DNA of 64,000 bases from Duncaniella freteri (GTDB taxonomy: Bacteria > Bacteroidota > Bacteroidia > Bacteroidales > Muribaculaceae), in the NCBI RefSeq assembly GCF_004766125.1, contig NZ_SJSA01000002.1:806001-870000 (forward strand), written 5' to 3'. The position numbers and the translations under genes were made by a program. Below the pieces are notes generated by a model, which worked only from the letters and a program-made list of their open reading frames with translations, did no database searches and was not told the DNA's origin. This document shows, one piece after another, positions 1 through 64,000 of the stretch (position 1 is the stretch's first letter; every line of letters begins with the position of its first letter).

Positions 1-879
1 CTGTCGGCATGGTTCAAGAACTTCACCCGCTACAACACCGGCTCGGAAGAACAATTCTGGCTTTCGGCTTTCAACGGCAGCACAACAATGTCGGACCGCA
101 AGAATTGCCAGAACTCCATCTTCATCAAGCGTCCGTTCATCTCGGTGGTCGGAACAATCCAAAAACGTCTGCTCACCGAACTTGCCAACGGTGAGAGAGC
201 CGCCAACGGGTTTATTGACCGCATACTCTTTGCAATGACCAAGAGCAACGGCAAGCCGAGATGGAACGAGGATGAAGTGCGCGACGATCTCGACCGTGAA
301 TGGGAGCGCATACTCAACCGACTTCTTTCGGTGGAGTGTGTGGTCAACGAGGAAAAGGAGCCAATTCCCACTGTCATGCGGTTCACTGCGGATGCCAAGC
401 GCAGACTCTATGAATGGCAACATGAGAATGCCGCACTATGCGACAACGAGATGAGCGATAATGTGGTCAGCTTCTTCTGCAAACTCGAAATCTATGTGCT
501 CCGGTTCTGCCTTATACTCCGATTGGTTCGCTGGGCTGTCAGTGATAAAGAGCCGCGCCCCTCATACATCGAAGATGACGACGTGGCAGGAGTGATAGAA
601 TTGGCTGAATATTTCCGAAGCAATGCGCTCAGCGTACTCACCTGCATCAGCGAGGAGAAATTGAATGAACTGCACCGCACCGTGTATGAGCATCTCACCG
701 AGGAATTTTCAACCGCCGACGGTATCCGTATAGCCGAGCGGTTCGGGATGAAAGACCATACATTCAAGATGTTCCTCACCCGCAATCTCAACACTCTCTT
801 CCGTCGTGTACGCCAAGGGTGGTATAAGAAGCTGTCTTGTTACTCCACTAACAAAGTTACTTCCGATGAACAGGATTGA
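1..879 (+). CDS. DUF3987 family primase/helicase-like protein, C-terminal part
   Basis: The reading frame is open from the first base, so this is the 3' end of a longer gene whose start lies left of the window. The visible 292 residues resemble the C-terminal part of DUF3987 proteins, which accompany relaxases in Bacteroidales mobilisable elements and are thought to work as primase-helicases in element replication. The Walker motifs expected in the N-terminal part are outside the window. It overlaps the next gene by 14 nt, which suggests translational coupling in one operon with the TOPRIM and mobilisation genes. The family call comes from sequence style and gene order, so it is good but not certain. 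Confidence 0.7.
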   Translation: MSAWFKNFTRYNTGSEEQFWLSAFNGSTTMSDRKNCQNSIFIKRPFISVVGTIQKRLLTELANGERAANGFIDRILFAMTKSNGKPRWNEDEVRDDLDREWERILNRLLSVECVVNEEKEPIPTVMRFTADAKRRLYEWQHENAALCDNEMSDNVVSFFCKLEIYVLRFCLILRLVRWAVSDKEPRPSYIEDDDVAGVIELAEYFRSNALSVLTCISEEKLNELHRTVYEHLTEEFSTADGIRIAERFGMKDHTFKMFLTRNLNTLFRRVRQGWYKKLSCYSTNKVTSDEQD

Positions 880-1651
880 TGATGCAATGGTAGCGGCCAC
901 CATGCGTGGCTACGACAGAAACAATCTGTTCGCTTTCGTGGCGGCGATAATCGGAAGTGAAGAAGCACAGCGGTTGATGGAAATGTATCGCGTAGGCACA
1001 TCGAAGCATTGGCAAGGTGCCACGGTGTTCTGGCAAATCTCGGCTGACGGTAACGTCCGTGGTGGTAAGATTATGCTGTATGACCGATTGACCGGACATC
1101 GTGTGCAGGAACCGTTCCCCCACATCAACTGGGTACACTCAGTGTTAAGATTGCCCGATTTCAAGTTAACCCAATGTTTCTTCGGTGAGCATCTGCTCCC
1201 ATACATCCGCGACAAACCGGTTGCCATTGTGGAGAGTGAAAAGACGGCAATACTCGCAACCCATTACCTCCCGCAATATCTGTGGCTCGCCACAGGCGGC
1301 AAGTGCAGTTGTCTCAACCGCGAGGCAATCAAGGCACTTCGAGGCAGAGAGGTGATGCTTGTGCCCGACCTTAACGCTACCGACGATTGGCGCAAGAAAC
1401 TGACGCTATTCGATGATTCGGGAATAAAGGCAACTCTGTTTGAATCGCTTGAACAGATGGCTACCGATGAGCAGCGTGAACAAGGTCTCGACATTGCGGA
1501 CTTCCTGATAGCCGAGCAAACTCCACACGGCATCCTTGAACAAATGATGCAACGAAATCCGGCATTGCGACAACTCGTTGACGCGCTACAGCTGGAACTC
1601 GTAGGCATCGAAGAATACAAACCGAGCGAAAGCTCACTGAAATCTGAATAA
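866..1651 (+). CDS. DUF6371-like TOPRIM domain protein
   Basis: This 261-residue protein has a TOPRIM-like core: an acidic strand-end motif (IVES) in the middle and a later LVPD motif followed by an Asp-rich stretch. It matches the DUF6371 proteins that follow DUF3987 in Bacteroidales mobile elements and may supply primase-type catalysis. The open frame runs upstream to 806, but I chose the ATG at 866, because it overlaps the previous stop by 14 nt and the extra N-terminus encodes the end of the upstream gene in another frame. A zinc-binding motif was not seen, so it is not a full DnaG. Confidence 0.65.
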   Translation: MNRIDDAMVAATMRGYDRNNLFAFVAAIIGSEEAQRLMEMYRVGTSKHWQGATVFWQISADGNVRGGKIMLYDRLTGHRVQEPFPHINWVHSVLRLPDFKLTQCFFGEHLLPYIRDKPVAIVESEKTAILATHYLPQYLWLATGGKCSCLNREAIKALRGREVMLVPDLNATDDWRKKLTLFDDSGIKATLFESLEQMATDEQREQGLDIADFLIAEQTPHGILEQMMQRNPALRQLVDALQLELVGIEEYKPSESSLKSE

Positions 1652-1652
1652 A

Positions 1653-2063
1653 ATGGCACAATCAAAAATCTCAAATCCTCAGTCATCTGAAGTGACTGAT
1701 ATTTTCAACAACTCAAATCTTTCCGAAACTGTGGAAAATCACGTCAACTCCAATGTCCAGCCAATCGCAGGACAGAGCGAAACCGCTCAGCCCAAGTCAA
1801 CCCGTCCCACCGCCAAGCAGCGCAAGAGCGAACTTGAAGATTACCGAACCGCTTTCTTTGCCCCGATTAAACTCGGCAAGGACAACAAGCATCAGGTAGC
1901 CATCAGCAATGACACGTTTGACCGAGTCGAGCGCACTGCCCGATTCTTCGGCGGTCCCGGTTACAGCGTCAGCAACTTTGTCGAACACATCATCAATGAA
2001 CACCTCGACAATAACGCTGCCAACTATGAAGGCTGGTTCACTCTAATCAGTAAATCGTTCTGA
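1653..2063 (+). CDS. DUF3408 family protein
   Basis: The N-terminal 50 residues are polar, low-complexity and probably disordered. The C-terminal half carries the conserved DUF3408 pattern: a basic segment, then KHQVAISNDTFDRVERTARFFG and a helical end with FVEHIINEHL. DUF3408 proteins accompany transfer genes in Bacteroidales elements, and the C-terminal part looks like a ribbon-helix-helix DNA-binding fold. It begins 2 nt after the upstream stop, so it belongs to the same operon. Its exact role in transfer or partition is not known. Confidence 0.7.
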   Translation: MAQSKISNPQSSEVTDIFNNSNLSETVENHVNSNVQPIAGQSETAQPKSTRPTAKQRKSELEDYRTAFFAPIKLGKDNKHQVAISNDTFDRVERTARFFGGPGYSVSNFVEHIINEHLDNNAANYEGWFTLISKSF

Positions 2064-2064
2064 C

Positions 2065-2082
2065 CACTGCCCCTCGGCAGTG
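2065..2082. repeat. Short perfect hairpin after the DUF3408 gene
   Basis: CACTGCC and GGCAGTG form a perfect 7-bp stem with a 4-nt loop, starting 2 nt after the stop codon. It is followed by AAAATGG rather than a T-run, so it is more likely an mRNA-end structure or part of the oriT region than a classical terminator. Confidence 0.4.
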
Positions 2083-2134
2083 AAAATGGCGAAGCCATCG
2101 GCAGCGCCGGTATCCGGATATTCTGTCTAGAATA

Positions 2135-2185
2135 GGAGGATAGCAAGGTAGTGGCAATGTAAACATTTCCGACCTTGCATCCTCC
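2135..2185. other. Candidate origin of transfer (oriT) of the mobilisable element
   Basis: The 185-bp gap before the MobC-like gene contains a long inverted repeat. Its left arm is GGAGGATAGCAAGGT and its right arm ACCTTGCATCCTCC, matching except for one bulged A, with a 22-nt loop that itself contains the palindrome AATGTAAACATT. An inverted repeat directly upstream of mobC/relaxase genes is the usual place and shape of oriT in MOBP systems. The nic site cannot be assigned from sequence alone. An alternative is a cruciform operator for the mob operon. Confidence 0.45.
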
Positions 2186-2248
2186 GTTACCGGGTGGCTG
2201 GAGTCCGTTCCCGATGGTCACAATGTCAAATTCCAAAATTCCAAGACA

Positions 2249-2614
2249 ATGACTTTCACAAAAAGAAAGAAGGCTCCTCCGGGAGCAACCGAGAAGTCCG
2301 GCAAGTCATACGTAGTCAGTGTCCGGCTCAATGAAGAACAGTATCATACCGTGCAGGAGAACTGTCGAAAATCCGGCAGAAAGCTATCCGACTTCTGGCG
2401 CCACGCTCTGCTCAACGCCAAGGTTACGGCAGTAGCCACACCCGATGACATGGCGATTCTGCGTCAGATCGGGAGCATGGCGAACAATCTGAACCAGCTT
2501 GCGAAGAAGGCCAACGAAGCGGGGTTCAAGCTCGTGGAGTGGTCTCTCAAAGGTCTTAGCAAAGAAATAAAAACTCTTTATACACGACTGTCGTATGATT
2601 GGAGGCATAACTAA
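2249..2614 (+). CDS. MobC/BmgB-like mobilisation accessory protein
   Basis: The 121-residue basic protein has a ribbon-helix-helix start (YVVSVRLNEEQYHTVQENCRKSG) followed by the MobC signature region with LRQIGSMANNLNQLAKKANEAG. Proteins of this family bind oriT and help the relaxase nick DNA in the relaxosome. Its 3' end overlaps the relaxase start by 20 nt, the typical coupled arrangement, and the candidate oriT lies just upstream. Confidence 0.85.
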   Translation: MTFTKRKKAPPGATEKSGKSYVVSVRLNEEQYHTVQENCRKSGRKLSDFWRHALLNAKVTAVATPDDMAILRQIGSMANNLNQLAKKANEAGFKLVEWSLKGLSKEIKTLYTRLSYDWRHN

Positions 2615-3569
2615 AGGAAGCTGTTTTTCCGGCTGCGTGGAGTATGCACTCGCGCTGAAAGAGAAAAACAAAGAGGCTCGTCTGCTTTATTCCGAGGGAC
2701 TGCTGACCGACACACCGAAAGATATTATCGACGGTTTTGAGTGTCAGAGACATCTCAACTACCGCGTTCAGCATTGGTGCGGACATATCTCGTTGTCCTA
2801 TTCTCCGAAAGACGCGGAGCGCATGAGCGATGAATTTATGGTGAAACTCGCTCTGGAATATATGGAGAAAATGGGCATCAAAAACACCCAGTTTATCATA
2901 TCCCGTCATCTCGACAAGGAGCATCCGCACTGCCACATCGTATATAACCGAGTGGACAATGACGGCAAATGCGTAAGCGACAGTTTCGAGTATTACCGCA
3001 ACAACGAAATCTGCGACGAGATGAAAAAGAAGTATGGTCTGACCTACGGATTGAACAAAGACCAAGTGAAAACTGAGCGACTTAAAGGACGCTCGAAGAC
3101 CCGTCAGGAGATCTACCTCGCGGTTCAGGCTGCCAAACGGACTGCCAAAGACTGGACTACTTTCCAACGCGAACTGGCACAGAAAGGCATCTCCGTGAAA
3201 AAGAAATTCCGCCGGAACTCGACCGAAGTCGAAGGACTGTCATACACGAAGGATGGCCGGAAGTTCAAGGCTTCGCAGATTGACCGCGACGGCAGATGTT
3301 CTTACGAGATAATCTGCAAGGCACTCGAAAGGAATAAAAACAGTCAGGCTCAACCGGCGGCATCCGCTCCGAAACAGATGCAATCCCACCCCAAACAGGA
3401 ATCCGGCGCCATTGGCAAAGCCATAGAAGCCGTAGCCGATATTGCCGAAAATCTCGGCAACGCAATCGGCGGCATCTTCCAAGTCGGACCTGCCTACGAC
3501 CCGGAAGAAGAGGCGTTCATCAACGAGATGAAACGCCGTCAAAAGAGAAAAAAAGGCAGAAGTTTGTAA
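2595..3569 (+). CDS. MOBP-type relaxase (BmgA-like mobilisation nuclease)
   Basis: This is the DNA-nicking relaxase of the mobilisable element. The metal-binding histidines lie in HLDKEHPHCHIVYNRV (about residues 105-120), and the N-terminus MIGGITKGSCF is typical of the BmgA/MobB group. A catalytic tyrosine is probably one of those in the first 35 residues. The C-terminal 80 residues are Pro/Gln-rich and then basic. The full domain is present and the length of 324 residues is normal for the family. It would need a coupling protein and mating channel supplied in trans, perhaps by the conjugative element in the right half of the window. Confidence 0.9.
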   Translation: MIGGITKGSCFSGCVEYALALKEKNKEARLLYSEGLLTDTPKDIIDGFECQRHLNYRVQHWCGHISLSYSPKDAERMSDEFMVKLALEYMEKMGIKNTQFIISRHLDKEHPHCHIVYNRVDNDGKCVSDSFEYYRNNEICDEMKKKYGLTYGLNKDQVKTERLKGRSKTRQEIYLAVQAAKRTAKDWTTFQRELAQKGISVKKKFRRNSTEVEGLSYTKDGRKFKASQIDRDGRCSYEIICKALERNKNSQAQPAASAPKQMQSHPKQESGAIGKAIEAVADIAENLGNAIGGIFQVGPAYDPEEEAFINEMKRRQKRKKGRSL

Positions 3570-3587
3570 TTTCAAAAACGAAAAAGC

Positions 3588-4268
3588 ATGAAAGAAAATT
3601 TTGAAAATTCTCAGGAGAACATTCTCCAGAACATCGCTGAAGACCTCAGCAACATCAGCGGTACCTGTACCGAAATCAAGGAGTCGCAGCTCAACTGCGC
3701 CACCGCCGACGACCTGAACAATATGGGTACAACCATAACGTCAGCCGTCACCGAGAAAGTCGATGAGATGCAGACATCCATCGAAACCCAGACGCAGACG
3801 GTCAGCGAAATAGGAAGTAATCTGACAACCGAAGTCAACGACCTGAAGACCGAAATCACCAATAGAATTGATGACTTCACCGCCAATCCGCCGGTGCAGA
3901 AGATTGAAAAGACAATCCGTATCGCCCCGGAATCATGGCAGGTCTATCTCGCCATGTTCATCGCGGTATTCACGTTCATCTTCTTTGGCGCAACTACGAT
4001 ATGGCAGGAATCACGCATCGAGAAGGCCCGAATCTCCGACATCAAGTATCACTACATCCTGATGCACGGCGGAGTCGGGACCGAAGGACTCGACAGCATC
4101 GAGAGCTGGTTCCGTGACCCGGAGCGCGTCAAGCATATCGAATCGGAGGTGAAAGCCTACGAAGACCGTGTGCAGGAAACTGCCCGCGCCCTCGACCAAA
4201 AGCAACGCCTCGAAGAAAAAATCAACGAACTCAATTCCCAAAACACCAACAAAAATTCTAGAAAATGA
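3588..4268 (+). CDS. Coiled-coil membrane protein next to relaxase, function unknown
   Basis: The N-terminal 100 residues are an acidic, heptad-like helical region. A single hydrophobic segment (about residues 118-138, WQVYLAMFIAVFTFIFFGAT) follows, and then another charged helical region with a coiled-coil end (RLEEKINELN). It starts 18 nt after the relaxase stop and overlaps the next gene by 4 nt, so it is part of the mob operon. A role in mobilisation or membrane tethering of the relaxosome is inferred only from position. Confidence 0.65.
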   Translation: MKENFENSQENILQNIAEDLSNISGTCTEIKESQLNCATADDLNNMGTTITSAVTEKVDEMQTSIETQTQTVSEIGSNLTTEVNDLKTEITNRIDDFTANPPVQKIEKTIRIAPESWQVYLAMFIAVFTFIFFGATTIWQESRIEKARISDIKYHYILMHGGVGTEGLDSIESWFRDPERVKHIESEVKAYEDRVQETARALDQKQRLEEKINELNSQNTNKNSRK

Positions 4269-4777
4269 AAGTAGCAAACAACCTCAACCAACTTCTCTCC
4301 CGTGTAAAAACCATCTTTGGCCGCAAGGCGACCTCGGCAGCCAACAGCCCACTTGAGGCAGAGCCGCCCACCGGCATCGCATCCGTAAGCGACCCTCGCC
4401 TCAGAGCAGCCTTCGCCGACATCGAGAAATATCTCGCCGACAATTACGGTACACCGGTAGCCAAACTGCGCTATCAGGACTACACCAATGGAGCCACTCT
4501 TACATCCGAAGATGCAACGTTTGCTGTATCGCTCGTAATCCTAACAGCCACAAACGGAGCTGCACATCTCCCCGACAACGTGTTGCTGCTCGGCGGAGTC
4601 ACCTCGACCAACGATGTAGAATGGCTCGCCGCCGAGCTGAAAAAGTTCACCAACTTCCTCATGAAGCTCTGCCCCAAGCATCGCATCCAGCACCTCGCTT
4701 TCGCCTTCTCCAAAGACAAGCCTGACAACCCGGCCATCGTCAAAGAAGCCGACGTCACCTGCATCCGCCTCTACTAA
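4265..4777 (+). CDS. Hypothetical protein at end of mobilisation operon
   Basis: I do not recognise this 170-residue protein. It has a basic N-terminus, a Pro/Ala-rich linker and a compact mixed domain from about residue 45, with no signal peptide or obvious catalytic motif. The ATGA overlap with the membrane protein gene shows co-translation, and a strong terminator follows 17 nt after its stop, so it closes the mobilisation operon. Confidence 0.6.
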   Translation: MKVANNLNQLLSRVKTIFGRKATSAANSPLEAEPPTGIASVSDPRLRAAFADIEKYLADNYGTPVAKLRYQDYTNGATLTSEDATFAVSLVILTATNGAAHLPDNVLLLGGVTSTNDVEWLAAELKKFTNFLMKLCPKHRIQHLAFAFSKDKPDNPAIVKEADVTCIRLY

Positions 4778-4794
4778 GAGGTAATCTCACCCAA

Positions 4795-4830
4795 CGCCCT
4801 GACAAGACTCACCCTCTTGTCGGGGCGTTT
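4795..4830 (+). terminator. Intrinsic terminator of the mobilisation operon
   Basis: CGCCCTGACAAGA and TCTTGTCGGGGCG form a 13-bp stem with one G-T wobble and a 7-nt loop, followed by TTT. It sits between convergent transcription units, so it may serve both. Confidence 0.8.
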
Positions 4831-4953
4831 CATATACTAAGATTACCTTCTAATAATCTTTAAAACAATAATCTCGGCTCCCTGAGGGGTAACGACAACA
4901 GCTGCATCGCAGTCAAACGGACGCATAATTTTATCTGACAATCATCACTGAAC

Positions 4954-7107
4954 TCAAGTATTTAACGATATGATATTGAAAGACAGCTGGTCATTATTAC
5001 AAATTAAACAGAGGAACCGATTGTTGTCCATCTCTGAATATAAGGTAGTCGCACATGATTCAACGTCAATATTTGACATTTTTGTTGAACCTTTAGGATG
5101 TGAGTGCCAATCTCCTATATATCTGAGAGAGCCTGATGTCAATTTTTGTACCCTATCGATCTCATTTTTCCAGCCTCCTGTTCCTAACGTCAGTTTTGAA
5201 TGGGTGCCTCGAATATCTGTAGGTACGAAGGTATGTAGAATATATACTACTTTCCGTTTAATATCCCAACAGCCCATAAGATAGCCTCCAGTTTCATTTT
5301 TGCCAGCTCGACGTGATTGAACCCTTATTAAATCTTCCAAGTCTTTGGGAAGCCGGACTTTCCACTCGGATGAGTCTACATCGTATTGTTTAAAATCAGG
5401 TAAAGAAATTCTATCTGTATGGCATGAACCTGGCCAATCATAGTCTAAGAAAGATAGATATATCTCGTTATTCTGGTTGTTATAATTATGATTTCTAATC
5501 AAATTGGATGCAATTCCGGCATGGGTAGAAATCAAATCATCTCCAAGAACCATCGTGTTCGAATGACATCCTTCGCCAATACGGACTTTATCTAAAGTGT
5601 AACTGGATTCAGTCTTGAACCATTGACAAAAATCCTCCTCATATTCTGAATTTGTGACGCATATACGCAAAAGGTACATATAGTAATCGGAAAGCCTCAC
5701 GCCTTTTGTGCTGTTAAAATATACCAACCCGACCTTTCCACCATCAGATATTGCAAATCGGACTATCGACTGGGAAAGATCTGGCCTATGATCATCCATA
5801 GCATGGAGAAGCATTGCAGATGCTGTGCAATCGATTATTATATCGTTATGTAGACTATTCGAGTTGATTTTTGGTATAACATCCTCTTCAACCGATTTGA
5901 TTTGCCCCCCAAATTTTGGTAGCATTATTTTGAGAAACTCTTTAAGCAGCTTGGCTTTATTATCCAAAAATCCTCCCATTGATAAGCCATGTCTTAAGTA
6001 GTTATGTGGGAGCATCTGGTCAGAATCTATAAGCGTCAATTTCTCAAATCCAGTTCTAAAAAGATGGTATGCTAATTTACTTCCTATAGCTCCACAACCA
6101 ATGATAGCAATATCTTTGGAGCCGACATCTTCTGATGTATTGCTCAGGCCTCGTGCAAATTGTGGAGTTGGCAAATCTATTATTTGGACCAACTGAATCT
6201 TATCATCAAATTTTCTTTCGACAATAGCATCAACGGAAGCCTTAAAGCAAATGTAATCTACCTTATTAGTCTTTCCTATAATGTTTATCGGTCTACAGAA
6301 TCCAATTTGCAAAAATATATATTCGTACTTGTCCCGACACTCTCTCACTTTGTTGATAAGAGAATCTGTATTCCAAACCTCGTATGTCTCTATTAAATTT
6401 AAGAGTTGACCTACTGTCAGGGGTCTGTCATAAATCCATGTTTTAAGAGGACGGCTGGCGCCCCTATAAAGTAACAATCCTAAAATTCCGTTATCGGGAT
6501 CAGATTTATAATCATGAGGTCCTTTGAATGTTTTAGAATCAATTTCAAATGTCAATTGAAATGGGTCGTCGTACGTTTGAAGAGTATTGTCAAACATAGG
6601 AAATCGGAAATAATATAAATCTGGCTCACCAAGGTAAAAAGGCTCCCAGCGATCCCCCTCTTTGGTTTTGACAAGATTCCCGTCTTTGGCATCAGTAAAC
6701 CATTTGATTATGAGACATAGAAAATCTTCAAATGTATGCTCAGCATACCAATCATTAAAGTTTTCCCGAACAAGACAAATTGATCGAGGGAATCCCTCTT
6801 CCTTAGGGTTTATATGAGGGAAATATGTAAATGGGAAATCCAGCCTGTCAGGGTAAACATTCAAAGTCATCTCAGGAGACTCTATATCGGAATTCCTTGG
6901 GCTTGCTATTATAATCGGTTCACGATATTTCAAATTAGAATTAGAAGCTGCTCCAGTAATAACAGAACAGACATAACCTATTCTGCCATCTGGCAAAGCA
7001 ACCAGTTTCTTGAAGGATTCGTCAAGAAACTGGTTGATAATGTTTATTACTGTTGAAAAGGCCGTAGCCTCCTCAATGGTCGGTAAACTATCTGAGAATT
7101 TAGCCAT
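4954..7107 (-). CDS. E2-E1(ThiF)-JAB fusion, ubiquitin-like conjugation/deconjugation enzyme
   Basis: Three enzymes of ubiquitin-like signalling are joined in one 717-residue chain. The N-terminal part resembles prokaryotic E2 domains, with a likely catalytic Cys at about residue 111 (PRSICLVR). The centre is a ThiF/E1 adenylation domain with GCGAIG at about 337-342 and the ribose-binding acid in LIDSD. The C-terminus is a JAB/MPN+ isopeptidase with a complete JAMM motif: Glu about 605, His 668 and 670, then Ser 678 and Asp 681 with the canonical spacing. The open frame extends to 7164, but I chose the ATG at 7107 because it overlaps the upstream gene's stop by 8 nt. All three active sites look intact. 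E2-E1-JAB fusions next to MBL proteins have been noted in comparative genomics of bacterial Ub-like systems, and an antiphage role is likely but unproven. Confidence 0.85.
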   Translation of the reverse strand: MAKFSDSLPTIEEATAFSTVINIINQFLDESFKKLVALPDGRIGYVCSVITGAASNSNLKYREPIIIASPRNSDIESPEMTLNVYPDRLDFPFTYFPHINPKEEGFPRSICLVRENFNDWYAEHTFEDFLCLIIKWFTDAKDGNLVKTKEGDRWEPFYLGEPDLYYFRFPMFDNTLQTYDDPFQLTFEIDSKTFKGPHDYKSDPDNGILGLLLYRGASRPLKTWIYDRPLTVGQLLNLIETYEVWNTDSLINKVRECRDKYEYIFLQIGFCRPINIIGKTNKVDYICFKASVDAIVERKFDDKIQLVQIIDLPTPQFARGLSNTSEDVGSKDIAIIGCGAIGSKLAYHLFRTGFEKLTLIDSDQMLPHNYLRHGLSMGGFLDNKAKLLKEFLKIMLPKFGGQIKSVEEDVIPKINSNSLHNDIIIDCTASAMLLHAMDDHRPDLSQSIVRFAISDGGKVGLVYFNSTKGVRLSDYYMYLLRICVTNSEYEEDFCQWFKTESSYTLDKVRIGEGCHSNTMVLGDDLISTHAGIASNLIRNHNYNNQNNEIYLSFLDYDWPGSCHTDRISLPDFKQYDVDSSEWKVRLPKDLEDLIRVQSRRAGKNETGGYLMGCWDIKRKVVYILHTFVPTDIRGTHSKLTLGTGGWKNEIDRVQKLTSGSLRYIGDWHSHPKGSTKMSNIDVESCATTLYSEMDNNRFLCLICNNDQLSFNIISLNT

Positions 7108-8245
7108 AATAGTGAGGCGTGGTAGCATGTCGGTTCGCCTTGGTTTCAGATTTTGTTTTGACAACGGGTTTTATTCCATCAGCCACAATCTCAAACACTA
7201 CGGGGTTATACACTTCATTACCTTCGTCATCTTTAGTTGTGGTACACTTGAAATAGTCCTCATCCTCTTTGTCGTCCATTGCATCCAGATAACGATTCTT
7301 GGCCTTCTGACAAGGAGGGTTGTCAGTATTGGGCTTTATGAGCTTAGAACTGCTCACTATATACCCGTTGCCTTCCCTATATGCTAAAAAATTTAGCGCA
7401 GATTGTTCCGGCTCATTATCGCGACTATCCGAAAAGAAGGTGTAGCTGCAGTGGTGAGGAGCCTCGAAAATATTCCATTTCAAATTGGTATCGTCATCAG
7501 TTGCTTCCTGAATCTTACGCCAAACTCTCCATTCAGCATCTCCGCCAAGAATAACTTTTCCTACATCGGATGTCTTGTCAACATCAAATTTAATCTGGAA
7601 TACTATACTGGTACAGTTTCTATCATTCCCTTCAATATCATCTTTGAATGGTGCATGAATGAAGAAACGATATTCTTTGCGGCTTGATCCGTTTAGAGAT
7701 TTTACTGTATCTCCCGGAAAGGCTTTGACGGAGTCTGGTAAATTCTTGATCTTTTCATCATCGAAATAACCGATAATCCTTATACGATTGCCATCCTTAT
7801 TCTTGTTGGCATCATTATTCTCCCAAAGCTTCATCCGACGTTCGGCTTCTTTTTTGAATGCCTTTGCATCATCAGAAAGTTCTCTTGAGTGTTCTGAGAA
7901 TACACGTGGAGAATACCATAGCTCACCGATGACAATGAGCTTGTCATCTTTTTCCGACTTAGACGGTGCATCCTTATGAGGATCTTTGAGAAAGAATTTT
8001 TCGGCAAAACCTCGGCAATGGTCTTGATCCGGATGGGTTAGAACAAAGGCATCTACGAATGGCAAACCAAACTTGGTATTTAACTTCTCGGAGGTTAGCT
8101 CCTTCCATACATCAAAGTAAGGAGAATCTTCTTCCTCTGCTTCCTGACGGAAATTGCAATCTACGATCATCGAAGCTCCATCGCTAAAGCTGATGAGATT
8201 GCAATCGCCATTACCGACAGGGTAAAAAGTAATTTTGTGAGTCAT
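7100..8245 (-). CDS. Metallo-beta-lactamase-fold protein with C-terminal glycine tail
   Basis: This 381-residue protein has the metal-binding signature THPDQDH (residues 70-76), a later GGDAEW aspartate and an APHHCSY histidine, as in ComEC/Rec2-type MBL hydrolases. The N-terminus (FYPVGNGDCNLI) is typical of that subfamily, which often acts on nucleic acids or nucleotides. There is no signal peptide, so it is cytoplasmic. The last 25 residues are Lys/Thr-rich, probably disordered, and end in HYYG. A free terminal glycine is what an E1 enzyme adenylates, and the E1-bearing gene overlaps this one by 8 nt. That it is the conjugated modifier is my inference; simple effector function is the alternative. 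Confidence 0.8.
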   Translation of the reverse strand: MTHKITFYPVGNGDCNLISFSDGASMIVDCNFRQEAEEEDSPYFDVWKELTSEKLNTKFGLPFVDAFVLTHPDQDHCRGFAEKFFLKDPHKDAPSKSEKDDKLIVIGELWYSPRVFSEHSRELSDDAKAFKKEAERRMKLWENNDANKNKDGNRIRIIGYFDDEKIKNLPDSVKAFPGDTVKSLNGSSRKEYRFFIHAPFKDDIEGNDRNCTSIVFQIKFDVDKTSDVGKVILGGDAEWRVWRKIQEATDDDTNLKWNIFEAPHHCSYTFFSDSRDNEPEQSALNFLAYREGNGYIVSSSKLIKPNTDNPPCQKAKNRYLDAMDDKEDEDYFKCTTTKDDEGNEVYNPVVFEIVADGIKPVVKTKSETKANRHATTPHYYG

Positions 8246-8247
8246 TA

Positions 8248-8958
8248 TTAATTAGTTTTAGTTAGAAACGCAGTATACACTGCATCTGAATATCTTTTCC
8301 CGTAATGCCGCATTAATATTAGGGCGATAACAAACGCTAAAATTGCCATTCCTAACGGAACAAAAGATGAAATTGTTATCTCATCATATATTAAACAGAA
8401 CAGCATACAAAGTTCGAAAAAGACTAAAATGGCAAACACAGCAAGTAAATTCCTCATTACTCCATAATTTGTAAGATTTAATGTCACCATTTTTTCATCT
8501 CGCACTTTTTCTATTATGCGTTTAACAACATATCCTATCTCAGCGACTATTTCTTTGTTATGTTTTCGATTCCTAAGGAGGTCCATGTCGTAATCCTGTT
8601 TAATCCGAATCCTCAAGTCTTTATCTTCTTTTGATAACTGAGATGCAGGTTTCGGTAATAACATGGCGGTTGTTGGCATTATCACTAATCCATTCTTCAA
8701 ATATATTAACCTTGACATCAAATCTCCGAGTTTAGCAATTATCATTGAAATGGGCCAGAGGAATAAAAGAACAACAGATAGCCCAATGAATCCATAAATG
8801 AATCTGAGGGTCTGAGAATAGTTGACAAAGGATTCATAGGATAGAATACTCCCATATCCCGCAATACGATATATTATGACACAGGCCAAGATAAAAGCAG
8901 GAAAAAATCGAGCCTTTAAATCATATGTATCAAAAAGCGAAATTACTTTTGTTTCCAT
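8248..8958 (-). CDS. Four-transmembrane protein of the E2-E1-JAB operon
   Basis: The predicted protein has 236 residues from the ATG at 8958; an upstream ATG at 9012 is possible but its extra residues fall inside the inverted repeat after the barrel gene. Two hydrophobic segments lie near residues 25-85 and two more near 170-217, separated by a charged cytoplasmic helical stretch. This 2+2 arrangement recalls the small membrane effectors found beside nucleotide-signalling and Ub-like defence genes, such as S-4TM or SLATT, but I cannot assign it to one. Its stop is 2 nt before the MBL start, so the three genes form one operon. A role as membrane-acting effector is inferred. Confidence 0.65.
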   Translation of the reverse strand: METKVISLFDTYDLKARFFPAFILACVIIYRIAGYGSILSYESFVNYSQTLRFIYGFIGLSVVLLFLWPISMIIAKLGDLMSRLIYLKNGLVIMPTTAMLLPKPASQLSKEDKDLRIRIKQDYDMDLLRNRKHNKEIVAEIGYVVKRIIEKVRDEKMVTLNLTNYGVMRNLLAVFAILVFFELCMLFCLIYDEITISSFVPLGMAILAFVIALILMRHYGKRYSDAVYTAFLTKTN

Positions 8959-8977
8959 ACTAAGAATTATTACAAAA

Positions 8978-9015
8978 GCCATGCCAAAGCCTCTTGCCTG
9001 CCAATTAGGCATGGC
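8978..9015 (-). repeat. Inverted repeat between barrel gene and 4-TM operon
   Basis: GCCATGCC and GGCATGGC form a perfect 8-bp inverted repeat with a 22-nt loop that contains further self-complementary bases. It lies after the true stop of the barrel gene and just before the 4-TM gene. It could be an attenuator or terminator separating the two transcription units. Confidence 0.4.
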
Positions 9016-9045
9016 AAGGGACTTATGTTATGACAAATGTGACAC

Positions 9046-9614
9046 TTAGAACTCATAACCAAGTTTGATGGAGATGCCTTCGCAGTCGAGTTTACGGGGG
9101 AGCGCGTGTAGTTCATGCTGGTTGAGCTGGTGAACCGGTCGAATGTCTCGAACTCTAGTTTCTCGTATGTATAGCCGATTGACAGAGAGATCGCTTGGGA
9201 GCCTTTCGTCAGCATTCGACAACCTGCTGATATGTTTCCATAGAAACCATCGTTGTTGGTTACAAAGTAGCCAAGTTTGAGGTCAACGAAAGGGGCGAAC
9301 TTGCGTTTGGTGAACGTGCCTCGAAAGTCTGCGAACAAAGGTATGCTTACCTTTGAGTCGCGTTCATCGAGTGAGATGTCCATGCCTTTGGTCTTATAGG
9401 ACTGCATGAAGTGAAACCCAACGCCGCCACCTACGAAGAAATAAGGGTTTACTTGATAGCCGTGTGTGGTGCTGATTTCAAAACGGCCCAAGTCGTAATC
9501 GCCTACACCGATTGTATAGCCGAGATCCGCGAAGCCATGATAGCCCTTGCTACTTTGGGCGAAGCATCCTGCTGAAACCATTATCATGGCAAGAAGGAAG
9601 AAAATCTTTTTCAT
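9046..9614 (-). pseudogene. OmpX/porin-like outer-membrane beta-barrel gene with frameshift near the end
   Basis: The protein begins with a clear signal peptide (MKKIFFLLAMIMVSAGCFAQ) and then alternates as an 8-strand barrel of about 190 residues. As read, the frame runs on to 8970 with a non-barrel tail. If one C is added to the run of five at 9096-9100 (G on the plus strand), the frame continues as RKLDCEGISIKLGYEF and stops at 9046, giving the aromatic-terminated last strand that the BAM machinery needs. The gene is therefore one base away from intact. It may be broken, phase-variable by slippage, or a sequencing error. Confidence 0.75.
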
Positions 9615-9632
9615 ATCTGGAGATTATTAAAG

Positions 9633-10028
9633 TTAGTCCATGTTCTTGACATTGAGACCCTCCTTTATCTGAGTAGGGTCAGTGATGTCTTTATATAGAA
9701 GCCAGTGGAGCACATTCTGATTGCTTACCGTCACTACATAAGCCTGAATGAATTTCCAGCCGCGTTCACCCATGTAGTTCATGGCAGCGACCATGCTGTT
9801 GAACTTGATGTCCTTCCCATTCTCATCAAGAAGCGTGTATGCTTTCGTTGCAGACTGGAATTGTCCCAGATCGACTGAAACCTTCACATTCTTGTTAAGG
9901 TTTAAGAAGTTGGTTCCGGTGCCAAGCAACTCTGCATAGACTCTTTGAGTCGGTTCTTCTGCCGATACCGTTGTGCTGACGCTAAGCATCAGGACGGACA
10001 TGAACAAGGCAAGTAAGATCTTTTTCAT
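9633..10028 (-). CDS. Small secreted protein, function unknown
   Basis: A signal peptide (MKKILLALFMSVLMLSVSTTVSA) with a likely cleavage before EEPT precedes a mature domain of about 108 residues. The mature part is mixed alpha/beta with a conserved-looking end (WLLYKD). I recognise it only as one of many small exported Bacteroidales proteins. It lies 18 nt upstream of the barrel gene and 13 nt downstream of the lipoprotein gene, so the three form an envelope operon. Confidence 0.7.
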   Translation of the reverse strand: MKKILLALFMSVLMLSVSTTVSAEEPTQRVYAELLGTGTNFLNLNKNVKVSVDLGQFQSATKAYTLLDENGKDIKFNSMVAAMNYMGERGWKFIQAYVVTVSNQNVLHWLLYKDITDPTQIKEGLNVKNMD

Positions 10029-10041
10029 ATTCCTTTGGGTT

Positions 10042-10440
10042 TTATCGTTTCACCGCACGAATTTCCATGCTGGATGATCCCATCGTAAGTGACAACTCCG
10101 CATTTTTACCGCTTAGGCTTTTGACGTAATATGTGCCATAAAGTTCGCCATCAATATAGGTCTTGATGGTTTTACCTGTAACGGAGTATGTACCGCCACC
10201 GTTACCGAGTGCGCCGCGACCGTAGTAACTTCCATCCTTATTAAAGGTGATGGAAAGTGCCATGCTGGGGTAATTTGAGATGTCAACCCAGTCCGTATCA
10301 CTGAACTTTACCGACGTGGCATCCCACGTCCCGATGATTTGAGACTTGATGTCGTCCGGTTCGTCCTTATCATCAGAGCACGCCGGAAGAAACACCATGA
10401 GAGTTGCAAGGAGCAACATCAGCGAGAATACTTTCTTCAT
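10042..10440 (-). CDS. Lipocalin-like surface/periplasmic lipoprotein
   Basis: The N-terminus is a lipoprotein signal with lipobox LPAC (Cys at residue 21), followed by SDDKDEPDD, an acidic stretch that favours surface export in Bacteroidota. The mature domain begins IIGTWDATSVKF and continues with beta strands (SITFNKDGSYYGRG, GTYSVTGKTIKTY), the pattern of lipocalin-like Bacteroidales lipoproteins. It is the first gene of the envelope operon, and a matching promoter element lies 35 bp upstream. Its ligand is unknown. Confidence 0.75.
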   Translation of the reverse strand: MKKVFSLMLLLATLMVFLPACSDDKDEPDDIKSQIIGTWDATSVKFSDTDWVDISNYPSMALSITFNKDGSYYGRGALGNGGGTYSVTGKTIKTYIDGELYGTYYVKSLSGKNAELSLTMGSSSMEIRAVKR

Positions 10441-10474
10441 TGCTTTTGACGAGGGGGATTTTATCCTCGTGTTG

Positions 10475-10482
10475 CAAAATTA
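10475..10482 (-). promoter_or_regulatory. Bacteroidetes -7 promoter element of the envelope operon
   Basis: On the minus strand the sequence TAATTTTG matches the TAnnTTTG consensus, 35 bp before the lipoprotein start codon. No strong -33 TTTG is visible. Confidence 0.55.
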
Positions 10483-10502
10483 CAATGAATAGGCTCACTC
10501 TA

Positions 10503-10534
10503 TTTGCACCTTTGGGAGAAAAATATTACCTTTG
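10503..10534 (+). promoter_or_regulatory. Promoter of the WYL regulator gene
   Basis: A -33 TTTG at 10503-10506 and a -7 TACCTTTG at 10527-10534 are separated by 20 bp, which fits the Bacteroidetes sigma consensus. It fires away from the minus-strand envelope operon promoter, so the 115-bp gap is a divergent control region. Confidence 0.7.
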
Positions 10535-10554
10535 CGTATCGAAAAACAATTGAT

Positions 10555-11574
10555 ATGCCAAACACGAAAAGTTCAGATATCCGGTATAAGGTGCTCGACC
10601 GTTGCCTCAGACGAGGCGGTTACTCCACTTCAGATCTTATGGATGAGGTGAATAAGGAATTGGAGCTTCAAGGATTTCCTACTGTCTCTGCATTGAATAC
10701 AATTAGACAGGATATGGATCACATCGTCAATTCATATCCGGAAATTAGCATTGTGGATAAGAAGGTCGGTCGTAACGTGACATATTCTTATGAAAATCCG
10801 GAGTCCTCAATATTTAAGCTCCCGTTCAATGATGATGAACTTGCCCAGCTTTCCCAATGCATGGCAATACTTTCTCGGTTTGAAGGAACCCCTCAGATGG
10901 AGTGGATGCACTCCTTTATAGAGCGTTTCAAGCTATCTCTGAACATTGATGTCGATGGCAGACAGGTGGTCGGATTCGATGATTGCCGCTATCTTAGGGG
11001 TAAAGAATACTTCTCCACTCTTCTTTCGGCGATATGCAATAAGAAAGTGCTGGCTATCGGTTACAAGAGTTTCCGGCAAGACGCAGTCAAGGAAGTAATT
11101 CTGCATCCCTATTATATTAAGGAGTATAACAAGCGGTGGTTTCTTTTAGGGAGGGAACACGGATACGATTCAATCTCGCATCTTGCGTTCGACCGGATTG
11201 AACATATCAACGACGTTACAGGGGTTTCGTATATCGAGAATAATGAATATGACTTCAATGACGATTATTTTTCAGATATTGTAGGAGTTACGAAGCATCT
11301 TGATCATAAGCTACAAAAAATACAGTTATGGGTATCTCCTTCGCTCTTTCCTTACATCCAAACAAAGCCGTTGCATGAAACGCAAAAATTGAAGAAGTCT
11401 GATGCAAACAGCTATGAAATAGAGATTGAGGTGCGCCCGAATTTTGAGCTTGAACAACTGATTCTCTCCTACGGGGAAGGCCTGAGCGTCTTGTCTCCGG
11501 CCGATTTGCGGAACAAAATTAAATCTAAATTAGAGCTGTCGATAAAAAATTATGATTCGGTTCACGAAGAATGA
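10555..11574 (+). CDS. WYL-domain transcriptional regulator
   Basis: The 339-residue protein has an N-terminal winged helix region (residues about 8-65) and a central WYL domain, with FDRIEHI and the preceding YYIKEYNKRWFLLGRE strand forming the ligand pocket. WYL regulators such as BrxR and CapW control phage-defence operons and are thought to sense nucleic-acid ligands. I chose the ATG at 10555, because the upstream in-frame ATG at 10504 falls in the promoter. It precedes the type I restriction operon by 51 bp, which makes that operon, or the divergent genes, its likely target. Confidence 0.85.
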   Translation: MPNTKSSDIRYKVLDRCLRRGGYSTSDLMDEVNKELELQGFPTVSALNTIRQDMDHIVNSYPEISIVDKKVGRNVTYSYENPESSIFKLPFNDDELAQLSQCMAILSRFEGTPQMEWMHSFIERFKLSLNIDVDGRQVVGFDDCRYLRGKEYFSTLLSAICNKKVLAIGYKSFRQDAVKEVILHPYYIKEYNKRWFLLGREHGYDSISHLAFDRIEHINDVTGVSYIENNEYDFNDDYFSDIVGVTKHLDHKLQKIQLWVSPSLFPYIQTKPLHETQKLKKSDANSYEIEIEVRPNFELEQLILSYGEGLSVLSPADLRNKIKSKLELSIKNYDSVHEE

Positions 11575-11586
11575 ACATATTTTTAG

Positions 11587-11594
11587 TAACTTTG
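11587..11594 (+). promoter_or_regulatory. -7 element of the hsdM operon promoter
   Basis: TAACTTTG matches the TAnnTTTG consensus and lies 31 bp before the hsdM start codon. It suggests the restriction operon has its own promoter separate from the WYL gene. Confidence 0.6.
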
Positions 11595-11625
11595 CATTAT
11601 AAACGACTAAAACCTCTTTCAAGAT

Positions 11626-13632
11626 ATGACCGAACAGGAACTTGCAGGAATGATTTGGAACATCAAGGAGATTATCCGTGGTGTCTATGACGATACAGAA
11701 GTGGAGAATGTGATATTGCCGTTCACACTTCTGCGGCGGCTGGATTGCGTGTTGCAGGACCGGTACGACGAACTGTATCAGCAATACAAGGAATTTCCTG
11801 ACGAGAAGAAAGATGTCATGCTGATGGCTCTGATGCGGCGCAATGGCCTGACTTTCTTCAATACCTCCGGTCTGTCGCTCAACAAGCTGCTGACCCAACC
11901 CAAAATGCTTGCCGACAATTTCAAGACATATCTTGACGGTTTCACCCAGAATGTTCGGAATATTCTGTTGGCATTTACTCAGGAAGATGGCGAGAACGGT
12001 GACATCAGCCGAATTTACTCGCGTCTCGACCGCAACGACCTTCTCTTTCAGGTAACTGAGAGTTTCGTGAACAATGCCGACCTGCATCCCGACAGCGTCG
12101 ACAACGCCATGATGGGTACAATTTTCGAGATTATCATCCGTAAGTCTAAGGAAACCACCAACACCAAGGCCGGTCAGTTCTATACTCCGCGTGAAGTCGT
12201 TCGGTTGTTGGTGTCACTTGTAATGCACGGACGCGAGGCCGAGGTGAATACACTCGGAAAGCATTTCCAGATCTACGACCCCTGCTGCGGAACCGGCGGT
12301 ATGCTGACCGAAGGGAAACGCTATCTTCAGTCAATGACTGACCGCACTGAAATGAAGGTGTATCTCTTCGGTCAAGAACTCAACGAAAAGACCTACGCCA
12401 TCTGCAAGTCAGACCTCCTTATAAAAGGAGACCTCGACAAAGACCGAAACATCGCCCTCGGCGATACTCTCGCCAACGACCAGTTTCCCGGCGAGCATTT
12501 CGGCTATATGCTTGCCAATCCTCCTTTCGGAGTGGACTGGAAGAAGATTGAAGGCAAGGTCAAGGAGGATGCCGCCAAGAGTGACGGGCGTTTCTCTGTC
12601 GGTTTGCCCTCCACTTCCGACGGTTCCCTGCTCTTCCTGCTTCACATGATAAGCAAGATGGACCCGATCGGCTCCCGCATCGGTATCGTGCTGAACGGTT
12701 CACCGCTTTTCAACGGCGCTGCCGGCAGCGGCTGGAGCGAGATTCGCAAGATGCTCATGGATCGCGACCTGCTCGATGCAATCATAGCATTGCCGAAAAA
12801 TCTTTTCTACGGAACAGACATATCCACCTATCTCTGGATTCTCGACAACAACAAACCGGCCCGGCGCAAGGGTAAAGTTCTGATGGTCGACGCCACCCAT
12901 CCTCGTTATGCCCGTCTGCTCCAGCGCAGTCTCGGTAAGAAACGCTATGAGATACCCGATGAGGCTATAGACGAGATTGTGGGTATATATGGCGACTTCA
13001 CCGACGCCACACTCCCTGACAGCGATGACATAAAGGTGGCGCGACTGATGGATATTGAGGATTTTCTCTACACCACTGTCACAATCTATCGTCCCCTGCG
13101 CCTGACATATTCCGACATTGCCAAGAAAGCCGCCGAAGCTGCCAAAGGAGATAAGGTGAAGAAAGCCGATAAGGAGATACTTGAACATATTGCCACCATC
13201 ACATTCCCCGACGAGAAAATTAACGACGAAGAGATGTTTGCGATAATGCGCGAGCACTTCGGCAAGAAACTTACACAGGGCTTTGTAAAACTTGTGCGCT
13301 CGCTTGGTACCACCGACCCGGAGGCCCCGACCGTGTGGGCTACCCCCGGCAAACCGGAGAGCGGCTTTGTAATAGCCCCCGCACTTACCGACACCGAGAC
13401 CATACCGATGAAGGAGAATATTGACGAATATATAACCCGCGAAGTGCTGCCGTTTGTTCCCGACGCATGGCGCGATCCGAGTAAGGACAAGGTAGGCTGT
13501 GAGTTCCCCATGACACGTCTTTTCTACCGCTACACTCCCCTGCGCGACAGTAGCGAGATACTTGCCGACCTCATGGCACTCGAAGCCGACACCACATCCG
13601 CACTCCAATCCCTAATTTCCGAAGCCCGATGA
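11626..13632 (+). CDS. hsdM: Type I restriction-modification methyltransferase subunit
   Basis: HsdM binds S-adenosylmethionine and methylates adenine in the target set by HsdS. The N-terminal HsdM_N helical domain is followed by the AQFYTPREVV-type motif (TKAGQFYTPREV), SAM-binding motif YDPCCGTGGML at about residues 215-225 and catalytic NPPFG at about 297. At 668 residues it is longer than the usual 500-550, the extra part being a C-terminal region after residue 480. Its stop overlaps the hsdS start by 4 nt. The activity should be intact. Confidence 0.95.
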   Translation: MTEQELAGMIWNIKEIIRGVYDDTEVENVILPFTLLRRLDCVLQDRYDELYQQYKEFPDEKKDVMLMALMRRNGLTFFNTSGLSLNKLLTQPKMLADNFKTYLDGFTQNVRNILLAFTQEDGENGDISRIYSRLDRNDLLFQVTESFVNNADLHPDSVDNAMMGTIFEIIIRKSKETTNTKAGQFYTPREVVRLLVSLVMHGREAEVNTLGKHFQIYDPCCGTGGMLTEGKRYLQSMTDRTEMKVYLFGQELNEKTYAICKSDLLIKGDLDKDRNIALGDTLANDQFPGEHFGYMLANPPFGVDWKKIEGKVKEDAAKSDGRFSVGLPSTSDGSLLFLLHMISKMDPIGSRIGIVLNGSPLFNGAAGSGWSEIRKMLMDRDLLDAIIALPKNLFYGTDISTYLWILDNNKPARRKGKVLMVDATHPRYARLLQRSLGKKRYEIPDEAIDEIVGIYGDFTDATLPDSDDIKVARLMDIEDFLYTTVTIYRPLRLTYSDIAKKAAEAAKGDKVKKADKEILEHIATITFPDEKINDEEMFAIMREHFGKKLTQGFVKLVRSLGTTDPEAPTVWATPGKPESGFVIAPALTDTETIPMKENIDEYITREVLPFVPDAWRDPSKDKVGCEFPMTRLFYRYTPLRDSSEILADLMALEADTTSALQSLISEAR

Positions 13633-14903
13633 AACAGCAATACGATTCATATAAGCCCTCCGGCATCGACTGGATCGGGGATATTCCGAGCCATTGGAAG
13701 ATTCAACGATTAAAATTCGGCATGAATCTTATAAATGGCAGAGCTTATCTTCAGCCAGAATTGTTATCCGAGGGCAAATATCGGATTTTGAGAGTTGGAA
13801 ATTTTTTCACAAACGACTCTTGGTACTATTCTGATATGGAGTTGGAAGATAATAAATACTGTTCTAAAGGGGATCTTTTATATGCATGGTCTGCTTCTAT
13901 TGGTCCATACATATGGAATGAAGAAAAAGTTATCTTTCACTACCATATATGGAAGGTTGGTTTATCAGGTAAAATGGATAAAAAATATTCCTTCTATTTG
14001 CTTGATGTCATCACGAAAGTAAAGTTGAATGACATGCATGGTTCGGCAATGCAACATTTAACTATGGAAAACATGAATAACTCCGACATCATAGTACCTC
14101 CTCTTGCTGAGCAGGAGGCGATAGCGGCATGGCTGGATGAGAAGTGTGGGGAGATTGATGCGGCGATTGCAAAGGTTGACCGAGAGATTGAGTTGATTGA
14201 CGAATTGAAACAGAGCGAGATTTCGCGTGTCGTCACCCGTGGTCTCAATCCCGACACTCCCCTCCGCCCCTCCGGCATCGACTGGATCGGCGACATCCCT
14301 GAGCACTGGACTATCAGGAAAACGGCTCAATTATTTCATGGTATTGGTAGCGGCACAACGCCAACGTCTGGTAGTAACAAATATTATTGTGAGGATGGTA
14401 TCAATTGGCTTCAAACCGGAGACTTAAATGATGGGACTATTAGTGACACATCAAAGAAAATAACAACCGCTGCTCTACATGATTTTAGTGCATTAAAAAT
14501 TTATCCCCAAGGATCCATTGTTATAGCCATGTATGGAGCTACTATTGGAAAATTGGGGAAATTAAATATCGAAACCGCTACAAATCAAGCATGTTGCGTA
14601 CTACCTTACAGTAATGAGATCGATAATGATTTTGCATTTTATGTATTTAGGGCAGGAAAGCGTACGTTAATTAATTCAGCTTATGGTGGTGGACAGCCCA
14701 ATATTAGTCAAGATACTATCAAGTCTTTTAAATTAGCCCTACCTCCACTGTCCGAGCAGCAGGCAATCGCCGACTACCTTGACAAGAAGTGTGCCGAGAT
14801 GGATGGATTGAAGGCAAAACTCACCAAGAAACGAGAGACGCTGAAAGAACTGCGTCAGTCAATAATTTCGGAGGTCGTGACCGGCAAACGAAAAGTTATC
14901 TAA
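13629..14903 (+). CDS. hsdS: Type I restriction-modification specificity subunit
   Basis: HsdS recognises the bipartite DNA target through two target-recognition domains. Each half begins with PSGIDWIGDIPxHW (residues about 10-24 and 214-228), and each is closed by a conserved coiled-coil spacer (LAEQEAIAAWLDEKCGEID and LSEQQAIADYLDKKCAEMD). The 23-bp DNA at the start of both halves is identical (13656-13678 and 14268-14290). The recognition domains are visibly more AT-rich than the conserved spacers, a sign of domain swapping. Confidence 0.95.
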   Translation: MKQQYDSYKPSGIDWIGDIPSHWKIQRLKFGMNLINGRAYLQPELLSEGKYRILRVGNFFTNDSWYYSDMELEDNKYCSKGDLLYAWSASIGPYIWNEEKVIFHYHIWKVGLSGKMDKKYSFYLLDVITKVKLNDMHGSAMQHLTMENMNNSDIIVPPLAEQEAIAAWLDEKCGEIDAAIAKVDREIELIDELKQSEISRVVTRGLNPDTPLRPSGIDWIGDIPEHWTIRKTAQLFHGIGSGTTPTSGSNKYYCEDGINWLQTGDLNDGTISDTSKKITTAALHDFSALKIYPQGSIVIAMYGATIGKLGKLNIETATNQACCVLPYSNEIDNDFAFYVFRAGKRTLINSAYGGGQPNISQDTIKSFKLALPPLSEQQAIADYLDKKCAEMDGLKAKLTKKRETLKELRQSIISEVVTGKRKVI

Positions 14904-14914
14904 CTCGAAAGCAA

Positions 14915-15406
14915 ATGAAAAAGTTCTTAAGTTATATTCAGGTTGCATTATCTTTGATAGCAATAGTACTTAGTATTATTGCCATATGCGTAACATATCC
15001 CAGAAGTGCCAGCACCGGTCTCGACTATATTGGAATAATAGTAGGCATATTAGGTGCTTTAGTTGCGATATTGGTAGGATGGCAATTATATAATGCTCTC
15101 AATCTTAAAGACCTTGTTTTTGATACTGAAAAAGCCAAGAGAGATGCCGTCGATGCAAAAATTAAGGCTGAACAAATGCTCAATACCACACAAACATTAA
15201 CAAACGATATTACTTACAAGATTTCATCAATATCTGATAAGGTTGAACACCTTTCAAAATGCAATGATCGCAGTATTAAATTAATTGAACAATTTTCGGA
15301 GTTATCGAAGGGTTTACAAACTATCGTAAAGGACTCTATGGAGTCGTACAGATCTATGCAATCCTATATTGAAAGACTCAATGAAGAATTGGGTAAAAAA
15401 AATTAA
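14915..15406 (+). CDS. Small two-TM coiled-coil protein between hsdS and hsdR
   Basis: The 163-residue product starts MKKFLSYIQVALSLIAIVLS and has two membrane helices (about 5-25 and 38-58) followed by a 100-residue amphipathic coiled coil. The open frame extends upstream to 14789, but that part overlaps hsdS, so I chose the ATG at 14915, 12 nt after the hsdS stop. Accessory genes at this exact spot in type I operons include the PrrC anticodon nuclease, which guards the restriction enzyme. This protein is unrelated in sequence, so a guard or effector role is only a positional inference. Confidence 0.75.
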   Translation: MKKFLSYIQVALSLIAIVLSIIAICVTYPRSASTGLDYIGIIVGILGALVAILVGWQLYNALNLKDLVFDTEKAKRDAVDAKIKAEQMLNTTQTLTNDITYKISSISDKVEHLSKCNDRSIKLIEQFSELSKGLQTIVKDSMESYRSMQSYIERLNEELGKKN

Positions 15407-15491
15407 TAAAGACGAGATCCGATTTGCCACAGAAGAAGATATAAAGAAAATAATGGATGATATTTTTGGCAGTGATAAGGCAGAGTCATAA
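15381..15491 (+). CDS. Possible 36-residue ORF before hsdR
   Basis: An ATG at 15381 opens a 36-codon frame that overlaps the end of the membrane protein gene by 26 nt and stops 22 nt before hsdR. The product is charged and helical (RFATEEDIKKIMDDIFG) and resembles a peptide antitoxin or adaptor more than random translation. It is too short to be sure, and could simply be the spacer. Confidence 0.4.
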   Translation: MKNWVKKINKDEIRFATEEDIKKIMDDIFGSDKAES

Positions 15492-15512
15492 AAATTATAA
15501 CCTAAGGCACAA

Positions 15513-18500
15513 ATGAATATCGACAACGAAACCAAATTTGAAGAACATATCGAAGTGGCACTTTTAGCCTCTCCCCTATATGTAAAGCGGACTCCCGGTG
15601 ATTTCGACATCAGGCGACGGGTTGACCCGGATATGCTCTGGCAATTCCTCCACGCCCAGACCGACACCTGGAACCGCCTTGTCAAACGCTTCAAGTCGGG
15701 CGACGCGGCTCTCGATGCTGTAATCAAGGACTACAACTCGAAACTCGACAACGGTCATTCGCTGGTGGATATTCTGCGGAAGGGCTTGAAGATACAGGGA
15801 ATTCCCATCAAATTGATGCAGACCAAACCGACACTCGCCGGCGTAGATTCCGCCTTGCACCAGCTTTATCTCGCCAACCGCTTCGCCGTGGTACGCCAGA
15901 TGCGTTATTCCCTCGACAAAGCCGACAAAGGGAATGAACTTGACCTCTGCATATTGCTCAACGGTTTTCCTATTATCACCGCCGAACTGAAAAACGAAGG
16001 CACAGGCCAAAACTACACCAACGGAATCTGGCAATACCGCCACGACCGCGACCCGAAGAATCCGATGCTCCGCACTGCGTTGGTGCATTTCGTCATCGAC
16101 AACAACTATGCCTTCATGACCACCTTCCTCAACGGCGAGGATACGGCATTTCTGCCCTTCAATGTGGATTCGGTCAATCCGCTGGTGCCGGGCGATTACG
16201 CCACAAGTTACCTATGGCGCGATATATGGCAGGCGGATTCCCTGTTAAACATAATCGACCACTTCATCAAGAACGTGCAAAGCGATGGTAAGAGCGTCAC
16301 CTACTTTCCCCGCTACCATCAGTTGCGCGTGGTGCGCAATCTTATCAAATGGATCGTAGAGGATGGTCCGGGACACAATTACCTGATCGAGCACTCGGCA
16401 GGCAGCGGCAAGACAAAGTCGATGGCTTGGCTTGCACACCAGCTGGTGAACCTTGTCAATCCCGACCAGACTCCGGTGTTCGACTCCATCATCATGGTTA
16501 CAGACCGCATCGTGCTGAATGCAAATATGGCGGACGATGTTAACGCATTCGCCACAGAGGCCGGTGTGGTTAAGGACATCCGCCGTGGCAGCAAGAAACT
16601 CGCCAAAGCAATCAACGAAGGTGGAAGAATAATCGTCAGCACTGTTCAGAAATTCAGTTATGCGCTCAGTGAACTGAAACGCGAAAAGCACCGCAACTAT
16701 GCCGTGATAATCGACGAGGCCCACACCGCAATCGGCAACGAGAGCGCCAAAGACATAGTGGCGGCACTCTCAACCGAAGCCGACATACAGGCTGCGATGA
16801 TACAGGCGGATGCAGATGGTTATGAAGACCAAATGGATGCCCTCATGGCATATATGCAGACACAGCGTCAGCAGATGAGCCATATCAGTTACTTCGCTTT
16901 CACAGCAACACCGAAAGACAAGACATACGCACTCTTCGGAAAGAAAACACCCGAGGGATATGTGGCGCACGACTATTATACGATGAAGCAGGCCATCGAC
17001 GAGAAGTTTATTCTCGACGTGCTCCGCAACTACACCACCTACAGAACGATGTTTGAATACATCGAGAAGAACACTGCGCATCCTACAATGGCGATGACTA
17101 CGGAAGGTGTGGCCAAAGAACCGGAAGAACTCTACGGCGAGAAGAAATCGGTGGCGCTGATTCTTCGGAAACTCAACACCGAACCGGAGAACATGACGCT
17201 GAAAGCGCGGCTTGCGCTCAGCTACTTCATGCAGCATACGCGCAACAAAATCGGAGGACGGGCGAAGGCAATGTTCGTGAGCGACAGCCGGGCTTCGGCA
17301 GTGCGCTACAAGAAGATTTTCGACAATCTGATTGCCGAGGAATACGGGAGCGAGTTCAAGACCCTCGTGGCATTCTCCGGAGAAGTGGAACTTCCCGACG
17401 GCTCGAAATACACAGAGGACAAGATGAACGGTTGGGGTATCAAAGACGACAAAATCCGCGAGACATTCGACACGCCGGAATACCGCATACTGATCGTGGC
17501 CGACAAGTTCCAGACCGGTTTCGACCAGCCTTTACTCCACACCATGTTTGTGGATAAGACACTTGGCGGCATCCAGTGCATACAGACCCTATCACGCCTC
17601 AACCGCTGCTATGACAAGGGAGGCGTGAAGAAAGAGGACACGATGGTTATCGACTTCCGCAACGATGCCGATGCAGTGCAGAAGGCATTCCAGAAATATT
17701 ATCAGACCACCATTCTCACAGGAGAGGTAGATACCCAGCGTCTTTATACCCTTCTCGACGACATCAAGGCTTTCAAACTTTACAATGATTCGGAACGTGA
17801 CCGCGTGGTTGAATACATGATGAAGCAGGATGTTGCCTCTGCCGTATCACTCTGCAATTCGATTGTAAAGGAGCGTGAGACTCCGCTGAGCAATGATGAT
17901 AAGGACAAATATCGTAAACTTGTGAACCGCTACATACGCAGTTATGGTTTCATGGCTCAGCTACTCACATACTGCGACCCCGATTTAGAACGTGAGTATA
18001 TCTTCCTCCGTGCCCTTTATCCCCGTCTGCAATACACACGCGAGACTCTGCCGATGGAGATTCTCGACCGCGTTGACCTCAACAAACTTCGTCTCCAGAT
18101 GATAATGGAGGGAACCATAGCGCTCGAAGAGGAGGACGCCGAATTGAAATCGTCACGTATAGGAGATGTAAAGGCCCCGGCGGAAGATGAGAAACGCTCG
18201 CTGCGCGAGATTCTCGACATCGTGAACGAGCCATACAAAGGTTTTTTGGATGACCATGACATCGTGCTCCGTCCGCTGAACCACCTGATGCTTACCGACG
18301 AGAAGATAAACGAAGCAGTCAGAAGCGGTAATTCATATGGCGTGTTGCGCGAACTGTTCTCGGAACGCGCTCAGGACCTGGTGCTCGATATGAGTGGCAA
18401 GGGCATAGATCTTTACGAGGAATTTATCAACGACACGCCGTTTGCACGCGAATATATCCGTGGCATTCTCGACATGGCATTGCGCAACAACCAGCAAAGC

Positions 18501-19079
18501 AGCATCGACCTTGATCTGCATCGCCTCGCCGAGAAGATTGTGGCTGAAATACGCGAAGAATTTGTTGAACTGGCGCAGACATCCCGTCGGCTCGATGAGG
18601 TTGCAGAGTATCTTATCAATGTAATTCAGAAGAGAGCTGCCAAACCGGGACTGAACGGAGCCAATGATCTGCTGATTAACTCATTCAACCATTTGCTTTG
18701 CAATGAACACTTGACTGAGCTGGACCGGCGTGCCCATTTCAACACTCTTGTCGGAAAATTCGAGCCTTTCCTGAAGAAGCTATACTACCTCATCAATAAC
18801 AGGGAGTTGACTACACGCGAAGGCTCAGCCGACAGCACCACATTCTCAGATTGCATCTTCGGTCACGACTCCTTAAAGCGCCTGAAGCATACGACAGATG
18901 CGCGTTACTTCCGCTTCCGCGACTATCTGGATAAAGTACGCGGCTGGAGAAACGAAGAAGCGCATAGCGCCCCGGAAATTCCGGATGCCGAATTGCGTGA
19001 GGCAGTACATATCCTTGTGACCATGTACGCCTACGTCATATCCCGCAGCATTACCGACCTCGAAATGAACGGGTTATAA
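15513..19079 (+). CDS. hsdR: Type I restriction endonuclease subunit
   Basis: HsdR translocates DNA with ATP and cuts it when it meets unmethylated sites. The N-terminal PD-(D/E)xK nuclease is seen at about residues 140-165 (FPIITAELKNEGTGQ). Walker A follows in SAGSGKT near 295-301, the DEAH box (IIDEAHTAIG) near 400 and FTATPKD near 465. The helicase C-terminal half ends around 740 with RLNRCYDKG, and a helical C-terminal domain binds the methylase. At 1188 residues it is a little longer than usual but complete. It is the last hsd gene, with druH 14 nt behind it. Confidence 0.95.
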   Translation: MNIDNETKFEEHIEVALLASPLYVKRTPGDFDIRRRVDPDMLWQFLHAQTDTWNRLVKRFKSGDAALDAVIKDYNSKLDNGHSLVDILRKGLKIQGIPIKLMQTKPTLAGVDSALHQLYLANRFAVVRQMRYSLDKADKGNELDLCILLNGFPIITAELKNEGTGQNYTNGIWQYRHDRDPKNPMLRTALVHFVIDNNYAFMTTFLNGEDTAFLPFNVDSVNPLVPGDYATSYLWRDIWQADSLLNIIDHFIKNVQSDGKSVTYFPRYHQLRVVRNLIKWIVEDGPGHNYLIEHSAGSGKTKSMAWLAHQLVNLVNPDQTPVFDSIIMVTDRIVLNANMADDVNAFATEAGVVKDIRRGSKKLAKAINEGGRIIVSTVQKFSYALSELKREKHRNYAVIIDEAHTAIGNESAKDIVAALSTEADIQAAMIQADADGYEDQMDALMAYMQTQRQQMSHISYFAFTATPKDKTYALFGKKTPEGYVAHDYYTMKQAIDEKFILDVLRNYTTYRTMFEYIEKNTAHPTMAMTTEGVAKEPEELYGEKKSVALILRKLNTEPENMTLKARLALSYFMQHTRNKIGGRAKAMFVSDSRASAVRYKKIFDNLIAEEYGSEFKTLVAFSGEVELPDGSKYTEDKMNGWGIKDDKIRETFDTPEYRILIVADKFQTGFDQPLLHTMFVDKTLGGIQCIQTLSRLNRCYDKGGVKKEDTMVIDFRNDADAVQKAFQKYYQTTILTGEVDTQRLYTLLDDIKAFKLYNDSERDRVVEYMMKQDVASAVSLCNSIVKERETPLSNDDKDKYRKLVNRYIRSYGFMAQLLTYCDPDLEREYIFLRALYPRLQYTRETLPMEILDRVDLNKLRLQMIMEGTIALEEEDAELKSSRIGDVKAPAEDEKRSLREILDIVNEPYKGFLDDHDIVLRPLNHLMLTDEKINEAVRSGNSYGVLRELFSERAQDLVLDMSGKGIDLYEEFINDTPFAREYIRGILDMALRNNQQSSIDLDLHRLAEKIVAEIREEFVELAQTSRRLDEVAEYLINVIQKRAAKPGLNGANDLLINSFNHLLCNEHLTELDRRAHFNTLVGKFEPFLKKLYYLINNRELTTREGSADSTTFSDCIFGHDSLKRLKHTTDARYFRFRDYLDKVRGWRNEEAHSAPEIPDAELREAVHILVTMYAYVISRSITDLEMNGL

Positions 19080-19093
19080 ATAATTTAACGATT

Positions 19094-22000
19094 ATGTCAT
19101 CCATCAAAGACCACTCGGCATTGGCCGGCATACTTCATTCCAGAGGGATGGAAAAGGTTTTGCCAGACAAACCGCTATGGAAACTCAAAGTGAGCGACGA
19201 CGAGTATGGGCAACTAAAGTCTACGCTCATCGAACATTCCGATGAACTTGATGAATTCGGAATGGAAGCGGCTATATGTTATGCCGAATGGTGGCGACGT
19301 GACTACAACGGGAATATTCCGTCAAAGGAGGATGTCGCTGTCGAGATAGGTCTTGATATATGCCGAGCCGGAGAGTTGTATATGGCAGCCAGAATGGCAT
19401 TGCAAAGAAACGGATTCACGTTCATCCATTCCATAAAGCGGACAGAATACTTTCGAACCCTTCTTAACCAAGGGGGCTTACCTATCAGATATATCCGTAA
19501 TAACGAGGGCAACATGGGTAACTTTTCCAGATTTCTCAAAGGTTTGGTGAAAGAGTTGTCCTCTATAAATTATGACTGGAATAACGCAGATTCCTCGGTA
19601 ATTCGTCAGTTTTCATGTGTTTCTTATCTTGGTGACTCGTTCAAGAACGAGAATATTTATGATGTCTCCATTCAGATAGCTCGTGCCATAATCATGGAAG
19701 AGAACGCTCTTCTTCCATATGATGATAGTGACAAGGCTTTTGCCGAGCTTACTGATTCATTGAAACGCGAGTATTCTCGCGTCAGAAACGGTTCTCGGTT
19801 TCGCCCCCTATCATTGCAGTGGCGATTACATCTTGTTGATGATGATAACGCATGTCTATACATCCTTCCAGAAGCAATAAAGGATTTATCATCTGAATCA
19901 ATCCCGGGATTAAACATTACGTCCTGTTATTCTTTCGATGTATTTGTCGCCGGAGTACTCACGGGGAAATATGTAAGAAAGGAAACAAAGTTTTCTGATG
20001 AGGGACAAGCAATCAGCGCGGTTTATACCCGTATATCCATGGGGCCAAGCAGGGAAATCAGATGGAACGGAGAACCAGTAGTAGAGGTCAAGGTAAGATG
20101 CGACAATGATGACCGTATTTTTCTGACCATCGCAGGTAGCTTCGCACCTAATTTCGATTATCCGCAAGTATTCCAGATGCTTGACAACAATATATATGTT
20201 ATGTCCGAGACAGGTAATTCGGAGAAAAACATAGCATTATTCTCAGAGTCATGGAGTAATCTGGTTTCAATTCCGATTTCAATCGCCGGACATAATCTGT
20301 TTTACGAGCAGTTTTCTCAGGATCTAACGCTTACGGATTCATCGACTGGAGAGACCGTGTTGTTGGAAAATAAGTTTACCCCATATACTGTGGAATTTTC
20401 CAACAGCTATATCCCTTGGCTTGAACGTTCCAATTTCAAACTATTATCATCGGTACCTATCGTAAAAGTATATGATAAGGAAAAGGAGCGGGTCAGCAAC
20501 GTCAAGGTAAAGTATCGAGATCGTCATGGTCTGGATAAGGAATGGAGGACTCTGAAAACATCCTGTGTACTCCCTTCAGGCATTGTTGACATATGTGTGG
20601 AAACTCCGGATTCGCACCGCATCATCGAAACATTCTACTGCATAGGAGATATTGCTTTCGCCCATTGCAATGAAGGTAATATGTCCACCGAGATTTACTT
20701 CAAAAGCAATCAATCGTTCCGTGCGGAAATTGAAATAATTGAAGGAGCTGATGTGATCAACATAGAAGACAACGGGTGGCGCATTTCCAGACGTGCCGAT
20801 ACTCTTTCATGGCCGTCCGAATGCAGTTTTAGGATATATAGGAATAATACCCCCGTCTTAAAACTTTCCATTGCCATACCGTTTGAGGGTGTTGTACTCA
20901 CAGATATCAATGGAGGTTTAGTCCCACGTGGTAAGATTATATCATTTGCCAATCTTGCCCACTATTGTATTATGTCTCACGGCAGAGGCAGAAGAAAGTT
21001 GTCTGTTTCCTATTTTTCCGATAAAACAGAAGATGATTCTAAAATCAAGAGTCTTGACGGTAAGGTTTATGACGGAATAGTTTCATTAATCGATTATAAA
21101 CCGCTTATTGATAGGATATTCAATCTATATGGAGCTAACAGTTTCAACCGAAGTTCATGTGTAACGCTCAACATCTCAGGGAATCCTGTATTTGTCAGAA
21201 AATTTGTTCTTGATTCAATAGTCAAAGATGGTATGGTCACAGTGATTGACAATACCGAAGATAATACGGATGATTATTTGTATGAGGGTGAACTTTTCGC
21301 TTTCCCGGTTGGCGATCAACTTTGCATTCAGGATTTATTCCCTGTAATGCTCATAAGAACAAATTCTGCCACAAACACATTTGCATTTCCTGAAGATTTC
21401 TGTCACAAGGAAGTGATTGTATTTTCCGGAGCGGCAGATAAACGACGCATTGTGCCCAAATACTACAATCGGGATGATTATGATTTTGACAGGGTAAATC
21501 GGAAGGAAATGCAGATAGACAATATTTCAAAATGGGAAATATTGTTAGCTGATGAGAATGTCATGTTTGGAAATCATTGGAAGGAAGTCTGTAGAGCATT
21601 TAAGCTATGCAGCACTTTCAATCTTCCATTCTCTACCCACAACGCTTTACGTTCCATTGCAAGGATGCCAAATCTAATTGCTAAATTCATTATTGCAATG
21701 TGGCTTAACGGAGACCGAAATGTTTTGGAAGAAGAAATAGATCGGTTTGAGCAAGAACTTGAAGTAGCTCTGCACTGGATACCTGTAAATGTCTGGCAGG
21801 AGAGTATCAATGACATGATGGCAAGTATCCCTGAGCCAATGATGCAAATTATAGTTATGAAGCTGGCAGAATTTACCGAATTAGTATTAGGACTCTTGAA
21901 TGCCACTGTAACCAATGAGCTTGCTCAGGTAATGACTGCATACATCACAACACAAAAGATTGATAAAGGACAGTTCATTTCAAGGTCTGACATCAACGAG

Positions 22001-22291
22001 TACAAATCTAAGATCAAAGGATTGTCTGATAATAATATGGATCTTCCGGTTGTGAGATATAAATTACATGGAAAGTATTATCCATATGAGGATCAGATGC
22101 TACTCTCATACCGTGTAATGATAGAATCGGCAATGTGTGCTGCTGAAAACGCAAGTGGTATTGTTAACCGCACTGATTTGTTTGCAAAGGAGTACAAGGA
22201 ACATGCAAGAATTGCTAATTTCTATCGTAAATATTTTAAGGAGACATATTGCGACATATTTCTCCGCACTCTAAAATATATTAACCGTTAA
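19094..22291 (+). CDS. druH: Druantia type III component DruH (YjiT/STY4851-like)
   Basis: The 1065-residue protein has no recognisable catalytic motif. Its length, its position directly before a 2030-residue DUF1998 helicase and its overall style match DruH, the partner of DruE in Druantia type III, and the YjiT/STY4851 family. The middle part (residues about 300-800) is beta-rich with repeated Ig-like strand patterns, and the ends are helical. It follows hsdR by 14 nt and precedes druE by 9 nt. The family call rests on gene pairing, so homology search would settle it. Confidence 0.75.
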   Translation: MSSIKDHSALAGILHSRGMEKVLPDKPLWKLKVSDDEYGQLKSTLIEHSDELDEFGMEAAICYAEWWRRDYNGNIPSKEDVAVEIGLDICRAGELYMAARMALQRNGFTFIHSIKRTEYFRTLLNQGGLPIRYIRNNEGNMGNFSRFLKGLVKELSSINYDWNNADSSVIRQFSCVSYLGDSFKNENIYDVSIQIARAIIMEENALLPYDDSDKAFAELTDSLKREYSRVRNGSRFRPLSLQWRLHLVDDDNACLYILPEAIKDLSSESIPGLNITSCYSFDVFVAGVLTGKYVRKETKFSDEGQAISAVYTRISMGPSREIRWNGEPVVEVKVRCDNDDRIFLTIAGSFAPNFDYPQVFQMLDNNIYVMSETGNSEKNIALFSESWSNLVSIPISIAGHNLFYEQFSQDLTLTDSSTGETVLLENKFTPYTVEFSNSYIPWLERSNFKLLSSVPIVKVYDKEKERVSNVKVKYRDRHGLDKEWRTLKTSCVLPSGIVDICVETPDSHRIIETFYCIGDIAFAHCNEGNMSTEIYFKSNQSFRAEIEIIEGADVINIEDNGWRISRRADTLSWPSECSFRIYRNNTPVLKLSIAIPFEGVVLTDINGGLVPRGKIISFANLAHYCIMSHGRGRRKLSVSYFSDKTEDDSKIKSLDGKVYDGIVSLIDYKPLIDRIFNLYGANSFNRSSCVTLNISGNPVFVRKFVLDSIVKDGMVTVIDNTEDNTDDYLYEGELFAFPVGDQLCIQDLFPVMLIRTNSATNTFAFPEDFCHKEVIVFSGAADKRRIVPKYYNRDDYDFDRVNRKEMQIDNISKWEILLADENVMFGNHWKEVCRAFKLCSTFNLPFSTHNALRSIARMPNLIAKFIIAMWLNGDRNVLEEEIDRFEQELEVALHWIPVNVWQESINDMMASIPEPMMQIIVMKLAEFTELVLGLLNATVTNELAQVMTAYITTQKIDKGQFISRSDINEYKSKIKGLSDNNMDLPVVRYKLHGKYYPYEDQMLLSYRVMIESAMCAAENASGIVNRTDLFAKEYKEHARIANFYRKYFKETYCDIFLRTLKYINR

Positions 22292-22300
22292 TATGCTCAT

Positions 22301-25300
22301 ATGGATTACTCAAACTTCTATATATCAGCTGAACGTATGCTTGTAGACTCTCTTGTAACATTATGGTTCAAGGGACGTGCCAAAGAGCAAAACTATATGC
22401 GAAAAATATTGACGGAGGATGAGCCGCTGCTTGCAGAGCCTGTCTTCCAATCAATATTTCCGTGGGAAGAGGATCGCGAAACTTTCGGAGAACACTCCAG
22501 CAAGCTTGGCATCCTTACGCCGCAATTTGTCGACGCACTAAGCAGCGAGAATGTTAATGAGGATTTAAGATTTCCCCGAGACCGCCATCCATACAAGCAC
22601 CAGACAAAGAGTTGGCAGACTATGCTATCCGGAAAAGGCAAGACCATAGTCGTTACATCCGGAACGGGCTCGGGCAAGACAGAATGCTTCATGATTCCGG
22701 TGCTACAGGATATTGCGCAACGTAATGAGAAAGGTTGTGTTCAAGCGATATTTCTATATCCTTTGAATGCACTCATGAAAAGTCAACAAAAAAGGATTCA
22801 TGCATGGTGCAACGCAATTCCAGACAAAGTTACTTATGCAATATATAACGGAGATACTGAAAAGTCTAAAAGGGCACAAAGTTATACTGAAAGGTTTTAT
22901 CCACAACTAATTACCCGCCCCCAAATCCGACAGACTCCACCACAAGTGCTTTTCACCAACCCTACCATGCTGAATTATATGCTGGTAAGAGCGGAGGACA
23001 AAGAAATTCTTGAAAAATCAAAGGGAAAATTAAAATGGATTCTTCTCGATGAGGCTCATACATATACCGGATCGGCGGCGTCAGAGCTGGCACTACAGCT
23101 TCGTCGGGTTCTTGATGCGTTCGGAGTAACAATCGATCAAGTCAATTTTGCTGTCACATCGGCGACAATGGGCGATGAAAAGGACTCGGCAACGGAAATA
23201 AAACTTAAAAAATTTGTCGCCCAATTGACAGGTAAATCATTGGACAGCATTGTGGTTATCGGAGGCAAACGTGTAATTCCTGAAATGGATAGAGCGAAAG
23301 CACAAGATGCGATAAATGCTGTAAATAGAGAATTTAGCACTAATATTACATTAGAAGCGATTGAGCGATTAAGAGCAAAACTAAACTCTAAGCCGGTTCT
23401 TACAACGAATGAAATAGCAAAACTACTTGACACCAAGATTGCAAAAAGCAGAATCAAGTCGCTGAGGCTGATAGACGTACTGGGAAATAAAATACCCGGA
23501 CTTAACCTGGCTGACGGGAAAGAGGCAGCATTGTTACCTTCAAGGGCGCACTTTTTTATTCGTTCAATAAATGGTGTATATGTCTGTGTCAATCCCGAAT
23601 GCGATAGACATAAAGACCATAGACTGAACATTGGGAACCTTACTACATATCAGAACACAAACTGCCCGTCATGCAAGTCAAAAATGCTTGAAGTGACAAC
23701 GTGTCCTTCATGCGGCGGTCTTATTGTATTCGGAGAGACAAGCAATTCAAAAGGATTCCGTATGCACACCAATGTCATAGATTTGGACAAAATGTTATTC
23801 TATGATGAAAGTGATGATATTTCTGTTTTGGAGGAACAATCTGCTGAAATCACAAACAACGATGAAGATACAGACGGCTTCGCACCTTTCTATTTAGCCA
23901 AACCAGAAGGGAAATGTCTCCGTCACCACACAATGGAACATCTGCATCTATTTGATCATAAGGAAGGAAAAATAAAAATTGCCCCAGAAGGCATAGACTG
24001 GGAAATTGCTTATAAATCGCTTCGTCATTCGGATAGGAACCAACAGCTCTGCCCTCATTGTGGAAATGCCATAAAAGATAGAAACTATTTGCGAGCCAGT
24101 GCAACCCAGATGGGTCGCATTTTAACCTCTCTGATCCTTGACAATGCGGAGGTAAGCAAAGGTAGAGATGCCGAGACTTTATATGATGGACGCAAATATA
24201 TCACCTTTACTGACAATAGACAAGGATCCGCACGTTCTGCTATGGGTATAAACCAAGATGTGGAAAGAGCATGGATAAGGTCTTCGATTTTTCATAAACT
24301 TGCGGATAAACGCCTTGATTTGGTACAACCGGCAGGGTTATCGGATTCGGAAAGTCAACTCTATAATTATTTGACTTCTCAACCTCGTGAGTCTCTTCCT
24401 CAAATGCTTTTAGAACAGTTGATACTATTGGAAACAAAGAAAACTGGTAATTCATCTGTTCCAGCTCCTCCAGAAATAGGATGGGACGAACTTATGAGGA
24501 ATCTTGAAAACGATGTAGAGTTCAGAACGCTTTACAAGCATGTTAAGGAAACACATGGTAATCGCAAATATCCCAACCAGTCGTCTTACCTTAAAGCATT
24601 GCTTGTTGATCAGTTCGGCTGGATTCCTCGCCGTGCCAATTCACTTGAAAATATGGGCTTTGTGAGATTGGTATATCCAGACCTTAGAAAAGCCAAATGC
24701 CCCACTATTTTGGCTTCAAAGGGTTGTACGAATCAAGATTGGCAAGACTTCCTTAAAATATGTCTTGACTACCAGATTCGTGGAGGACGGCATTATATGC
24801 TATCTGATGAGTTCAATAACTATCTCACTCAAATTAATTTTACATCCGCAATCTACCCGTCAAATTCGGAGCTGCGAAAGAATGGAATCCCAGTAACCAA
24901 ATGGCCTAAACTAAGACATGGCCGATCAGGAGTAAGTGATTCCCAGTCAAGGCTCGTATTGCTTTTATGCGCTTTTCTTGGATATGATAATGAAAGTGAA
25001 TTCAATCAGGAAAAGTCAGCAAATGTAGACAGTGTTCTCAAAGAGGCATGGGATTTTTTGACCACCAATATTCTAACACCCGTAGATAGCGAGAACAATG
25101 GCTATATGCTTGATTTGCTTGGGCCGAAAGTGCGGTTGCAGCAAATAGTAACTGGGCATGTCTGTCCGGTTGATAATGTCATCGTTGATGTGGTATTCAA
25201 GGGATATAGCCCACGCATGAACGGATATATCGGGAAAGAAAATTTTGAACGTTTTCTCGTAACGCAGACCTTTGATTATCCATATTTCCCTTTTCGAACT

Positions 25301-28300
25301 ATCGAATGGTCTGATAAAAGTGTCAAAGAATGGATTGAATCCAATCTTTCCAAACTTATGAAAACTGGACTCTATTCTGATATACATGAACGAATATATC
25401 TGAAAAGGCCTATCTTCCTCGCCGCAGAACACTCGGCTCAACAGTCCAATGAAGATCTTGACCGCTTTGAGAAGGATTTCAATGCTGGACACCTAAATAT
25501 ATTATCATGTTCAACCACTATGGAGATGGGAGTTGACATCGGTGGTATAAGTGAGGTCGTAATGAATAATGTTCCGCCTAAGTCTTCAAATTATCTCCAG
25601 AGGGCTGGGCGAGCAGGTCGTCGTAATGAGTCCAAAGCCTTAGCTCTGACATTTTGCGCCCCCAATCCAATAGGAAGTCATACATGGACCCATCCTCATT
25701 ATCCTATAACTCATTTGACAGAGACACCTCTGCTGAAACTGGAAAGCCGCCAACTGATTCAACGACATATCAACGCTTTTATATTCGGACACTTTGTATC
25801 CGAACAGGGAGGCTTTAAGGTAACTTCCCGTGTGAAAGACTTTTTCATTAAGGATGACGGCTTATCGCTCTTTGATGCTTTCCTAATTCATGTTGATAAA
25901 ATAGTATCTGGCCAACGTCAGGATATGGTTGAGTCGTATAATAGAATTGTACGGGGTACTGCAATTGAAAATCTTCCGTTAGAAGATGCCGCATACTCAA
26001 CAAAAAGAGATATCGCAGCAACAAAGTGTGGGTTCGATACTCATTTGGGTTCCCTTGACAAGACATTGGAGTTTCTGAGAAACAGTGGTTCGTCAGGAAA
26101 TGCAATCAAAGCAATTGAAATCCAAAAGGACAATTTTCTAAAGGCTTCATTGCTGCCGTATCTTGCGGAAACATCGTTTTTACCAAGTGCTGGAATTCCG
26201 ACTGGCCTTGTTCAATGCATATTGGGATTGGAAAATGGCTCTGAATATCCGACAATGCATCTTAGCCAAGCGATTTCGTCCTATGCTCCGGGTAGTAAAA
26301 TTATAAAAAATGAATGGGTTTACGAACCGACCGGTATCAGACTAAAATCGAAGTACGATAACAGCACTTCGAGATATATTTTGCAAAATTGCACGAATTG
26401 TGGTTATACTACAATAAATTACGGCAGTGCGATGACTGGTTGCCCAAAGTGTGGAAAGCCAAACTCTATGCACGGTATTAGAGATATTTCCGCGTCCACG
26501 GAGCAAAGATTTACCGAGGTTGTAGAGCCAGCGGCGTTCTCAGTGGCCTATGGATCAAAACCAACGAGAAAAATGGATAACAGTCCGATGAATTTTATTC
26601 AGCCGGTTCTTCTTGAAATGGAACCATGGCAAAAAAGGACATCATCGGCTAAACTTACAGTTCGCTGTTCTACTCCCAAATCCGAAATTCTTTTCTACAA
26701 TAGAGGGAGGAATGGTTATGGATACGCATTTTGCCCGTATTGCGGTAGGATGCAGTCAGAGAAGGCCATGGACTCTGCCGAATCTCTTATGGCAGGACAT
26801 AAACACCTATCTTCTGGTTCCACCTGCCCGGGAGGTGAATCAAATGGGAGTTCAATCAGACGTCATGTACTCCTTGTAGGCAGATACCAAACAGACTTTG
26901 TTGAAATCAAATTTTATGACAAGTTTGACAATCAAGTTGATGATACTGAGACACTATACTCCTTAGGGGTGATTCTTAGTCGTAAACTTACGGAACTACT
27001 TGGTGTCAATGAAGGGGAAATTGAATTTGGATATGATAACATTAATCACTCCATTTTCATCTATGACACGGCTCTTGGTGGGGCTGGTTATTCAACCCTT
27101 TTCAGAGAATACAAAGATATCGTATTGGATATGGCTTACAAGGCTCTGAAAGGTTGTGATTGCGAAAGGTCTTGTACGAAATGTCTGATTGACCGTCGCT
27201 CACAATGGTATCTTAACTATCTTAACCGACAAAAAGTGATCGATTGGATGGAGACAGAACGTTTGGCAAGAATTGCTCCTTCCGAAATCACCGACATCGT
27301 GCCTTCTGCTTCTGGTATATCAAGTGATTTGGCAACTGAGTTTTCACAGCTATGCCGCAATCAGAATTTGAGATCACTAAGGATTTTTATCGACAATGAT
27401 TATAGTCTTTGGTGCCCATCGGAGTATCCTTTTAATCGATTGGTCGAAGATTTAAAAGTACATGGTGTAAGTGTGGTCTTTGTTCTGAATAAAGAACTAA
27501 AAATCAGCGAAATTCCCTATGAGGAAAGAGCTATGATATTATCTGCCATTTTTAAATGGCAGTTCGGGGTCTACAATGCGACTTTGCCCTCAAATCTTAA
27601 ACCACTGATTGAAGCAGAATTGAATGATGGCTCAAGGAAGCTTTACTTTGGAACAGGTATTGTAAGGACATTATCTGATAAATGGGGTTCCGGTGTAATT
27701 TATCAAGCTCCATCTCCCATAGAATTCATATATTCCGCCATTCTTCCCGAAAGTATTATCAACCAGCTGGCTTCGGAAACTGATTCAATTATGTTTGATA
27801 CAAGAATAAAAGAGGATTGTAGTATCTCCGAAGTATTCAAAAGTCTTATGAATTATAAGGTTGATAAATGGGAATTAATAAAGAATCGGTTAGAATCTAA
27901 ATCCGTATCGATTGAGTATTCTGATCGTTACCTTTATACACCTCTGGGATGTATGATATTTGCGCACATGTTAAAATCTCTCGAAGAATTCCTGAACATC
28001 CAGATAACTCAAATAATATTAAATCTAACAAAACCATATGGCAATTCTGGTGTTGCTGCTGAAGACGTAAATGTCTGCGATAATTTTGGAAGTAGCGCAG
28101 ACAGAAACTTATTCTTAGCAAAGGTTATAGAATCTCTTACAGGAATAACACCTACAATCACTGATTCCGGTTACATTCAGCATGAGCGTTCACTTGCAAT
28201 ACGATCATTAGATAACGAACTATTCATTAGACCAGATGCAGGAATAGCCAATGGATGGAAGCCATTCGGCCGAAGTAATTCAGACCTCAAAGTGAAATCT

Positions 28301-28393
28301 GTCTGTGATAATTTGGAAATTAATTTGCCTCTTTACAATCAAAAAAAGAATGGAGAGGGAATACTTTACACTGTTTCATTTAATATAAAATAG
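22301..28393 (+). CDS. druE: Druantia DruE, giant DUF1998 superfamily 2 helicase
   Basis: DruE is the conserved component of all Druantia antiphage systems. In this 2030-residue protein Walker A (SGTGSGKT) is at residues 120-127 and the DEAH box (LLDEAHTY) at about 250. A four-Cys zinc cluster follows near 460-480 (CPSCKSKM, CPSCGG). The C-terminal helicase lobe carries STTMEMGVDIGG and QRAGRAGRR near 1070-1110. The DUF1998 part has its Cys cluster (CDCERSCTKC) near 1617. A further 400 residues after it are unrecognised. The complete motif set suggests an active motor. The small acidic gene behind it is 4 nt away. Confidence 0.88.
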   Translation: MDYSNFYISAERMLVDSLVTLWFKGRAKEQNYMRKILTEDEPLLAEPVFQSIFPWEEDRETFGEHSSKLGILTPQFVDALSSENVNEDLRFPRDRHPYKHQTKSWQTMLSGKGKTIVVTSGTGSGKTECFMIPVLQDIAQRNEKGCVQAIFLYPLNALMKSQQKRIHAWCNAIPDKVTYAIYNGDTEKSKRAQSYTERFYPQLITRPQIRQTPPQVLFTNPTMLNYMLVRAEDKEILEKSKGKLKWILLDEAHTYTGSAASELALQLRRVLDAFGVTIDQVNFAVTSATMGDEKDSATEIKLKKFVAQLTGKSLDSIVVIGGKRVIPEMDRAKAQDAINAVNREFSTNITLEAIERLRAKLNSKPVLTTNEIAKLLDTKIAKSRIKSLRLIDVLGNKIPGLNLADGKEAALLPSRAHFFIRSINGVYVCVNPECDRHKDHRLNIGNLTTYQNTNCPSCKSKMLEVTTCPSCGGLIVFGETSNSKGFRMHTNVIDLDKMLFYDESDDISVLEEQSAEITNNDEDTDGFAPFYLAKPEGKCLRHHTMEHLHLFDHKEGKIKIAPEGIDWEIAYKSLRHSDRNQQLCPHCGNAIKDRNYLRASATQMGRILTSLILDNAEVSKGRDAETLYDGRKYITFTDNRQGSARSAMGINQDVERAWIRSSIFHKLADKRLDLVQPAGLSDSESQLYNYLTSQPRESLPQMLLEQLILLETKKTGNSSVPAPPEIGWDELMRNLENDVEFRTLYKHVKETHGNRKYPNQSSYLKALLVDQFGWIPRRANSLENMGFVRLVYPDLRKAKCPTILASKGCTNQDWQDFLKICLDYQIRGGRHYMLSDEFNNYLTQINFTSAIYPSNSELRKNGIPVTKWPKLRHGRSGVSDSQSRLVLLLCAFLGYDNESEFNQEKSANVDSVLKEAWDFLTTNILTPVDSENNGYMLDLLGPKVRLQQIVTGHVCPVDNVIVDVVFKGYSPRMNGYIGKENFERFLVTQTFDYPYFPFRTIEWSDKSVKEWIESNLSKLMKTGLYSDIHERIYLKRPIFLAAEHSAQQSNEDLDRFEKDFNAGHLNILSCSTTMEMGVDIGGISEVVMNNVPPKSSNYLQRAGRAGRRNESKALALTFCAPNPIGSHTWTHPHYPITHLTETPLLKLESRQLIQRHINAFIFGHFVSEQGGFKVTSRVKDFFIKDDGLSLFDAFLIHVDKIVSGQRQDMVESYNRIVRGTAIENLPLEDAAYSTKRDIAATKCGFDTHLGSLDKTLEFLRNSGSSGNAIKAIEIQKDNFLKASLLPYLAETSFLPSAGIPTGLVQCILGLENGSEYPTMHLSQAISSYAPGSKIIKNEWVYEPTGIRLKSKYDNSTSRYILQNCTNCGYTTINYGSAMTGCPKCGKPNSMHGIRDISASTEQRFTEVVEPAAFSVAYGSKPTRKMDNSPMNFIQPVLLEMEPWQKRTSSAKLTVRCSTPKSEILFYNRGRNGYGYAFCPYCGRMQSEKAMDSAESLMAGHKHLSSGSTCPGGESNGSSIRRHVLLVGRYQTDFVEIKFYDKFDNQVDDTETLYSLGVILSRKLTELLGVNEGEIEFGYDNINHSIFIYDTALGGAGYSTLFREYKDIVLDMAYKALKGCDCERSCTKCLIDRRSQWYLNYLNRQKVIDWMETERLARIAPSEITDIVPSASGISSDLATEFSQLCRNQNLRSLRIFIDNDYSLWCPSEYPFNRLVEDLKVHGVSVVFVLNKELKISEIPYEERAMILSAIFKWQFGVYNATLPSNLKPLIEAELNDGSRKLYFGTGIVRTLSDKWGSGVIYQAPSPIEFIYSAILPESIINQLASETDSIMFDTRIKEDCSISEVFKSLMNYKVDKWELIKNRLESKSVSIEYSDRYLYTPLGCMIFAHMLKSLEEFLNIQITQIILNLTKPYGNSGVAAEDVNVCDNFGSSADRNLFLAKVIESLTGITPTITDSGYIQHERSLAIRSLDNELFIRPDAGIANGWKPFGRSNSDLKVKSVCDNLEINLPLYNQKKNGEGILYTVSFNIK

Positions 28394-28397
28394 AGAT

Positions 28398-28631
28398 ATG
28401 GATAAAAAGTCATACAGAAAGGATATTACTGATGAGTTCCAAGCAGATCTTAGCCAGCTTGATAACGCCTATACATCCCCAATTATGACTGGGAATTATG
28501 ATTTAATGTCGTCAGAAGAACTCGATGAAGTAACTTTCCTCGAAGACGAGATTGAATCTTTACAATCAGAGTTCGATGAATTGGAGGATGATGAAGTGGT
28601 AAAGAGTTTCTTTAGAGGATGGGAGCTATAA
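28398..28631 (+). CDS. Small acidic protein encoded directly after druE
   Basis: The 77-residue protein is strongly acidic in its second half (SSEELDEVTFLEDEIESLQSEFDELEDDEV) with a helical pattern. It starts 4 nt after the druE stop, so it is co-transcribed. Nothing like it belongs to the standard two-gene Druantia III description. It might be a chaperone, DNA-mimic regulator or self-immunity factor; none of these can be shown here. Confidence 0.6.
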   Translation: MDKKSYRKDITDEFQADLSQLDNAYTSPIMTGNYDLMSSEELDEVTFLEDEIESLQSEFDELEDDEVVKSFFRGWEL

Positions 28632-28721
28632 CTAAATGAGACATTACCAATACTGCCCTATACCAAAATTGTTTTTCCTTATTGCATTTATTCTTTATTA
28701 CTAAGATCATATAATTGACAA

Positions 28722-29777
28722 ATGAGCGAATTTGACGAATATATAGTCCACGGGGAACCGGGGCAGAAGGAGAAGGCTGATGCGTGGCAAACGGCTATCG
28801 GTCTTCAGGATGTGGATGGGCTGAAAGTTTCAGCTTATCTGCTTGACACTGCGCGTCAGCACATTGAGGGAGACATCTCCATTGATGAGGCTCGTGAACG
28901 CATCAAGGCGTATTATGAGACTAAGTCCGGACATGATGCTGTGGATGAGGAGGGCGACAAGGTTTCTGCCAACATCGCTAAGATTCTGAGTGAACCATCG
29001 TTTGCATTTTCATTAGTAGGGCTTACATCTATACATCGGCGCATATTTGAAGACGTATTCAAATTTGCTGGTCAATTACGAACGGTAGAATTGAGTAAAA
29101 AGGAGTGGGTTCTTGGCGGTAATGCCTCTGTAAGCTACCAACCGGCTGTAGACCTCCGAGAAGCCATAGAATATGACCTCGCTCGCGAAAAGGAATTTGA
29201 TTACTCTTCTCACCCTATTTCAGAAATTATCAATCACCTGTCGCGGTTTATTGCTGACCTGTGGCAAATACATCCTTTCCGAGAGGGCAATACCCGCACT
29301 ACTGCCGTTTTCCTTATAAAATACCTCCGTTCAATGGGCATTCCGGCAACCAACGATATGTTCAAGGAACATTCATGGTATTTCCGCAATGCACTTGTCA
29401 GAGCATCTTATAAAGGGCTGAATATCTCGCCAACGACCGAATTTGTTGAGAGATTCCTTCGTAATGTAATTCTCGGCGAAAAGAATGAGCTTCGCAACCG
29501 CGATATGCTTGTTGGTGCTTCGCTGCCTAAGACGATGCCCCAAAGTATCACAACATCTGCTTCAAAGTCTCAAATTGATACTTTGAACTGCACTTTGGAA
29601 GAGTTAGCCGTACTAAAGGTTATCGAGGATAATCCCAAAATCACCCAGACTGATATTGCCAAATCCATAAAGAAATCCGCATCCACAGTTAAGCGAATAA
29701 CCTCAAGCCTCGTTGAGAAAGGCATACTCATCCGCCGAAACGGACGACGCAACGGATGGTGGGAAATCCTTACATAA
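28722..29777 (+). CDS. Fic protein with N-terminal VbhA-like antitoxin domain and C-terminal wHTH
   Basis: Fic enzymes transfer AMP from ATP to proteins. Here the motif HPFREGNTR sits at residues 184-192 with catalytic His184. The first 65 residues (ARQHIEGDISIDEARERIKAYY) resemble the VbhA antitoxin domain fused in front, although the usual Ser/Thr of its inhibitory motif is Arg and only the EG is kept. The C-terminal 70 residues form a winged helix (ITQTDIAKSIKKSASTVKRI) for autoregulation or target binding. The next Fic gene starts 17 nt after its stop. Confidence 0.88.
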   Translation: MSEFDEYIVHGEPGQKEKADAWQTAIGLQDVDGLKVSAYLLDTARQHIEGDISIDEARERIKAYYETKSGHDAVDEEGDKVSANIAKILSEPSFAFSLVGLTSIHRRIFEDVFKFAGQLRTVELSKKEWVLGGNASVSYQPAVDLREAIEYDLAREKEFDYSSHPISEIINHLSRFIADLWQIHPFREGNTRTTAVFLIKYLRSMGIPATNDMFKEHSWYFRNALVRASYKGLNISPTTEFVERFLRNVILGEKNELRNRDMLVGASLPKTMPQSITTSASKSQIDTLNCTLEELAVLKVIEDNPKITQTDIAKSIKKSASTVKRITSSLVEKGILIRRNGRRNGWWEILT

Positions 29778-29794
29778 AAAGTACCTTTTTAGTT

Positions 29795-30838
29795 ATGGAT
29801 AAAGTTCTTGACATACAGATAGAGGAGGCTCTGAAGGCTTATCGGACTTCAGGAGTCGAGGAGCAGGTGGACTATCAGAAGTTCTACCTCTATTCCATTG
29901 TGACCCACTCCACGGCGATTGAGGGTTCTACTGTCACTGAAATTGAGAATCAACTTCTTTTCGATGAGGGTATTGCCGCAAAGGGTCGTTCTCTGACTGA
30001 GCAGATGATGAATGTCGACCTGAAAGACGCTTATCTTTATGCTTTCAAGTTAGCGACTGATAATCCTACATATACGCCTCAATTATTGCAACAACTGTCA
30101 GCCCTCGTTATGCGCCGTACCGGAAGCGAATACTCTACTATTGCCGGACATTTCGATTCATCGAAGGGAGAGTTTCGCCTATGTAATGTCAGTGCCGGTA
30201 TTGGCGGCAGGAGTTATCTTGCATATAATAAGGTTCCACGTGTCGTGGACGATTTCTGTAGTTGGCTAAATGAAGAAATTGCCACTGCGGATAGGGAAAA
30301 CATCGCGGCATGTTATCGTCTGAGTTTTGAAGCACACTTCCTGCTGGTAACCATTCATCCGTGGGTTGACGGTAATGGTAGAACGACCCGATTGGTCATG
30401 AATATGATTCAGCGTCAGTTAGGACTAATTCCTTCCATCGTCAGAAAGGAAGACAAAGGAGAATATATCCAGTCATTAGTTGACAGCCGTGAGAATGACG
30501 ATTCGACAATCGCACAGGACGTTATGCTCCGTCACCATATCGCGAATCTCAACCGCCGAGTTTTGCAGTTTCAAGAAAATGACACTGTAAATACGCAAAG
30601 TGACACTGTAAATGATACCGCAAACTCAAATAATGACATTGTAACAGGACTAAAGAAAACCCTGCAAAAAGTATATACTGCCATTCTAAACAATCCGGAG
30701 ATTACACATTCTGAAATAATGGAGACTCTTCATATTTCAGAATCCACAGCTAAACGAGCTACCAGAGACCTTAAAAAACTTGGATACATTGCGAGAGAGG
30801 GTTCGGACAAAACCGGCAAGTGGATAATCCTGAAATAA
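29795..30838 (+). CDS. Second Fic protein, N-terminal self-inhibited type, with wHTH
   Basis: The Fic motif HPWVDGNGRTTR (residues 188-199) is complete. The inhibitory helix has the full Ser-x-x-x-Glu-Gly motif at residues 39-44 (STAIEG), so it is regulated within the same chain. A C-terminal winged helix (ITHSEIMETLHISESTAKRATRDL) resembles that of the first Fic gene. I chose the ATG at 29795; the frame reaches back to 29756, but that part overlaps the first gene. It is probably an AMP transferase acting on a DNA-linked or translation target. Confidence 0.88.
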   Translation: MDKVLDIQIEEALKAYRTSGVEEQVDYQKFYLYSIVTHSTAIEGSTVTEIENQLLFDEGIAAKGRSLTEQMMNVDLKDAYLYAFKLATDNPTYTPQLLQQLSALVMRRTGSEYSTIAGHFDSSKGEFRLCNVSAGIGGRSYLAYNKVPRVVDDFCSWLNEEIATADRENIAACYRLSFEAHFLLVTIHPWVDGNGRTTRLVMNMIQRQLGLIPSIVRKEDKGEYIQSLVDSRENDDSTIAQDVMLRHHIANLNRRVLQFQENDTVNTQSDTVNDTANSNNDIVTGLKKTLQKVYTAILNNPEITHSEIMETLHISESTAKRATRDLKKLGYIAREGSDKTGKWIILK

Positions 30839-30958
30839 CACCTGCCAAGTAACATTATCGGCATAGTAACACGGTATAATGGTCATTGGTCAGAGAGATA
30901 AGTGACTAAGATAAGTTCATTATTCATCGCTCAACATATCATATAATAAATATTTTTG

Positions 30959-30983
30959 CTATCTTTGCGGTATCATAAGATAG
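30959..30983 (+). promoter_or_regulatory. Promoter -7 element and operator of the first hipBA pair
   Basis: TATCTTTG at 30960-30967 is the -7 element. It lies inside a perfect inverted repeat, CTATCTT (30959-30965) and AAGATAG (30977-30983), 8 bp before the hipB start. HipB binding here would block transcription, giving autoregulation. Confidence 0.6.
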
Positions 30984-30990
30984 ATTAAGT

Positions 30991-31311
30991 ATGGCTAAGA
31001 ACACTATGGGGACTAAGTTGCCCCGGAAACTGGAGCATAAAATGGCTATTATGGGTGAGCAGATTAAGCTTGCCCGGCTACGTCGTAACCTCTCGATTGC
31101 GCAGGTGGCTGAACGTGCTACCTGTTCGCCTCTCACTGTGAACCGCATCGAGAAAGGTTCTCCGACCGTCTCAATCGGCATCTATGCCCGTGTTCTTTAT
31201 GCTTTGCAACTTGATGACGATCTTCTTTTGATTGCCAAAGAAGATTCATTGGGTAGAAATCTCCAAGACCTATCGCTGAAGCACCGCCAGCGCGCATCAA
31301 AAAAGGAATAA
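30991..31311 (+). CDS. hipB: HipB-like XRE antitoxin, first pair
   Basis: This 106-residue protein carries an XRE helix-turn-helix (LARLRRNLSIAQVAERATCSPLTVNRIEKG, about residues 30-60). It is encoded 4 nt before hipA and, as the antitoxin, should bind both HipA and the palindrome at its own promoter. The C-terminus is basic. The pairing with a HipA kinase is the main evidence. Confidence 0.85.
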   Translation: MAKNTMGTKLPRKLEHKMAIMGEQIKLARLRRNLSIAQVAERATCSPLTVNRIEKGSPTVSIGIYARVLYALQLDDDLLLIAKEDSLGRNLQDLSLKHRQRASKKE

Positions 31312-31314
31312 GCC

Positions 31315-32568
31315 ATGAAGAAACTATTCGTTTATGCCGACTTTGATTGGTTGGAGACGCCCCAACTGATAGGCGAACTTTCTTATGACTCGGTGCGCGG
31401 GAGCGAGACATACGGTTTTTCGTATGATAAAGAGTGGCTTGCCAAATATGGCGATGTTTTTCTCAGTGAGGATTTGCAGAATTATACCGGCATCCAATAC
31501 ACCCGACCGGAGCGCGATATTTTCGCTTGTTTCTCGGATGCTCTACCCGACCGCTGGGGACGCACATTGCTGAACCGCCGGGAGCAGATTGCAGCCGCCG
31601 ATGAAAAGAGAGCCGTGCGCAGATTGACTTCTTTTGATTATCTGATGGGTATTGACGATGCTTCACGCATGGGCGGTTTCCGATTTGCCGAAATGCCCGG
31701 TGGAAGGTTCATCAACTGTGAGGAAAGTCTTCGAGTACCACCATTGGCGAATGTCAGAGAACTGATGCGGGCGGCGCATGAGATTGAAATTAGCGAGGAG
31801 AAACATCTGTTGCCGTCAAAGAAATGGTTGGCGCAGTTGTTACACCCCGGAACGTCCCTCGGAGGTGCCAGACCGAAGGCATCTGTCATTGATGAGGACG
31901 GCAGTCTGACTGTTGCCAAATTTCCGTCGCGCAAGGATGATTATGATGTCGCCCAATGGGAGCATATCTGTCATATAATGGGGCGCAAAGCCGGATTGAA
32001 TGTTGCAGAGACACGGACAATAGACGACGAAGATTACCACATCCTTCTCTCAAAACGCTTCGACAGGAATAGCGCCGGCAGACGAATACATTTCGCTTCC
32101 GCATTGACATTGCTTGGATTGACCGACGGCGACAACGCATCAACCGGCTACGGCTACACCGACATAGTGGATTTCATAGTTCAACACGGTAGCAATGTCG
32201 AGCAAAACTTAGAGGAACTATATCGCCGTGTGGCATTCTACATAATTGTCGGCAACTCTGACGACCATTTCCGCAACCACGGATTTCTCTTGACACGCAA
32301 AGGCTGGGAACTTTCCCCGGCATACGACATCAACCCGACACTCGCCGATAATCAAAGCCTGCTGATAAACCGATCCACAAGCGAATCCGACCTCAATATT
32401 CTACTGACATCCGCTGGAGAATATATGCTTTCAGCTGACAAAGCCAAGTGTATTATCAACAAAGTAAAATCTGCCATGAAATCGTGGCGCACAGAAGCCC
32501 GCAGACTCGGACTTCCCCAACGCGACATCGACATGTTCGCACCTCGATTCGATAAATGGATTGAATAG
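31315..32568 (+). CDS. hipA: HipA-type serine/threonine kinase toxin, first pair
   Basis: HipA kinases phosphorylate targets such as glutamyl-tRNA synthetase and so slow growth. The N-terminal couple_hipA part ends with FACFSDALPDRWGRTLL. The P-loop-like SLGGARPKA, catalytic NSDDHFRNHGF and LSPAYDINP motifs are all present in this 417-residue protein, so it should be active. The host target is not known. Confidence 0.9.
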   Translation: MKKLFVYADFDWLETPQLIGELSYDSVRGSETYGFSYDKEWLAKYGDVFLSEDLQNYTGIQYTRPERDIFACFSDALPDRWGRTLLNRREQIAAADEKRAVRRLTSFDYLMGIDDASRMGGFRFAEMPGGRFINCEESLRVPPLANVRELMRAAHEIEISEEKHLLPSKKWLAQLLHPGTSLGGARPKASVIDEDGSLTVAKFPSRKDDYDVAQWEHICHIMGRKAGLNVAETRTIDDEDYHILLSKRFDRNSAGRRIHFASALTLLGLTDGDNASTGYGYTDIVDFIVQHGSNVEQNLEELYRRVAFYIIVGNSDDHFRNHGFLLTRKGWELSPAYDINPTLADNQSLLINRSTSESDLNILLTSAGEYMLSADKAKCIINKVKSAMKSWRTEARRLGLPQRDIDMFAPRFDKWIE

Positions 32569-32683
32569 CCTGTAATGATATACATCGGTTCAAATCATAT
32601 CGCCAGTGCATTAGGATGAACTTTACATATACCAATTTTACCACTCTCCATCAATTCCGAAATCCGCAATAAAGCACAATAAA

Positions 32684-32757
32684 TTTGGTCGTATGGGATT
32701 TTATGTCTAACTTTGTAAATATCATTCTGCGGAGTGTTATACTAATATATTAGACAT
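32684..32757 (+). promoter_or_regulatory. Promoter and wide operator of the second hipBA pair
   Basis: A -33 TTTG (32684-32687) and a -7 TAACTTTG (32708-32715) with a 20-bp spacer make a consensus promoter. Perfect arms ATGTCTAA (32703-32710) and TTAGACAT (32750-32757) flank the start of transcription, 47 bp apart, suggesting binding of two dimers with a loop. The preceding 115 bp hold nothing else I can see. Confidence 0.65.
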
Positions 32758-32767
32758 AAATATCATC

Positions 32768-33088
32768 ATGGTGACATTTACGAACAAATCATTGGCTACA
32801 CCTGATGTAATCAGGAATCTCGGCATGAGGTTTCGTGATTACAGGTTGCGGTTGCGCATGACCCGTAAGGAGGTTTCCGAAGCGGCATCTATCGGCATGA
32901 CCACACTTTATAGATTTGAGTCCGGCAATATGACTGACATTTCGTTCAGTACTCTTCTGAGACTATTAAAGACAATTGGGCTTGGAGAGAACTGGGATGC
33001 ACTGCTGCCCGAATTGCCTGAATCACCTTATATGTATAACGACAATGAGAAAAAGGCACAACGTGTTCGCCATTCCGCGAAAAAATAA
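32768..33088 (+). CDS. hipB: HipB-like XRE antitoxin, second pair
   Basis: The 106-residue protein has an XRE helix-turn-helix in the first half (YRLRLRMTRKEVSEAASIGMTTLYRFESGN) and a Pro-rich linker before a basic tail. It lies 8 nt before the second HipA gene. It is clearly diverged from the first HipB, and the operators differ, so the two pairs are likely independent. Confidence 0.8.
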   Translation: MVTFTNKSLATPDVIRNLGMRFRDYRLRLRMTRKEVSEAASIGMTTLYRFESGNMTDISFSTLLRLLKTIGLGENWDALLPELPESPYMYNDNEKKAQRVRHSAKK

Positions 33089-33096
33089 TTACGGGC

Positions 33097-34593
33097 ATGA
33101 AATACTTGAAAGTGAATCTATGGGGGCAGGAAATCGGACGGCTCGTGTGGGACTCAGCCACGAGACGTACATATTTTACATATAACCCAGAGCTGAAAGA
33201 CAGGATTCCTGACATTGCTCCGCTAATTTCTCCTGCGGAGAACCGGAACTTTCTTTTGCCTATATATGGGGATGATCGGCCTATCTACCAGGGGCTTCCT
33301 CCGTTTATAGCTGATTCGTTGCCGGATTCCTGGGGTAACACTCTATTTGACAAATGGGTAAAGGACAATAAAATACCACGCAATAAAGTTACGCCACTGT
33401 ATAAACTGATGTTCATTGGCACACGAGGTATGGGAGCTTTGGAATATGAGCCTTACGCTGCAGACCTTACCCATACTCGCACAATCGACATCAAATCGCT
33501 ATACGATATTTCTCTCAAAATTCTTGAAGACCGAGACAACATCGTACTGAATGCCAACGAGGAACTGACGTTGCAGGCATTGCTTGCCGTGGGTACGTCA
33601 GCCGGAGGTCGCCAGATGAAGGCGATTATCGCCATTGACAACCCGACCGGAGAAATCCGGTCGGGTCAGACAGATGGACTTGACGGTTATGAATATTATA
33701 TCTTGAAGTTTGGTGACAAATCCATGCCTATTGCCGAAATTGAAACTGCATATTACAACATGGCAGTTGCAGCCGGAATCGAAATGGAGGAATGTCGGTT
33801 ATTGCCCATAGACGGCATCAACCATTTTCTCACCAAACGTTTCGATAGGAAAAACGGCCAAAAGGTTCATGTTCAGACTTTGGCTGCCATAAACCCCGAG
33901 GCACGAAGCTATGAAGACCTCGTTGCGACCTGTCGCGAACTGTCAATCCCCGAGTCTGAGATTGAGCAGCTCTTCGCACGGATGGTTTTTAATGTCATGG
34001 CCAACAATACTGATGACCATAACAAAAACTTCTCATTCCTACTTGAAGAGGATGGGAAATGGCGGATGTCACCGTCATACGATACGACATTTATATTCAA
34101 CACAAAAGGCACAGGCCCCAATATCGAGCGTAGATTGAGTATTGGAGGAGAAATAAGTGAGATTTCCAAGACAGACCTACTCGATTTTGCAAAACAGCAT
34201 GATATAAAGAATGCCAACGCAATCATAAACCGTGTAGCAGAGGCAATCTCAAAATTCGGCGAATACGCCGAGCGGTGCCATATCACTCAACCATGGCGTG
34301 GTATAATCCAAAAGACACTGGACGACAATCTTATCGCTTTCGGTTATATCTCCAAAGACGATGGTATCGAAAAATCCTTGTGCGATATGCACGGAAGAAC
34401 TATCACTGATTTTTCGGTATCAGTCAATTCCAAAGGGCATTATGAAGTAGTTGTGATAATTGACGGACAGCGTCATCGAAGATTCGTCAGACCCAATATG
34501 AACCTCTATACCGACCTGACAAAACAGGACATTTATAATCTTCCAGGCGATGAGAAAATCCGATTGGCTGAAATCCTGTTCCCTCCGAAATAG
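33097..34593 (+). CDS. hipA: HipA-family kinase toxin, second pair, with extra C-terminal domain
   Basis: This 498-residue protein keeps the HipA motifs: a GTSAGGRQMKA loop, NNTDDHNKNFSF and SPSYDTTF. It differs from the first HipA in an extra 100 residues at the C-terminus (DGQRHRRFVRPNMNLYTDLTKQD...), which may hold target specificity or bind the antitoxin. The kinase residues look intact. Confidence 0.85.
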   Translation: MKYLKVNLWGQEIGRLVWDSATRRTYFTYNPELKDRIPDIAPLISPAENRNFLLPIYGDDRPIYQGLPPFIADSLPDSWGNTLFDKWVKDNKIPRNKVTPLYKLMFIGTRGMGALEYEPYAADLTHTRTIDIKSLYDISLKILEDRDNIVLNANEELTLQALLAVGTSAGGRQMKAIIAIDNPTGEIRSGQTDGLDGYEYYILKFGDKSMPIAEIETAYYNMAVAAGIEMEECRLLPIDGINHFLTKRFDRKNGQKVHVQTLAAINPEARSYEDLVATCRELSIPESEIEQLFARMVFNVMANNTDDHNKNFSFLLEEDGKWRMSPSYDTTFIFNTKGTGPNIERRLSIGGEISEISKTDLLDFAKQHDIKNANAIINRVAEAISKFGEYAERCHITQPWRGIIQKTLDDNLIAFGYISKDDGIEKSLCDMHGRTITDFSVSVNSKGHYEVVVIIDGQRHRRFVRPNMNLYTDLTKQDIYNLPGDEKIRLAEILFPPK

Positions 34594-34801
34594 AGCCTAT
34601 AGGCTCAAATCCGGCTAAAACATTGGAGAAATCGGCTCAATCTGAAACCATTTTTCATGGATATAGCTTAAAATTTGAGCCGATAAACAGGATAAAACTC
34701 CTCTATGGATAAGACTGCGGCAGACACATATCGACAGAGTAAAAATCAGTGGATTTGTACGCGCATCTGTATGTCGCGAAAAGTTAAAGTTCATATATTC
34801 C

Positions 34802-34832
34802 TTTGATAATCGGATTATTATAGCTATCTTTG
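34802..34832 (+). promoter_or_regulatory. Strong consensus promoter in the leader
   Basis: A -33 TTTG at 34802-34805, a 19-bp spacer and a -7 TATCTTTG at 34825-34832 match the Bacteroidetes consensus well. Transcription would start near 34840. Confidence 0.7.
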
Positions 34833-35000
34833 CATTGAGTCACTGTTGTCAGCTTGGCAAATGCGGCTTGTAAGAAATTAAGAAACAGACGGTTAACCAC
34901 TTGCAAACGTAGAAAATTCACGTCACTTGTACGGATTAGATTTGCATCTATCTACATATCAACAATTTAACCACTTCTGCATCGGAAAATGACAGAATAG

Positions 35001-35030
35001 TCACAAACCATCACAAATCATCACAAACCA
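35001..35030 (+). repeat. Three tandem 10-bp repeats TCACAAAYCA
   Basis: TCACAAACCA, TCACAAATCA and TCACAAACCA follow one another without gaps. One repeat per helical turn is typical of a cooperatively bound protein site such as integrase or Xis arms. Confidence 0.6.
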
Positions 35031-35036
35031 TTAGTA

Positions 35037-35066
35037 AAGCGTCTCTTACGAGGCGCTTTTCTTTTG
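35037..35066 (+). terminator. Intrinsic terminator in the leader
   Basis: AAGCGTCTC and GAGGCGCTT form a 9-bp stem with a single T-G wobble and a 4-nt loop, followed by TTCTTTT. Confidence 0.7.
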
Positions 35067-35176
35067 CCCGTACTGCTCGTTTCTAACGGTTTCTGACTGC
35101 TTTTTGGCTTGTATTTGTATCCTGATTGTATCTCGCCGTGCTATCGGGATTTTTCGTCAGAGAGGTCGCGGACGAT

Positions 35177-35216
35177 TTGCACACGGTTGCACGCCGTTGC
35201 ACGCGCTTGCACACTT
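35177..35216 (+). repeat. Four phased TTGCAC repeats with 10-bp period
   Basis: TTGCAC begins at 35177, 35187, 35197 and 35207, so all copies face the same side of the helix. They lie 40-80 bp before the gene for a protein with four tandem winged helices, the likely binder. Confidence 0.7.
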
Positions 35217-35256
35217 TTGGCGAAATAACTGGCTGAATAAACTAAAAAATGAAGCA

Positions 35257-36156
35257 ATGAGCAGTAACATCGAAATCAAAAAGACATGCCTATGGTGTGG
35301 ACGCGAATTTATCGCTCGCAAGACATCAACGGAGTATTGCAGTCATAGGTGCTCCGGTCTGGCATACAAAGAGAGGAAGCGACAGGCAAAGCTTGAAGCT
35401 TACAAAAAAGAATATGCTTCTCAAACATCCGAAGTAAGGGCTGTTGAAGAAGTGGAGTTTCTGACACCTACCCAGTGTGCAAAACTCTTGGGCGTGAGCA
35501 GACGTAGTCTTTACAATTATCTCTCCGCTAATTCTATCCCATGCCTTCAACTGAAAGGCAAGACTCTAATTGGTCGCAACCATCTGGATAAACTATTTGA
35601 TGGTAGAAACGAGTATAAACACAAGCCACCAATGCAGAGGTCACAGATAACAGAGTTCTACACCTCAAAAGAGGTGCAAGAGAAATATGGCATCTCAAAT
35701 TCGGCCCTCTATGAGATAGCCAACCGCGAAAAATGGCCTAAAACGCAGAGCCGTGGCAAGACACTCTGGAGCAAAGAACATATTGACCGATACTTTGCGC
35801 AAAAGAAACCATCGGAAGACATCACTGAGTGGTACACTGCCGCGGAGATTCAAGAGAAATTCGGGATGACCCTCTCTGCAATCTACAATCTGGTCTCGAA
35901 AGAAGGAATTCCAAAGAAAAAGGAGAAAGGCGCGACATTCTACTCCAAAGTTCATTTCGACAAAGCTAAGGGGATTGAGGTTTATGACTCGCCGAAATAC
36001 TACACCTATGCCGAAGCTATGGAGAAGTATGGACTGACTCGCGACCAGCTTCATCATTATCTGAAGTACCACAATATCACCCGAGTAAAGAAAGGCAAAT
36101 TCACATACATATCCCGAAAGGAACTGGATGATTTGCTCGCACCGCCGTCGATTTAG
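35257..36156 (+). CDS. Zinc-finger protein with four tandem excisionase-type winged helices
   Basis: The 299-residue protein starts with a Cys4 motif (CLWCGREF and YCSHRC). Four similar units of about 55 residues follow, beginning FLTPTQCAKLLGVS, FYTSKEVQEKYGIS, WYTAAEIQEKFGMT and YYTYAEAMEKYGLT, each a MerR/Xis-like winged helix with a hydrophobic strand after it. I chose the ATG at 35257; the frame runs to 35104, but that part would translate the repeats. It lies directly before the integrase and is probably the recombination directionality factor. Confidence 0.75.
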   Translation: MSSNIEIKKTCLWCGREFIARKTSTEYCSHRCSGLAYKERKRQAKLEAYKKEYASQTSEVRAVEEVEFLTPTQCAKLLGVSRRSLYNYLSANSIPCLQLKGKTLIGRNHLDKLFDGRNEYKHKPPMQRSQITEFYTSKEVQEKYGISNSALYEIANREKWPKTQSRGKTLWSKEHIDRYFAQKKPSEDITEWYTAAEIQEKFGMTLSAIYNLVSKEGIPKKKEKGATFYSKVHFDKAKGIEVYDSPKYYTYAEAMEKYGLTRDQLHHYLKYHNITRVKKGKFTYISRKELDDLLAPPSI

Positions 36157-36251
36157 TCGAAATCGGCGATTGTGACAGGATGGTGAGCGTTTTCACCATT
36201 CAAACACCATCTACCTTTGCAACAGAAAATTAACTCAAACAAAATACAAAA

Positions 36252-37352
36252 ATGGATACCTGCACTAAAGTATTCCTTCGCCGTAAGGAAATCTCAGGTG
36301 GACGCCTCTCGCTCTACCTTGACTTCTATCCGCCCATCCGCAATCCTCACACCAACCGGCTCAGCCGTCGTGAGGGACTGGGCATCTATCTGTATGCCAA
36401 TCCTCAGTCCGCTCGTGAGCGTGAGTTCAACGCCTCAATGGAAGAGAAAGCGGAGGCTATACGTTGCCGCCGCTTCGAGCAACTACTCAATGAACAATTC
36501 GGGTTTCTCGACAAGGAGAAGATGCGCATGGACTTCTTGGACTACTTCCGCAAAAAATGCTACAAGAAGCATCAGAAATGGAAAGTAGTTTATGAACACT
36601 TCTCCGACTTCTGCCGGGGCAAATGCCTCCTCGGAGAAGTGACCGAGGATTTCTGCAAGAGATTCCAGAAGTACCTCCTTGAAGGTGGAAGACGTGATGA
36701 CCGTAAGGGCACACTCGCCCACAACTCCATAGCCGGGTACTGGTCAACATTCCGCGCACTTCTTAAAGAAGCCTATCAGGAGAAACTGCTTCGCGAGAAC
36801 ATCAACGACTATCTGACCAAAATCGAATGGAAGGATACCAAGATTGAGTTCCTCTCTCTTGATGAAGTAAAGAAACTGGCGGCAACACCTTGTAAGCATG
36901 AGGTACTTAAACGGGCTGCGTTGTTTTCCTGCCTGACCGGACTCCGAATCAGCGACATTCAACAGTTGTCGTGGGATCATATCATAAAGGCCGAGGATGG
37001 ATATGTGATGCGCCTGCGCACTGAAAAGACCGAGGAGGAAGCCAATCTCCCGATTACGGAGGAGGCATTGGAACTCTGTGGTGAGCGCAGTGAGGGATTG
37101 GTATTCAAAGAGCTGAAACGCTCGATGATAAACTATCCGCTGAAAGCGTGGATAGCCGAGGCCGGAATCACACGACGAATCACGTTCCACTGCTTCCGCC
37201 ACACTTATGCGACCTTGCTCTCGCACAACGGAGTACCCATCTACACAATCTCAAAGATGCTCACACACCGTAGCGTGAAGAATACCCAGAAATATGCTGA
37301 GGTGACAGACCCTGACAAGCGTTCCGCTGCTAAAACAATCTCACTGAAATAA
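36252..37352 (+). CDS. int: Tyrosine recombinase/integrase of the mobilisable element
   Basis: This 366-residue integrase has an N-terminal arm-binding and SAM-like domain and a catalytic domain with Arg232 (TGLRISD), His313-x-x-Arg316 (HCFRHT), His339 (LTHRS) and the nucleophile Tyr348 (NTQKYAEV). All catalytic residues are present. It is separated from the winged-helix gene by 95 bp. The att site should lie near the integrase end or the repeat-rich leader, but no matching partner repeat is visible in this window. Confidence 0.92.
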   Translation: MDTCTKVFLRRKEISGGRLSLYLDFYPPIRNPHTNRLSRREGLGIYLYANPQSAREREFNASMEEKAEAIRCRRFEQLLNEQFGFLDKEKMRMDFLDYFRKKCYKKHQKWKVVYEHFSDFCRGKCLLGEVTEDFCKRFQKYLLEGGRRDDRKGTLAHNSIAGYWSTFRALLKEAYQEKLLRENINDYLTKIEWKDTKIEFLSLDEVKKLAATPCKHEVLKRAALFSCLTGLRISDIQQLSWDHIIKAEDGYVMRLRTEKTEEEANLPITEEALELCGERSEGLVFKELKRSMINYPLKAWIAEAGITRRITFHCFRHTYATLLSHNGVPIYTISKMLTHRSVKNTQKYAEVTDPDKRSAAKTISLK

Positions 37353-37366
37353 ATGCAGTAATCATA

Positions 37367-37412
37367 ATGAATAAGACCGCCATCGGACAGAGACATCCGG
37401 TGACGGTCTTTC
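37367..37412. terminator. Bidirectional terminator between integrase and Xis-like gene
   Basis: GACCGCCATCGGA and TCCGGTGACGGTC form an imperfect stem with an 8-nt loop and TTTCT behind it. Genes converge here, so it may stop both. It also marks the likely boundary region between two elements. Confidence 0.6.
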
Positions 37413-37796
37413 TCATTTTGCCCAATTTCTTGGGCGTGTGCCTTTCCTTAGATTGGCTTCCATATCCTCAAAACTCTGGATTTTGGAAACGCTCTTGTTC
37501 CCTTTGACGACATTGACAAGTTCATCTTCAATGAATTTCCATTCCTTGTCGCCGGGATCCTTATAGGCCGGTAACTTACCCTCTCGGGCAAGAGCATAAA
37601 TGGTTGACTTGGCTTTACCCAGTATTGAGCAAGCACGGTCTATTCCTATAAAATTTACAGACTGTTTGGAATTCTCACTGAGGGCAGCAAGTTGACCTCG
37701 CAACTCACAGACCTCTCTTGACAGCTCCTTTACAAGGGCTGTCAGCGACATCACTGCACCTGGCAGCTGGTCGAAAGACAATGAATCCTGAGTCAT
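37413..37796 (-). CDS. Xis-like helix-turn-helix DNA-binding protein
   Basis: The 127-residue product has a short coiled segment then a MerR/excisionase-like domain (IGIDRACSILGKAKSTIYALAREGKLPAYKDPGDKEWKF) and a basic tail. The frame extends to 37871, but the -7 element at 37835-37842 lies inside that extension, so I chose the ATG at 37796. A 13-bp inverted repeat in the untranslated leader is the likely autoregulatory operator. It may direct excision of the conjugative element. Confidence 0.75.
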   Translation of the reverse strand: MTQDSLSFDQLPGAVMSLTALVKELSREVCELRGQLAALSENSKQSVNFIGIDRACSILGKAKSTIYALAREGKLPAYKDPGDKEWKFIEDELVNVVKGNKSVSKIQSFEDMEANLRKGTRPRNWAK

Positions 37797-37804
37797 GGTA
37801 AAAA

Positions 37805-37842
37805 CGGTGACTTCAACCTTAGTTGAAATCACCGCAAAGATA
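37805..37842 (-). promoter_or_regulatory. Promoter -7 element and palindromic operator of the Xis-like gene
   Basis: On the minus strand TATCTTTG (37835-37842) is the -7 element. The adjacent inverted repeat, with 13-bp arms, one mismatch and a 4-nt loop (37805-37834), covers the transcription start and the leader. Confidence 0.65.
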
Positions 37843-37904
37843 GCCGGTGTTTTGATGGTGGAAATGGTCACTATTGTACCACAAACCGACTTTTTAGATA
37901 AATG

Positions 37905-38771
37905 TCATGCGGCATCCTCATCTTCTTCGATATTGTTTCCCAATTCGTATGGCATGGGAACATCATCATCTGCCATATCAGCGAGCGCACACTCTTTTGC
38001 AGAAACAGATTCGGTATTGTGTTTTTGGGGAATTGTAGTTTTGACCCCTCTACTATCTTTTCTTTCCACTGACTGCTTATTCCCACATATATCAGGGTTG
38101 ATTTTTATGGTGCCGCACATTGGATTGTTTCTCAACTTCCGCTCGATGGTCTGCAACTCGGTGTTGCGGAAGGCATCTGCGAATACCTGTTTGAGAAACA
38201 ATGCTGTGTGTGCTCCGGATTTGCGGAATGGCTTGGCGATGTTCCATCCGAAGTGCATGAGGTCTGCTGTTGTGAGAACACGGGTGGTTTTAACTGCGAC
38301 TGAAGCATCGAAATTCGGCGCAAAATTCAGGTGAATGAAGTTGATTACATTTTCTATGAGAATTGACAAGTCTTGTTTAGAAAGATAAGGAGACATTATG
38401 TCACCTACATAGGTGATAACTTTCTTTTCGATAGCAAGAATACGCTGTTCCTGCTTTTTAAGTGTCTTGTCTCTGGTTGTGGCATAGTCAATGACGAGAT
38501 TATCGTTATTCTTTGCTTTTGTAGATTCAATCTTCGTCTTTGCCTTGAAGCCCATTCTCTTGAAAGCCCAATCGAGAATAGGTGTCAATATATCAATAAT
38601 AATTGCGTAAAGTGCGATGAGAATCGAAAACGTTGAAACGAATACCACATTGACATAGAGTGGCTCAAAGCCTTTTTCAACGGCCACTTCTCTGGCGGCA
38701 AGAGCCATCATCATGAACACCGATGCCATTAACAGCCATAGTGCCCAATTGTTTTTGGAAATATTTTTCAT
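37905..38771 (-). CDS. Two-TM protein of the conjugative element, function unknown
   Basis: Two membrane helices lie at about residues 10-27 and 40-62, followed by a charged cytoplasmic domain and an acidic, probably disordered tail ending EEDEDAA. There is no recognisable domain. It lies 23 bp downstream of the next gene in the same minus-strand operon and is presumably an accessory gene of the conjugative element. Confidence 0.6.
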   Translation of the reverse strand: MKNISKNNWALWLLMASVFMMMALAAREVAVEKGFEPLYVNVVFVSTFSILIALYAIIIDILTPILDWAFKRMGFKAKTKIESTKAKNNDNLVIDYATTRDKTLKKQEQRILAIEKKVITYVGDIMSPYLSKQDLSILIENVINFIHLNFAPNFDASVAVKTTRVLTTADLMHFGWNIAKPFRKSGAHTALFLKQVFADAFRNTELQTIERKLRNNPMCGTIKINPDICGNKQSVERKDSRGVKTTIPQKHNTESVSAKECALADMADDDVPMPYELGNNIEEDEDAA

Positions 38772-38794
38772 AGTTGACGTATATTATAATATGA

Positions 38795-39436
38795 TTATGA
38801 TTTCACAGATCTGCGGTCATCTGAGATGCGAGATTTAATCACGAGTTCTTCATTGAAACTTGTGTACCACCGCTTCATAAACTGGGCGTGATCTCCATTC
38901 TGACGACTCTTTATGTTGGCGAAATTATTGTGCATCTGCCTGTCTGTGATGTTTGTGCCAAGGAAATCATTGACCTTTTCACGAACACGGGACTTGCTGA
39001 GTCTGGGGAATAATTTGAAAGCACAACCATGAATAAATTCAATGGATTCGATGAGTTCGATTTCTGCACATTCTGCCGATGAGCTTTTGGGAAGCACCGA
39101 CCCTTGATCCGTATCTGCTTTGTGGCGCATGATACCATAATCTGAGGTAAAGGGAGAATGGAGATTTGAGAAGTAGTCACGAATTTCGTGGATGAAGGTC
39201 ACTGTCACGCCGATGATGTGGATTACAGCATCTGATACACCTGTATATGTCATCTTATACAGTTCAAGTGTGCTTTTGAGCTTTATGAGTTCAGCACTGT
39301 TTACGGTCCAGTCTTCAGGTGCAGAGCATACGGACGTAACCTTATCGGCAAATTCACCGAAACGCACCGGGAAGTTTTCTTGGTTTCCTGAGATGATTAC
39401 GGAAACCAGTTGGTCTCTGAGTATAGCGTCAATCAT
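38795..39436 (-). CDS. Unknown protein of the conjugative element
   Basis: I do not recognise this 213-residue helical protein. The frame opens upstream at 39478 from TTG, but the ATG at 39436 overlaps the stop of a small upstream ORF by 8 nt and is the better start. The C-terminal part (SRVREKVNDFLGTNITDRQMHNNFANIK) has the length and pattern of a DNA-binding or RteC-like region, but that is weak. Confidence 0.55.
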   Translation of the reverse strand: MIDAILRDQLVSVIISGNQENFPVRFGEFADKVTSVCSAPEDWTVNSAELIKLKSTLELYKMTYTGVSDAVIHIIGVTVTFIHEIRDYFSNLHSPFTSDYGIMRHKADTDQGSVLPKSSSAECAEIELIESIEFIHGCAFKLFPRLSKSRVREKVNDFLGTNITDRQMHNNFANIKSRQNGDHAQFMKRWYTSFNEELVIKSRISDDRRSVKS

Positions 39437-39548
39437 TGGCGCCTCCTCTCTTATTTTTCGGTTTACCTCCACACTCAATGTAGAAGTTTTTCAACCCCGG
39501 CATCATGTCCGGGGCATTTGTCTCGGGTGGTGTCATTTCATCAGACAT
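39429..39548 (-). CDS. Small 39-residue ORF coupled to the downstream gene
   Basis: An ATG at 39548 opens a 39-codon frame (start MSDEMTPPETNAPDMMPGL) with a basic end (KPKNKRGGAND) that stops inside the start of the next gene. The overlap and the Bacteroidales-like start suggest translation, perhaps as leader peptide controlling its neighbour. Confidence 0.45.
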   Translation of the reverse strand: MSDEMTPPETNAPDMMPGLKNFYIECGGKPKNKRGGAND

Positions 39549-39675
39549 AGTGAAATCATTTTTAAGGGTTGAACATTGTTTATGGGCATTGTTGCCCGGC
39601 ATGAAATAAAATGTTTAATCACATCATTTTGTTTACGGTATGTAACTGACACACTCCGATTTAGACCTCAAAAAG

Positions 39676-39741
39676 TGTTACATTTCGCCAAATTTATGTT
39701 ACCCAAAATGTTACCTTATTAAAGAAAAAGTGTTACCTTTG
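39676..39741 (+). promoter_or_regulatory. Promoter of the RteB-like gene with four TGTTAC sites
   Basis: TACCTTTG at 39734-39741 is the -7 element. TGTTAC occurs at 39676, 39697, 39709 and 39731, with spacings of 21, 12 and 22 bp, close to whole helical turns. The last copy overlaps the -7 element. The remaining gap to 39844 holds a leader of about 100 nt rich in T and A. Confidence 0.6.
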
Positions 39742-39844
39742 CAGTCGGTAAAAATTTGTGAAATCATTGATTACAGCGTAAATAAGCGCCCTTTAATGGT
39801 TTGAGCAAATTTCTCATTTTGGAAAATTTTAATTTTTTGAAAAA

Positions 39845-41167
39845 ATGTCTGAAAAAATCAGTGTTCAGCCCGCCGAAAAACGTGTGTCAAGAGCCTTGAT
39901 ATACGGACCAACTACCGAGGAAGTTGAAAAGATGAGGCTGTCATTGCCCCTCATAGATGATTGCGTTGATGAGTTCACCGACCTCAAAACTGCAAAACAG
40001 GCAATATTGACAGGAAGATATTCAATCGTGCTCGCCTGTTACACCAGCCTTAATCCAGAGGTGAAATCGCTACTTGATCTCGCACGGAATACTCCCGGAT
40101 GTGTTCAGTCAATCTGTGCCGCTCAAAATCCGAGTTCTGTTGTGATGGCGCATGTCTGGGATGTAGGCAAAAATCATCTGTTCACCAAATCAAAGTCAGA
40201 GGTTGATGACCTGACCATACCATTACATGCTATGTTCTCAGACCGCTCTCCTGCCAAGTGGTTCAGCAATCTTCAAAGTGAATTTCAGCGAGTGCGCCGG
40301 TATCGGGAGGAATCCGGAAATAATATCGTACTGATAATAGGTGCACAAGGTACTGCAAAATATACGGTAGCACAAATCGGGCATTTACATAGCGACCGCA
40401 ATATGGCTCCATTTGTGTTTGTCAATTGCAAGCTGCCTGAACGCCATCATCAACTGTTGTGGGATGAGAAAGACAAAGGATTTTTCACCAACAATATCAA
40501 TGCGATTATGGAAAATGCCGACCACGGCACGCTATATTTCCATGAGATTGACCATCTTGATATTGAGGCACAGGAGGTTTTAGCCGATATTTTCAAGAGT
40601 GGCAAATACACGATGTCTGACGGCAAAGGCAGGGCTGTTTTTACTGGAGTGATAGTTTGTTCAATGCGTCAGTCATTTGAAGAGGGTGTGGAAAATGAGA
40701 CAATATCACGGAATCTCATACAAGTCATAAGCAGGAACACACTGACAATGCCCTCCTTGCATGAGTTTCATGATGATATACCAACATTGGCAAGAGAGTT
40801 GACCGAACATTACTGTATGTCTCAGGGTAAGGAAGTAAAATCCCTTTCTAATAAGGCAATACAAGCCATAATGAATCATGTCTGGACAAGAAATATCCGT
40901 GAGCTGTTCAAAACAATAAAGGATGCGATAAATATCACTCCGGGGAAAAGAATACCGGAGGAGGCAATCAGAATCCTTCCTCATTTCGATTTGACCGATA
41001 ACGAGAGAGAACAGAAAAGCAACGTAAGACTTGCCCTTAAACAGACAAATGGCAATGTTGCCAAAGCCGCCAATATGCTGGAGGTATCACGCAAAACGCT
41101 ATACGTCTGGATGAGTAAGCATGGTATTGAAAAAGGCTTCGGCAAAAAGAAAAAGAGCAAGCAATGA
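39845..41167 (+). CDS. Degenerate RteB/NtrC-like sigma-54 activator
   Basis: The 440-residue protein has the layout receiver-like domain, AAA+ domain and Fis-type helix-turn-helix (NVAKAANMLEVSRKTLYVWMSKHG). The receiver lacks a clear phosphorylatable Asp. The Walker A loop is GAQGTAKYT instead of GETGTGKE, the Walker B is FHEIDHLD, and the GAFTGA loop that contacts sigma-54 is replaced by KGFFTNN. It is therefore probably not a classical sigma-54 activator but a DNA-binding regulator derived from one. RteB has this role in CTnDOT excision and transfer control. Confidence 0.75.
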   Translation: MSEKISVQPAEKRVSRALIYGPTTEEVEKMRLSLPLIDDCVDEFTDLKTAKQAILTGRYSIVLACYTSLNPEVKSLLDLARNTPGCVQSICAAQNPSSVVMAHVWDVGKNHLFTKSKSEVDDLTIPLHAMFSDRSPAKWFSNLQSEFQRVRRYREESGNNIVLIIGAQGTAKYTVAQIGHLHSDRNMAPFVFVNCKLPERHHQLLWDEKDKGFFTNNINAIMENADHGTLYFHEIDHLDIEAQEVLADIFKSGKYTMSDGKGRAVFTGVIVCSMRQSFEEGVENETISRNLIQVISRNTLTMPSLHEFHDDIPTLARELTEHYCMSQGKEVKSLSNKAIQAIMNHVWTRNIRELFKTIKDAINITPGKRIPEEAIRILPHFDLTDNEREQKSNVRLALKQTNGNVAKAANMLEVSRKTLYVWMSKHGIEKGFGKKKKSKQ

Positions 41168-41189
41168 CGAATCACTACTTGCTCTAAAT

Positions 41190-43341
41190 CTACAATTTCG
41201 GTCCGGCGGCGCGGAAGCCTCCGGGTGGAGTCACGCCACAACCACCAATTATGATGCGGGAACTTAACGGTTCCCGTTCTTTGTATATGGTTGTCGGCTC
41301 TGCCACCATTGACTTCTTGGAGTCCTGACTTTGAGACGGTGCCGGTTCATCGAGTGGCTCTCCGTTGCCTTTTGTCGGCGTGACTACTTTGGCACGGGCG
41401 GCTTCCTCAGCGTCGCTGGGTTTCAGCTCTGCAGTTATCTTGCGGTCGAGGGCGGCGAGTTCGGATTTGAGTTGTTTCAACTCCTCCTCTTTGCCCCATT
41501 GCTTGGCGACAATGCCTTCCAAGACTGGGACATCGGCTTTGAGTTTGGCAGTTCGTTCCTCGTATTGCTCAACTATACTGGGAATTTTCTCTAAGGCATT
41601 GACGAAGTTCATACAGGCGGCGTGAGTGTCGCTCATGGCAATGAATCCGTTATTGTACTTGTATTTGTATGAGCCTTCGACAACGAATCGGTTCTGCACT
41701 CCCTCCCTGCCATCAATCAGGGTGTGCTCTGATATTATGGAGATTGGGAAGCCATAGACTTCGCCCACACGCTGATACTGACCGTGGGTGTCGGTACGTT
41801 GTGCCAGTCCTTGCAGGTGAACTCCCATATTCTGCTCGTCCTTGAACTTACAACTATCAACAGTGAGATTATTGACGGGATTGCCGTCTTTATCTCTCTG
41901 AACTACGGCAGAATATTTTTCATAGTCCGCCTTCATCCGCTCCATAGCCGCCTCGTTGTTCTGAATATCATGGGTAATGGTACTCAGACGGAACTCAGCA
42001 TCAGCACGGCCCTTTCCAAAGGATTTACGCTCACTTTCCAGTGACGCGATGCGTTTCTCCAACTTGGCTTTATCCAACAGGTCTGTATTGCCGGAGAGGA
42101 TAGCCATATACTCGGAGAAATTCATGCCTGATTTCTCATCCATAGCACCTTCGTCAATAGTTCTCGCTCCGAGCGCTCCGGATTTCAACTGCGCAATGAA
42201 AGTGGCCTTACAATGAAGAAGGTTGAACTTGTAGGAGTCCAGCGATTTCTCTACTGCATAGATGATTACATCCACTTTGTTGTCAGCATATAGTTTGGCA
42301 ATCTCGTTGCCTGCACGGACTCCTCGACCGTTGCGCTGTTCCAGATCACTTGGGCGCCAAGGTGTGTCGGTATGATGAATTGCGACACACCTTTTCTGGG
42401 CGTTGACTCCGGTGCCAAGCATTGAGGTAGAGCCGAACAGGACACGAACATCACCGTCGTTGGTTGCCTGAATCACAGCCTTTCTTGACCGCTCAGTCTT
42501 GCACTCCTGAATGAAGCGGATTTCATGCGGCGGTATGCCATAGTCCTCAATGAGTTTGCGCTTGACCTCCGAATAGAAGTTCCATTCGCCGGGCTTGTAT
42601 GTCCCAAGGTCGGAAAATACAAACTGAGTCCCGCGCTGCTCATCATATTTATGGTAATACTGAGCAATCATCTTGGCGCAATGGCTGGCCTTGTTGTTCG
42701 GATCATCGGAATAACTGGGGTCAATCATTCTCATGTCGAGAGCCATCTTTCGGGCATAGTCGGTGGCTATGAGCATCTTCGCCTTCTCCTCGGTGTCTGA
42801 CAATGGCGCACGACCTAAGATTGTGGCATCGCCACTTTTGGCAAACTCCATAAGTTTCTGAATGAAAACCTCCTGCTCCTTTGTCGGAGGGATATTATGG
42901 AGAATCTCATTCTTCATCGGTCGGTCAACACCCACATCTTCTGCGGTTCTATAGTCCGTGATCTCGTTATAAAAGGCTGCCAACTCCGGCACCTTGATGA
43001 AGTAGCGGAAACGCTCCTTCTGTACCAGATTGTTGGTGACATTGAACTCGAAGTCGGTAGTCTTCTTAGCGAATATTGCCGCCCAAGCGTCGAAACACCT
43101 TATCTCCTGCCTTTCAAGTTCTTTCGGACGCAGATACTTGAACAACAGATACAACTCTGTCAATGAGTTGGAGATTGTCGTACCACTGAGGAAAGTAGCA
43201 CCGAGGTCTTTGCCACTCCTCTCTTGGATGGTACGGATTGCATACAACAGGTTGAGTGCCCTCTGGCTTCCCTCACTATTGCCGAGTCCTGCCACTCTAT
43301 CATGGCGAGTGTTGAACATCAGGTTCTTGAAGTTCTGCGAC
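41190..43341 (-). pseudogene. C-terminal part of interrupted methylase-helicase gene
   Basis: This half carries the second helicase lobe, with motif VI near [11 protein letters not shown] and the conserved [15 protein letters not shown] part, then a long coiled coil and a Pro-rich tail. Upstream the frame runs into the inserted element, where a TTG at 43349 happens to open it ([10 protein letters not shown]). The true junction reads on to the half starting at 46841: removing the insertion and one copy of TGCGAC restores [12 protein letters not shown] in frame. The intact protein would have about 2050 residues and belongs to large conjugative-element proteins that may protect or unwind transferred DNA. 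Confidence 0.85.
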
Positions 43342-43367
43342 AAATCCAAAATTCCGGATTTGTCGCA

Positions 43368-43393
43368 TTATCAGAACTTTTATGAGTTTCCTA
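43368..43393 (+). repeat. Left terminal inverted repeat of the RIT element
   Basis: The 26-bp sequence starting TTATCAGAACTTTTATGA matches the inverse of 46815-46840 except for one base. Confidence 0.85.
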
Positions 43394-43494
43394 TTAAATT
43401 ACTCAATTATTTAGTAATCATTTGTTTTGATCCGTAAACAGTTCTGATTATATTCCGTCATAATTGTAGAATAACTTTTAAACAAGATGCGATT

Positions 43495-44706
43495 ATGGAC
43501 ATATTTAATCTGAATGAAAAAGTCGAGGGGCTTGTTTCTTATTTACAAGAAACCGGTTATTCAGCCATGTACATAGGCTATGTGAAGAAAATGGCTGAGT
43601 GGCTATCGGAAAATGCTAACCATTATAAATGGCAGAGTTTCTCCGACGTTGAACCGACATTAAAAGAATTGTGGTCCAACAAGTATACCTACAGGAACAA
43701 GGTACGCCTGTTGCGTGTAATCTGCCAATACATTGAGAATGGATTATTACCCGATGGTTGCAAACACTACAGCAAGCCTCACCACTATGAGTTGCTCGGC
43801 GCAGAATACAAGGATGTAACGGACATGGCTTTCAACATGGTAGACAGACGTTGCAAATTTTCAATAAATGTGAAGTATGCGCTATCTTCGTTCTTCTTCC
43901 GGCTACAGGAAATGGGAGTGTACTCATTCGAATCAATAACAGAAGATGCGGTATTAGAAGTGTTTTCCAAAGACATAAAACCGAAAATGGGCCATTCGCT
44001 CAAATATTCGGTGGAATATGGGCTGAAAGCCTGTTTGCCTCACTATGGCAAATCCGTTGAACGTATAATCGCATACCTGCCGTCCATACCCAATATGCGG
44101 AAAAACATTCAATACCTTACGGAGCAAGAACTGACTGCTATCAGGCATACTTTAGAACACGATAGCACAATATCTCTACAGGACAAAGCCATCATAACCT
44201 TGGCCATGTACACGGGATTGCGTGGATGTGACATCTCTGCACTCACGCTTGACAGCTTCGATTGGGAACACGACCTGATAAAAATCACTCAGGCAAAGAC
44301 GGGACAGCCCCTGACATTGCCACTCCGTGCCGTGGTAGGAAACGCTGTATTTGATTACCTGCTCAAAGAACGTCCCCGAAGCCCGGAACCATATGTTTTT
44401 CTCACAGTACAGGTGCCATACAGAAGGCTTCATACAAGCAATCTCGATGCTATATGCTCAAAAGTCATGTGCAAAGCAGGAATAAGACAAGGTGAAAATG
44501 AGAGAAAGAGTCTGCATCTGTTCCGCCACAATGTGGCAACGGCCCTGTTACAGGGCGGTGTGCAGCAACCTGTCATAAGTGCCACCCTCGGTCATGCGTC
44601 CCCGGATTCTCTCGACCGCTACCTTAGTGCGGAATTCAAGAGGCTGAAGGAATGTTCATTGAGCATAGAATACTTTCCCGTAGGAAAGGGGGTGTTTGAC
44701 GTATGA
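43495..44706 (+). CDS. ritA: RIT recombinase A (tyrosine recombinase)
   Basis: In this 403-residue recombinase the catalytic Arg is in YTGLRGCDISAL, the box II pair in HLFRHNVATALL, the second His in LGHASPDS and the Tyr in LDRYL. The N-terminal SAM-like domain is present, so the enzyme looks complete. Its end overlaps the second gene by 4 nt (ATGA). Confidence 0.9.
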   Translation: MDIFNLNEKVEGLVSYLQETGYSAMYIGYVKKMAEWLSENANHYKWQSFSDVEPTLKELWSNKYTYRNKVRLLRVICQYIENGLLPDGCKHYSKPHHYELLGAEYKDVTDMAFNMVDRRCKFSINVKYALSSFFFRLQEMGVYSFESITEDAVLEVFSKDIKPKMGHSLKYSVEYGLKACLPHYGKSVERIIAYLPSIPNMRKNIQYLTEQELTAIRHTLEHDSTISLQDKAIITLAMYTGLRGCDISALTLDSFDWEHDLIKITQAKTGQPLTLPLRAVVGNAVFDYLLKERPRSPEPYVFLTVQVPYRRLHTSNLDAICSKVMCKAGIRQGENERKSLHLFRHNVATALLQGGVQQPVISATLGHASPDSLDRYLSAEFKRLKECSLSIEYFPVGKGVFDV

Positions 44707-45659
44707 AAACTATTTCATTCCTATCCAACGCTATAGAAGGGTATGTAAAATACCGCAAGGCTTCCGGGCGTAACAGCCATAGCTATGTCAAGAACGTAAT
44801 ACTGTTCGATCATTTTTGCGCAAGGGAATATCCGGGACAAACTGAGCTTACCCAAGAAATCGTGGACAGATGGTGCAGGCAACGTCCGACTGAATGCACA
44901 AACTCCTGCGTGTCACGTGTCTATCCTGTCTTAGACTTCATCAAGTACATGAACAAGCGTGGAATGACGAAAATTGACTTGCCGCAAGTGCCAAGGTCTG
45001 TGCCGAGGACTTATACGCCGCATCCTTTTACACACTATGAATTGAAACGCTTCTTTGACGCTTGCGACAACATAAAGCCAAGGCGTGGCAGACTCGCGGC
45101 CATCCAGCGCATGACACTGCCGGTGTTCTTCCGTTTACTGTACAGTTCAGGAATAAGGACAACCGAGGCCATCCTGCTGGAACGCGATGACGTAAACCTT
45201 GAAAATGGCGTGGTATCCATCAAACGTGGCAAAGGGTATGACCAGCATTATGTAGTCCTCCATGACACAATGTTGCCCCTGATGCGTACTTATGACGGAA
45301 AAATAGATGGGCTGATTCCGAACCGTAGGGTGTTTTTCCCGACACCGGATGACAAGCCGCACCCTCCTGTATGGGTAACGTACCACTTCAGGGTGCTGTG
45401 GCAAAGCTGCAATTCATCCCGCGCAATCCCATACGAACTAAGGCACAACTACGCCATAGAGAACATAAACAGCTGGACACACCAAGGATTTGCCGTACAT
45501 GACAAATTACTGGCTCTAAGCAAGAGTATGGGGCACAGGCAAATAGAAAGTACATTGGCTTACTACTCTTTGACTCCGGCGATTTCGGACATAATGGCGT
45601 GTACCGACAATGAAATCAGCCAACAATTAACGCAAGACGATTATGAAAAAGAAGATTAA
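44703..45659 (+). CDS. ritB: RIT recombinase B (tyrosine recombinase)
   Basis: This 318-residue protein has catalytic motifs SSGIRTTEA, ELRHNYAIE, MGHRQIES and the Tyr in LAYYSL. It overlaps the third gene by 17 nt, so all three are translated together. Confidence 0.9.
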   Translation: MKTISFLSNAIEGYVKYRKASGRNSHSYVKNVILFDHFCAREYPGQTELTQEIVDRWCRQRPTECTNSCVSRVYPVLDFIKYMNKRGMTKIDLPQVPRSVPRTYTPHPFTHYELKRFFDACDNIKPRRGRLAAIQRMTLPVFFRLLYSSGIRTTEAILLERDDVNLENGVVSIKRGKGYDQHYVVLHDTMLPLMRTYDGKIDGLIPNRRVFFPTPDDKPHPPVWVTYHFRVLWQSCNSSRAIPYELRHNYAIENINSWTHQGFAVHDKLLALSKSMGHRQIESTLAYYSLTPAISDIMACTDNEISQQLTQDDYEKED

Positions 45660-46692
45660 CCCACAGGCCATGCAGATTGCCGCGTGCCTGCATGACTGGC
45701 TTGAACACCATGTGCCTTCCATCAAGGCGTGCAGCCGACATACCCTAAGAAACTACCATGTTTCCATGACGCTTTATGCAGAGTTCCTCAGAACGGTAAA
45801 AGGCATAACGCCCGAAACGTTGAATGCTGATTGCTTTTGCAAGAAAAACATTGAGGAGTGGATTGTTTGGATGAAAAAAGTCCGTAACTGTAGCCCGGCA
45901 ACCTGCAATGTGAGATTGTCCGCCTTGCGCGCTTTTCTGAAATACCTATCAGATAATGACATATCATTCGTTTCAGTGTTCCTGCAGGCGGAGAATGTGC
46001 CGAATGAAAAAACTCCAAAAAGGAAAGTGATCGGGCTCAGCAAGTTGGCTGTTGACACGCTTTTATCCATGCCAAACCAAAGAACCGCCATTGGTTTTCG
46101 TGATTACACGCTTCTGCTTCTTCTGTATTCGACTGCCGTGCGCATCAATGAGCTTTTGACGCTGAAGATTTGCAATATTACCATGGACTGCGCAAAGCCT
46201 CACATAATTGTCATAGGAAAAGGACGAAAGAGACGCCCAATACCTCTTCTGGCAAAGCCTGTTCAATATTTGAAGAAATACCTTACCGAGTATCATCCTA
46301 ATCCTGGCGATGCTGAAGCATTACTCTTCAGTTCAAAAAGCAGAGGTATATACACACCCATGTCTGCGGAAAATGTTAATAAAATGCTGAAAAGGTACGC
46401 AAAGATGGCGCATGGCAAATGTAGTGACGTTCCTTTGGACATACATGCGCATCAGTTCAGGCACGCCAAAGCATCCCATTGGCTTGAAAACGGCATGAAC
46501 ATTGCCCAAATCTCTTATTTGCTTGGGCATGAGAATATCCAAACGACAATGGTATATCTTGACATAACTACCGAACAAGAGGAAAAAGCATTGGAAACGC
46601 TTGAGGATGAAAACCAGAGGTGCGTTGGTAAGAAATGGAAATCGGCAAAAGGTAAAATGGAACTTGAGGTTTTCTTGGGTTTGCATAAATGA
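45643..46692 (+). CDS. ritC: RIT recombinase C (tyrosine recombinase)
   Basis: This 349-residue protein has catalytic motifs STAVRINELLTL, HAHQFRHAKAS, LGHENIQTT and the Tyr in MVYLDI. It is the XerC-like member of the trio. The 120 bp after it contain a weak hairpin (GGTATTGT and ACAATGCC) and the right terminal repeat. Confidence 0.9.
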   Translation: MKKKINPQAMQIAACLHDWLEHHVPSIKACSRHTLRNYHVSMTLYAEFLRTVKGITPETLNADCFCKKNIEEWIVWMKKVRNCSPATCNVRLSALRAFLKYLSDNDISFVSVFLQAENVPNEKTPKRKVIGLSKLAVDTLLSMPNQRTAIGFRDYTLLLLLYSTAVRINELLTLKICNITMDCAKPHIIVIGKGRKRRPIPLLAKPVQYLKKYLTEYHPNPGDAEALLFSSKSRGIYTPMSAENVNKMLKRYAKMAHGKCSDVPLDIHAHQFRHAKASHWLENGMNIAQISYLLGHENIQTTMVYLDITTEQEEKALETLEDENQRCVGKKWKSAKGKMELEVFLGLHK

Positions 46693-46814
46693 CGAATGTG
46701 GGGTATTGTGCTTGTAATAAGTACAATGCCTCATTTCATAACAACTCACTCAATAAATAATCCGAACTATATTAAAATGCAACAAAATAAGAATCAGCAA
46801 CTTGATGCGAAATT

Positions 46815-46840
46815 TAGGAAATTCATAAAAGTTCTGATAA
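46815..46840 (-). repeat. Right terminal inverted repeat of the RIT element
   Basis: The 26-bp inverse of the left terminal repeat; directly followed by TGCGAC. Confidence 0.85.
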
Positions 46841-49800
46841 TGCGACTCATCAACGAAAATGTGGTCGATGCCCATCTGCTTGAAATCCACGACACTATCC
46901 TTATTCTGCTCCATCTGATATTGGATGGTGGCTATCTTGGCGGTCAGATTTTCCTTTCGCTTGATAAGACCTTTGAGCATACCACGGGAAATATCGTGTC
47001 CCTGCTGCTTGATGACTTCGAGATTCTCCTCAACCGTATCAAGTTCAGCTTGCAGGATTTGCTGCTGCATCTCCGGCGACTGCGGTATCTTGCCGAACTG
47101 GTCGTGCGACATTATCACGCAGTCATAGTCGTTGTTCTTAATCTGATTGAAGAAAGCGACACGGTTCTCAGCCTTGAAACTCTTTTCATCGGCGTACAGA
47201 ATACGGGCATTGGGATAGGCCGTCTGGTAGGTCATGGCAATCTCCGCGACATTCGCCTTCATGCCGATAATCATCGGTTTGTTGGCGAGTCCGAGACGCT
47301 TCATCTCGTGCGCTGCAATACACATTATCAATGTTTTACCCGTGCCGACCTCATGGTCGCAGATCCCTCCGCCGTTCTGTTTCAGCATCCATATACAGTC
47401 CTTCTGCGACTGATATATAGAGCCGATTCCATAGCGGTCACCCAACAACTTCATATTGAGGTCCGGGAATGTCTGATGCGCTCCATTGTAATGTGGACGG
47501 ACATAGCAGTTGAATTTGCTGTTATACAAATCAACGAGTCTGTCCTTGAACTCCGGAGACTGAGCATCAAGCCATTCAGAGAAACCATTGCGGATCTCAT
47601 CAATCTTGGCGTTGGCTAACTGAATCGCCTCTGAATCCGGTACCTTGATGTCATGGCCATTCTCATCTTTGCCAATTGACTTCTTGATGTCCGGCACAGT
47701 GTTGTGCAAAGCATGTTTGAGAAGGCTCATGCCGTCATAGACACGGTAGTAACCTCTGACACAATACTCCTCCCATATCTTCATATTTTTGCGTCGGGCA
47801 TCACATGAATACTCGTCCATAGATGAAGAATAGGCGATTTTCACGTCAGTGCCATACAAGTGGCTCATATAGGCCGAATATATGCCTGTCGGTATCCAGC
47901 GTTCACCGAAGTTGAAGTCCAGTTCATCGAAAGTAATCTTTCGGGGGATGGCTTCCTCCAACGCTTTCAAAGAGTCTTTGGAAATCTCGATGAACGGTTC
48001 TATGCCGTCATAACCGGGGAAATTCTCGATTCTTTTCTCCTCACGGTCAATCCATGCCTTGATGTCCTCTGCTTTCTGAACTACATTTCCGGCGATGAAA
48101 CGGTCAGCAATCTCATACTTCTCCACAAGGGGATTATAATAGATGTGACCTTTCAATGTTTCAAGCAAATCCCATTCATATTCACCGACAATGGATCCGT
48201 CGGTCTTGTCAATGCCGAGTAAGTCTGCCATATAGTCCATATTGACCTCTCCGTATTTATTGAGCGAGGCCATAAGAGCATCCTGCGGCATCTCGACCGA
48301 GGTAATCTCATCTTGTGAGAAAGAGACCGGATGGTCGAAGATGTCGGCCTTGACAAATACACCATTCTCACCACGTTCAAGAGCAAGAGCGTCACGACCG
48401 TTGGCATCCATGAGAATGAACTTGACATTCTGTTTCTCATTGAGATTGCCATACTTATCCACAAACTCATCGTAATAGTCATTGAGATGTTGACGCAATT
48501 CGGTTGAAGCCTCATGTGTCTCTGCCTCAAAGTTGTAGAGCTGTTGATAGGTCTCTGAAAGAATGACATAGAGCATGGCGCGTTTCTCCTGCTCCGGTTT
48601 GAGTGACAGCGGCGAGAAAGTCGCGCCATTCTTGCGAACCTCTGAGAGAAAACCGACCTGCCCCTTGTCCACGACCATAGAGCCGTTATGATGGAAGAAC
48701 TGAATATCCTCCGAGAAAGGACGAGGCGACATATCACGTTCCGCGGGCTTGGGTGCTTCCGAAGCCACTCTTGGCTTCGGGACAAAATCACCGTTTGATA
48801 TTTCGATAATAGTGCCCTCTTCAGTGATTGTCTCTTTCTTGGCCGCTTCCATTGCCTGACGTTCAGCCTCCATTTCCGCGAGTTGACGATGGGCGATGCT
48901 CATCATTGTCTCGTAGAAGCCATTGATGGGAGGATTGGTTTCCCAATCAAGAGAGCCGTAAAATTCCAGTTCCTTTTCAGAGAGCGGACGGAATTTCTTA
49001 GCCTGAGTATCGGTTATTGTAACCGTCGGCTTTGGCTTTTCTTCCGGCTGTGCAGGTTTTGGTTGACGTTGTGGCTTGCCGATAGGCTCCAGTTCTCCGA
49101 AAAGATTGTAGGCGAACAAACGAGGGTCGGGATTATCATTGTAATCCGGGCCACCAGATGTATCTATCTCCTTATTGGAAGGTGTTGGCGGAGGTGTTGG
49201 ATCATCATCTTTTGCTGCTGGTGAAGGAGCTGGCGATTCCGGTTTAGGAGGGTCAGGCTTCGGAGTGTCGCGCTTCACCGTCTTTTTCTTCAGCTTCGGG
49301 TCTTCCAACTGCTCACAGATAGCAACGCGATTACCGGCTCTTACCAGTTTTGGCAGATAAACATCAAGGGCATGATGTGGGAATCCGGCAAGCTCGATGC
49401 TGGTCTTGTCACCGTTCATCCGGCGGGTAAGCGTAATACCCAAGACCTCTGACGCTTTGACGGCATCAACCCCCATACACTCGTAGAAGTCGCCTACACG
49501 GAAAAGAAGAATCGCATCAGGATGTTTCTGCTTCATCTCCCGGTATTGCTGCATCAGTGGAGTGTCAACTATGCGCTTCGGCTTCTCCACTTTGTTTTCG
49601 GCGGTGCGTTTGACTGGCTTCGGCGATGGCGGTTCGGGAGTCGGTGGCGTGAGACTCCTATTATTATAGAAGTCAAGATTAAGGCGCAGTTTCAGAGATT
49701 CATCAAGAGCCTTTCTCATATCAGTGGCAATACCATTAACACCACCTTCATGCTTATAGATGATAGCCGGTTTGCCGAACTGGTCAGTACCAACCTTTGC

Positions 49801-50832
49801 CTCCGTGCAGATGACATTCTGCGGAAATGCCGCAAAATATTTGTTGTTGGGGGCTTTTGTCTCACGGTCAACGATCGACTGGATGAAAAATTCCTCATCT
49901 GCCGACAACGCTTTCTTGTTGGTATGCTTCTGAAGTATGATTAAGTCACTGCCCGCATCAGTTCCGGCATTGTCTGAGAAGGTATTGTTGGGCAGCCTGA
50001 AAGCGCCTACAAGGTCAGAACGGCGCATCATCTCCATGCGCACAAAGGGGCTGGCGGCATTCATCACCCCTTGCGAGGCTATGAAAGCGACAATTCCACC
50101 CTCATGTACGGAGTCGAGCGACTTCAAAAAGAAGTAATTGTGAATAGCCTTAGTTGACTGACGGTAGGCAATCTCTTTACTTGTCGCATATCGAGGGTCG
50201 GCAACCGCAAAGTCCCCGAAAGGAATATTGGAGGCTGCCACATCGAAATATCCCTCAAAATCAGGGTCAATCTTCTCAAATCCCTTTATTTCGGTAGAGA
50301 TAGAGGGATGGAGCGCAGCCAGAATCTTGCCTGTCAGCAAATCCTTCTCAAATGCCAATGTCTCAGCACCCGGATAGCGTTGCAGGAAAGAATCAACAAA
50401 AGCACCCTGCCCGGCAGACGGTTCAAGAAAACTGCCAACTTTTACGCCACACTCCCTAAGTGTATCAGCCAAAGCATCTATCACAGGCGAAGGTGTGTAG
50501 AATGCTGTCAGAACAGATGCTTTCAGCGAGTCCATGTAAGCCGAAAACTCCTTGTCATTCTTGGAATAGTCATGGATAAGGCGATGCAGTTCAACCGTAG
50601 GAGCGAACAGCTCAATATCAGATTTGCTCCACTTGGCAGCGTCTGCAAGCTCATTGGCATCGTTGAGTATGCACTTCAACCCACCGAATCCGGCATATTT
50701 GCCCAGTGCTTCACGCTCAACAGCGTTAGGCGGTCGCTTCTCAACACCGAGGCGAAACGCGACACGAATAGCCTCAATGTTGTTGCACATGGTTTGTAAT
50801 CTATTGTATGCCATTGAATCCGAGTGTTTCAA
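46841..50832 (-). pseudogene. N-terminal part of interrupted methylase, MutS-I and helicase protein
   Basis: The fragment starts with an N6-adenine methylase-like domain ([11 protein letters not shown] near residue 140 and SNIPFGDF near 200). A MutS domain I follows near 425-520 ([28 protein letters not shown]), then a long unknown middle. The first helicase lobe has Walker A VGTGKT near 1165 and HIFVDES at the break. The insertion adds 30 foreign residues and a stop at 46750. The start may instead be the ATG at 50814. It overlaps the DUF1896 gene slightly. Both halves still look well conserved, so the insertion is recent. Confidence 0.85.
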
Positions 50833-51268
50833 AGTAGTTTGTTATTCGACCGATGATTTCATCGTTCATTATATCTATATCTGCTGCCGAGATTCCGTAT
50901 GAGAGGAACTCACAGCCATCGAAAAGGTCAGGTACATCTTCAAGGATGCGGTTGACCCAGTAGTCAACCCATTCGTCTTCGGTCAGATCAACTGTGAAAG
51001 AGAAATTTTCGGTGAGAATTTTTTCAACTACCTCATACTCTGACTCTCCGATATTTTCAAAGAGAATTTGCGTTGCTGTTTCGGAGGCAGCACACACACT
51101 TTTGCCATTCAGACGAGCTTCACAAAAAGCGTCAATGGCTCTGTCTGCCTGTTGGTCGACTTCAGAATAATCCGGCGTTTTGGGGAATTTATGTTCTTCC
51201 ATGTAGTTCAACAGACATAGAATATATCTGTCGAGAGATGGATATGGTGGTAAGTTTTTGATTTTCAT
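50801..51268 (-). CDS. DUF1896 family protein of conjugative elements
   Basis: This 155-residue acidic helical protein has the DUF1896 style ([43 protein letters not shown]). These proteins accompany the methylase-helicase gene in Bacteroidales conjugative elements, and function is unknown. I chose the ATG at 51268 over an upstream extension to 51328, which overlaps a hairpin. Confidence 0.75.
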
Positions 51269-51326
51269 ATTGAGGTTTGTATGTTGCATAGAAATGGAAA
51301 AGACTCCCTTATGAGGAGCCCTTTCC

Positions 51327-51352
51327 AAGTCTTATTGCGTTGATTAAGACTT
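51327..51352. repeat. Hairpin between topoisomerase-like and DUF1896 genes
   Basis: AAGTCTTA and TAAGACTT pair perfectly with a 10-nt loop, directly after the stop of the topoisomerase-like gene. It may be an RNA-processing or partial termination site. Confidence 0.4.
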
Positions 51353-53358
51353 TATTTACTCACTTGAATGACAATAGGGCTATGATTATCATCAAGCGTT
51401 ACCTTCCCGGCGAACGGTTTGCCGTCCGCCCCGATGAAACCTCTGATAGTAGAGGTTGAACCTATCGAGAGAAGATTATGAATCTCACGGCTGCTGAGGG
51501 TTACACCTTGGATCTGTCGATGGATGTAGTGTCCACATTCCGGATTGTTGCATTTGGCAATCTTGCCAAAGATTCTCATCTTGCCGTGTCCACACTTGGG
51601 GCAGACTTCCTCTACGCCCATCGGTTTCGAGAGTTTGTGTGATGCGAGAAGTTCGTTGGTTACATCAGTCACATACTTGTGAAGGATGTCATTGAAAACG
51701 GATTCGGGAAGTTGGTCTGTTGCGACTTGATATACAGCCGATTCCCAAAACTTAATATCATCAGCCGAAGCGATTTTCATATCGCGAGTGACATATGCGA
51801 GAGCCTGCCCCTTTTCCGTCAAGGAATACTCCCCGGCAAGATTTCGGTGGAGATACCCGTGTGAACGCAGATAGCGAATATCCTTCACCACATTCTCTCT
51901 ACAGTCAGGTTCATGCAGTGAGAGTGCCATTTTGAGCAATGTGAAGTCAACCATTGGTACCGGCTGCTTCGTGGTTCGCCCAATCTCGCCGACTGACTCA
52001 ACAGTAAGGGATTGACCTATCTCCACATTGGGTACAGCTCGTGAAGACTTGATAGTGTCATCGAATAGTCTCACCCAGCCAGTACGAACAACTTTCACAT
52101 ACTTGGCGATGAACGTGTAACCACCACAAGCGAGGGTTACTTTCGTTACATTTCTGCGGAAGCTACGTTGGAAGGTAGCGAGCATACCTCTCCCGACGAG
52201 ATAGATAATTTTTCGTTCATCATCTGATAGTCCCACAAATGGGAAAGCGGTGAGTACAATACCATGAGGCCTGTTGTACAAGGATTTCGCGGAAGTGGTA
52301 TAGTAGGGAGAATAATTGTCTCCCATGAGTGCCTTGAAGCACTTGGCGATACACATCGCCGGATATACATCCTTCTTGAAATCGTCGAAATCCCGACGAA
52401 TCAAGCCCGCTCGTGAGCTGCCGGGGAATGAGATTCTTTTCTTCTCATACAGTCCCCTTGCTATGCGGTATGTCTCCAGTGGATCCATTCCAAAATGTAG
52501 CGCGGCCATTTTCTGGAGTTCTTCGATGTTCAGCAACTTAGGCGATTTTGTATCGACCTGCTCCGTTTCGATAGAGACAACCTCTACGGGTGCGCCGGCC
52601 TTAACCGCCTCATTGAAACCCTCAGGAATATCATCCCATTCATCAGAGCAGCGGAAAGAGAATACGCCTCCGTCTGAATCCCTTACCGTGATTGTCGGGA
52701 TTACCGACTTCTTGGGCGAAAATTCTTTAATTGCCTTTTCGCGTTCTGCCACAAGGTGCAGAATGGGGAGCGATGTGCGGGACACTGGGTAAGTATTGCG
52801 ACCTACAGAGAAGGCGATGGCTCGGTTGATGTTGAGATTCGTGAGCCAGTCCATACGGTCGTAAAGTTCCAACTGTCTCAGATTGTCGGCGAATCCTGAT
52901 ATGTTGTCTGAAGGATATGTGATGGCGTTCTTAATTGTTTCGTGCATCAGGTCGTTGAGGGCGACTCTGACAACCTTTCCTTCAAAATTGAGGAAACGGA
53001 GAAGATACCCGGCCATAAGGTCGCCACGCTCGGTGGGGTCTGTTGCAAGAATCACCTTCCTGCTCTTTTCAAGCAAGTGCTTGATGACAGCGAGTTGTGG
53101 GTCGGGCATATAACGACCGGATGCGTGCTGGGAAGGTGCATGAGTGAGAGGGAAGCTCTCCGGGAGGATTGGGAACGAATGGTTCGAGAGCCAGAAGTCG
53201 CGTCCCATACCGGGTGCTGAGAGTTCCACCATGTGACCATAGGTCCATGTGATGAAGTATTTCTCGTTGGCATAGTAGCCATTATACTCGAAGTCTGCGC
53301 CGAGGGCGTAAGAGATTGTGCGTGCGATACGTGCGGATTGTGCGATTACGGTAATCAT
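51352..53358 (-). CDS. Topoisomerase IA-like protein lacking catalytic residues
   Basis: The protein aligns in layout with topoisomerase III (TopB) of Bacteroidales elements: TOPRIM region, arch, active-site region and a zinc ribbon (CPKCGHGKM, CNNPECGH) in the last 80 residues. Every key residue is changed. The first TOPRIM Glu is Gln7 (IAQSA in place of IAEKP), the DxDxE motif is DPTERGD (107-113), and the active-site Tyr is Phe311 (ISFPGSSR in place of TSYPRTGS). It should bind DNA but not cut it, and may have a structural role in transfer. Confidence 0.8.
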   Translation of the reverse strand: MITVIAQSARIARTISYALGADFEYNGYYANEKYFITWTYGHMVELSAPGMGRDFWLSNHSFPILPESFPLTHAPSQHASGRYMPDPQLAVIKHLLEKSRKVILATDPTERGDLMAGYLLRFLNFEGKVVRVALNDLMHETIKNAITYPSDNISGFADNLRQLELYDRMDWLTNLNINRAIAFSVGRNTYPVSRTSLPILHLVAEREKAIKEFSPKKSVIPTITVRDSDGGVFSFRCSDEWDDIPEGFNEAVKAGAPVEVVSIETEQVDTKSPKLLNIEELQKMAALHFGMDPLETYRIARGLYEKKRISFPGSSRAGLIRRDFDDFKKDVYPAMCIAKCFKALMGDNYSPYYTTSAKSLYNRPHGIVLTAFPFVGLSDDERKIIYLVGRGMLATFQRSFRRNVTKVTLACGGYTFIAKYVKVVRTGWVRLFDDTIKSSRAVPNVEIGQSLTVESVGEIGRTTKQPVPMVDFTLLKMALSLHEPDCRENVVKDIRYLRSHGYLHRNLAGEYSLTEKGQALAYVTRDMKIASADDIKFWESAVYQVATDQLPESVFNDILHKYVTDVTNELLASHKLSKPMGVEEVCPKCGHGKMRIFGKIAKCNNPECGHYIHRQIQGVTLSSREIHNLLSIGSTSTIRGFIGADGKPFAGKVTLDDNHSPIVIQVSK

Positions 53359-53401
53359 AGTAGTATGTTTTTTTAGAAATTTTTATTGGGTTGATTTTTA
53401 A

Positions 53402-53435
53402 GAGTGCCGACAGACGGCATCATCTGCCGGCACTC
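53402..53435 (-). terminator. Hairpin terminator after the DUF4099/DUF3945 gene
   Basis: A 13-bp stem with one mismatch and an 8-nt loop (GAGTGCCGACAGA on the plus strand) lies between the two minus-strand genes, so it may reduce read-through into the topoisomerase-like gene. Confidence 0.55.
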
Positions 53436-53455
53436 GTTGGGGTTATAGGGAGTGG

Positions 53456-54937
53456 TTAGATTTTGGGGCCTTTGGGCTTACGCTGTTGCTTCTGCTGTTC
53501 CTCATCCTTCGGGGCGGTCTGACCCTTTTGGAGAGGTTCATTGACATTCTTGGTAGCCTCGTTTGTCTTGCCCTCGTTGTTCACGGCGAACTGGGTCTCA
53601 CTCTCAGCGGCGGGCTTTATGGATTGAGCCTCATCGGGATTAGTGGAATGAGGGAACGGACGTCCCTTTACCGGGTCAAACTTGACATAAACAGTTGATT
53701 CCTTGCCCTGTTTGTCGATGTAGCCTTCGACTTTCACCGTTTTTCCGGCGACATAATCAGCCTTCTGCTGGTCGGTGAAATGAACATTGCTCCATTTACC
53801 GATTGGCTTGATGCTGCCGTCTTCGAGAGTCCAGCTCTGCTTCTTCTCCTGCTCCTTGACGCCGTTGTTGAGGGTCTCGGATTGATTCTCCTTCTTGACC
53901 TCCTCCTGTTTCTGAATATTTTCAAGACGGCACGGACGGGGAACAAATTCGACTTTCTGCTCGGCTGCGCTATACTGAAGCACGACAGGATATGTAGCTC
54001 CTTTGGAGTCGGTGAAGTCCTTGGATAACTGTTTCCCGGATTTAAGAATGGCAATATCCTTGGGCGAAAGTTCGGTCTGGGAGATTTTATTCGGGATATA
54101 GATGTTCGCCGGGGAAGCCTGCAACTCGTGGGTCATGCGGTCAATGCTGACAAACGACGGAATCTTGTTACCGTTGGCATCTGTGATTTCCACTACACGG
54201 CCGAGGTTGCCGGTATTTTTGAGCATCTCCTTGTCCTCCTTGGTGAACTTCACACCGCAGAACTCCTGAGACAGGTCAGGCTCGGTTCTGATGAAGTGAG
54301 GCTTAACTGTCACATTTCCGTCCGGATTGGTCTGGAAAGAGAGACGAGCGTCGATGTCGAACTTCTCACCGAAATAATCGGCGTTGAGTGTCATGAGCTT
54401 CGACTTTCGGTTGTGGAGCATTTCCGTGAGGTCTTTCGGATCGATTGCATTTTTGTCGATGCCCCATTTCTGCTTGATGTTGCTCCAGTCGATTTTGCTT
54501 TCATCGATCGCAGATAACTTGCCGCCGGGAGTCTCAGGTGCAACAGCTGGCTTTGCTTCGGGCTGAGGTTCCGACATAGTCTCGGATTGCGTCTTCTCGA
54601 CTGAAGGTTGCTCGACCTTGAAGTCTTTGAGAATCTCTGCATTGGTTTCGGGATCCTTTATAAAGTCTGCCATTGCCATGCCAACACTTTCGTATCGGTC
54701 AGCCGGGACTTTGAAGAAGCCGAATGTCGTTGGATTCTTGCACTGACGCATGAAATTCGACATGAATGCTTCGAGTGGATTCTGACCTTTTGTGAATTTC
54801 ACAAGGTCGGAGAGTTTTGCCGATTTGACATCGGTCATCTTTGGTGTGCCGTCCTCGTTGAGTCCGATCACTGCGCCTACCTGCCCTGTCTCGTTATTTC
54901 GGGCAATCAGCACTTCTTCTTGCTGGATGGTTTCCAT
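53456..54937 (-). CDS. DUF4099/DUF3945 protein of conjugative elements
   Basis: The first 100 residues resemble DUF4099 (LNEDGTPKMTDVKSAKLSDLVKFTKGQNPLEAFMSNFMRQ). Repeated DUF3945-type units follow (LSPKDIAILKSGKQLSKDFTDSKG, WSNVHFTDQQKADYVAGKTVKVEGYIDKQG), separated by Gln/Pro/Glu-rich linkers. Such proteins occur next to topoisomerase and mobilisation genes in Bacteroidales elements. Function is unknown, and DNA binding is plausible. Confidence 0.75.
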   Translation of the reverse strand: METIQQEEVLIARNNETGQVGAVIGLNEDGTPKMTDVKSAKLSDLVKFTKGQNPLEAFMSNFMRQCKNPTTFGFFKVPADRYESVGMAMADFIKDPETNAEILKDFKVEQPSVEKTQSETMSEPQPEAKPAVAPETPGGKLSAIDESKIDWSNIKQKWGIDKNAIDPKDLTEMLHNRKSKLMTLNADYFGEKFDIDARLSFQTNPDGNVTVKPHFIRTEPDLSQEFCGVKFTKEDKEMLKNTGNLGRVVEITDANGNKIPSFVSIDRMTHELQASPANIYIPNKISQTELSPKDIAILKSGKQLSKDFTDSKGATYPVVLQYSAAEQKVEFVPRPCRLENIQKQEEVKKENQSETLNNGVKEQEKKQSWTLEDGSIKPIGKWSNVHFTDQQKADYVAGKTVKVEGYIDKQGKESTVYVKFDPVKGRPFPHSTNPDEAQSIKPAAESETQFAVNNEGKTNEATKNVNEPLQKGQTAPKDEEQQKQQRKPKGPKI

Positions 54938-54978
54938 TTTTGAAGTATGGGTATGTGTTTTGATTAAAATTCCGGGAT

Positions 54979-55392
54979 TTATTCTTCGTCAACTTCAGCA
55001 ATCCTGATGACTGCGTAGTTGCGTGGTGACGCATAGACATTGATGAAGCGGATTATCTCGTGACCAGAATAGCGGACATTTCTGCCCAACTTGATATAGG
55101 ATATAAGACCCTTTGAGCGCCACTTTTGAGCGGTTATCTTCGCTATGTCGAAAATTCGGCAGAAATGGCCGTTGTCATACCAGCGGTGAGGATCAATCCA
55201 ACTGATGTCTATCTCGTCACGTTCAGCCCTGACTTCGGGCTGACTATGGAAGGGAGGTTGACGAGCCTGCTGAATCTCGATGAGAATTTGGAGTTTCTCA
55301 TTGATGTCCTCAAGCAGGTCTCTCATTGAGTCATCGGCTGTATGCTGAGGTTGCATTCCGGCGATGAAGGGGGTTAATATTCCAGTGTGCAT
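54979..55392 (-). CDS. Helix-turn-helix regulator with coiled-coil start
   Basis: The 137-residue protein has a short coiled coil (LLEDINEKLQILIEIQQ) and then a MerR/Xis-like domain (ICRIFDIAKITAQKWRSKGLISYIKLGRNVRYSGHEIIRFI, approximately). The frame opens from TTG at 55422, but the -7 element overlaps that codon, so I chose the ATG at 55392. It probably controls the operon that runs leftwards from it. Confidence 0.7.
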   Translation of the reverse strand: MHTGILTPFIAGMQPQHTADDSMRDLLEDINEKLQILIEIQQARQPPFHSQPEVRAERDEIDISWIDPHRWYDNGHFCRIFDIAKITAQKWRSKGLISYIKLGRNVRYSGHEIIRFINVYASPRNYAVIRIAEVDEE

Positions 55393-55419
55393 AATTCTTT
55401 GTTTTTGAAGATTATGCTG

Positions 55420-55427
55420 CAAAATTA
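55420..55427 (-). promoter_or_regulatory. -7 element of the minus-strand operon 55.4-41 kb
   Basis: On the minus strand TAATTTTG matches TAnnTTTG 28 bp before the ATG. The AT-rich 180 bp upstream, to the MobC gene end, contain nothing else that I can identify. Confidence 0.6.
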
Positions 55428-55631
55428 TAGCGTAAAAAATCCCCCGATTGTAGAGTATATATAGACTCTACTACATAAAAAATCAACTTTTTTTCGACGG
55501 CATCTCTAACTTGTTGAATTGGCAGAAGAAAAAAAGAGAACTTTTTTGAAAAAATTTTTCATTTTTCTCAAAAGTCCTCTTTTATCATAGACTACCACAC
55601 GTATATTACTGAATTTGTGGCAGTAAACAAT

Positions 55632-57635
55632 CTATCGTGGTTTCATATCCAACAGATGACGGAGGTTTGGGTCTGCTGCAATGCGTGCAGTCTCGCGTCT
55701 TACGATGTCTATCACATCAATCTTTATCTGGTCATAGTTGCGTTGAATCTCGGCTTTCATGCCAGATTTGTCTGGAGTATCATCGTTGAAGTCAGTTATT
55801 ACAGGGATTGGCTGGTAAGCGGCGGTTTCCTTATTTATCGCGTCACTGTCAACCACAATCTCGGCATGAAAAATCTTTTGGTCTATGCGCTGGTCGAAGT
55901 TATCGGAGACAGCACCGACAAACATACCCTGAGTTAAGGTTGATATTTTACTTGCCGGGATGAGAGAATCCAATTGGGTATTGAAAGAATGACTAACATC
56001 CTGACGGTTGATTGAGATTGACTGGCGTTTCTGGAGAACCTTGCCGAATCGCTCGGAGAGTGTTTTGGCGGTCTCGCCAACGACCTGCCCGGAGAAGATA
56101 TTGCCAACGGTGTTCATCACCACAGCGGCTTCCTTATCACCATAGTCACGCTTCAACTGAGAGAAGTCCTGAAAGCCGAGGCATACAGCAACTTTATTGC
56201 TTCGTGCTGTGGCAATCAGATTGTCCAGCCCCTTAAAGTATATGGTCGGGAGCTCATCTATGATTACACCGGACTTCAGCATTCCCTTCTTGTTGATGAG
56301 CTTTACAATTCGAGAATTGTAGAGTCCTAATGCCGCACCGTAGATGTTCTGACGGTCGGGATTGTTGCCTACACATAGTATTTTAGGGTGCTCAGGATTG
56401 TTGATGTCAAGAGTGAAATCATCCCCTGTCATTACCCAATATAGCTGCGGAGAAATCATACGCGACAAAGGAATCTTTGCCGATGCGATTTGTCCTGCCA
56501 ACTGCTCCGCAGCGCCTCCAAGCCATGCGTCCATGAATGGAGAAAGGTAATTCTCCAGCTGTGGATAACTCGTCAGAATCGGGAATATATCCTCATAGCG
56601 ACGGCAGAGGAATTCGATGGCATGAGGGAATGTGCAGTACTTACCATCCTCGAAGCACCGGAGATACCAGATGATTGCAGCGAAGAGTACAATCGGAGAC
56701 TCCACAAAAAAGTCACCCTGTTTCTGCACCCAACTTCTATTGAGGTTTAGCATGATAGTGTACGCTGATTCGTATGCGTCCGCTATATCGGTCATGAACG
56801 CCGGATGTATCGGATTACAGCGGTGGCTACGCTCCGGATCATCGAAATTGATTACATAGAACTCCGGTGGATTTTCACCGTACCCCTTTTGATGATTGAG
56901 CATGTGATTATATGCTATAGTGCTCAAATCTGGATACTTATAGTCATATACATACAGACCAAATCCTTTCTCAATCTGCTGCTTGATGAAGTTATTGACC
57001 ACTGCGTATGACTTGCCGGAACCGGGAGTGCCAAGCACGATGGAAGCACGAAACGGATTGACAACATTTATCCAGCCTCTATTCCATTTCTTTTTGTAAT
57101 AGAACTTGGTAGGAAGATTGACAGAATACTCATTCTCTTTGAGTTCCGTTTCCTGCATGAAGGATTCATTTTCCTCGTTAAAACGGTCATCCATCATATT
57201 GTTCTTCAACATTCGGCTCATCCATACACCTCCCAATAGCAGACAGACATATCCGGCTACGGTGGTTATAATATATATAAGGTGTAGGCCGGCGGCAACC
57301 ATCCACCAGTTTAGGAAGAATAATCCGGCTCCTATGCTCAATATTATCCATATCTGGTGCCATTGTATTTTTTCATTCTTGACACCTTTCGTGCCGAAGC
57401 ACGAAAGGGCAAGAAGAAGCAAAGACCACCACTTGGCGTTCCAAGGGTTGTGAAAGAGTTTTCCTGCATCGTCAAGACCATGCAGGATTTTCATTGTCTG
57501 AGGGTGGAACTGCCATTCCCCTATGAGGTCTTGACAGAACCAATAGATATTTGTGACCACAACGAGTATGCTCAAGCCACGGAGTAAATCCATGATTTTA
57601 GCCAATGCCCTGAGGTCGTCTTCTTGTTGCGACAT
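55632..57635 (-). CDS. mobC: Type IV coupling protein MobC (VirD4/TraG-like)
   Basis: The coupling protein brings the relaxase-DNA complex to the mating channel. Four membrane helices fill the first 140 residues. Walker A GTPGSGKS is at 202-209, Walker B is in SGVIIDELPTIY and a conserved LGFQDFSQLKRDYG follows. At 667 residues it has normal length. It is 22 nt downstream of mobB in the same operon. Confidence 0.92.
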   Translation of the reverse strand: MSQQEDDLRALAKIMDLLRGLSILVVVTNIYWFCQDLIGEWQFHPQTMKILHGLDDAGKLFHNPWNAKWWSLLLLALSCFGTKGVKNEKIQWHQIWIILSIGAGLFFLNWWMVAAGLHLIYIITTVAGYVCLLLGGVWMSRMLKNNMMDDRFNEENESFMQETELKENEYSVNLPTKFYYKKKWNRGWINVVNPFRASIVLGTPGSGKSYAVVNNFIKQQIEKGFGLYVYDYKYPDLSTIAYNHMLNHQKGYGENPPEFYVINFDDPERSHRCNPIHPAFMTDIADAYESAYTIMLNLNRSWVQKQGDFFVESPIVLFAAIIWYLRCFEDGKYCTFPHAIEFLCRRYEDIFPILTSYPQLENYLSPFMDAWLGGAAEQLAGQIASAKIPLSRMISPQLYWVMTGDDFTLDINNPEHPKILCVGNNPDRQNIYGAALGLYNSRIVKLINKKGMLKSGVIIDELPTIYFKGLDNLIATARSNKVAVCLGFQDFSQLKRDYGDKEAAVVMNTVGNIFSGQVVGETAKTLSERFGKVLQKRQSISINRQDVSHSFNTQLDSLIPASKISTLTQGMFVGAVSDNFDQRIDQKIFHAEIVVDSDAINKETAAYQPIPVITDFNDDTPDKSGMKAEIQRNYDQIKIDVIDIVRRETARIAADPNLRHLLDMKPR

Positions 57636-57657
57636 TTTTATCGGATGTTAAGTGATT

Positions 57658-58974
57658 TTACAAATGTGGGCCACGGCGTTTCTTCTTTCTCTTGCGACGC
57701 TCCATTTCACGGTTCATAGCCTCCTGTTCGGCATCGAAGCCGGGACCGAGCTGGAACAGATCCAATCCGGGAAGCGATGGTTGGTCAAAGTCGGTTGAGT
57801 AAGAAGATGTCTGTTGACTTGCTTGATTGTTTTGATGGTTTGAAGAACTGTTTGAAGATGCTGTACCTCCTGATTGCGTCTGACTTGTCGATTGTGTCCG
57901 GTTCGGTACATTGGACTGATTAGGCATTGTGATTTGAGGCTTCTGACCGTCACCGTTGAACCAACGTTCAAAGACATTTGCCGAGAACTCTCTGCCAAGT
58001 CGTGAGCCATTGAGAACTGTATGGGTATTGTGGTCAATGAAAGTGACTCCATAGATTCTACCATCATTATTCTCACGGATGAGAATATCAATACCTTTCT
58101 CCCTAAGTTTGGCAATGAAATCATCCTTGCCGGAGGAGTCATTGATAACTGACGAGATGATTCTTCTCGACGGTTTGAGATTGATCCTCGTCGCTGACCT
58201 CTCGAACTTATTCTCGACTGCTGAACGACTTGCAAACTTGCCAAGCCTCGAAGCCTTGAAAGGATTGGCGATAGTCTCTCCAGCATCATTAGTGGCAAAA
58301 TATACCAATCCATGATACTCGCGACCATTTACCTTACCGTCAGTTGCCTCACACCTTATATTATATAAGGAGAGAATGGCGTTGTATTCGCCCAAGGTCT
58401 GGAACTGCCAACGCATACCAACAAGTTTGACGATATTCGCAACCTGCCGCTTTATATCGCCAGCAGGATCAAGTTTGGTAATGGGTGTATCAGGTGATAC
58501 CCTTTCTCGTTGGGCTTTATGGAGATTATATTTCTCTTCAAGTTCACTTGTGATTTTCTTGCTCCGGCGGAACAGAAAAGCCTGATTAAGACGTTTGCCC
58601 TGCTCGTTGACATTGACGGTCACTATATGTATATGGTGACGATCGATGTCCTCGTGCTTATACATTACCCACGGCTGCTCTCCGAATCCCAGTTTGTCGA
58701 GGTACTCACGGGCCAAGATTTCAAAATCTTGGTCGGTGAGTCTATCATCGGGGTGCGGATTAAGTGAGATATGCAATACTGGCTTTTTTGTTCTGCCCAT
58801 CTTTGGCATGAAACTCTTGAAGTCCTCAACCATACGTGCGACATCAACGTGACCATCTGGAGGAATCACGACCTTGTTAGAGCCGAGAATCCTCCCTTTT
58901 GCCTCATTGATTTTCTCCCCGTTATATGAGATTGCCCCGTAGAGAGAAGAACCTATACTGATTTTTGCGACCAT
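57658..58974 (-). CDS. mobB: Relaxase MobB of the conjugative element
   Basis: This nicks oriT and pilots the strand. The three-His motif is KHEDIDRHHIHIVTV (residues 106-120), and the N-terminus has the usual SSLYGAISYNGEKINEAKG tyrosine region. The C-terminus is Gln/Ser-rich then basic. It overlaps mobA by 22 nt. The 438 residues and all motifs look complete, and it is unrelated to the relaxase at the left of the window. Confidence 0.92.
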   Translation of the reverse strand: MVAKISIGSSLYGAISYNGEKINEAKGRILGSNKVVIPPDGHVDVARMVEDFKSFMPKMGRTKKPVLHISLNPHPDDRLTDQDFEILAREYLDKLGFGEQPWVMYKHEDIDRHHIHIVTVNVNEQGKRLNQAFLFRRSKKITSELEEKYNLHKAQRERVSPDTPITKLDPAGDIKRQVANIVKLVGMRWQFQTLGEYNAILSLYNIRCEATDGKVNGREYHGLVYFATNDAGETIANPFKASRLGKFASRSAVENKFERSATRINLKPSRRIISSVINDSSGKDDFIAKLREKGIDILIRENNDGRIYGVTFIDHNTHTVLNGSRLGREFSANVFERWFNGDGQKPQITMPNQSNVPNRTQSTSQTQSGGTASSNSSSNHQNNQASQQTSSYSTDFDQPSLPGLDLFQLGPGFDAEQEAMNREMERRKRKKKRRGPHL

Positions 58975-59375
58975 GCCTCATCAAATTTCTGGGTAAGTTC
59001 CTTCACCTCCTCCATGATTTTTATCATGTCGCGAGTAGCTTTCTCCAGATTATAAAGGAGGCTGAGAGCCTTTTTCTCATTGAATCCGGTGCGGAGTTCC
59101 CTTACCACTATGTTATAATTGACCCCCAACGTGCGGAACTGGGCGAAAAATTCGCCCAACTTTGCGGTGTAAAGGCTGAGCGTCTTGTCTGTCACAAGCA
59201 CCTTGAATGGCTTATTGGCGAGGTGCTGCTTGATGAAAGTGGCCTTTACGGTCTCACCGGCCTTTTCCATCATGCGCTGTAAAGCATCAAATTCGAGGTC
59301 ATCAAACCTCACCATGACGCAATGTGTGCATCTGTTGGGCGACTGAGGTCGCCCAACGGTTTTATCTGGTTTCAT
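58953..59375 (-). CDS. mobA: MobA mobilisation accessory protein
   Basis: The 140-residue protein begins with a ribbon-helix-helix (CVMVRFDDLEFDALQRMMEKAG) and continues with helices (FFAQFRTLGVNYNIVVRELRTGFNEKKAL), the MobA pattern of CTnDOT-like elements. I chose the ATG at 59375 (MKPDKTVGRP). It binds the oriT region that lies directly upstream. Confidence 0.85.
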   Translation of the reverse strand: MKPDKTVGRPQSPNRCTHCVMVRFDDLEFDALQRMMEKAGETVKATFIKQHLANKPFKVLVTDKTLSLYTAKLGEFFAQFRTLGVNYNIVVRELRTGFNEKKALSLLYNLEKATRDMIKIMEEVKELTQKFDEAWSQKSV

Positions 59376-60460
59376 TGTATTTCTGTTTTTGGGATTGCGC
59401 AACGCGCTCTATTCATTCTTATGGCACCGCAGGTTTTCTATGGGGATTGCGACTTTGGAGCGGTCCCAAGTCCCGGTACGGCAAGGTCATTTCGTGGGAA
59501 CGGCTGAGTTACCCGAAATCCAAACGGTAACTGTTTGGACACCTTGCTGTGTCTTTGTGGACACAATCCTTATAAAGAAAGTAACCTGTAAAAAGTGGCT
59601 CTATCCGGTCCCGATTGGATGAGCCTTTGATGCACTGAAGAACTTGCTTCGGTTGCTCGATGCAAAGTTACTATGAGTTCCCCGATGGTTGTGCTATACG
59701 AAATATATACCGAGATATACATGTACAACCTTGTGCTATATCCGGCCAAAAATGTTTGGTCGGAACCGGGAATTATGCCTTACTTTGCACCGTTAACGAC
59801 AGGAAACGCCCTCTCATCAGGGGCAAAATCCTGAGCCGATTGGCACGAGAATTCTCTTTTAATACTATGATTTTTTTGTCGCATGACTGATTAGCCAATC
59901 AAGCAATTGATTAAAGCACTGTCAATGCACCCCTTATTTTCAGCGCAGTAAGCCTTGACTTATGCGTGGATGGTAAATGTTACCGACCTTTTGACCGCCG
60001 TTTGGATCCATTTGGCAATGAAGTGTTGCCGGTCCCGAATGATTATCCAATCGGTTTCCCACCCAATTGACTATTCATCTGATAGATTGACCGGGTAAAG
60101 CCTCAATCAACTGATTGTGTGCCTGCCTCGTCAACCGGATGATTGTGTGCCTGATTGATTAGTCAGAACGTCAACCTCGCTAATGCCGAAATCGGCAGGA
60201 TTGCGATTGACTGCATGATTGATTAACTGGTTAATCACATCTCCGCTTGCCTGAAGCCATACCCAATCAATCAACCGATTGCGCAGTTGCGCGATTGGTC
60301 AGTTGATTAGTTGAAGGTCTGATTAGTCAGGACTTCAACCAAGCAACTGATTGTCTGCTCGCTCATGTGGGCAGTTGACCAATCAGATGCCTGCTCAACT
60401 GAGTGAGAATGCGGTCAAGCGATTAAGCAACTGAAGTTTTCACCCTTAACACATGTTGAG
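59376..60460. other. Repeat-rich oriT and divergent control region of the conjugative element
   Basis: The 1.1-kb gap between divergent mobA and traA has no convincing ORF. A minus-strand -7 element (TAACTTTG, 59663-59670) may serve mobA, and a plus-strand pair, TTTG at 59755 with TTACTTTG at 59780, may serve the tra operon. From about 59890 to 60440 the motif TGATT or its inverse AATCA appears more than twenty times. Two stems stand out: TGATTAAC-TG-GTTAATCA at 60220-60237 and an imperfect 13-bp stem at 60310-60339. This is where oriT is expected. Confidence 0.65.
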
Positions 60461-61219
60461 ATGAATAAACCCATTCTCGTTGCCGTGTCCTCTCAGAAAG
60501 GGGGTGTCGGCAAATCAACCCTTACCGTTCTTCTCGCAAGCTACCTGCATTTCGTCAAAGGCTACGAAGTGGCCGTAGTGGATTGCGACTCACCCCAACA
60601 TAGCCTCTATCTCGAAAGGGAGAGGGAAATCAAAGATTGCGAGGAAAGTGAATTTCTACGCAAGCAGGTTTTCGATGTGTTCCAAAAAACTCAGAAACGG
60701 GCATATCCGATTCTGATGTCATCGCTCACCGATGCGCTGGCCACCGCTCAGGAGTACCTCGACGGAAACAGCATCCCTGATTTTCTGTTCTTCGACCTCC
60801 CCGGCACAATCAACAACTTCGATGTGGTGGATATTCTGCGCAATGTGCATTACGTATTATGTCCAATGACAGCCGACCGGTATGCGCTTGAAAGCGGCAT
60901 CAGTTTCTGCAACTACATCAATAATGCCCTGATAACATCGGGCAATTCTGCAATCCGGCAACTCAGTGTCGTCTGGAATATGGTTGATCCACGTGAACGT
61001 ACCGAACTCTATCGTATCTACGATGAATTCATGGCCGAACTGGGCATCAACGTAATGGAAACGCGTCTGCCAAACAGTGTCCGATTCCGCAGGGAAGGAA
61101 GCAGGGAACTAAAACGCGCCATATTCAGGTCAACGCTTATTCCCCCTGACAAGACACAGCTCCGAGGGAGCGGCGTTGAGGAACTGGTCGATGAGTTTCT
61201 AAAAATCACTGCAATGTAA
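60461..61219 (+). CDS. traA: TraA, ParA/MinD-family ATPase
   Basis: The deviant Walker A motif KGGVGKST is at residues 13-20, followed by VVDCDSPQHS. ParA-type ATPases are the first gene of Bacteroidales tra operons and help position or regulate transfer. The 252-residue length is normal. It precedes the DUF3408 gene by 4 nt. Confidence 0.88.
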   Translation: MNKPILVAVSSQKGGVGKSTLTVLLASYLHFVKGYEVAVVDCDSPQHSLYLEREREIKDCEESEFLRKQVFDVFQKTQKRAYPILMSSLTDALATAQEYLDGNSIPDFLFFDLPGTINNFDVVDILRNVHYVLCPMTADRYALESGISFCNYINNALITSGNSAIRQLSVVWNMVDPRERTELYRIYDEFMAELGINVMETRLPNSVRFRREGSRELKRAIFRSTLIPPDKTQLRGSGVEELVDEFLKITAM

Positions 61220-61223
61220 CGCT

Positions 61224-61682
61224 ATGACGAAGAAGAACAATGGCGAGATTACACCCGACAATTTCCTCGACTCATACAAGCCCGTGTCACCTCAGCGAAA
61301 AGGAGACCGAGGGACTACCGAAGCGAAAGCCGAACTCACCACGGTGGAAAAGGCAAAAAGTAATGAAAGAGAAGCTGAGAGTATCATTTTACAGAGCCGG
61401 AACAATGATGTGGCGATGACACCATTGGAGTATCAGGAAATTTTTCTTAGACCCAACCTTGGTGAGTCAATGCGATACGGCAAGACCTATTACGTCAGCC
61501 GTGATGACTGCAAAAAGTTGAAGGCTCTCATGCGCTGCTTCGGGGAAGGCTATGACCGGTTCCCATTGTCGGTTTTCATTCACAACCTGCTTGAATACCA
61601 TTTTGCCCAGTTCTCAGGGCTAATCAATGGCATGATGAGCAGGCAGTCAACACCAAACCCTTTTAACCAAAACGATGAATAA
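61224..61682 (+). CDS. DUF3408-like conjugal transfer protein
   Basis: The first 60 residues are polar and disordered, and the rest is a DUF3408-like domain (YYVSRDDCKKLKALMRCFGEGYDRFPLSVFIHNLLEYHF). In CTnDOT-like operons this position is traB or traC. It overlaps the next gene by 8 nt. Confidence 0.75.
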   Translation: MTKKNNGEITPDNFLDSYKPVSPQRKGDRGTTEAKAELTTVEKAKSNEREAESIILQSRNNDVAMTPLEYQEIFLRPNLGESMRYGKTYYVSRDDCKKLKALMRCFGEGYDRFPLSVFIHNLLEYHFAQFSGLINGMMSRQSTPNPFNQNDE

Positions 61683-62202
61683 CAATTCTTCCAATAAATC
61701 CGGTATCTCATTTTGGACGAAAGATGAGTATGCCCGGAAATACTTCACCCGGCGGCCGATTCGTCACCAACGCTGCATTGGTGTCACCACCGATATGCTT
61801 GAAGAAATCAAGGACGTTGTCAATCTGATTGCAATGGGTGGCACTACCGTTCGGGCATACGTGAGCGCTATCATCGCCGACCATTTCAAGGAATACAAGT
61901 TCCTGCACGAATATATGCGTCGGGCAATGTATAACAAGATACTTGTCGGTGACCTTGAAAAGTTCCAGCTAACATACGAGAAGTATGCAGAACAATATCT
62001 GCAACCCAGTATTGAGTCACGCAATGAGGCGTGGGTACATCTTGATGCTGACTGTGCAGATGCTCTGAAGCAAATCGTATCTTGGACCGGTAATGGTGTC
62101 ACCATCGGATCATTCGCAGAGGCAATCATCAAGACGCACCTTGCAGAGAACAAAGAGTTGCTTGAATCCATGAAGTCTGATGTTTTTAACAGTCAGCCAT
62201 GA
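61675..62202 (+). CDS. Second DUF3408-like transfer protein with duplicated unit
   Basis: Two similar units are visible (RCIGVTTDMLEEIKDVVNLIAMGGTTVRAYVSAIIADH and AWVHLDADCADALKQIVSWTGNGVTIGSFAEAIIKTH), each a ribbon-helix-helix-like segment, separated by a helical linker. An internal duplication of this kind suggests a single-chain DNA-binding dimer. It overlaps the next gene by 4 nt. Confidence 0.7.
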   Translation: MNNNSSNKSGISFWTKDEYARKYFTRRPIRHQRCIGVTTDMLEEIKDVVNLIAMGGTTVRAYVSAIIADHFKEYKFLHEYMRRAMYNKILVGDLEKFQLTYEKYAEQYLQPSIESRNEAWVHLDADCADALKQIVSWTGNGVTIGSFAEAIIKTHLAENKELLESMKSDVFNSQP

Positions 62203-62924
62203 GAGATATACTTCTTTCAGTGGTATTCATGCTCAACATGGGTTTCATCGTCCTATTTGCCATAGATTTTCTGAAGAGGTACAAAACCAATCAATCAGTT
62301 GATAAGAATGTCGATGCAGGTGAGAATCCCAAAGATGTAACAGAGCATGAGCCTACATCCGCACCAGCACGCAAGGCAGGTGTCGGCAAAAGCAAATTCT
62401 CAATGGATGATGTACGTAGGATTGCCGCTAAAGCATCTGAAAATGCAGTCTCTGAGTTTCTTGAAGAGATGGACATTGAAGATGTTGAGTTTGACGAAAC
62501 CGAATCGTCTGTAAAACCTGCCCAACTCTCCCCAGAAGAGATAAAAGCTGCATTTGAGACAGACCAACGCATTGCTGATGAAATATCCGACAGTGATGAT
62601 TCCATCGCTGTTCCCAATGCAACAGGCGCTGACTTCGATGAACTTGCCCGTGCTGAATTGATTCTTGGCCGTAAGACTGAGCCGACAACAGAGGAACATC
62701 AGTATGTGGTCCGTGTCTTTGCGAATTTCAAGAATACAGAACTGATGGATCATATTCCCAGATATATCCTCGATAAACTCGATGAGTGCCAACGTAAGGT
62801 TGAAGCCCTCGGAGTAAAGATTGAAACAACCACTCCGGAAAAAGTCTCAGTCAATTCATTTGACGAGTTTATAATCTCTGATTTTATCCCAAAATCTCAA
62901 ACCTTAACCCCTACAACAAGATGA
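62199..62924 (+). CDS. traD: TraD-like membrane-anchored transfer protein
   Basis: One N-terminal membrane helix (LLSVVFMLNMGFIVLFAIDFL) precedes an acidic cytoplasmic domain of 210 residues with no clear motif. Position between the DUF3408 genes and traE matches traD of CTnDOT-like operons. It overlaps traE by 4 nt. Confidence 0.65.
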   Translation: MRDILLSVVFMLNMGFIVLFAIDFLKRYKTNQSVDKNVDAGENPKDVTEHEPTSAPARKAGVGKSKFSMDDVRRIAAKASENAVSEFLEEMDIEDVEFDETESSVKPAQLSPEEIKAAFETDQRIADEISDSDDSIAVPNATGADFDELARAELILGRKTEPTTEEHQYVVRVFANFKNTELMDHIPRYILDKLDECQRKVEALGVKIETTTPEKVSVNSFDEFIISDFIPKSQTLTPTTR

Positions 62925-63259
62925 ATCCCTTCAAATATCTCAAAGATAAAATCTCAAATATCAAGTGCCGTCTGACTCTGGCACTTCTCACCGCGCTCCT
63001 CAGCGCAACTCGTGCGTCAGCTGCCGGCAACGGGTTGAGTGGCATCAATGAAGCCACTTCAATGGTCACCTCCTATTTCGACCCGGGGACGAAACTGGTG
63101 TATGCCATCGGTGCCGTGGTTGGACTTATCGGCGGCATCAAGGTTTACTCCAAATGGTCGAGTGGCGACCCCGACACAAGCAAGACTGCCGCCTCTTGGT
63201 TCGGTGCCTGTATCTTCTTGATTGTAGCCGCCACAATCCTCCGCTCATTCTTCCTCTGA
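62921..63259 (+). CDS. traE: TraE (DUF4134) membrane protein
   Basis: This is a short protein with a signal-like first helix (ALLTALLSATRASAAG), a central helix (KLVYAIGAVVGLIGGIKVYSKW) and a final one (GACIFLIVAATILRSFFL), the pattern of VirB2-like DUF4134 proteins of the mating channel. It overlaps traF by one base. Confidence 0.9.
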   Translation: MNPFKYLKDKISNIKCRLTLALLTALLSATRASAAGNGLSGINEATSMVTSYFDPGTKLVYAIGAVVGLIGGIKVYSKWSSGDPDTSKTAASWFGACIFLIVAATILRSFFL

Positions 63260-63579
63260 TGGCTGAATATTCTATCAATAAAGGCATCGGAAGAAGTGTC
63301 GAGTACAAGGGTTTGAAAGCGCAGTATCTGTTCATCTTCGCCGGAGGATTGCTTGCAATGTTCGTGGTATTCGTCATCATGTACATCGTTGGAATATCGC
63401 AATGGATCTGCATCGGCTTCGGTGTCACGGCAACCTCAATCCTTGTGTGGCTTACCTTCCATCTCAATGCCAAGTATGGCGAATATGGTCTGATGAAACT
63501 CTCGGCGGTGAAATATCATCCGCGCTACATCATCAACCGCCTACGCCTCACACGACTAATCAGGAGTAAAAGAAAATGA
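63259..63579 (+). CDS. traF: TraF (DUF4133) membrane protein
   Basis: The 106-residue protein begins MAEYSINKGIGRSVEYKGLKAQY and has two helices, then a basic tail (INRLRLTRLIRSKRK). It resembles VirB3-like DUF4133 proteins, which connect the channel with the ATPase. The frame opens at 63154, but the ATG at 63259 that overlaps the traE stop is the real start. It overlaps traG by 4 nt. Confidence 0.9.
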   Translation: MAEYSINKGIGRSVEYKGLKAQYLFIFAGGLLAMFVVFVIMYIVGISQWICIGFGVTATSILVWLTFHLNAKYGEYGLMKLSAVKYHPRYIINRLRLTRLIRSKRK

Positions 63580-64000
63580 GAAACACACTACGAGCGACAA
63601 CGCTGGAGTCAAAACTCCCGCTGCTTGCGGTGGAACACGGTTGCATCATCTCAAAGGACGCGGACATTACCGTGGCCTTTGAGGTGAGCCTCCCGGAACT
63701 TTTCACCGTAACGTCAGCCGAATATGAGTCGATGCACGCCGCATGGTGCAAGGCAATCAAAGTGTTGCCTCACTTCTCGGTGGTGCATAAGCAGGACTGG
63801 TTCATGAGCGAGACCTACAAGCCGGAACTACAGAAGGAGGATTTATCATTCCTTGACCGGAGCTTTGAACGCCACTTCAACGAGCGGCCATATCTCGCCC
63901 ACAAATGCTACCTGTTCCTTACCAAGACAACGAAGGAGAGGATGCGCCAGCAGAGCAACTTCTCCACCCTCTGCCGTGGGCGGCTCACTCCAAAGGAACT
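63576..64000 (+). CDS. traG: TraG, VirB4-like conjugation ATPase, N-terminal part
   Basis: An ATG overlapping the traF stop opens a frame that stays open to the window end (141 codons). The product begins MRNTLRATTLESKLPLLAVE and contains FTVTSAEYESMHAAW and SETYKPE, as in TraG/VirB4 proteins of Bacteroidales conjugative elements. The nucleotide-binding part lies outside the window. Confidence 0.85.
   Translation, partial: MRNTLRATTLESKLPLLAVEHGCIISKDADITVAFEVSLPELFTVTSAEYESMHAAWCKAIKVLPHFSVVHKQDWFMSETYKPELQKEDLSFLDRSFERHFNERPYLAHKCYLFLTKTTKERMRQQSNFSTLCRGRLTPKE

Follow-up and report, generated by a model that had tools for sequence, protein, structure and literature searches.

Which protein might be conjugated by an operon of Duncaniella freteri that encodes E2, E1 and JAB modules in a single protein, next to an MBL-fold enzyme and a small membrane protein? 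We addressed this question in a window of 64,000 nucleotides, i.e., the whole stretch of DNA that was analyzed, and in related loci from genomes, plasmids and viruses.

The operon and its enzymes

The three genes, all located on the minus strand (Table 1), were recovered by open reading frames (ORFs) and domain matches as the first-pass annotation had given them. The start of the third gene was placed at ATG 8958 on the basis of homologue P0124, which starts at this Met; the longest ORF begins further out, at 9012. The E2-E1-JAB gene has three candidate starts (TTG 7164, ATG 7128 and ATG 7107), of which the last was adopted as the presumed start. With this start, the gene shares 8 bases with the end of the MBL gene (ATGGCTAA), which agrees with the overlap described initially. 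Residue 1 of E2-E1-JAB is here the codon that follows ATG 7107, so numbers in the full protein are higher by 1.

Table 1. Features of the operon, in positions of the window; A5 is the E2-E1-JAB alignment described in the text.
Feature	Position	Strand	Conservation or remark
Third gene: small membrane protein, ~4 TM, 236 aa, proposed effector	8248..8958	-	
MBL-fold enzyme, 381 aa, proposed conjugated modifier (NF058524, 6A-MBL_enzyme)	7100..8245	-	
MBL metal-binding motif H71-x-D73-x-D75-H76 (THPDQDH)	8018..8035	-	
Disordered C-terminal tail of MBL, residues 361-381, and stop codon	7100..7165	-	pLDDT; outside NCBIfam match
C-terminal Gly381 codon of MBL (GGC)	7103..7105	-	overlaps presumed ATG 7107-7105 of E2-E1-JAB
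E2-E1-JAB triple-module protein, 717 aa (NF058523, 6A-MBL_cap2_3)	4954..7107	-	
E2 catalytic Cys codon (C110)	6775..6777	-	identical 45/45 (A5)
E1 GxGxxG nucleotide-binding motif (336-341)	6082..6099	-	identical 45/45 (A5)
Presumed E1 catalytic Cys codon (C513, GEGC)	5566..5568	-	identical 45/45 (A5)
JAB Glu604 codon	5293-5295	-	identical 45/45 (A5)
JAB JAMM motif H667-x-H669-x7-S677-x2-D680	5065..5106	-	44-45/45 identical (A5)

Both enzymes score above the curated cut-offs of the 6A-MBL families (377.7 bits versus 320 for E2-E1-JAB, and 338.4 bits versus 220 for the adjacent MBL). By these sequence matches the operon is a 6A-MBL system, and thus a known operon type. The pairing of E2-E1-JAB with MBL, which the first-pass annotation gave as known from comparative genomics, is indeed on record, as row 6a of Iyer et al. 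2006, listed there as uncharacterised (accessible part of PMC1779556), and in NCBIfam 2026, whose title for 6A-MBL (anti-phage) is the sole basis for an anti-phage role here. In the accessible parts of PMC1779556 and PMC13373217 the system is usually a two-gene operon, and the MBL tail, the Gly extensions, the E2-only variants and the third gene, which are additions of the present analysis, are not mentioned.

The E2-E1-JAB protein matches Prok-E2_A (1.5e-11), ThiF (3.8e-13) and Prok-JAB (3.7e-10). Alignment A5 comprises 45 rows picked for spread from the window and 63 loci. Identical in all of them are C110 and H97 of E2, G336, G338, G341, D360, K383 and C513 of E1, and E604, H667, S677 and D680 of JAB; H669 of JAB (44/45) and R350 of E1 (40/45) are near-invariant. 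The full conjugation and deconjugation set originally read from the window (E2 Cys, E1 GxGxxG and JAMM) is intact and kept in 44-45 of the 45 rows. The fold nearest to the predicted model is Cap2, the only match listed that spans E2 through E1; BubCD and Atg7-Atg3 (4gsl) were also among the fold matches. The match to the Cap3 family NF050170 was weak (28.7 bits, under the cut-off of 200).

The NCBIfam match of the MBL enzyme spans residues 7-357, with the tail outside. In alignment A4 (64 sequences), H71, D75, H76, D236 and H264 are invariant, and D73 is kept in at least 90%. The nearest fold is the MBL of ComEC, followed by the nuclease folds of RNase Z and RNase J; the structure model contains the MBL fold and lacks the beta-grasp fold of ubiquitin-like modifiers. 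In contrast to the ComEC/Rec2 domain, this MBL is a separate protein in a conjugation operon, it reads PHHCS where the compared ComEC chains read PHHGS, and it has a predicted disordered tail of ~20 residues (pLDDT 59/46/53 in the final blocks of the AlphaFold model). The 381-aa protein does end in ATTPHYYG, as first described; ubiquitin-like modifiers likewise have a flexible tail that finishes in a free C-terminal Gly.

Related loci and the third-gene slot

The samples were the best 80 of 371 genome loci from an MBL alignment scan; 12 plasmid loci out of 60 rows listed for 250 matching records, picked by organism with their tails not yet seen; all 8 viral loci; and, apart from the genome of the window itself, 7 loci above the cut-off in a phylum search. 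A homologue search with the MBL found 1754 proteins in total. The MBL alignment scan took the place of a single-protein E2-E1-JAB scan of genome contigs, which gave 11 stretches, none of them confirmed. The MBL had no match in phage records, and an E2-only alignment had no confirmed match in viral contigs.

We counted 94 distinct MBLs adjoining E2-E1-JAB, referred to as linked. Left out of this count were window fragments or copies (L001, L003, L005, L008, L009), an open ORF (L093), duplicates (L081, L094, L107, L109, L115, L132) and matches below 90 bits. Edge loci (L018, L057, L101) were kept apart, as were the unlinked L065, L069, L075, L086 and L002 (a broken own copy). Loci whose E2-E1-JAB ORF is short or broken (L051, L077, L117) or whose JAB is split (L138) were counted as linked; the E2-E1-JAB of L051 contains an annotated IS3-family transposase. 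MBL and a conjugation gene are adjacent in 98/98 loci of at least 90 bits (94 with E2-E1-JAB and 4 with E2-only proteins), contig-edge loci and the broken own copy being left out.

The third-gene slot of the 94 linked loci holds a TM protein in 53 cases, a patatin in 15 and a second MBL in four, and is empty or unreadable in 22. L050, the locus on plasmid pSE11-2 of E. coli SE11, is one without a recognisable third gene. The 4-TM family of the window was found in this slot in 25 other linked loci by a two-round profile search, with L085 represented by a 97-aa ORF. A merged family of 55 membrane proteins from an iterative search was discarded in favor of the stricter two rounds, and its number is not used because composition may drive the merging. 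Since the slot holds unrelated proteins, the third gene looks like an interchangeable effector, as in CBASS; it is a recurrent slot, and its product is probably an effector. The suggestion of the annotation that the conjugation target is the 4-TM protein or a phage factor gains no support from these data, and they do not speak against it either. No constant ubiquitin-like partner was seen among the recurrent third genes (ORFs of at least 80 aa), all of which fall into the three classes above, and the proteins scanned in and around the operon gave no match to a ubiquitin-like family, in line with the annotation, or to a CD-NTase cyclase. The 15 E2-only cyclase loci contained neither the 4-TM family (0/15) nor the 6A-type patatin family, suggesting that the slot goes with the MBL rather than with E2.

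Among the alternatives, the most probable one, although we regard it as unlikely, gives the MBL no role beyond that of a nuclease effector, with the 4-TM protein serving to export, anchor or inhibit it rather than acting downstream as an effector. The ranking of the nearest folds is consistent with this explanation, and so is L182, which has a 4-TM-MBL pair but no conjugation genes; against it stand the unrelated proteins that fill the slot, like the interchangeable effectors of CBASS, and the association of the slot with the MBL.

The C-terminal glycine and the tail

In all 94 linked MBLs, the final Gly lies 0-6 residues from the C-terminus, a range chosen after inspection of the data. Of these, 41 end in Gly and 53 have 1-6 residues beyond it (e.g., ..PHVYGEIF in L052), which resembles the precursors of ubiquitin-like proteins; apart from the Gly, the tails are unconserved. 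When the last 30 residues were shuffled, Gly was found at 0-6 in 62.4 cases on average (maximum 77) and exactly at the terminus in 13.5 (maximum 29). It should be noted that kin sequences are not independent and that the last Gly was counted mechanically (six loci ending in ..GNG or ..GSG have YG two residues further in). By these counts, the terminal Gly exceeds what tail composition gives over the whole set, with a start-codon caveat for the window copy. On the MBL tree, exact and extended ends switch at least 16 times, and the Gly is retained. A very divergent MBL with an E2-E1-JAB of its own (L185) ends in ..KEMGH. In 19 low-scoring control MBL ORFs, mostly ComEC-like and weak, one ends in Gly and in three the final Gly falls at 0-6; of these three, L030 turned out to have its own E2-E1-JAB and is therefore no fair control.

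The best controls are four MBL relatives (L065, L069, L075 and L086) that pair with CBASS-type E2-only proteins; E2-only CBASS was reportedly described by Yan in 2024. L069 ends in ..IIKQPHCTND, and L091, 76% identical to it in the body, ends in ..VVKQG. L065 ends in ..LIKKPWCNTDD, and the CD-NTase of L140, whose neighbouring E2 belongs to the family found in L065, ends in ..VIQKPWCDC; the other two end in ..GNWCKS (L075) and ..HRFYGEE (L086). Of the four, L065 alone has the cyclase motif in its strict form, [KR]P[WYF], and L069 has a looser one (QPHC); [KRQ]P[WYFH] within the last 12 residues also occurs in 7/94 linked MBLs, and Cys in the last 8 residues occurs in 0/94. MBLs beside E2-only proteins have other tails, two of them resembling those of CBASS cyclases, and in these comparisons the tail type is found to follow the conjugating enzyme and not the fold. 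The kept Gly, the extensions and the partner-specific tails support, at the level of sequence, the original suggestion that the MBL itself may be the conjugated modifier.

A different outcome of the E1 reaction at the MBL C-terminus, namely lipid attachment (Atg8-like) or another modification in place of protein conjugation, is improbable in our estimation. Some tails consist of a single Gly followed by one to few residues (e.g., ..GFGR in L046) and resemble Atg8 precursors, the partners are often membrane proteins or phospholipase-like, and the fold matches include Atg7-Atg3; however, the isopeptidase-type JAB motif is intact. The available part of the CBASS study (Jenson et al., PMC10097602) leaves lipid open for cGAS too, but reports conjugates mostly on Lys.

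The terminal Gly could also be a by-product of gene overlap, without a conjugation role, as T-ATG-G at the E2-E1-JAB start forces Tyr-Gly (or His/Asn-Gly) in the frame of the MBL gene. Indeed, the Gly codon overlaps a possible downstream start codon in 41/94 linked loci (YG in 32 of the 41), including the window, whose Gly alone proves nothing because its codon overlaps the presumed start of E2-E1-JAB. However, the 53 loci without such a start codon all keep Gly at 0-6 (shuffle maximum 48), with 25 exact ends versus a shuffle maximum of 18. Their Gly is preceded by Ala (27), Gln (14), His (7), Phe (2), Ser (2) or Leu (1), and the seven His-Gly ends hold no ATG because every His is encoded by CAC. 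Ten representatives of these loci with under 50% identity are inside the shuffle range, for Gly at 0-6 (10/10; mean 6.7, maximum 10) and for exact ends (4; mean 1.4, maximum 6), because their tails are Gly-rich. The persistence of Gly in non-overlapping loci speaks, in part, against this explanation, which we consider very unlikely, and the claim that operon-linked MBLs keep a Gly at or near the C-terminus stands.

There is equally little to recommend a ubiquitin-like modifier encoded elsewhere, with the MBL as target or regulator of the conjugation enzyme: the catalytic residues are kept and a modifier in trans would escape a survey of the neighbourhood, but the constant adjacency of the MBL, the lack of a ubiquitin-like match in scanned adjacent proteins, the tail type that tracks the enzyme, as expected for an E1/E2 substrate, and the closest fold, that of Cap2, whose own conjugated protein is an enzyme and not a ubiquitin, all argue against it.

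A probable CBASS-like conjugation cycle

We consider it quite probable that the operon runs a CBASS-like conjugation cycle, in which a ComEC-type MBL replaces the CD-NTase of type II CBASS and serves as the modifier. By analogy, E1 would adenylate the terminal Gly of the MBL and take it up on Cys513, from where the MBL would pass as a thioester to Cys110 of E2; E2 would attach the MBL C-terminus to an acceptor amine, and JAB would be able to undo this bond. More tentatively, JAB might trim the short extensions to leave an MBL ending in Gly (the window copy already does), conjugation might control or localise the MBL's own hydrolase activity, and an MBL product or state might activate the adjacent membrane effector, here the 4-TM protein. 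Processing must be assumed because the encoded C-terminus is not Gly in over half of the linked MBLs, which sets them apart from the Cap2-linked cGAS proteins in the accessible part of PMC10097602. In that study, the conjugation of cGAS by Cap2 via a C-terminal Gly or Ala was demonstrated by experiment. The same source supplied the tails of Cap2-linked CD-NTases because our own Cap3 scan (1e-30; 0/395 genomes) was uninformative, its controls being likewise empty. The idea of the MBL as modifier was not found in the reachable literature, which excludes preprints and most subscription papers, and may already be published.

The operon shares with type II CBASS a Cap2-like E2-E1 fold, a JAB with JAMM residues, a Gly-ended non-ubiquitin enzyme beside them and an interchangeable third gene; the E2-only MBL form additionally has E2 families in common with CBASS, and two of its MBLs also share the tail type. 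It differs in having an MBL hydrolase instead of a nucleotide cyclase, a JAB fused to E1, whereas Cap3 is separate, and a Gly often followed by 1-6 residues. Bil/Bub defence operons likewise have E1, E2 and JAB activities; however, they carry a ubiquitin-like modifier, and none of the proteins scanned here matches a ubiquitin-like family.

It is possible, although we would not yet favor it, that the E2(-E1-JAB) cassette is a free-standing immune module fitted via a short C-terminal peptide alone to such unrelated signalling enzymes as CD-NTases, Pycsar-type cyclases and ComEC-type MBLs, and that in the MBL branch the precursor is often trimmed to Gly by JAB and a non-cyclic-nucleotide signal opens its own effectors (the 4-TM family and 6A-type patatins). 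If the MBL is the modifier, a modifier would need to be neither ubiquitin-like nor a nucleotide cyclase, and any hydrolase that carries the right tail would be enough; one conjugation machinery would have been transferred by bacteria among immune enzymes that are unrelated, and a few C-terminal residues would predict the modifier of an E1/E2 operon. An operon type listed as uncharacterised in 2006 would then become directly testable by one truncation.

The operon in the window and its surroundings

A compact operon is formed by three minus-strand genes, which encode a membrane protein, an MBL-fold enzyme and an E2-E1-JAB protein. Its type is already known, because the MBL and E2-E1-JAB proteins both score above the curated cut-offs of the NCBIfam 'anti-phage 6A-MBL system' models, a name shared with row 6a of Iyer et al. 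2006 (PMC1779556), where the triple-module protein, termed a specialized version, is 'almost always next to' a metallo-beta-lactamase; the available part of that paper gives no mechanism for the row 6a operon.

Features of the operon and its neighbours, in window positions
Feature	Position	Strand	Remark
NikA-like/MobC	2249-2614	+	mobilisation gene
Relaxase	2595-3569	+	mobilisation gene
E2-E1-JAB protein, 717 aa	likely ATG 7107, to 4954	-	ORF and domain analysis
MBL-fold enzyme, 381 aa	8245..7100	-	ORF and domain analysis
Small membrane protein (third gene)	8958..8248	-	ORF analysis
Outer-membrane-barrel-like ORF	8970-9614	-	frame ends oddly, ..AWLL
WYL-domain gene	10504-11574	+	divergent from operon, three small genes between
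HsdM, HsdS and restriction subunit (type I restriction)	within 11626-29777, restriction subunit ending at 19079	+	
DruH (Druantia type III pair)	19094-22291	+	
DruE (Druantia type III pair)	22301-28393	+	
Fic-like gene	after DruE, within 11626-29777	+	

Plus-strand DUF3987, DUF6371 and DUF3408 genes adjoin the operon together with the mobilisation genes (88-3569), which suggests a mobilisable element, and a plus-strand defence island (11626-29777) lies beyond the WYL gene. A WYL gene is directly divergent from the MBL gene in four of the 12 plasmid loci (L043, L045, L050, L051), an arrangement comparable to the regulation of CBASS by CapW. Shortly before the end of the barrel-like ORF, another frame reads ..KLGYEF, which we take to be a typical barrel end; the ORF seems to have a broken frame near its 3' end. 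The same genome (G000) has a second operon copy on contig C3 (1-5941; L002, L004). Compared with the window over two stretches, it shows 0 mismatches but 10 gap openings in one stretch and 5 in the other; its MBL tail is broken, as is its E2-E1-JAB frame. This is probably a duplicate, uncorrected contig, and possibly a decaying copy of the operon.

The C-terminal glycine of operon-linked MBL proteins

The first-pass annotation had proposed that the MBL enzyme may itself be the conjugated modifier, attached through its C-terminal glycine, and had named the conservation of this glycine among operon-linked MBL proteins as a check. We gathered MBL relatives by MBL similarity alone, irrespective of neighbours, from the best 80 of 371 genome loci, 8 viral contig loci, 12 plasmid loci and the loci of a phylum search (cut-off exceeded in 8 of 395 genomes); removal of duplicates and fragments left 94 distinct MBL proteins encoded directly before an E2-E1-JAB gene ("linked"). 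The glycine is kept: the last one lies 0-6 residues from the C-terminus in all 94, being exactly terminal in 41 and having 1-6 further residues after it in 53. When the last 30 residues of each protein were shuffled, the mean was 62.4 (maximum 77) for the 0-6 range, which was chosen after the data had been seen, and 13.5 (maximum 29) for the exact count, which is independent of that choice. The preceding residue is Tyr (32), Ala (27), Gln (14), His (9), Asn (5) or another (7), and apart from the glycine the tail shows little conservation across the family. The best 120 of 1754 database homologues, a set of closer relatives outside the start-codon comparison described below, comprise 74 proteins with a terminal Gly, 44 extended by 1 or 3 residues, and two odd ones (P0034, P0045) that appear truncated or shifted.

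The E2-E1-JAB gene often begins within the end of the MBL gene, where T-ATG-G, read in the MBL frame, gives Tyr-Gly. In 41 of the 94 loci, the window among them, the Gly codon overlaps a possible start codon, and there the glycine could be a by-product of the downstream start; the window's own glycine, taken alone, is proof of nothing. The 53 loci without overlap rule this out for themselves, and all 53 still have the glycine at 0-6 (shuffle maximum 48), exactly terminal in 25 (shuffle maximum 18). However, for 10 no-overlap representatives below 50% identity, both the 0-6 count (10 of 10; maximum 10) and the four exact ends (maximum 6) are within the shuffle range, because the no-overlap tails are rich in Gly. 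The general conclusion that the glycine is kept thus depends on two things: the larger set, which consists of related proteins, and the evidence that the tail follows the enzyme.

By a quick method, at least 16 switches between exact and extended ends are counted on the MBL tree, with a Gly staying throughout, which is the pattern of a putative precursor trimmed to Gly; the JAB domain fused to E1 would be the obvious candidate protease. Conversely, Cap2/Cap3-linked cGAS ends in Gly or Ala already as encoded (PMC10097602), unlike the extended MBL proteins.

One low-scoring MBL (L030; tail ..KEMGH) was initially counted as a control. Further reading of this locus (L185) revealed its own E2-E1-JAB protein (787 aa), intact at the checked positions except for E2 His97 -> Ser and E1 Arg350 -> Lys, and a 6A-type patatin nearby. 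The sequence of this MBL is remote from the others, its Gly is again one residue from the end, and the ATG of the next gene is positioned after that Gly. A 6A-like operon at L138 (7136-9512) encodes an E2-E1 protein (628 aa, Prok-E2_B), a separate JAB (182 aa) and an MBL ending ..GGGGYA.

Tail type and conjugating enzyme

Four MBL relatives lack E2-E1-JAB (L065, L069, L075, L086) and are each followed instead by an E2-only protein that belongs to CBASS families, with PADLOC E2 models matching at 2.2e-42 or better. L069 and L091 share 76% identity in the MBL body, but the L091 protein, which stands beside E2-E1-JAB, has the tail ..VVKQG; the L069 tail is ..IIKQPHCTND, and the remaining three are ..LIKKPWCNTDD (L065), ..GNWCKS (L075) and ..HRFYGEE (L086). 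A search for the E2-only family (10 of 395 class genomes, 9 of 395 phylum genomes) yielded 17 distinct loci. Family models, applied to 10 of the proteins upstream of E2, identify each as a nucleotide cyclase (seven CD-NTases, three Pycsar-type PycC), and 16 of the 17 upstream proteins contain [KR]P[WYF] in the last 12 residues (e.g., L140, ..VIQKPWCDC). This motif is present in strict form in one of the four E2-only MBL proteins (L065) and in a looser form in L069; [KRQ]P[WYFH] is found in 7 of the 94 linked MBL proteins, and none of the 94 has Cys in the last 8 residues.

Judged by these motifs, two E2-only MBL proteins bear the tail type of the cyclases paired with the same E2 family. In our view, this shared tail type gives the strongest indication both that the conjugating enzyme would act on the tail and that the MBL would occupy the place of the cyclase in CBASS. 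E2-only CBASS reportedly processes and conjugates the C-terminus of its cyclase. On sequence evidence, the proposal that the MBL is the modifier withstood the tests suggested with it and gained two further lines of support.

CBASS-family E2-only proteins directly behind PycC cyclases at L144, L149 and L153, with the PycC tails ..SKPYFY, ..SKPYFNYG and ..NKPYFNEGKNKT, suggest that Pycsar cyclases are conjugated too.

Third genes and comparison with CBASS

A recognisable third gene is present in 72 of the 94 linked loci (downstream in 54, upstream in 18), with none adjacent or unreadable in 22. It encodes a membrane protein, as called by our own simple hydropathy rule, in 53 loci (25 of them, the window included, of the window's 4-TM family), a patatin in 15 and a second MBL in four. 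These counts cover direct neighbours and are a lower bound, since the 4-TM family also occurs one gene further upstream of the MBL at L079 (3309-4115) and L090 (39-866). The same family adjoins the E2-only MBL at L069, and the MBL at L182 without any conjugation gene; of the 17 E2-only cyclase loci, 15 were inspected over 6-8 kb each, and none of the 15 has this family or the 6A-type patatin. The putative effector is thus tied to the MBL, and the tail to the E2.

At L182 (3252-5034), the MBL and 4-TM genes stand behind a SIR2-HerA pair, and at L184 (2322-4736) a patatin accompanies the MBL, conjugation genes being absent from both stretches read. Both may be minimal systems of an MBL and its effector, comparable to type I CBASS.

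Compared to type II CBASS, the 6A-MBL operon would conjugate in a similar way; however, it has no cyclase and is therefore not CBASS. Tentatively, the MBL may produce or govern a signal that acts on its own effectors, with conjugation adding a layer of control.
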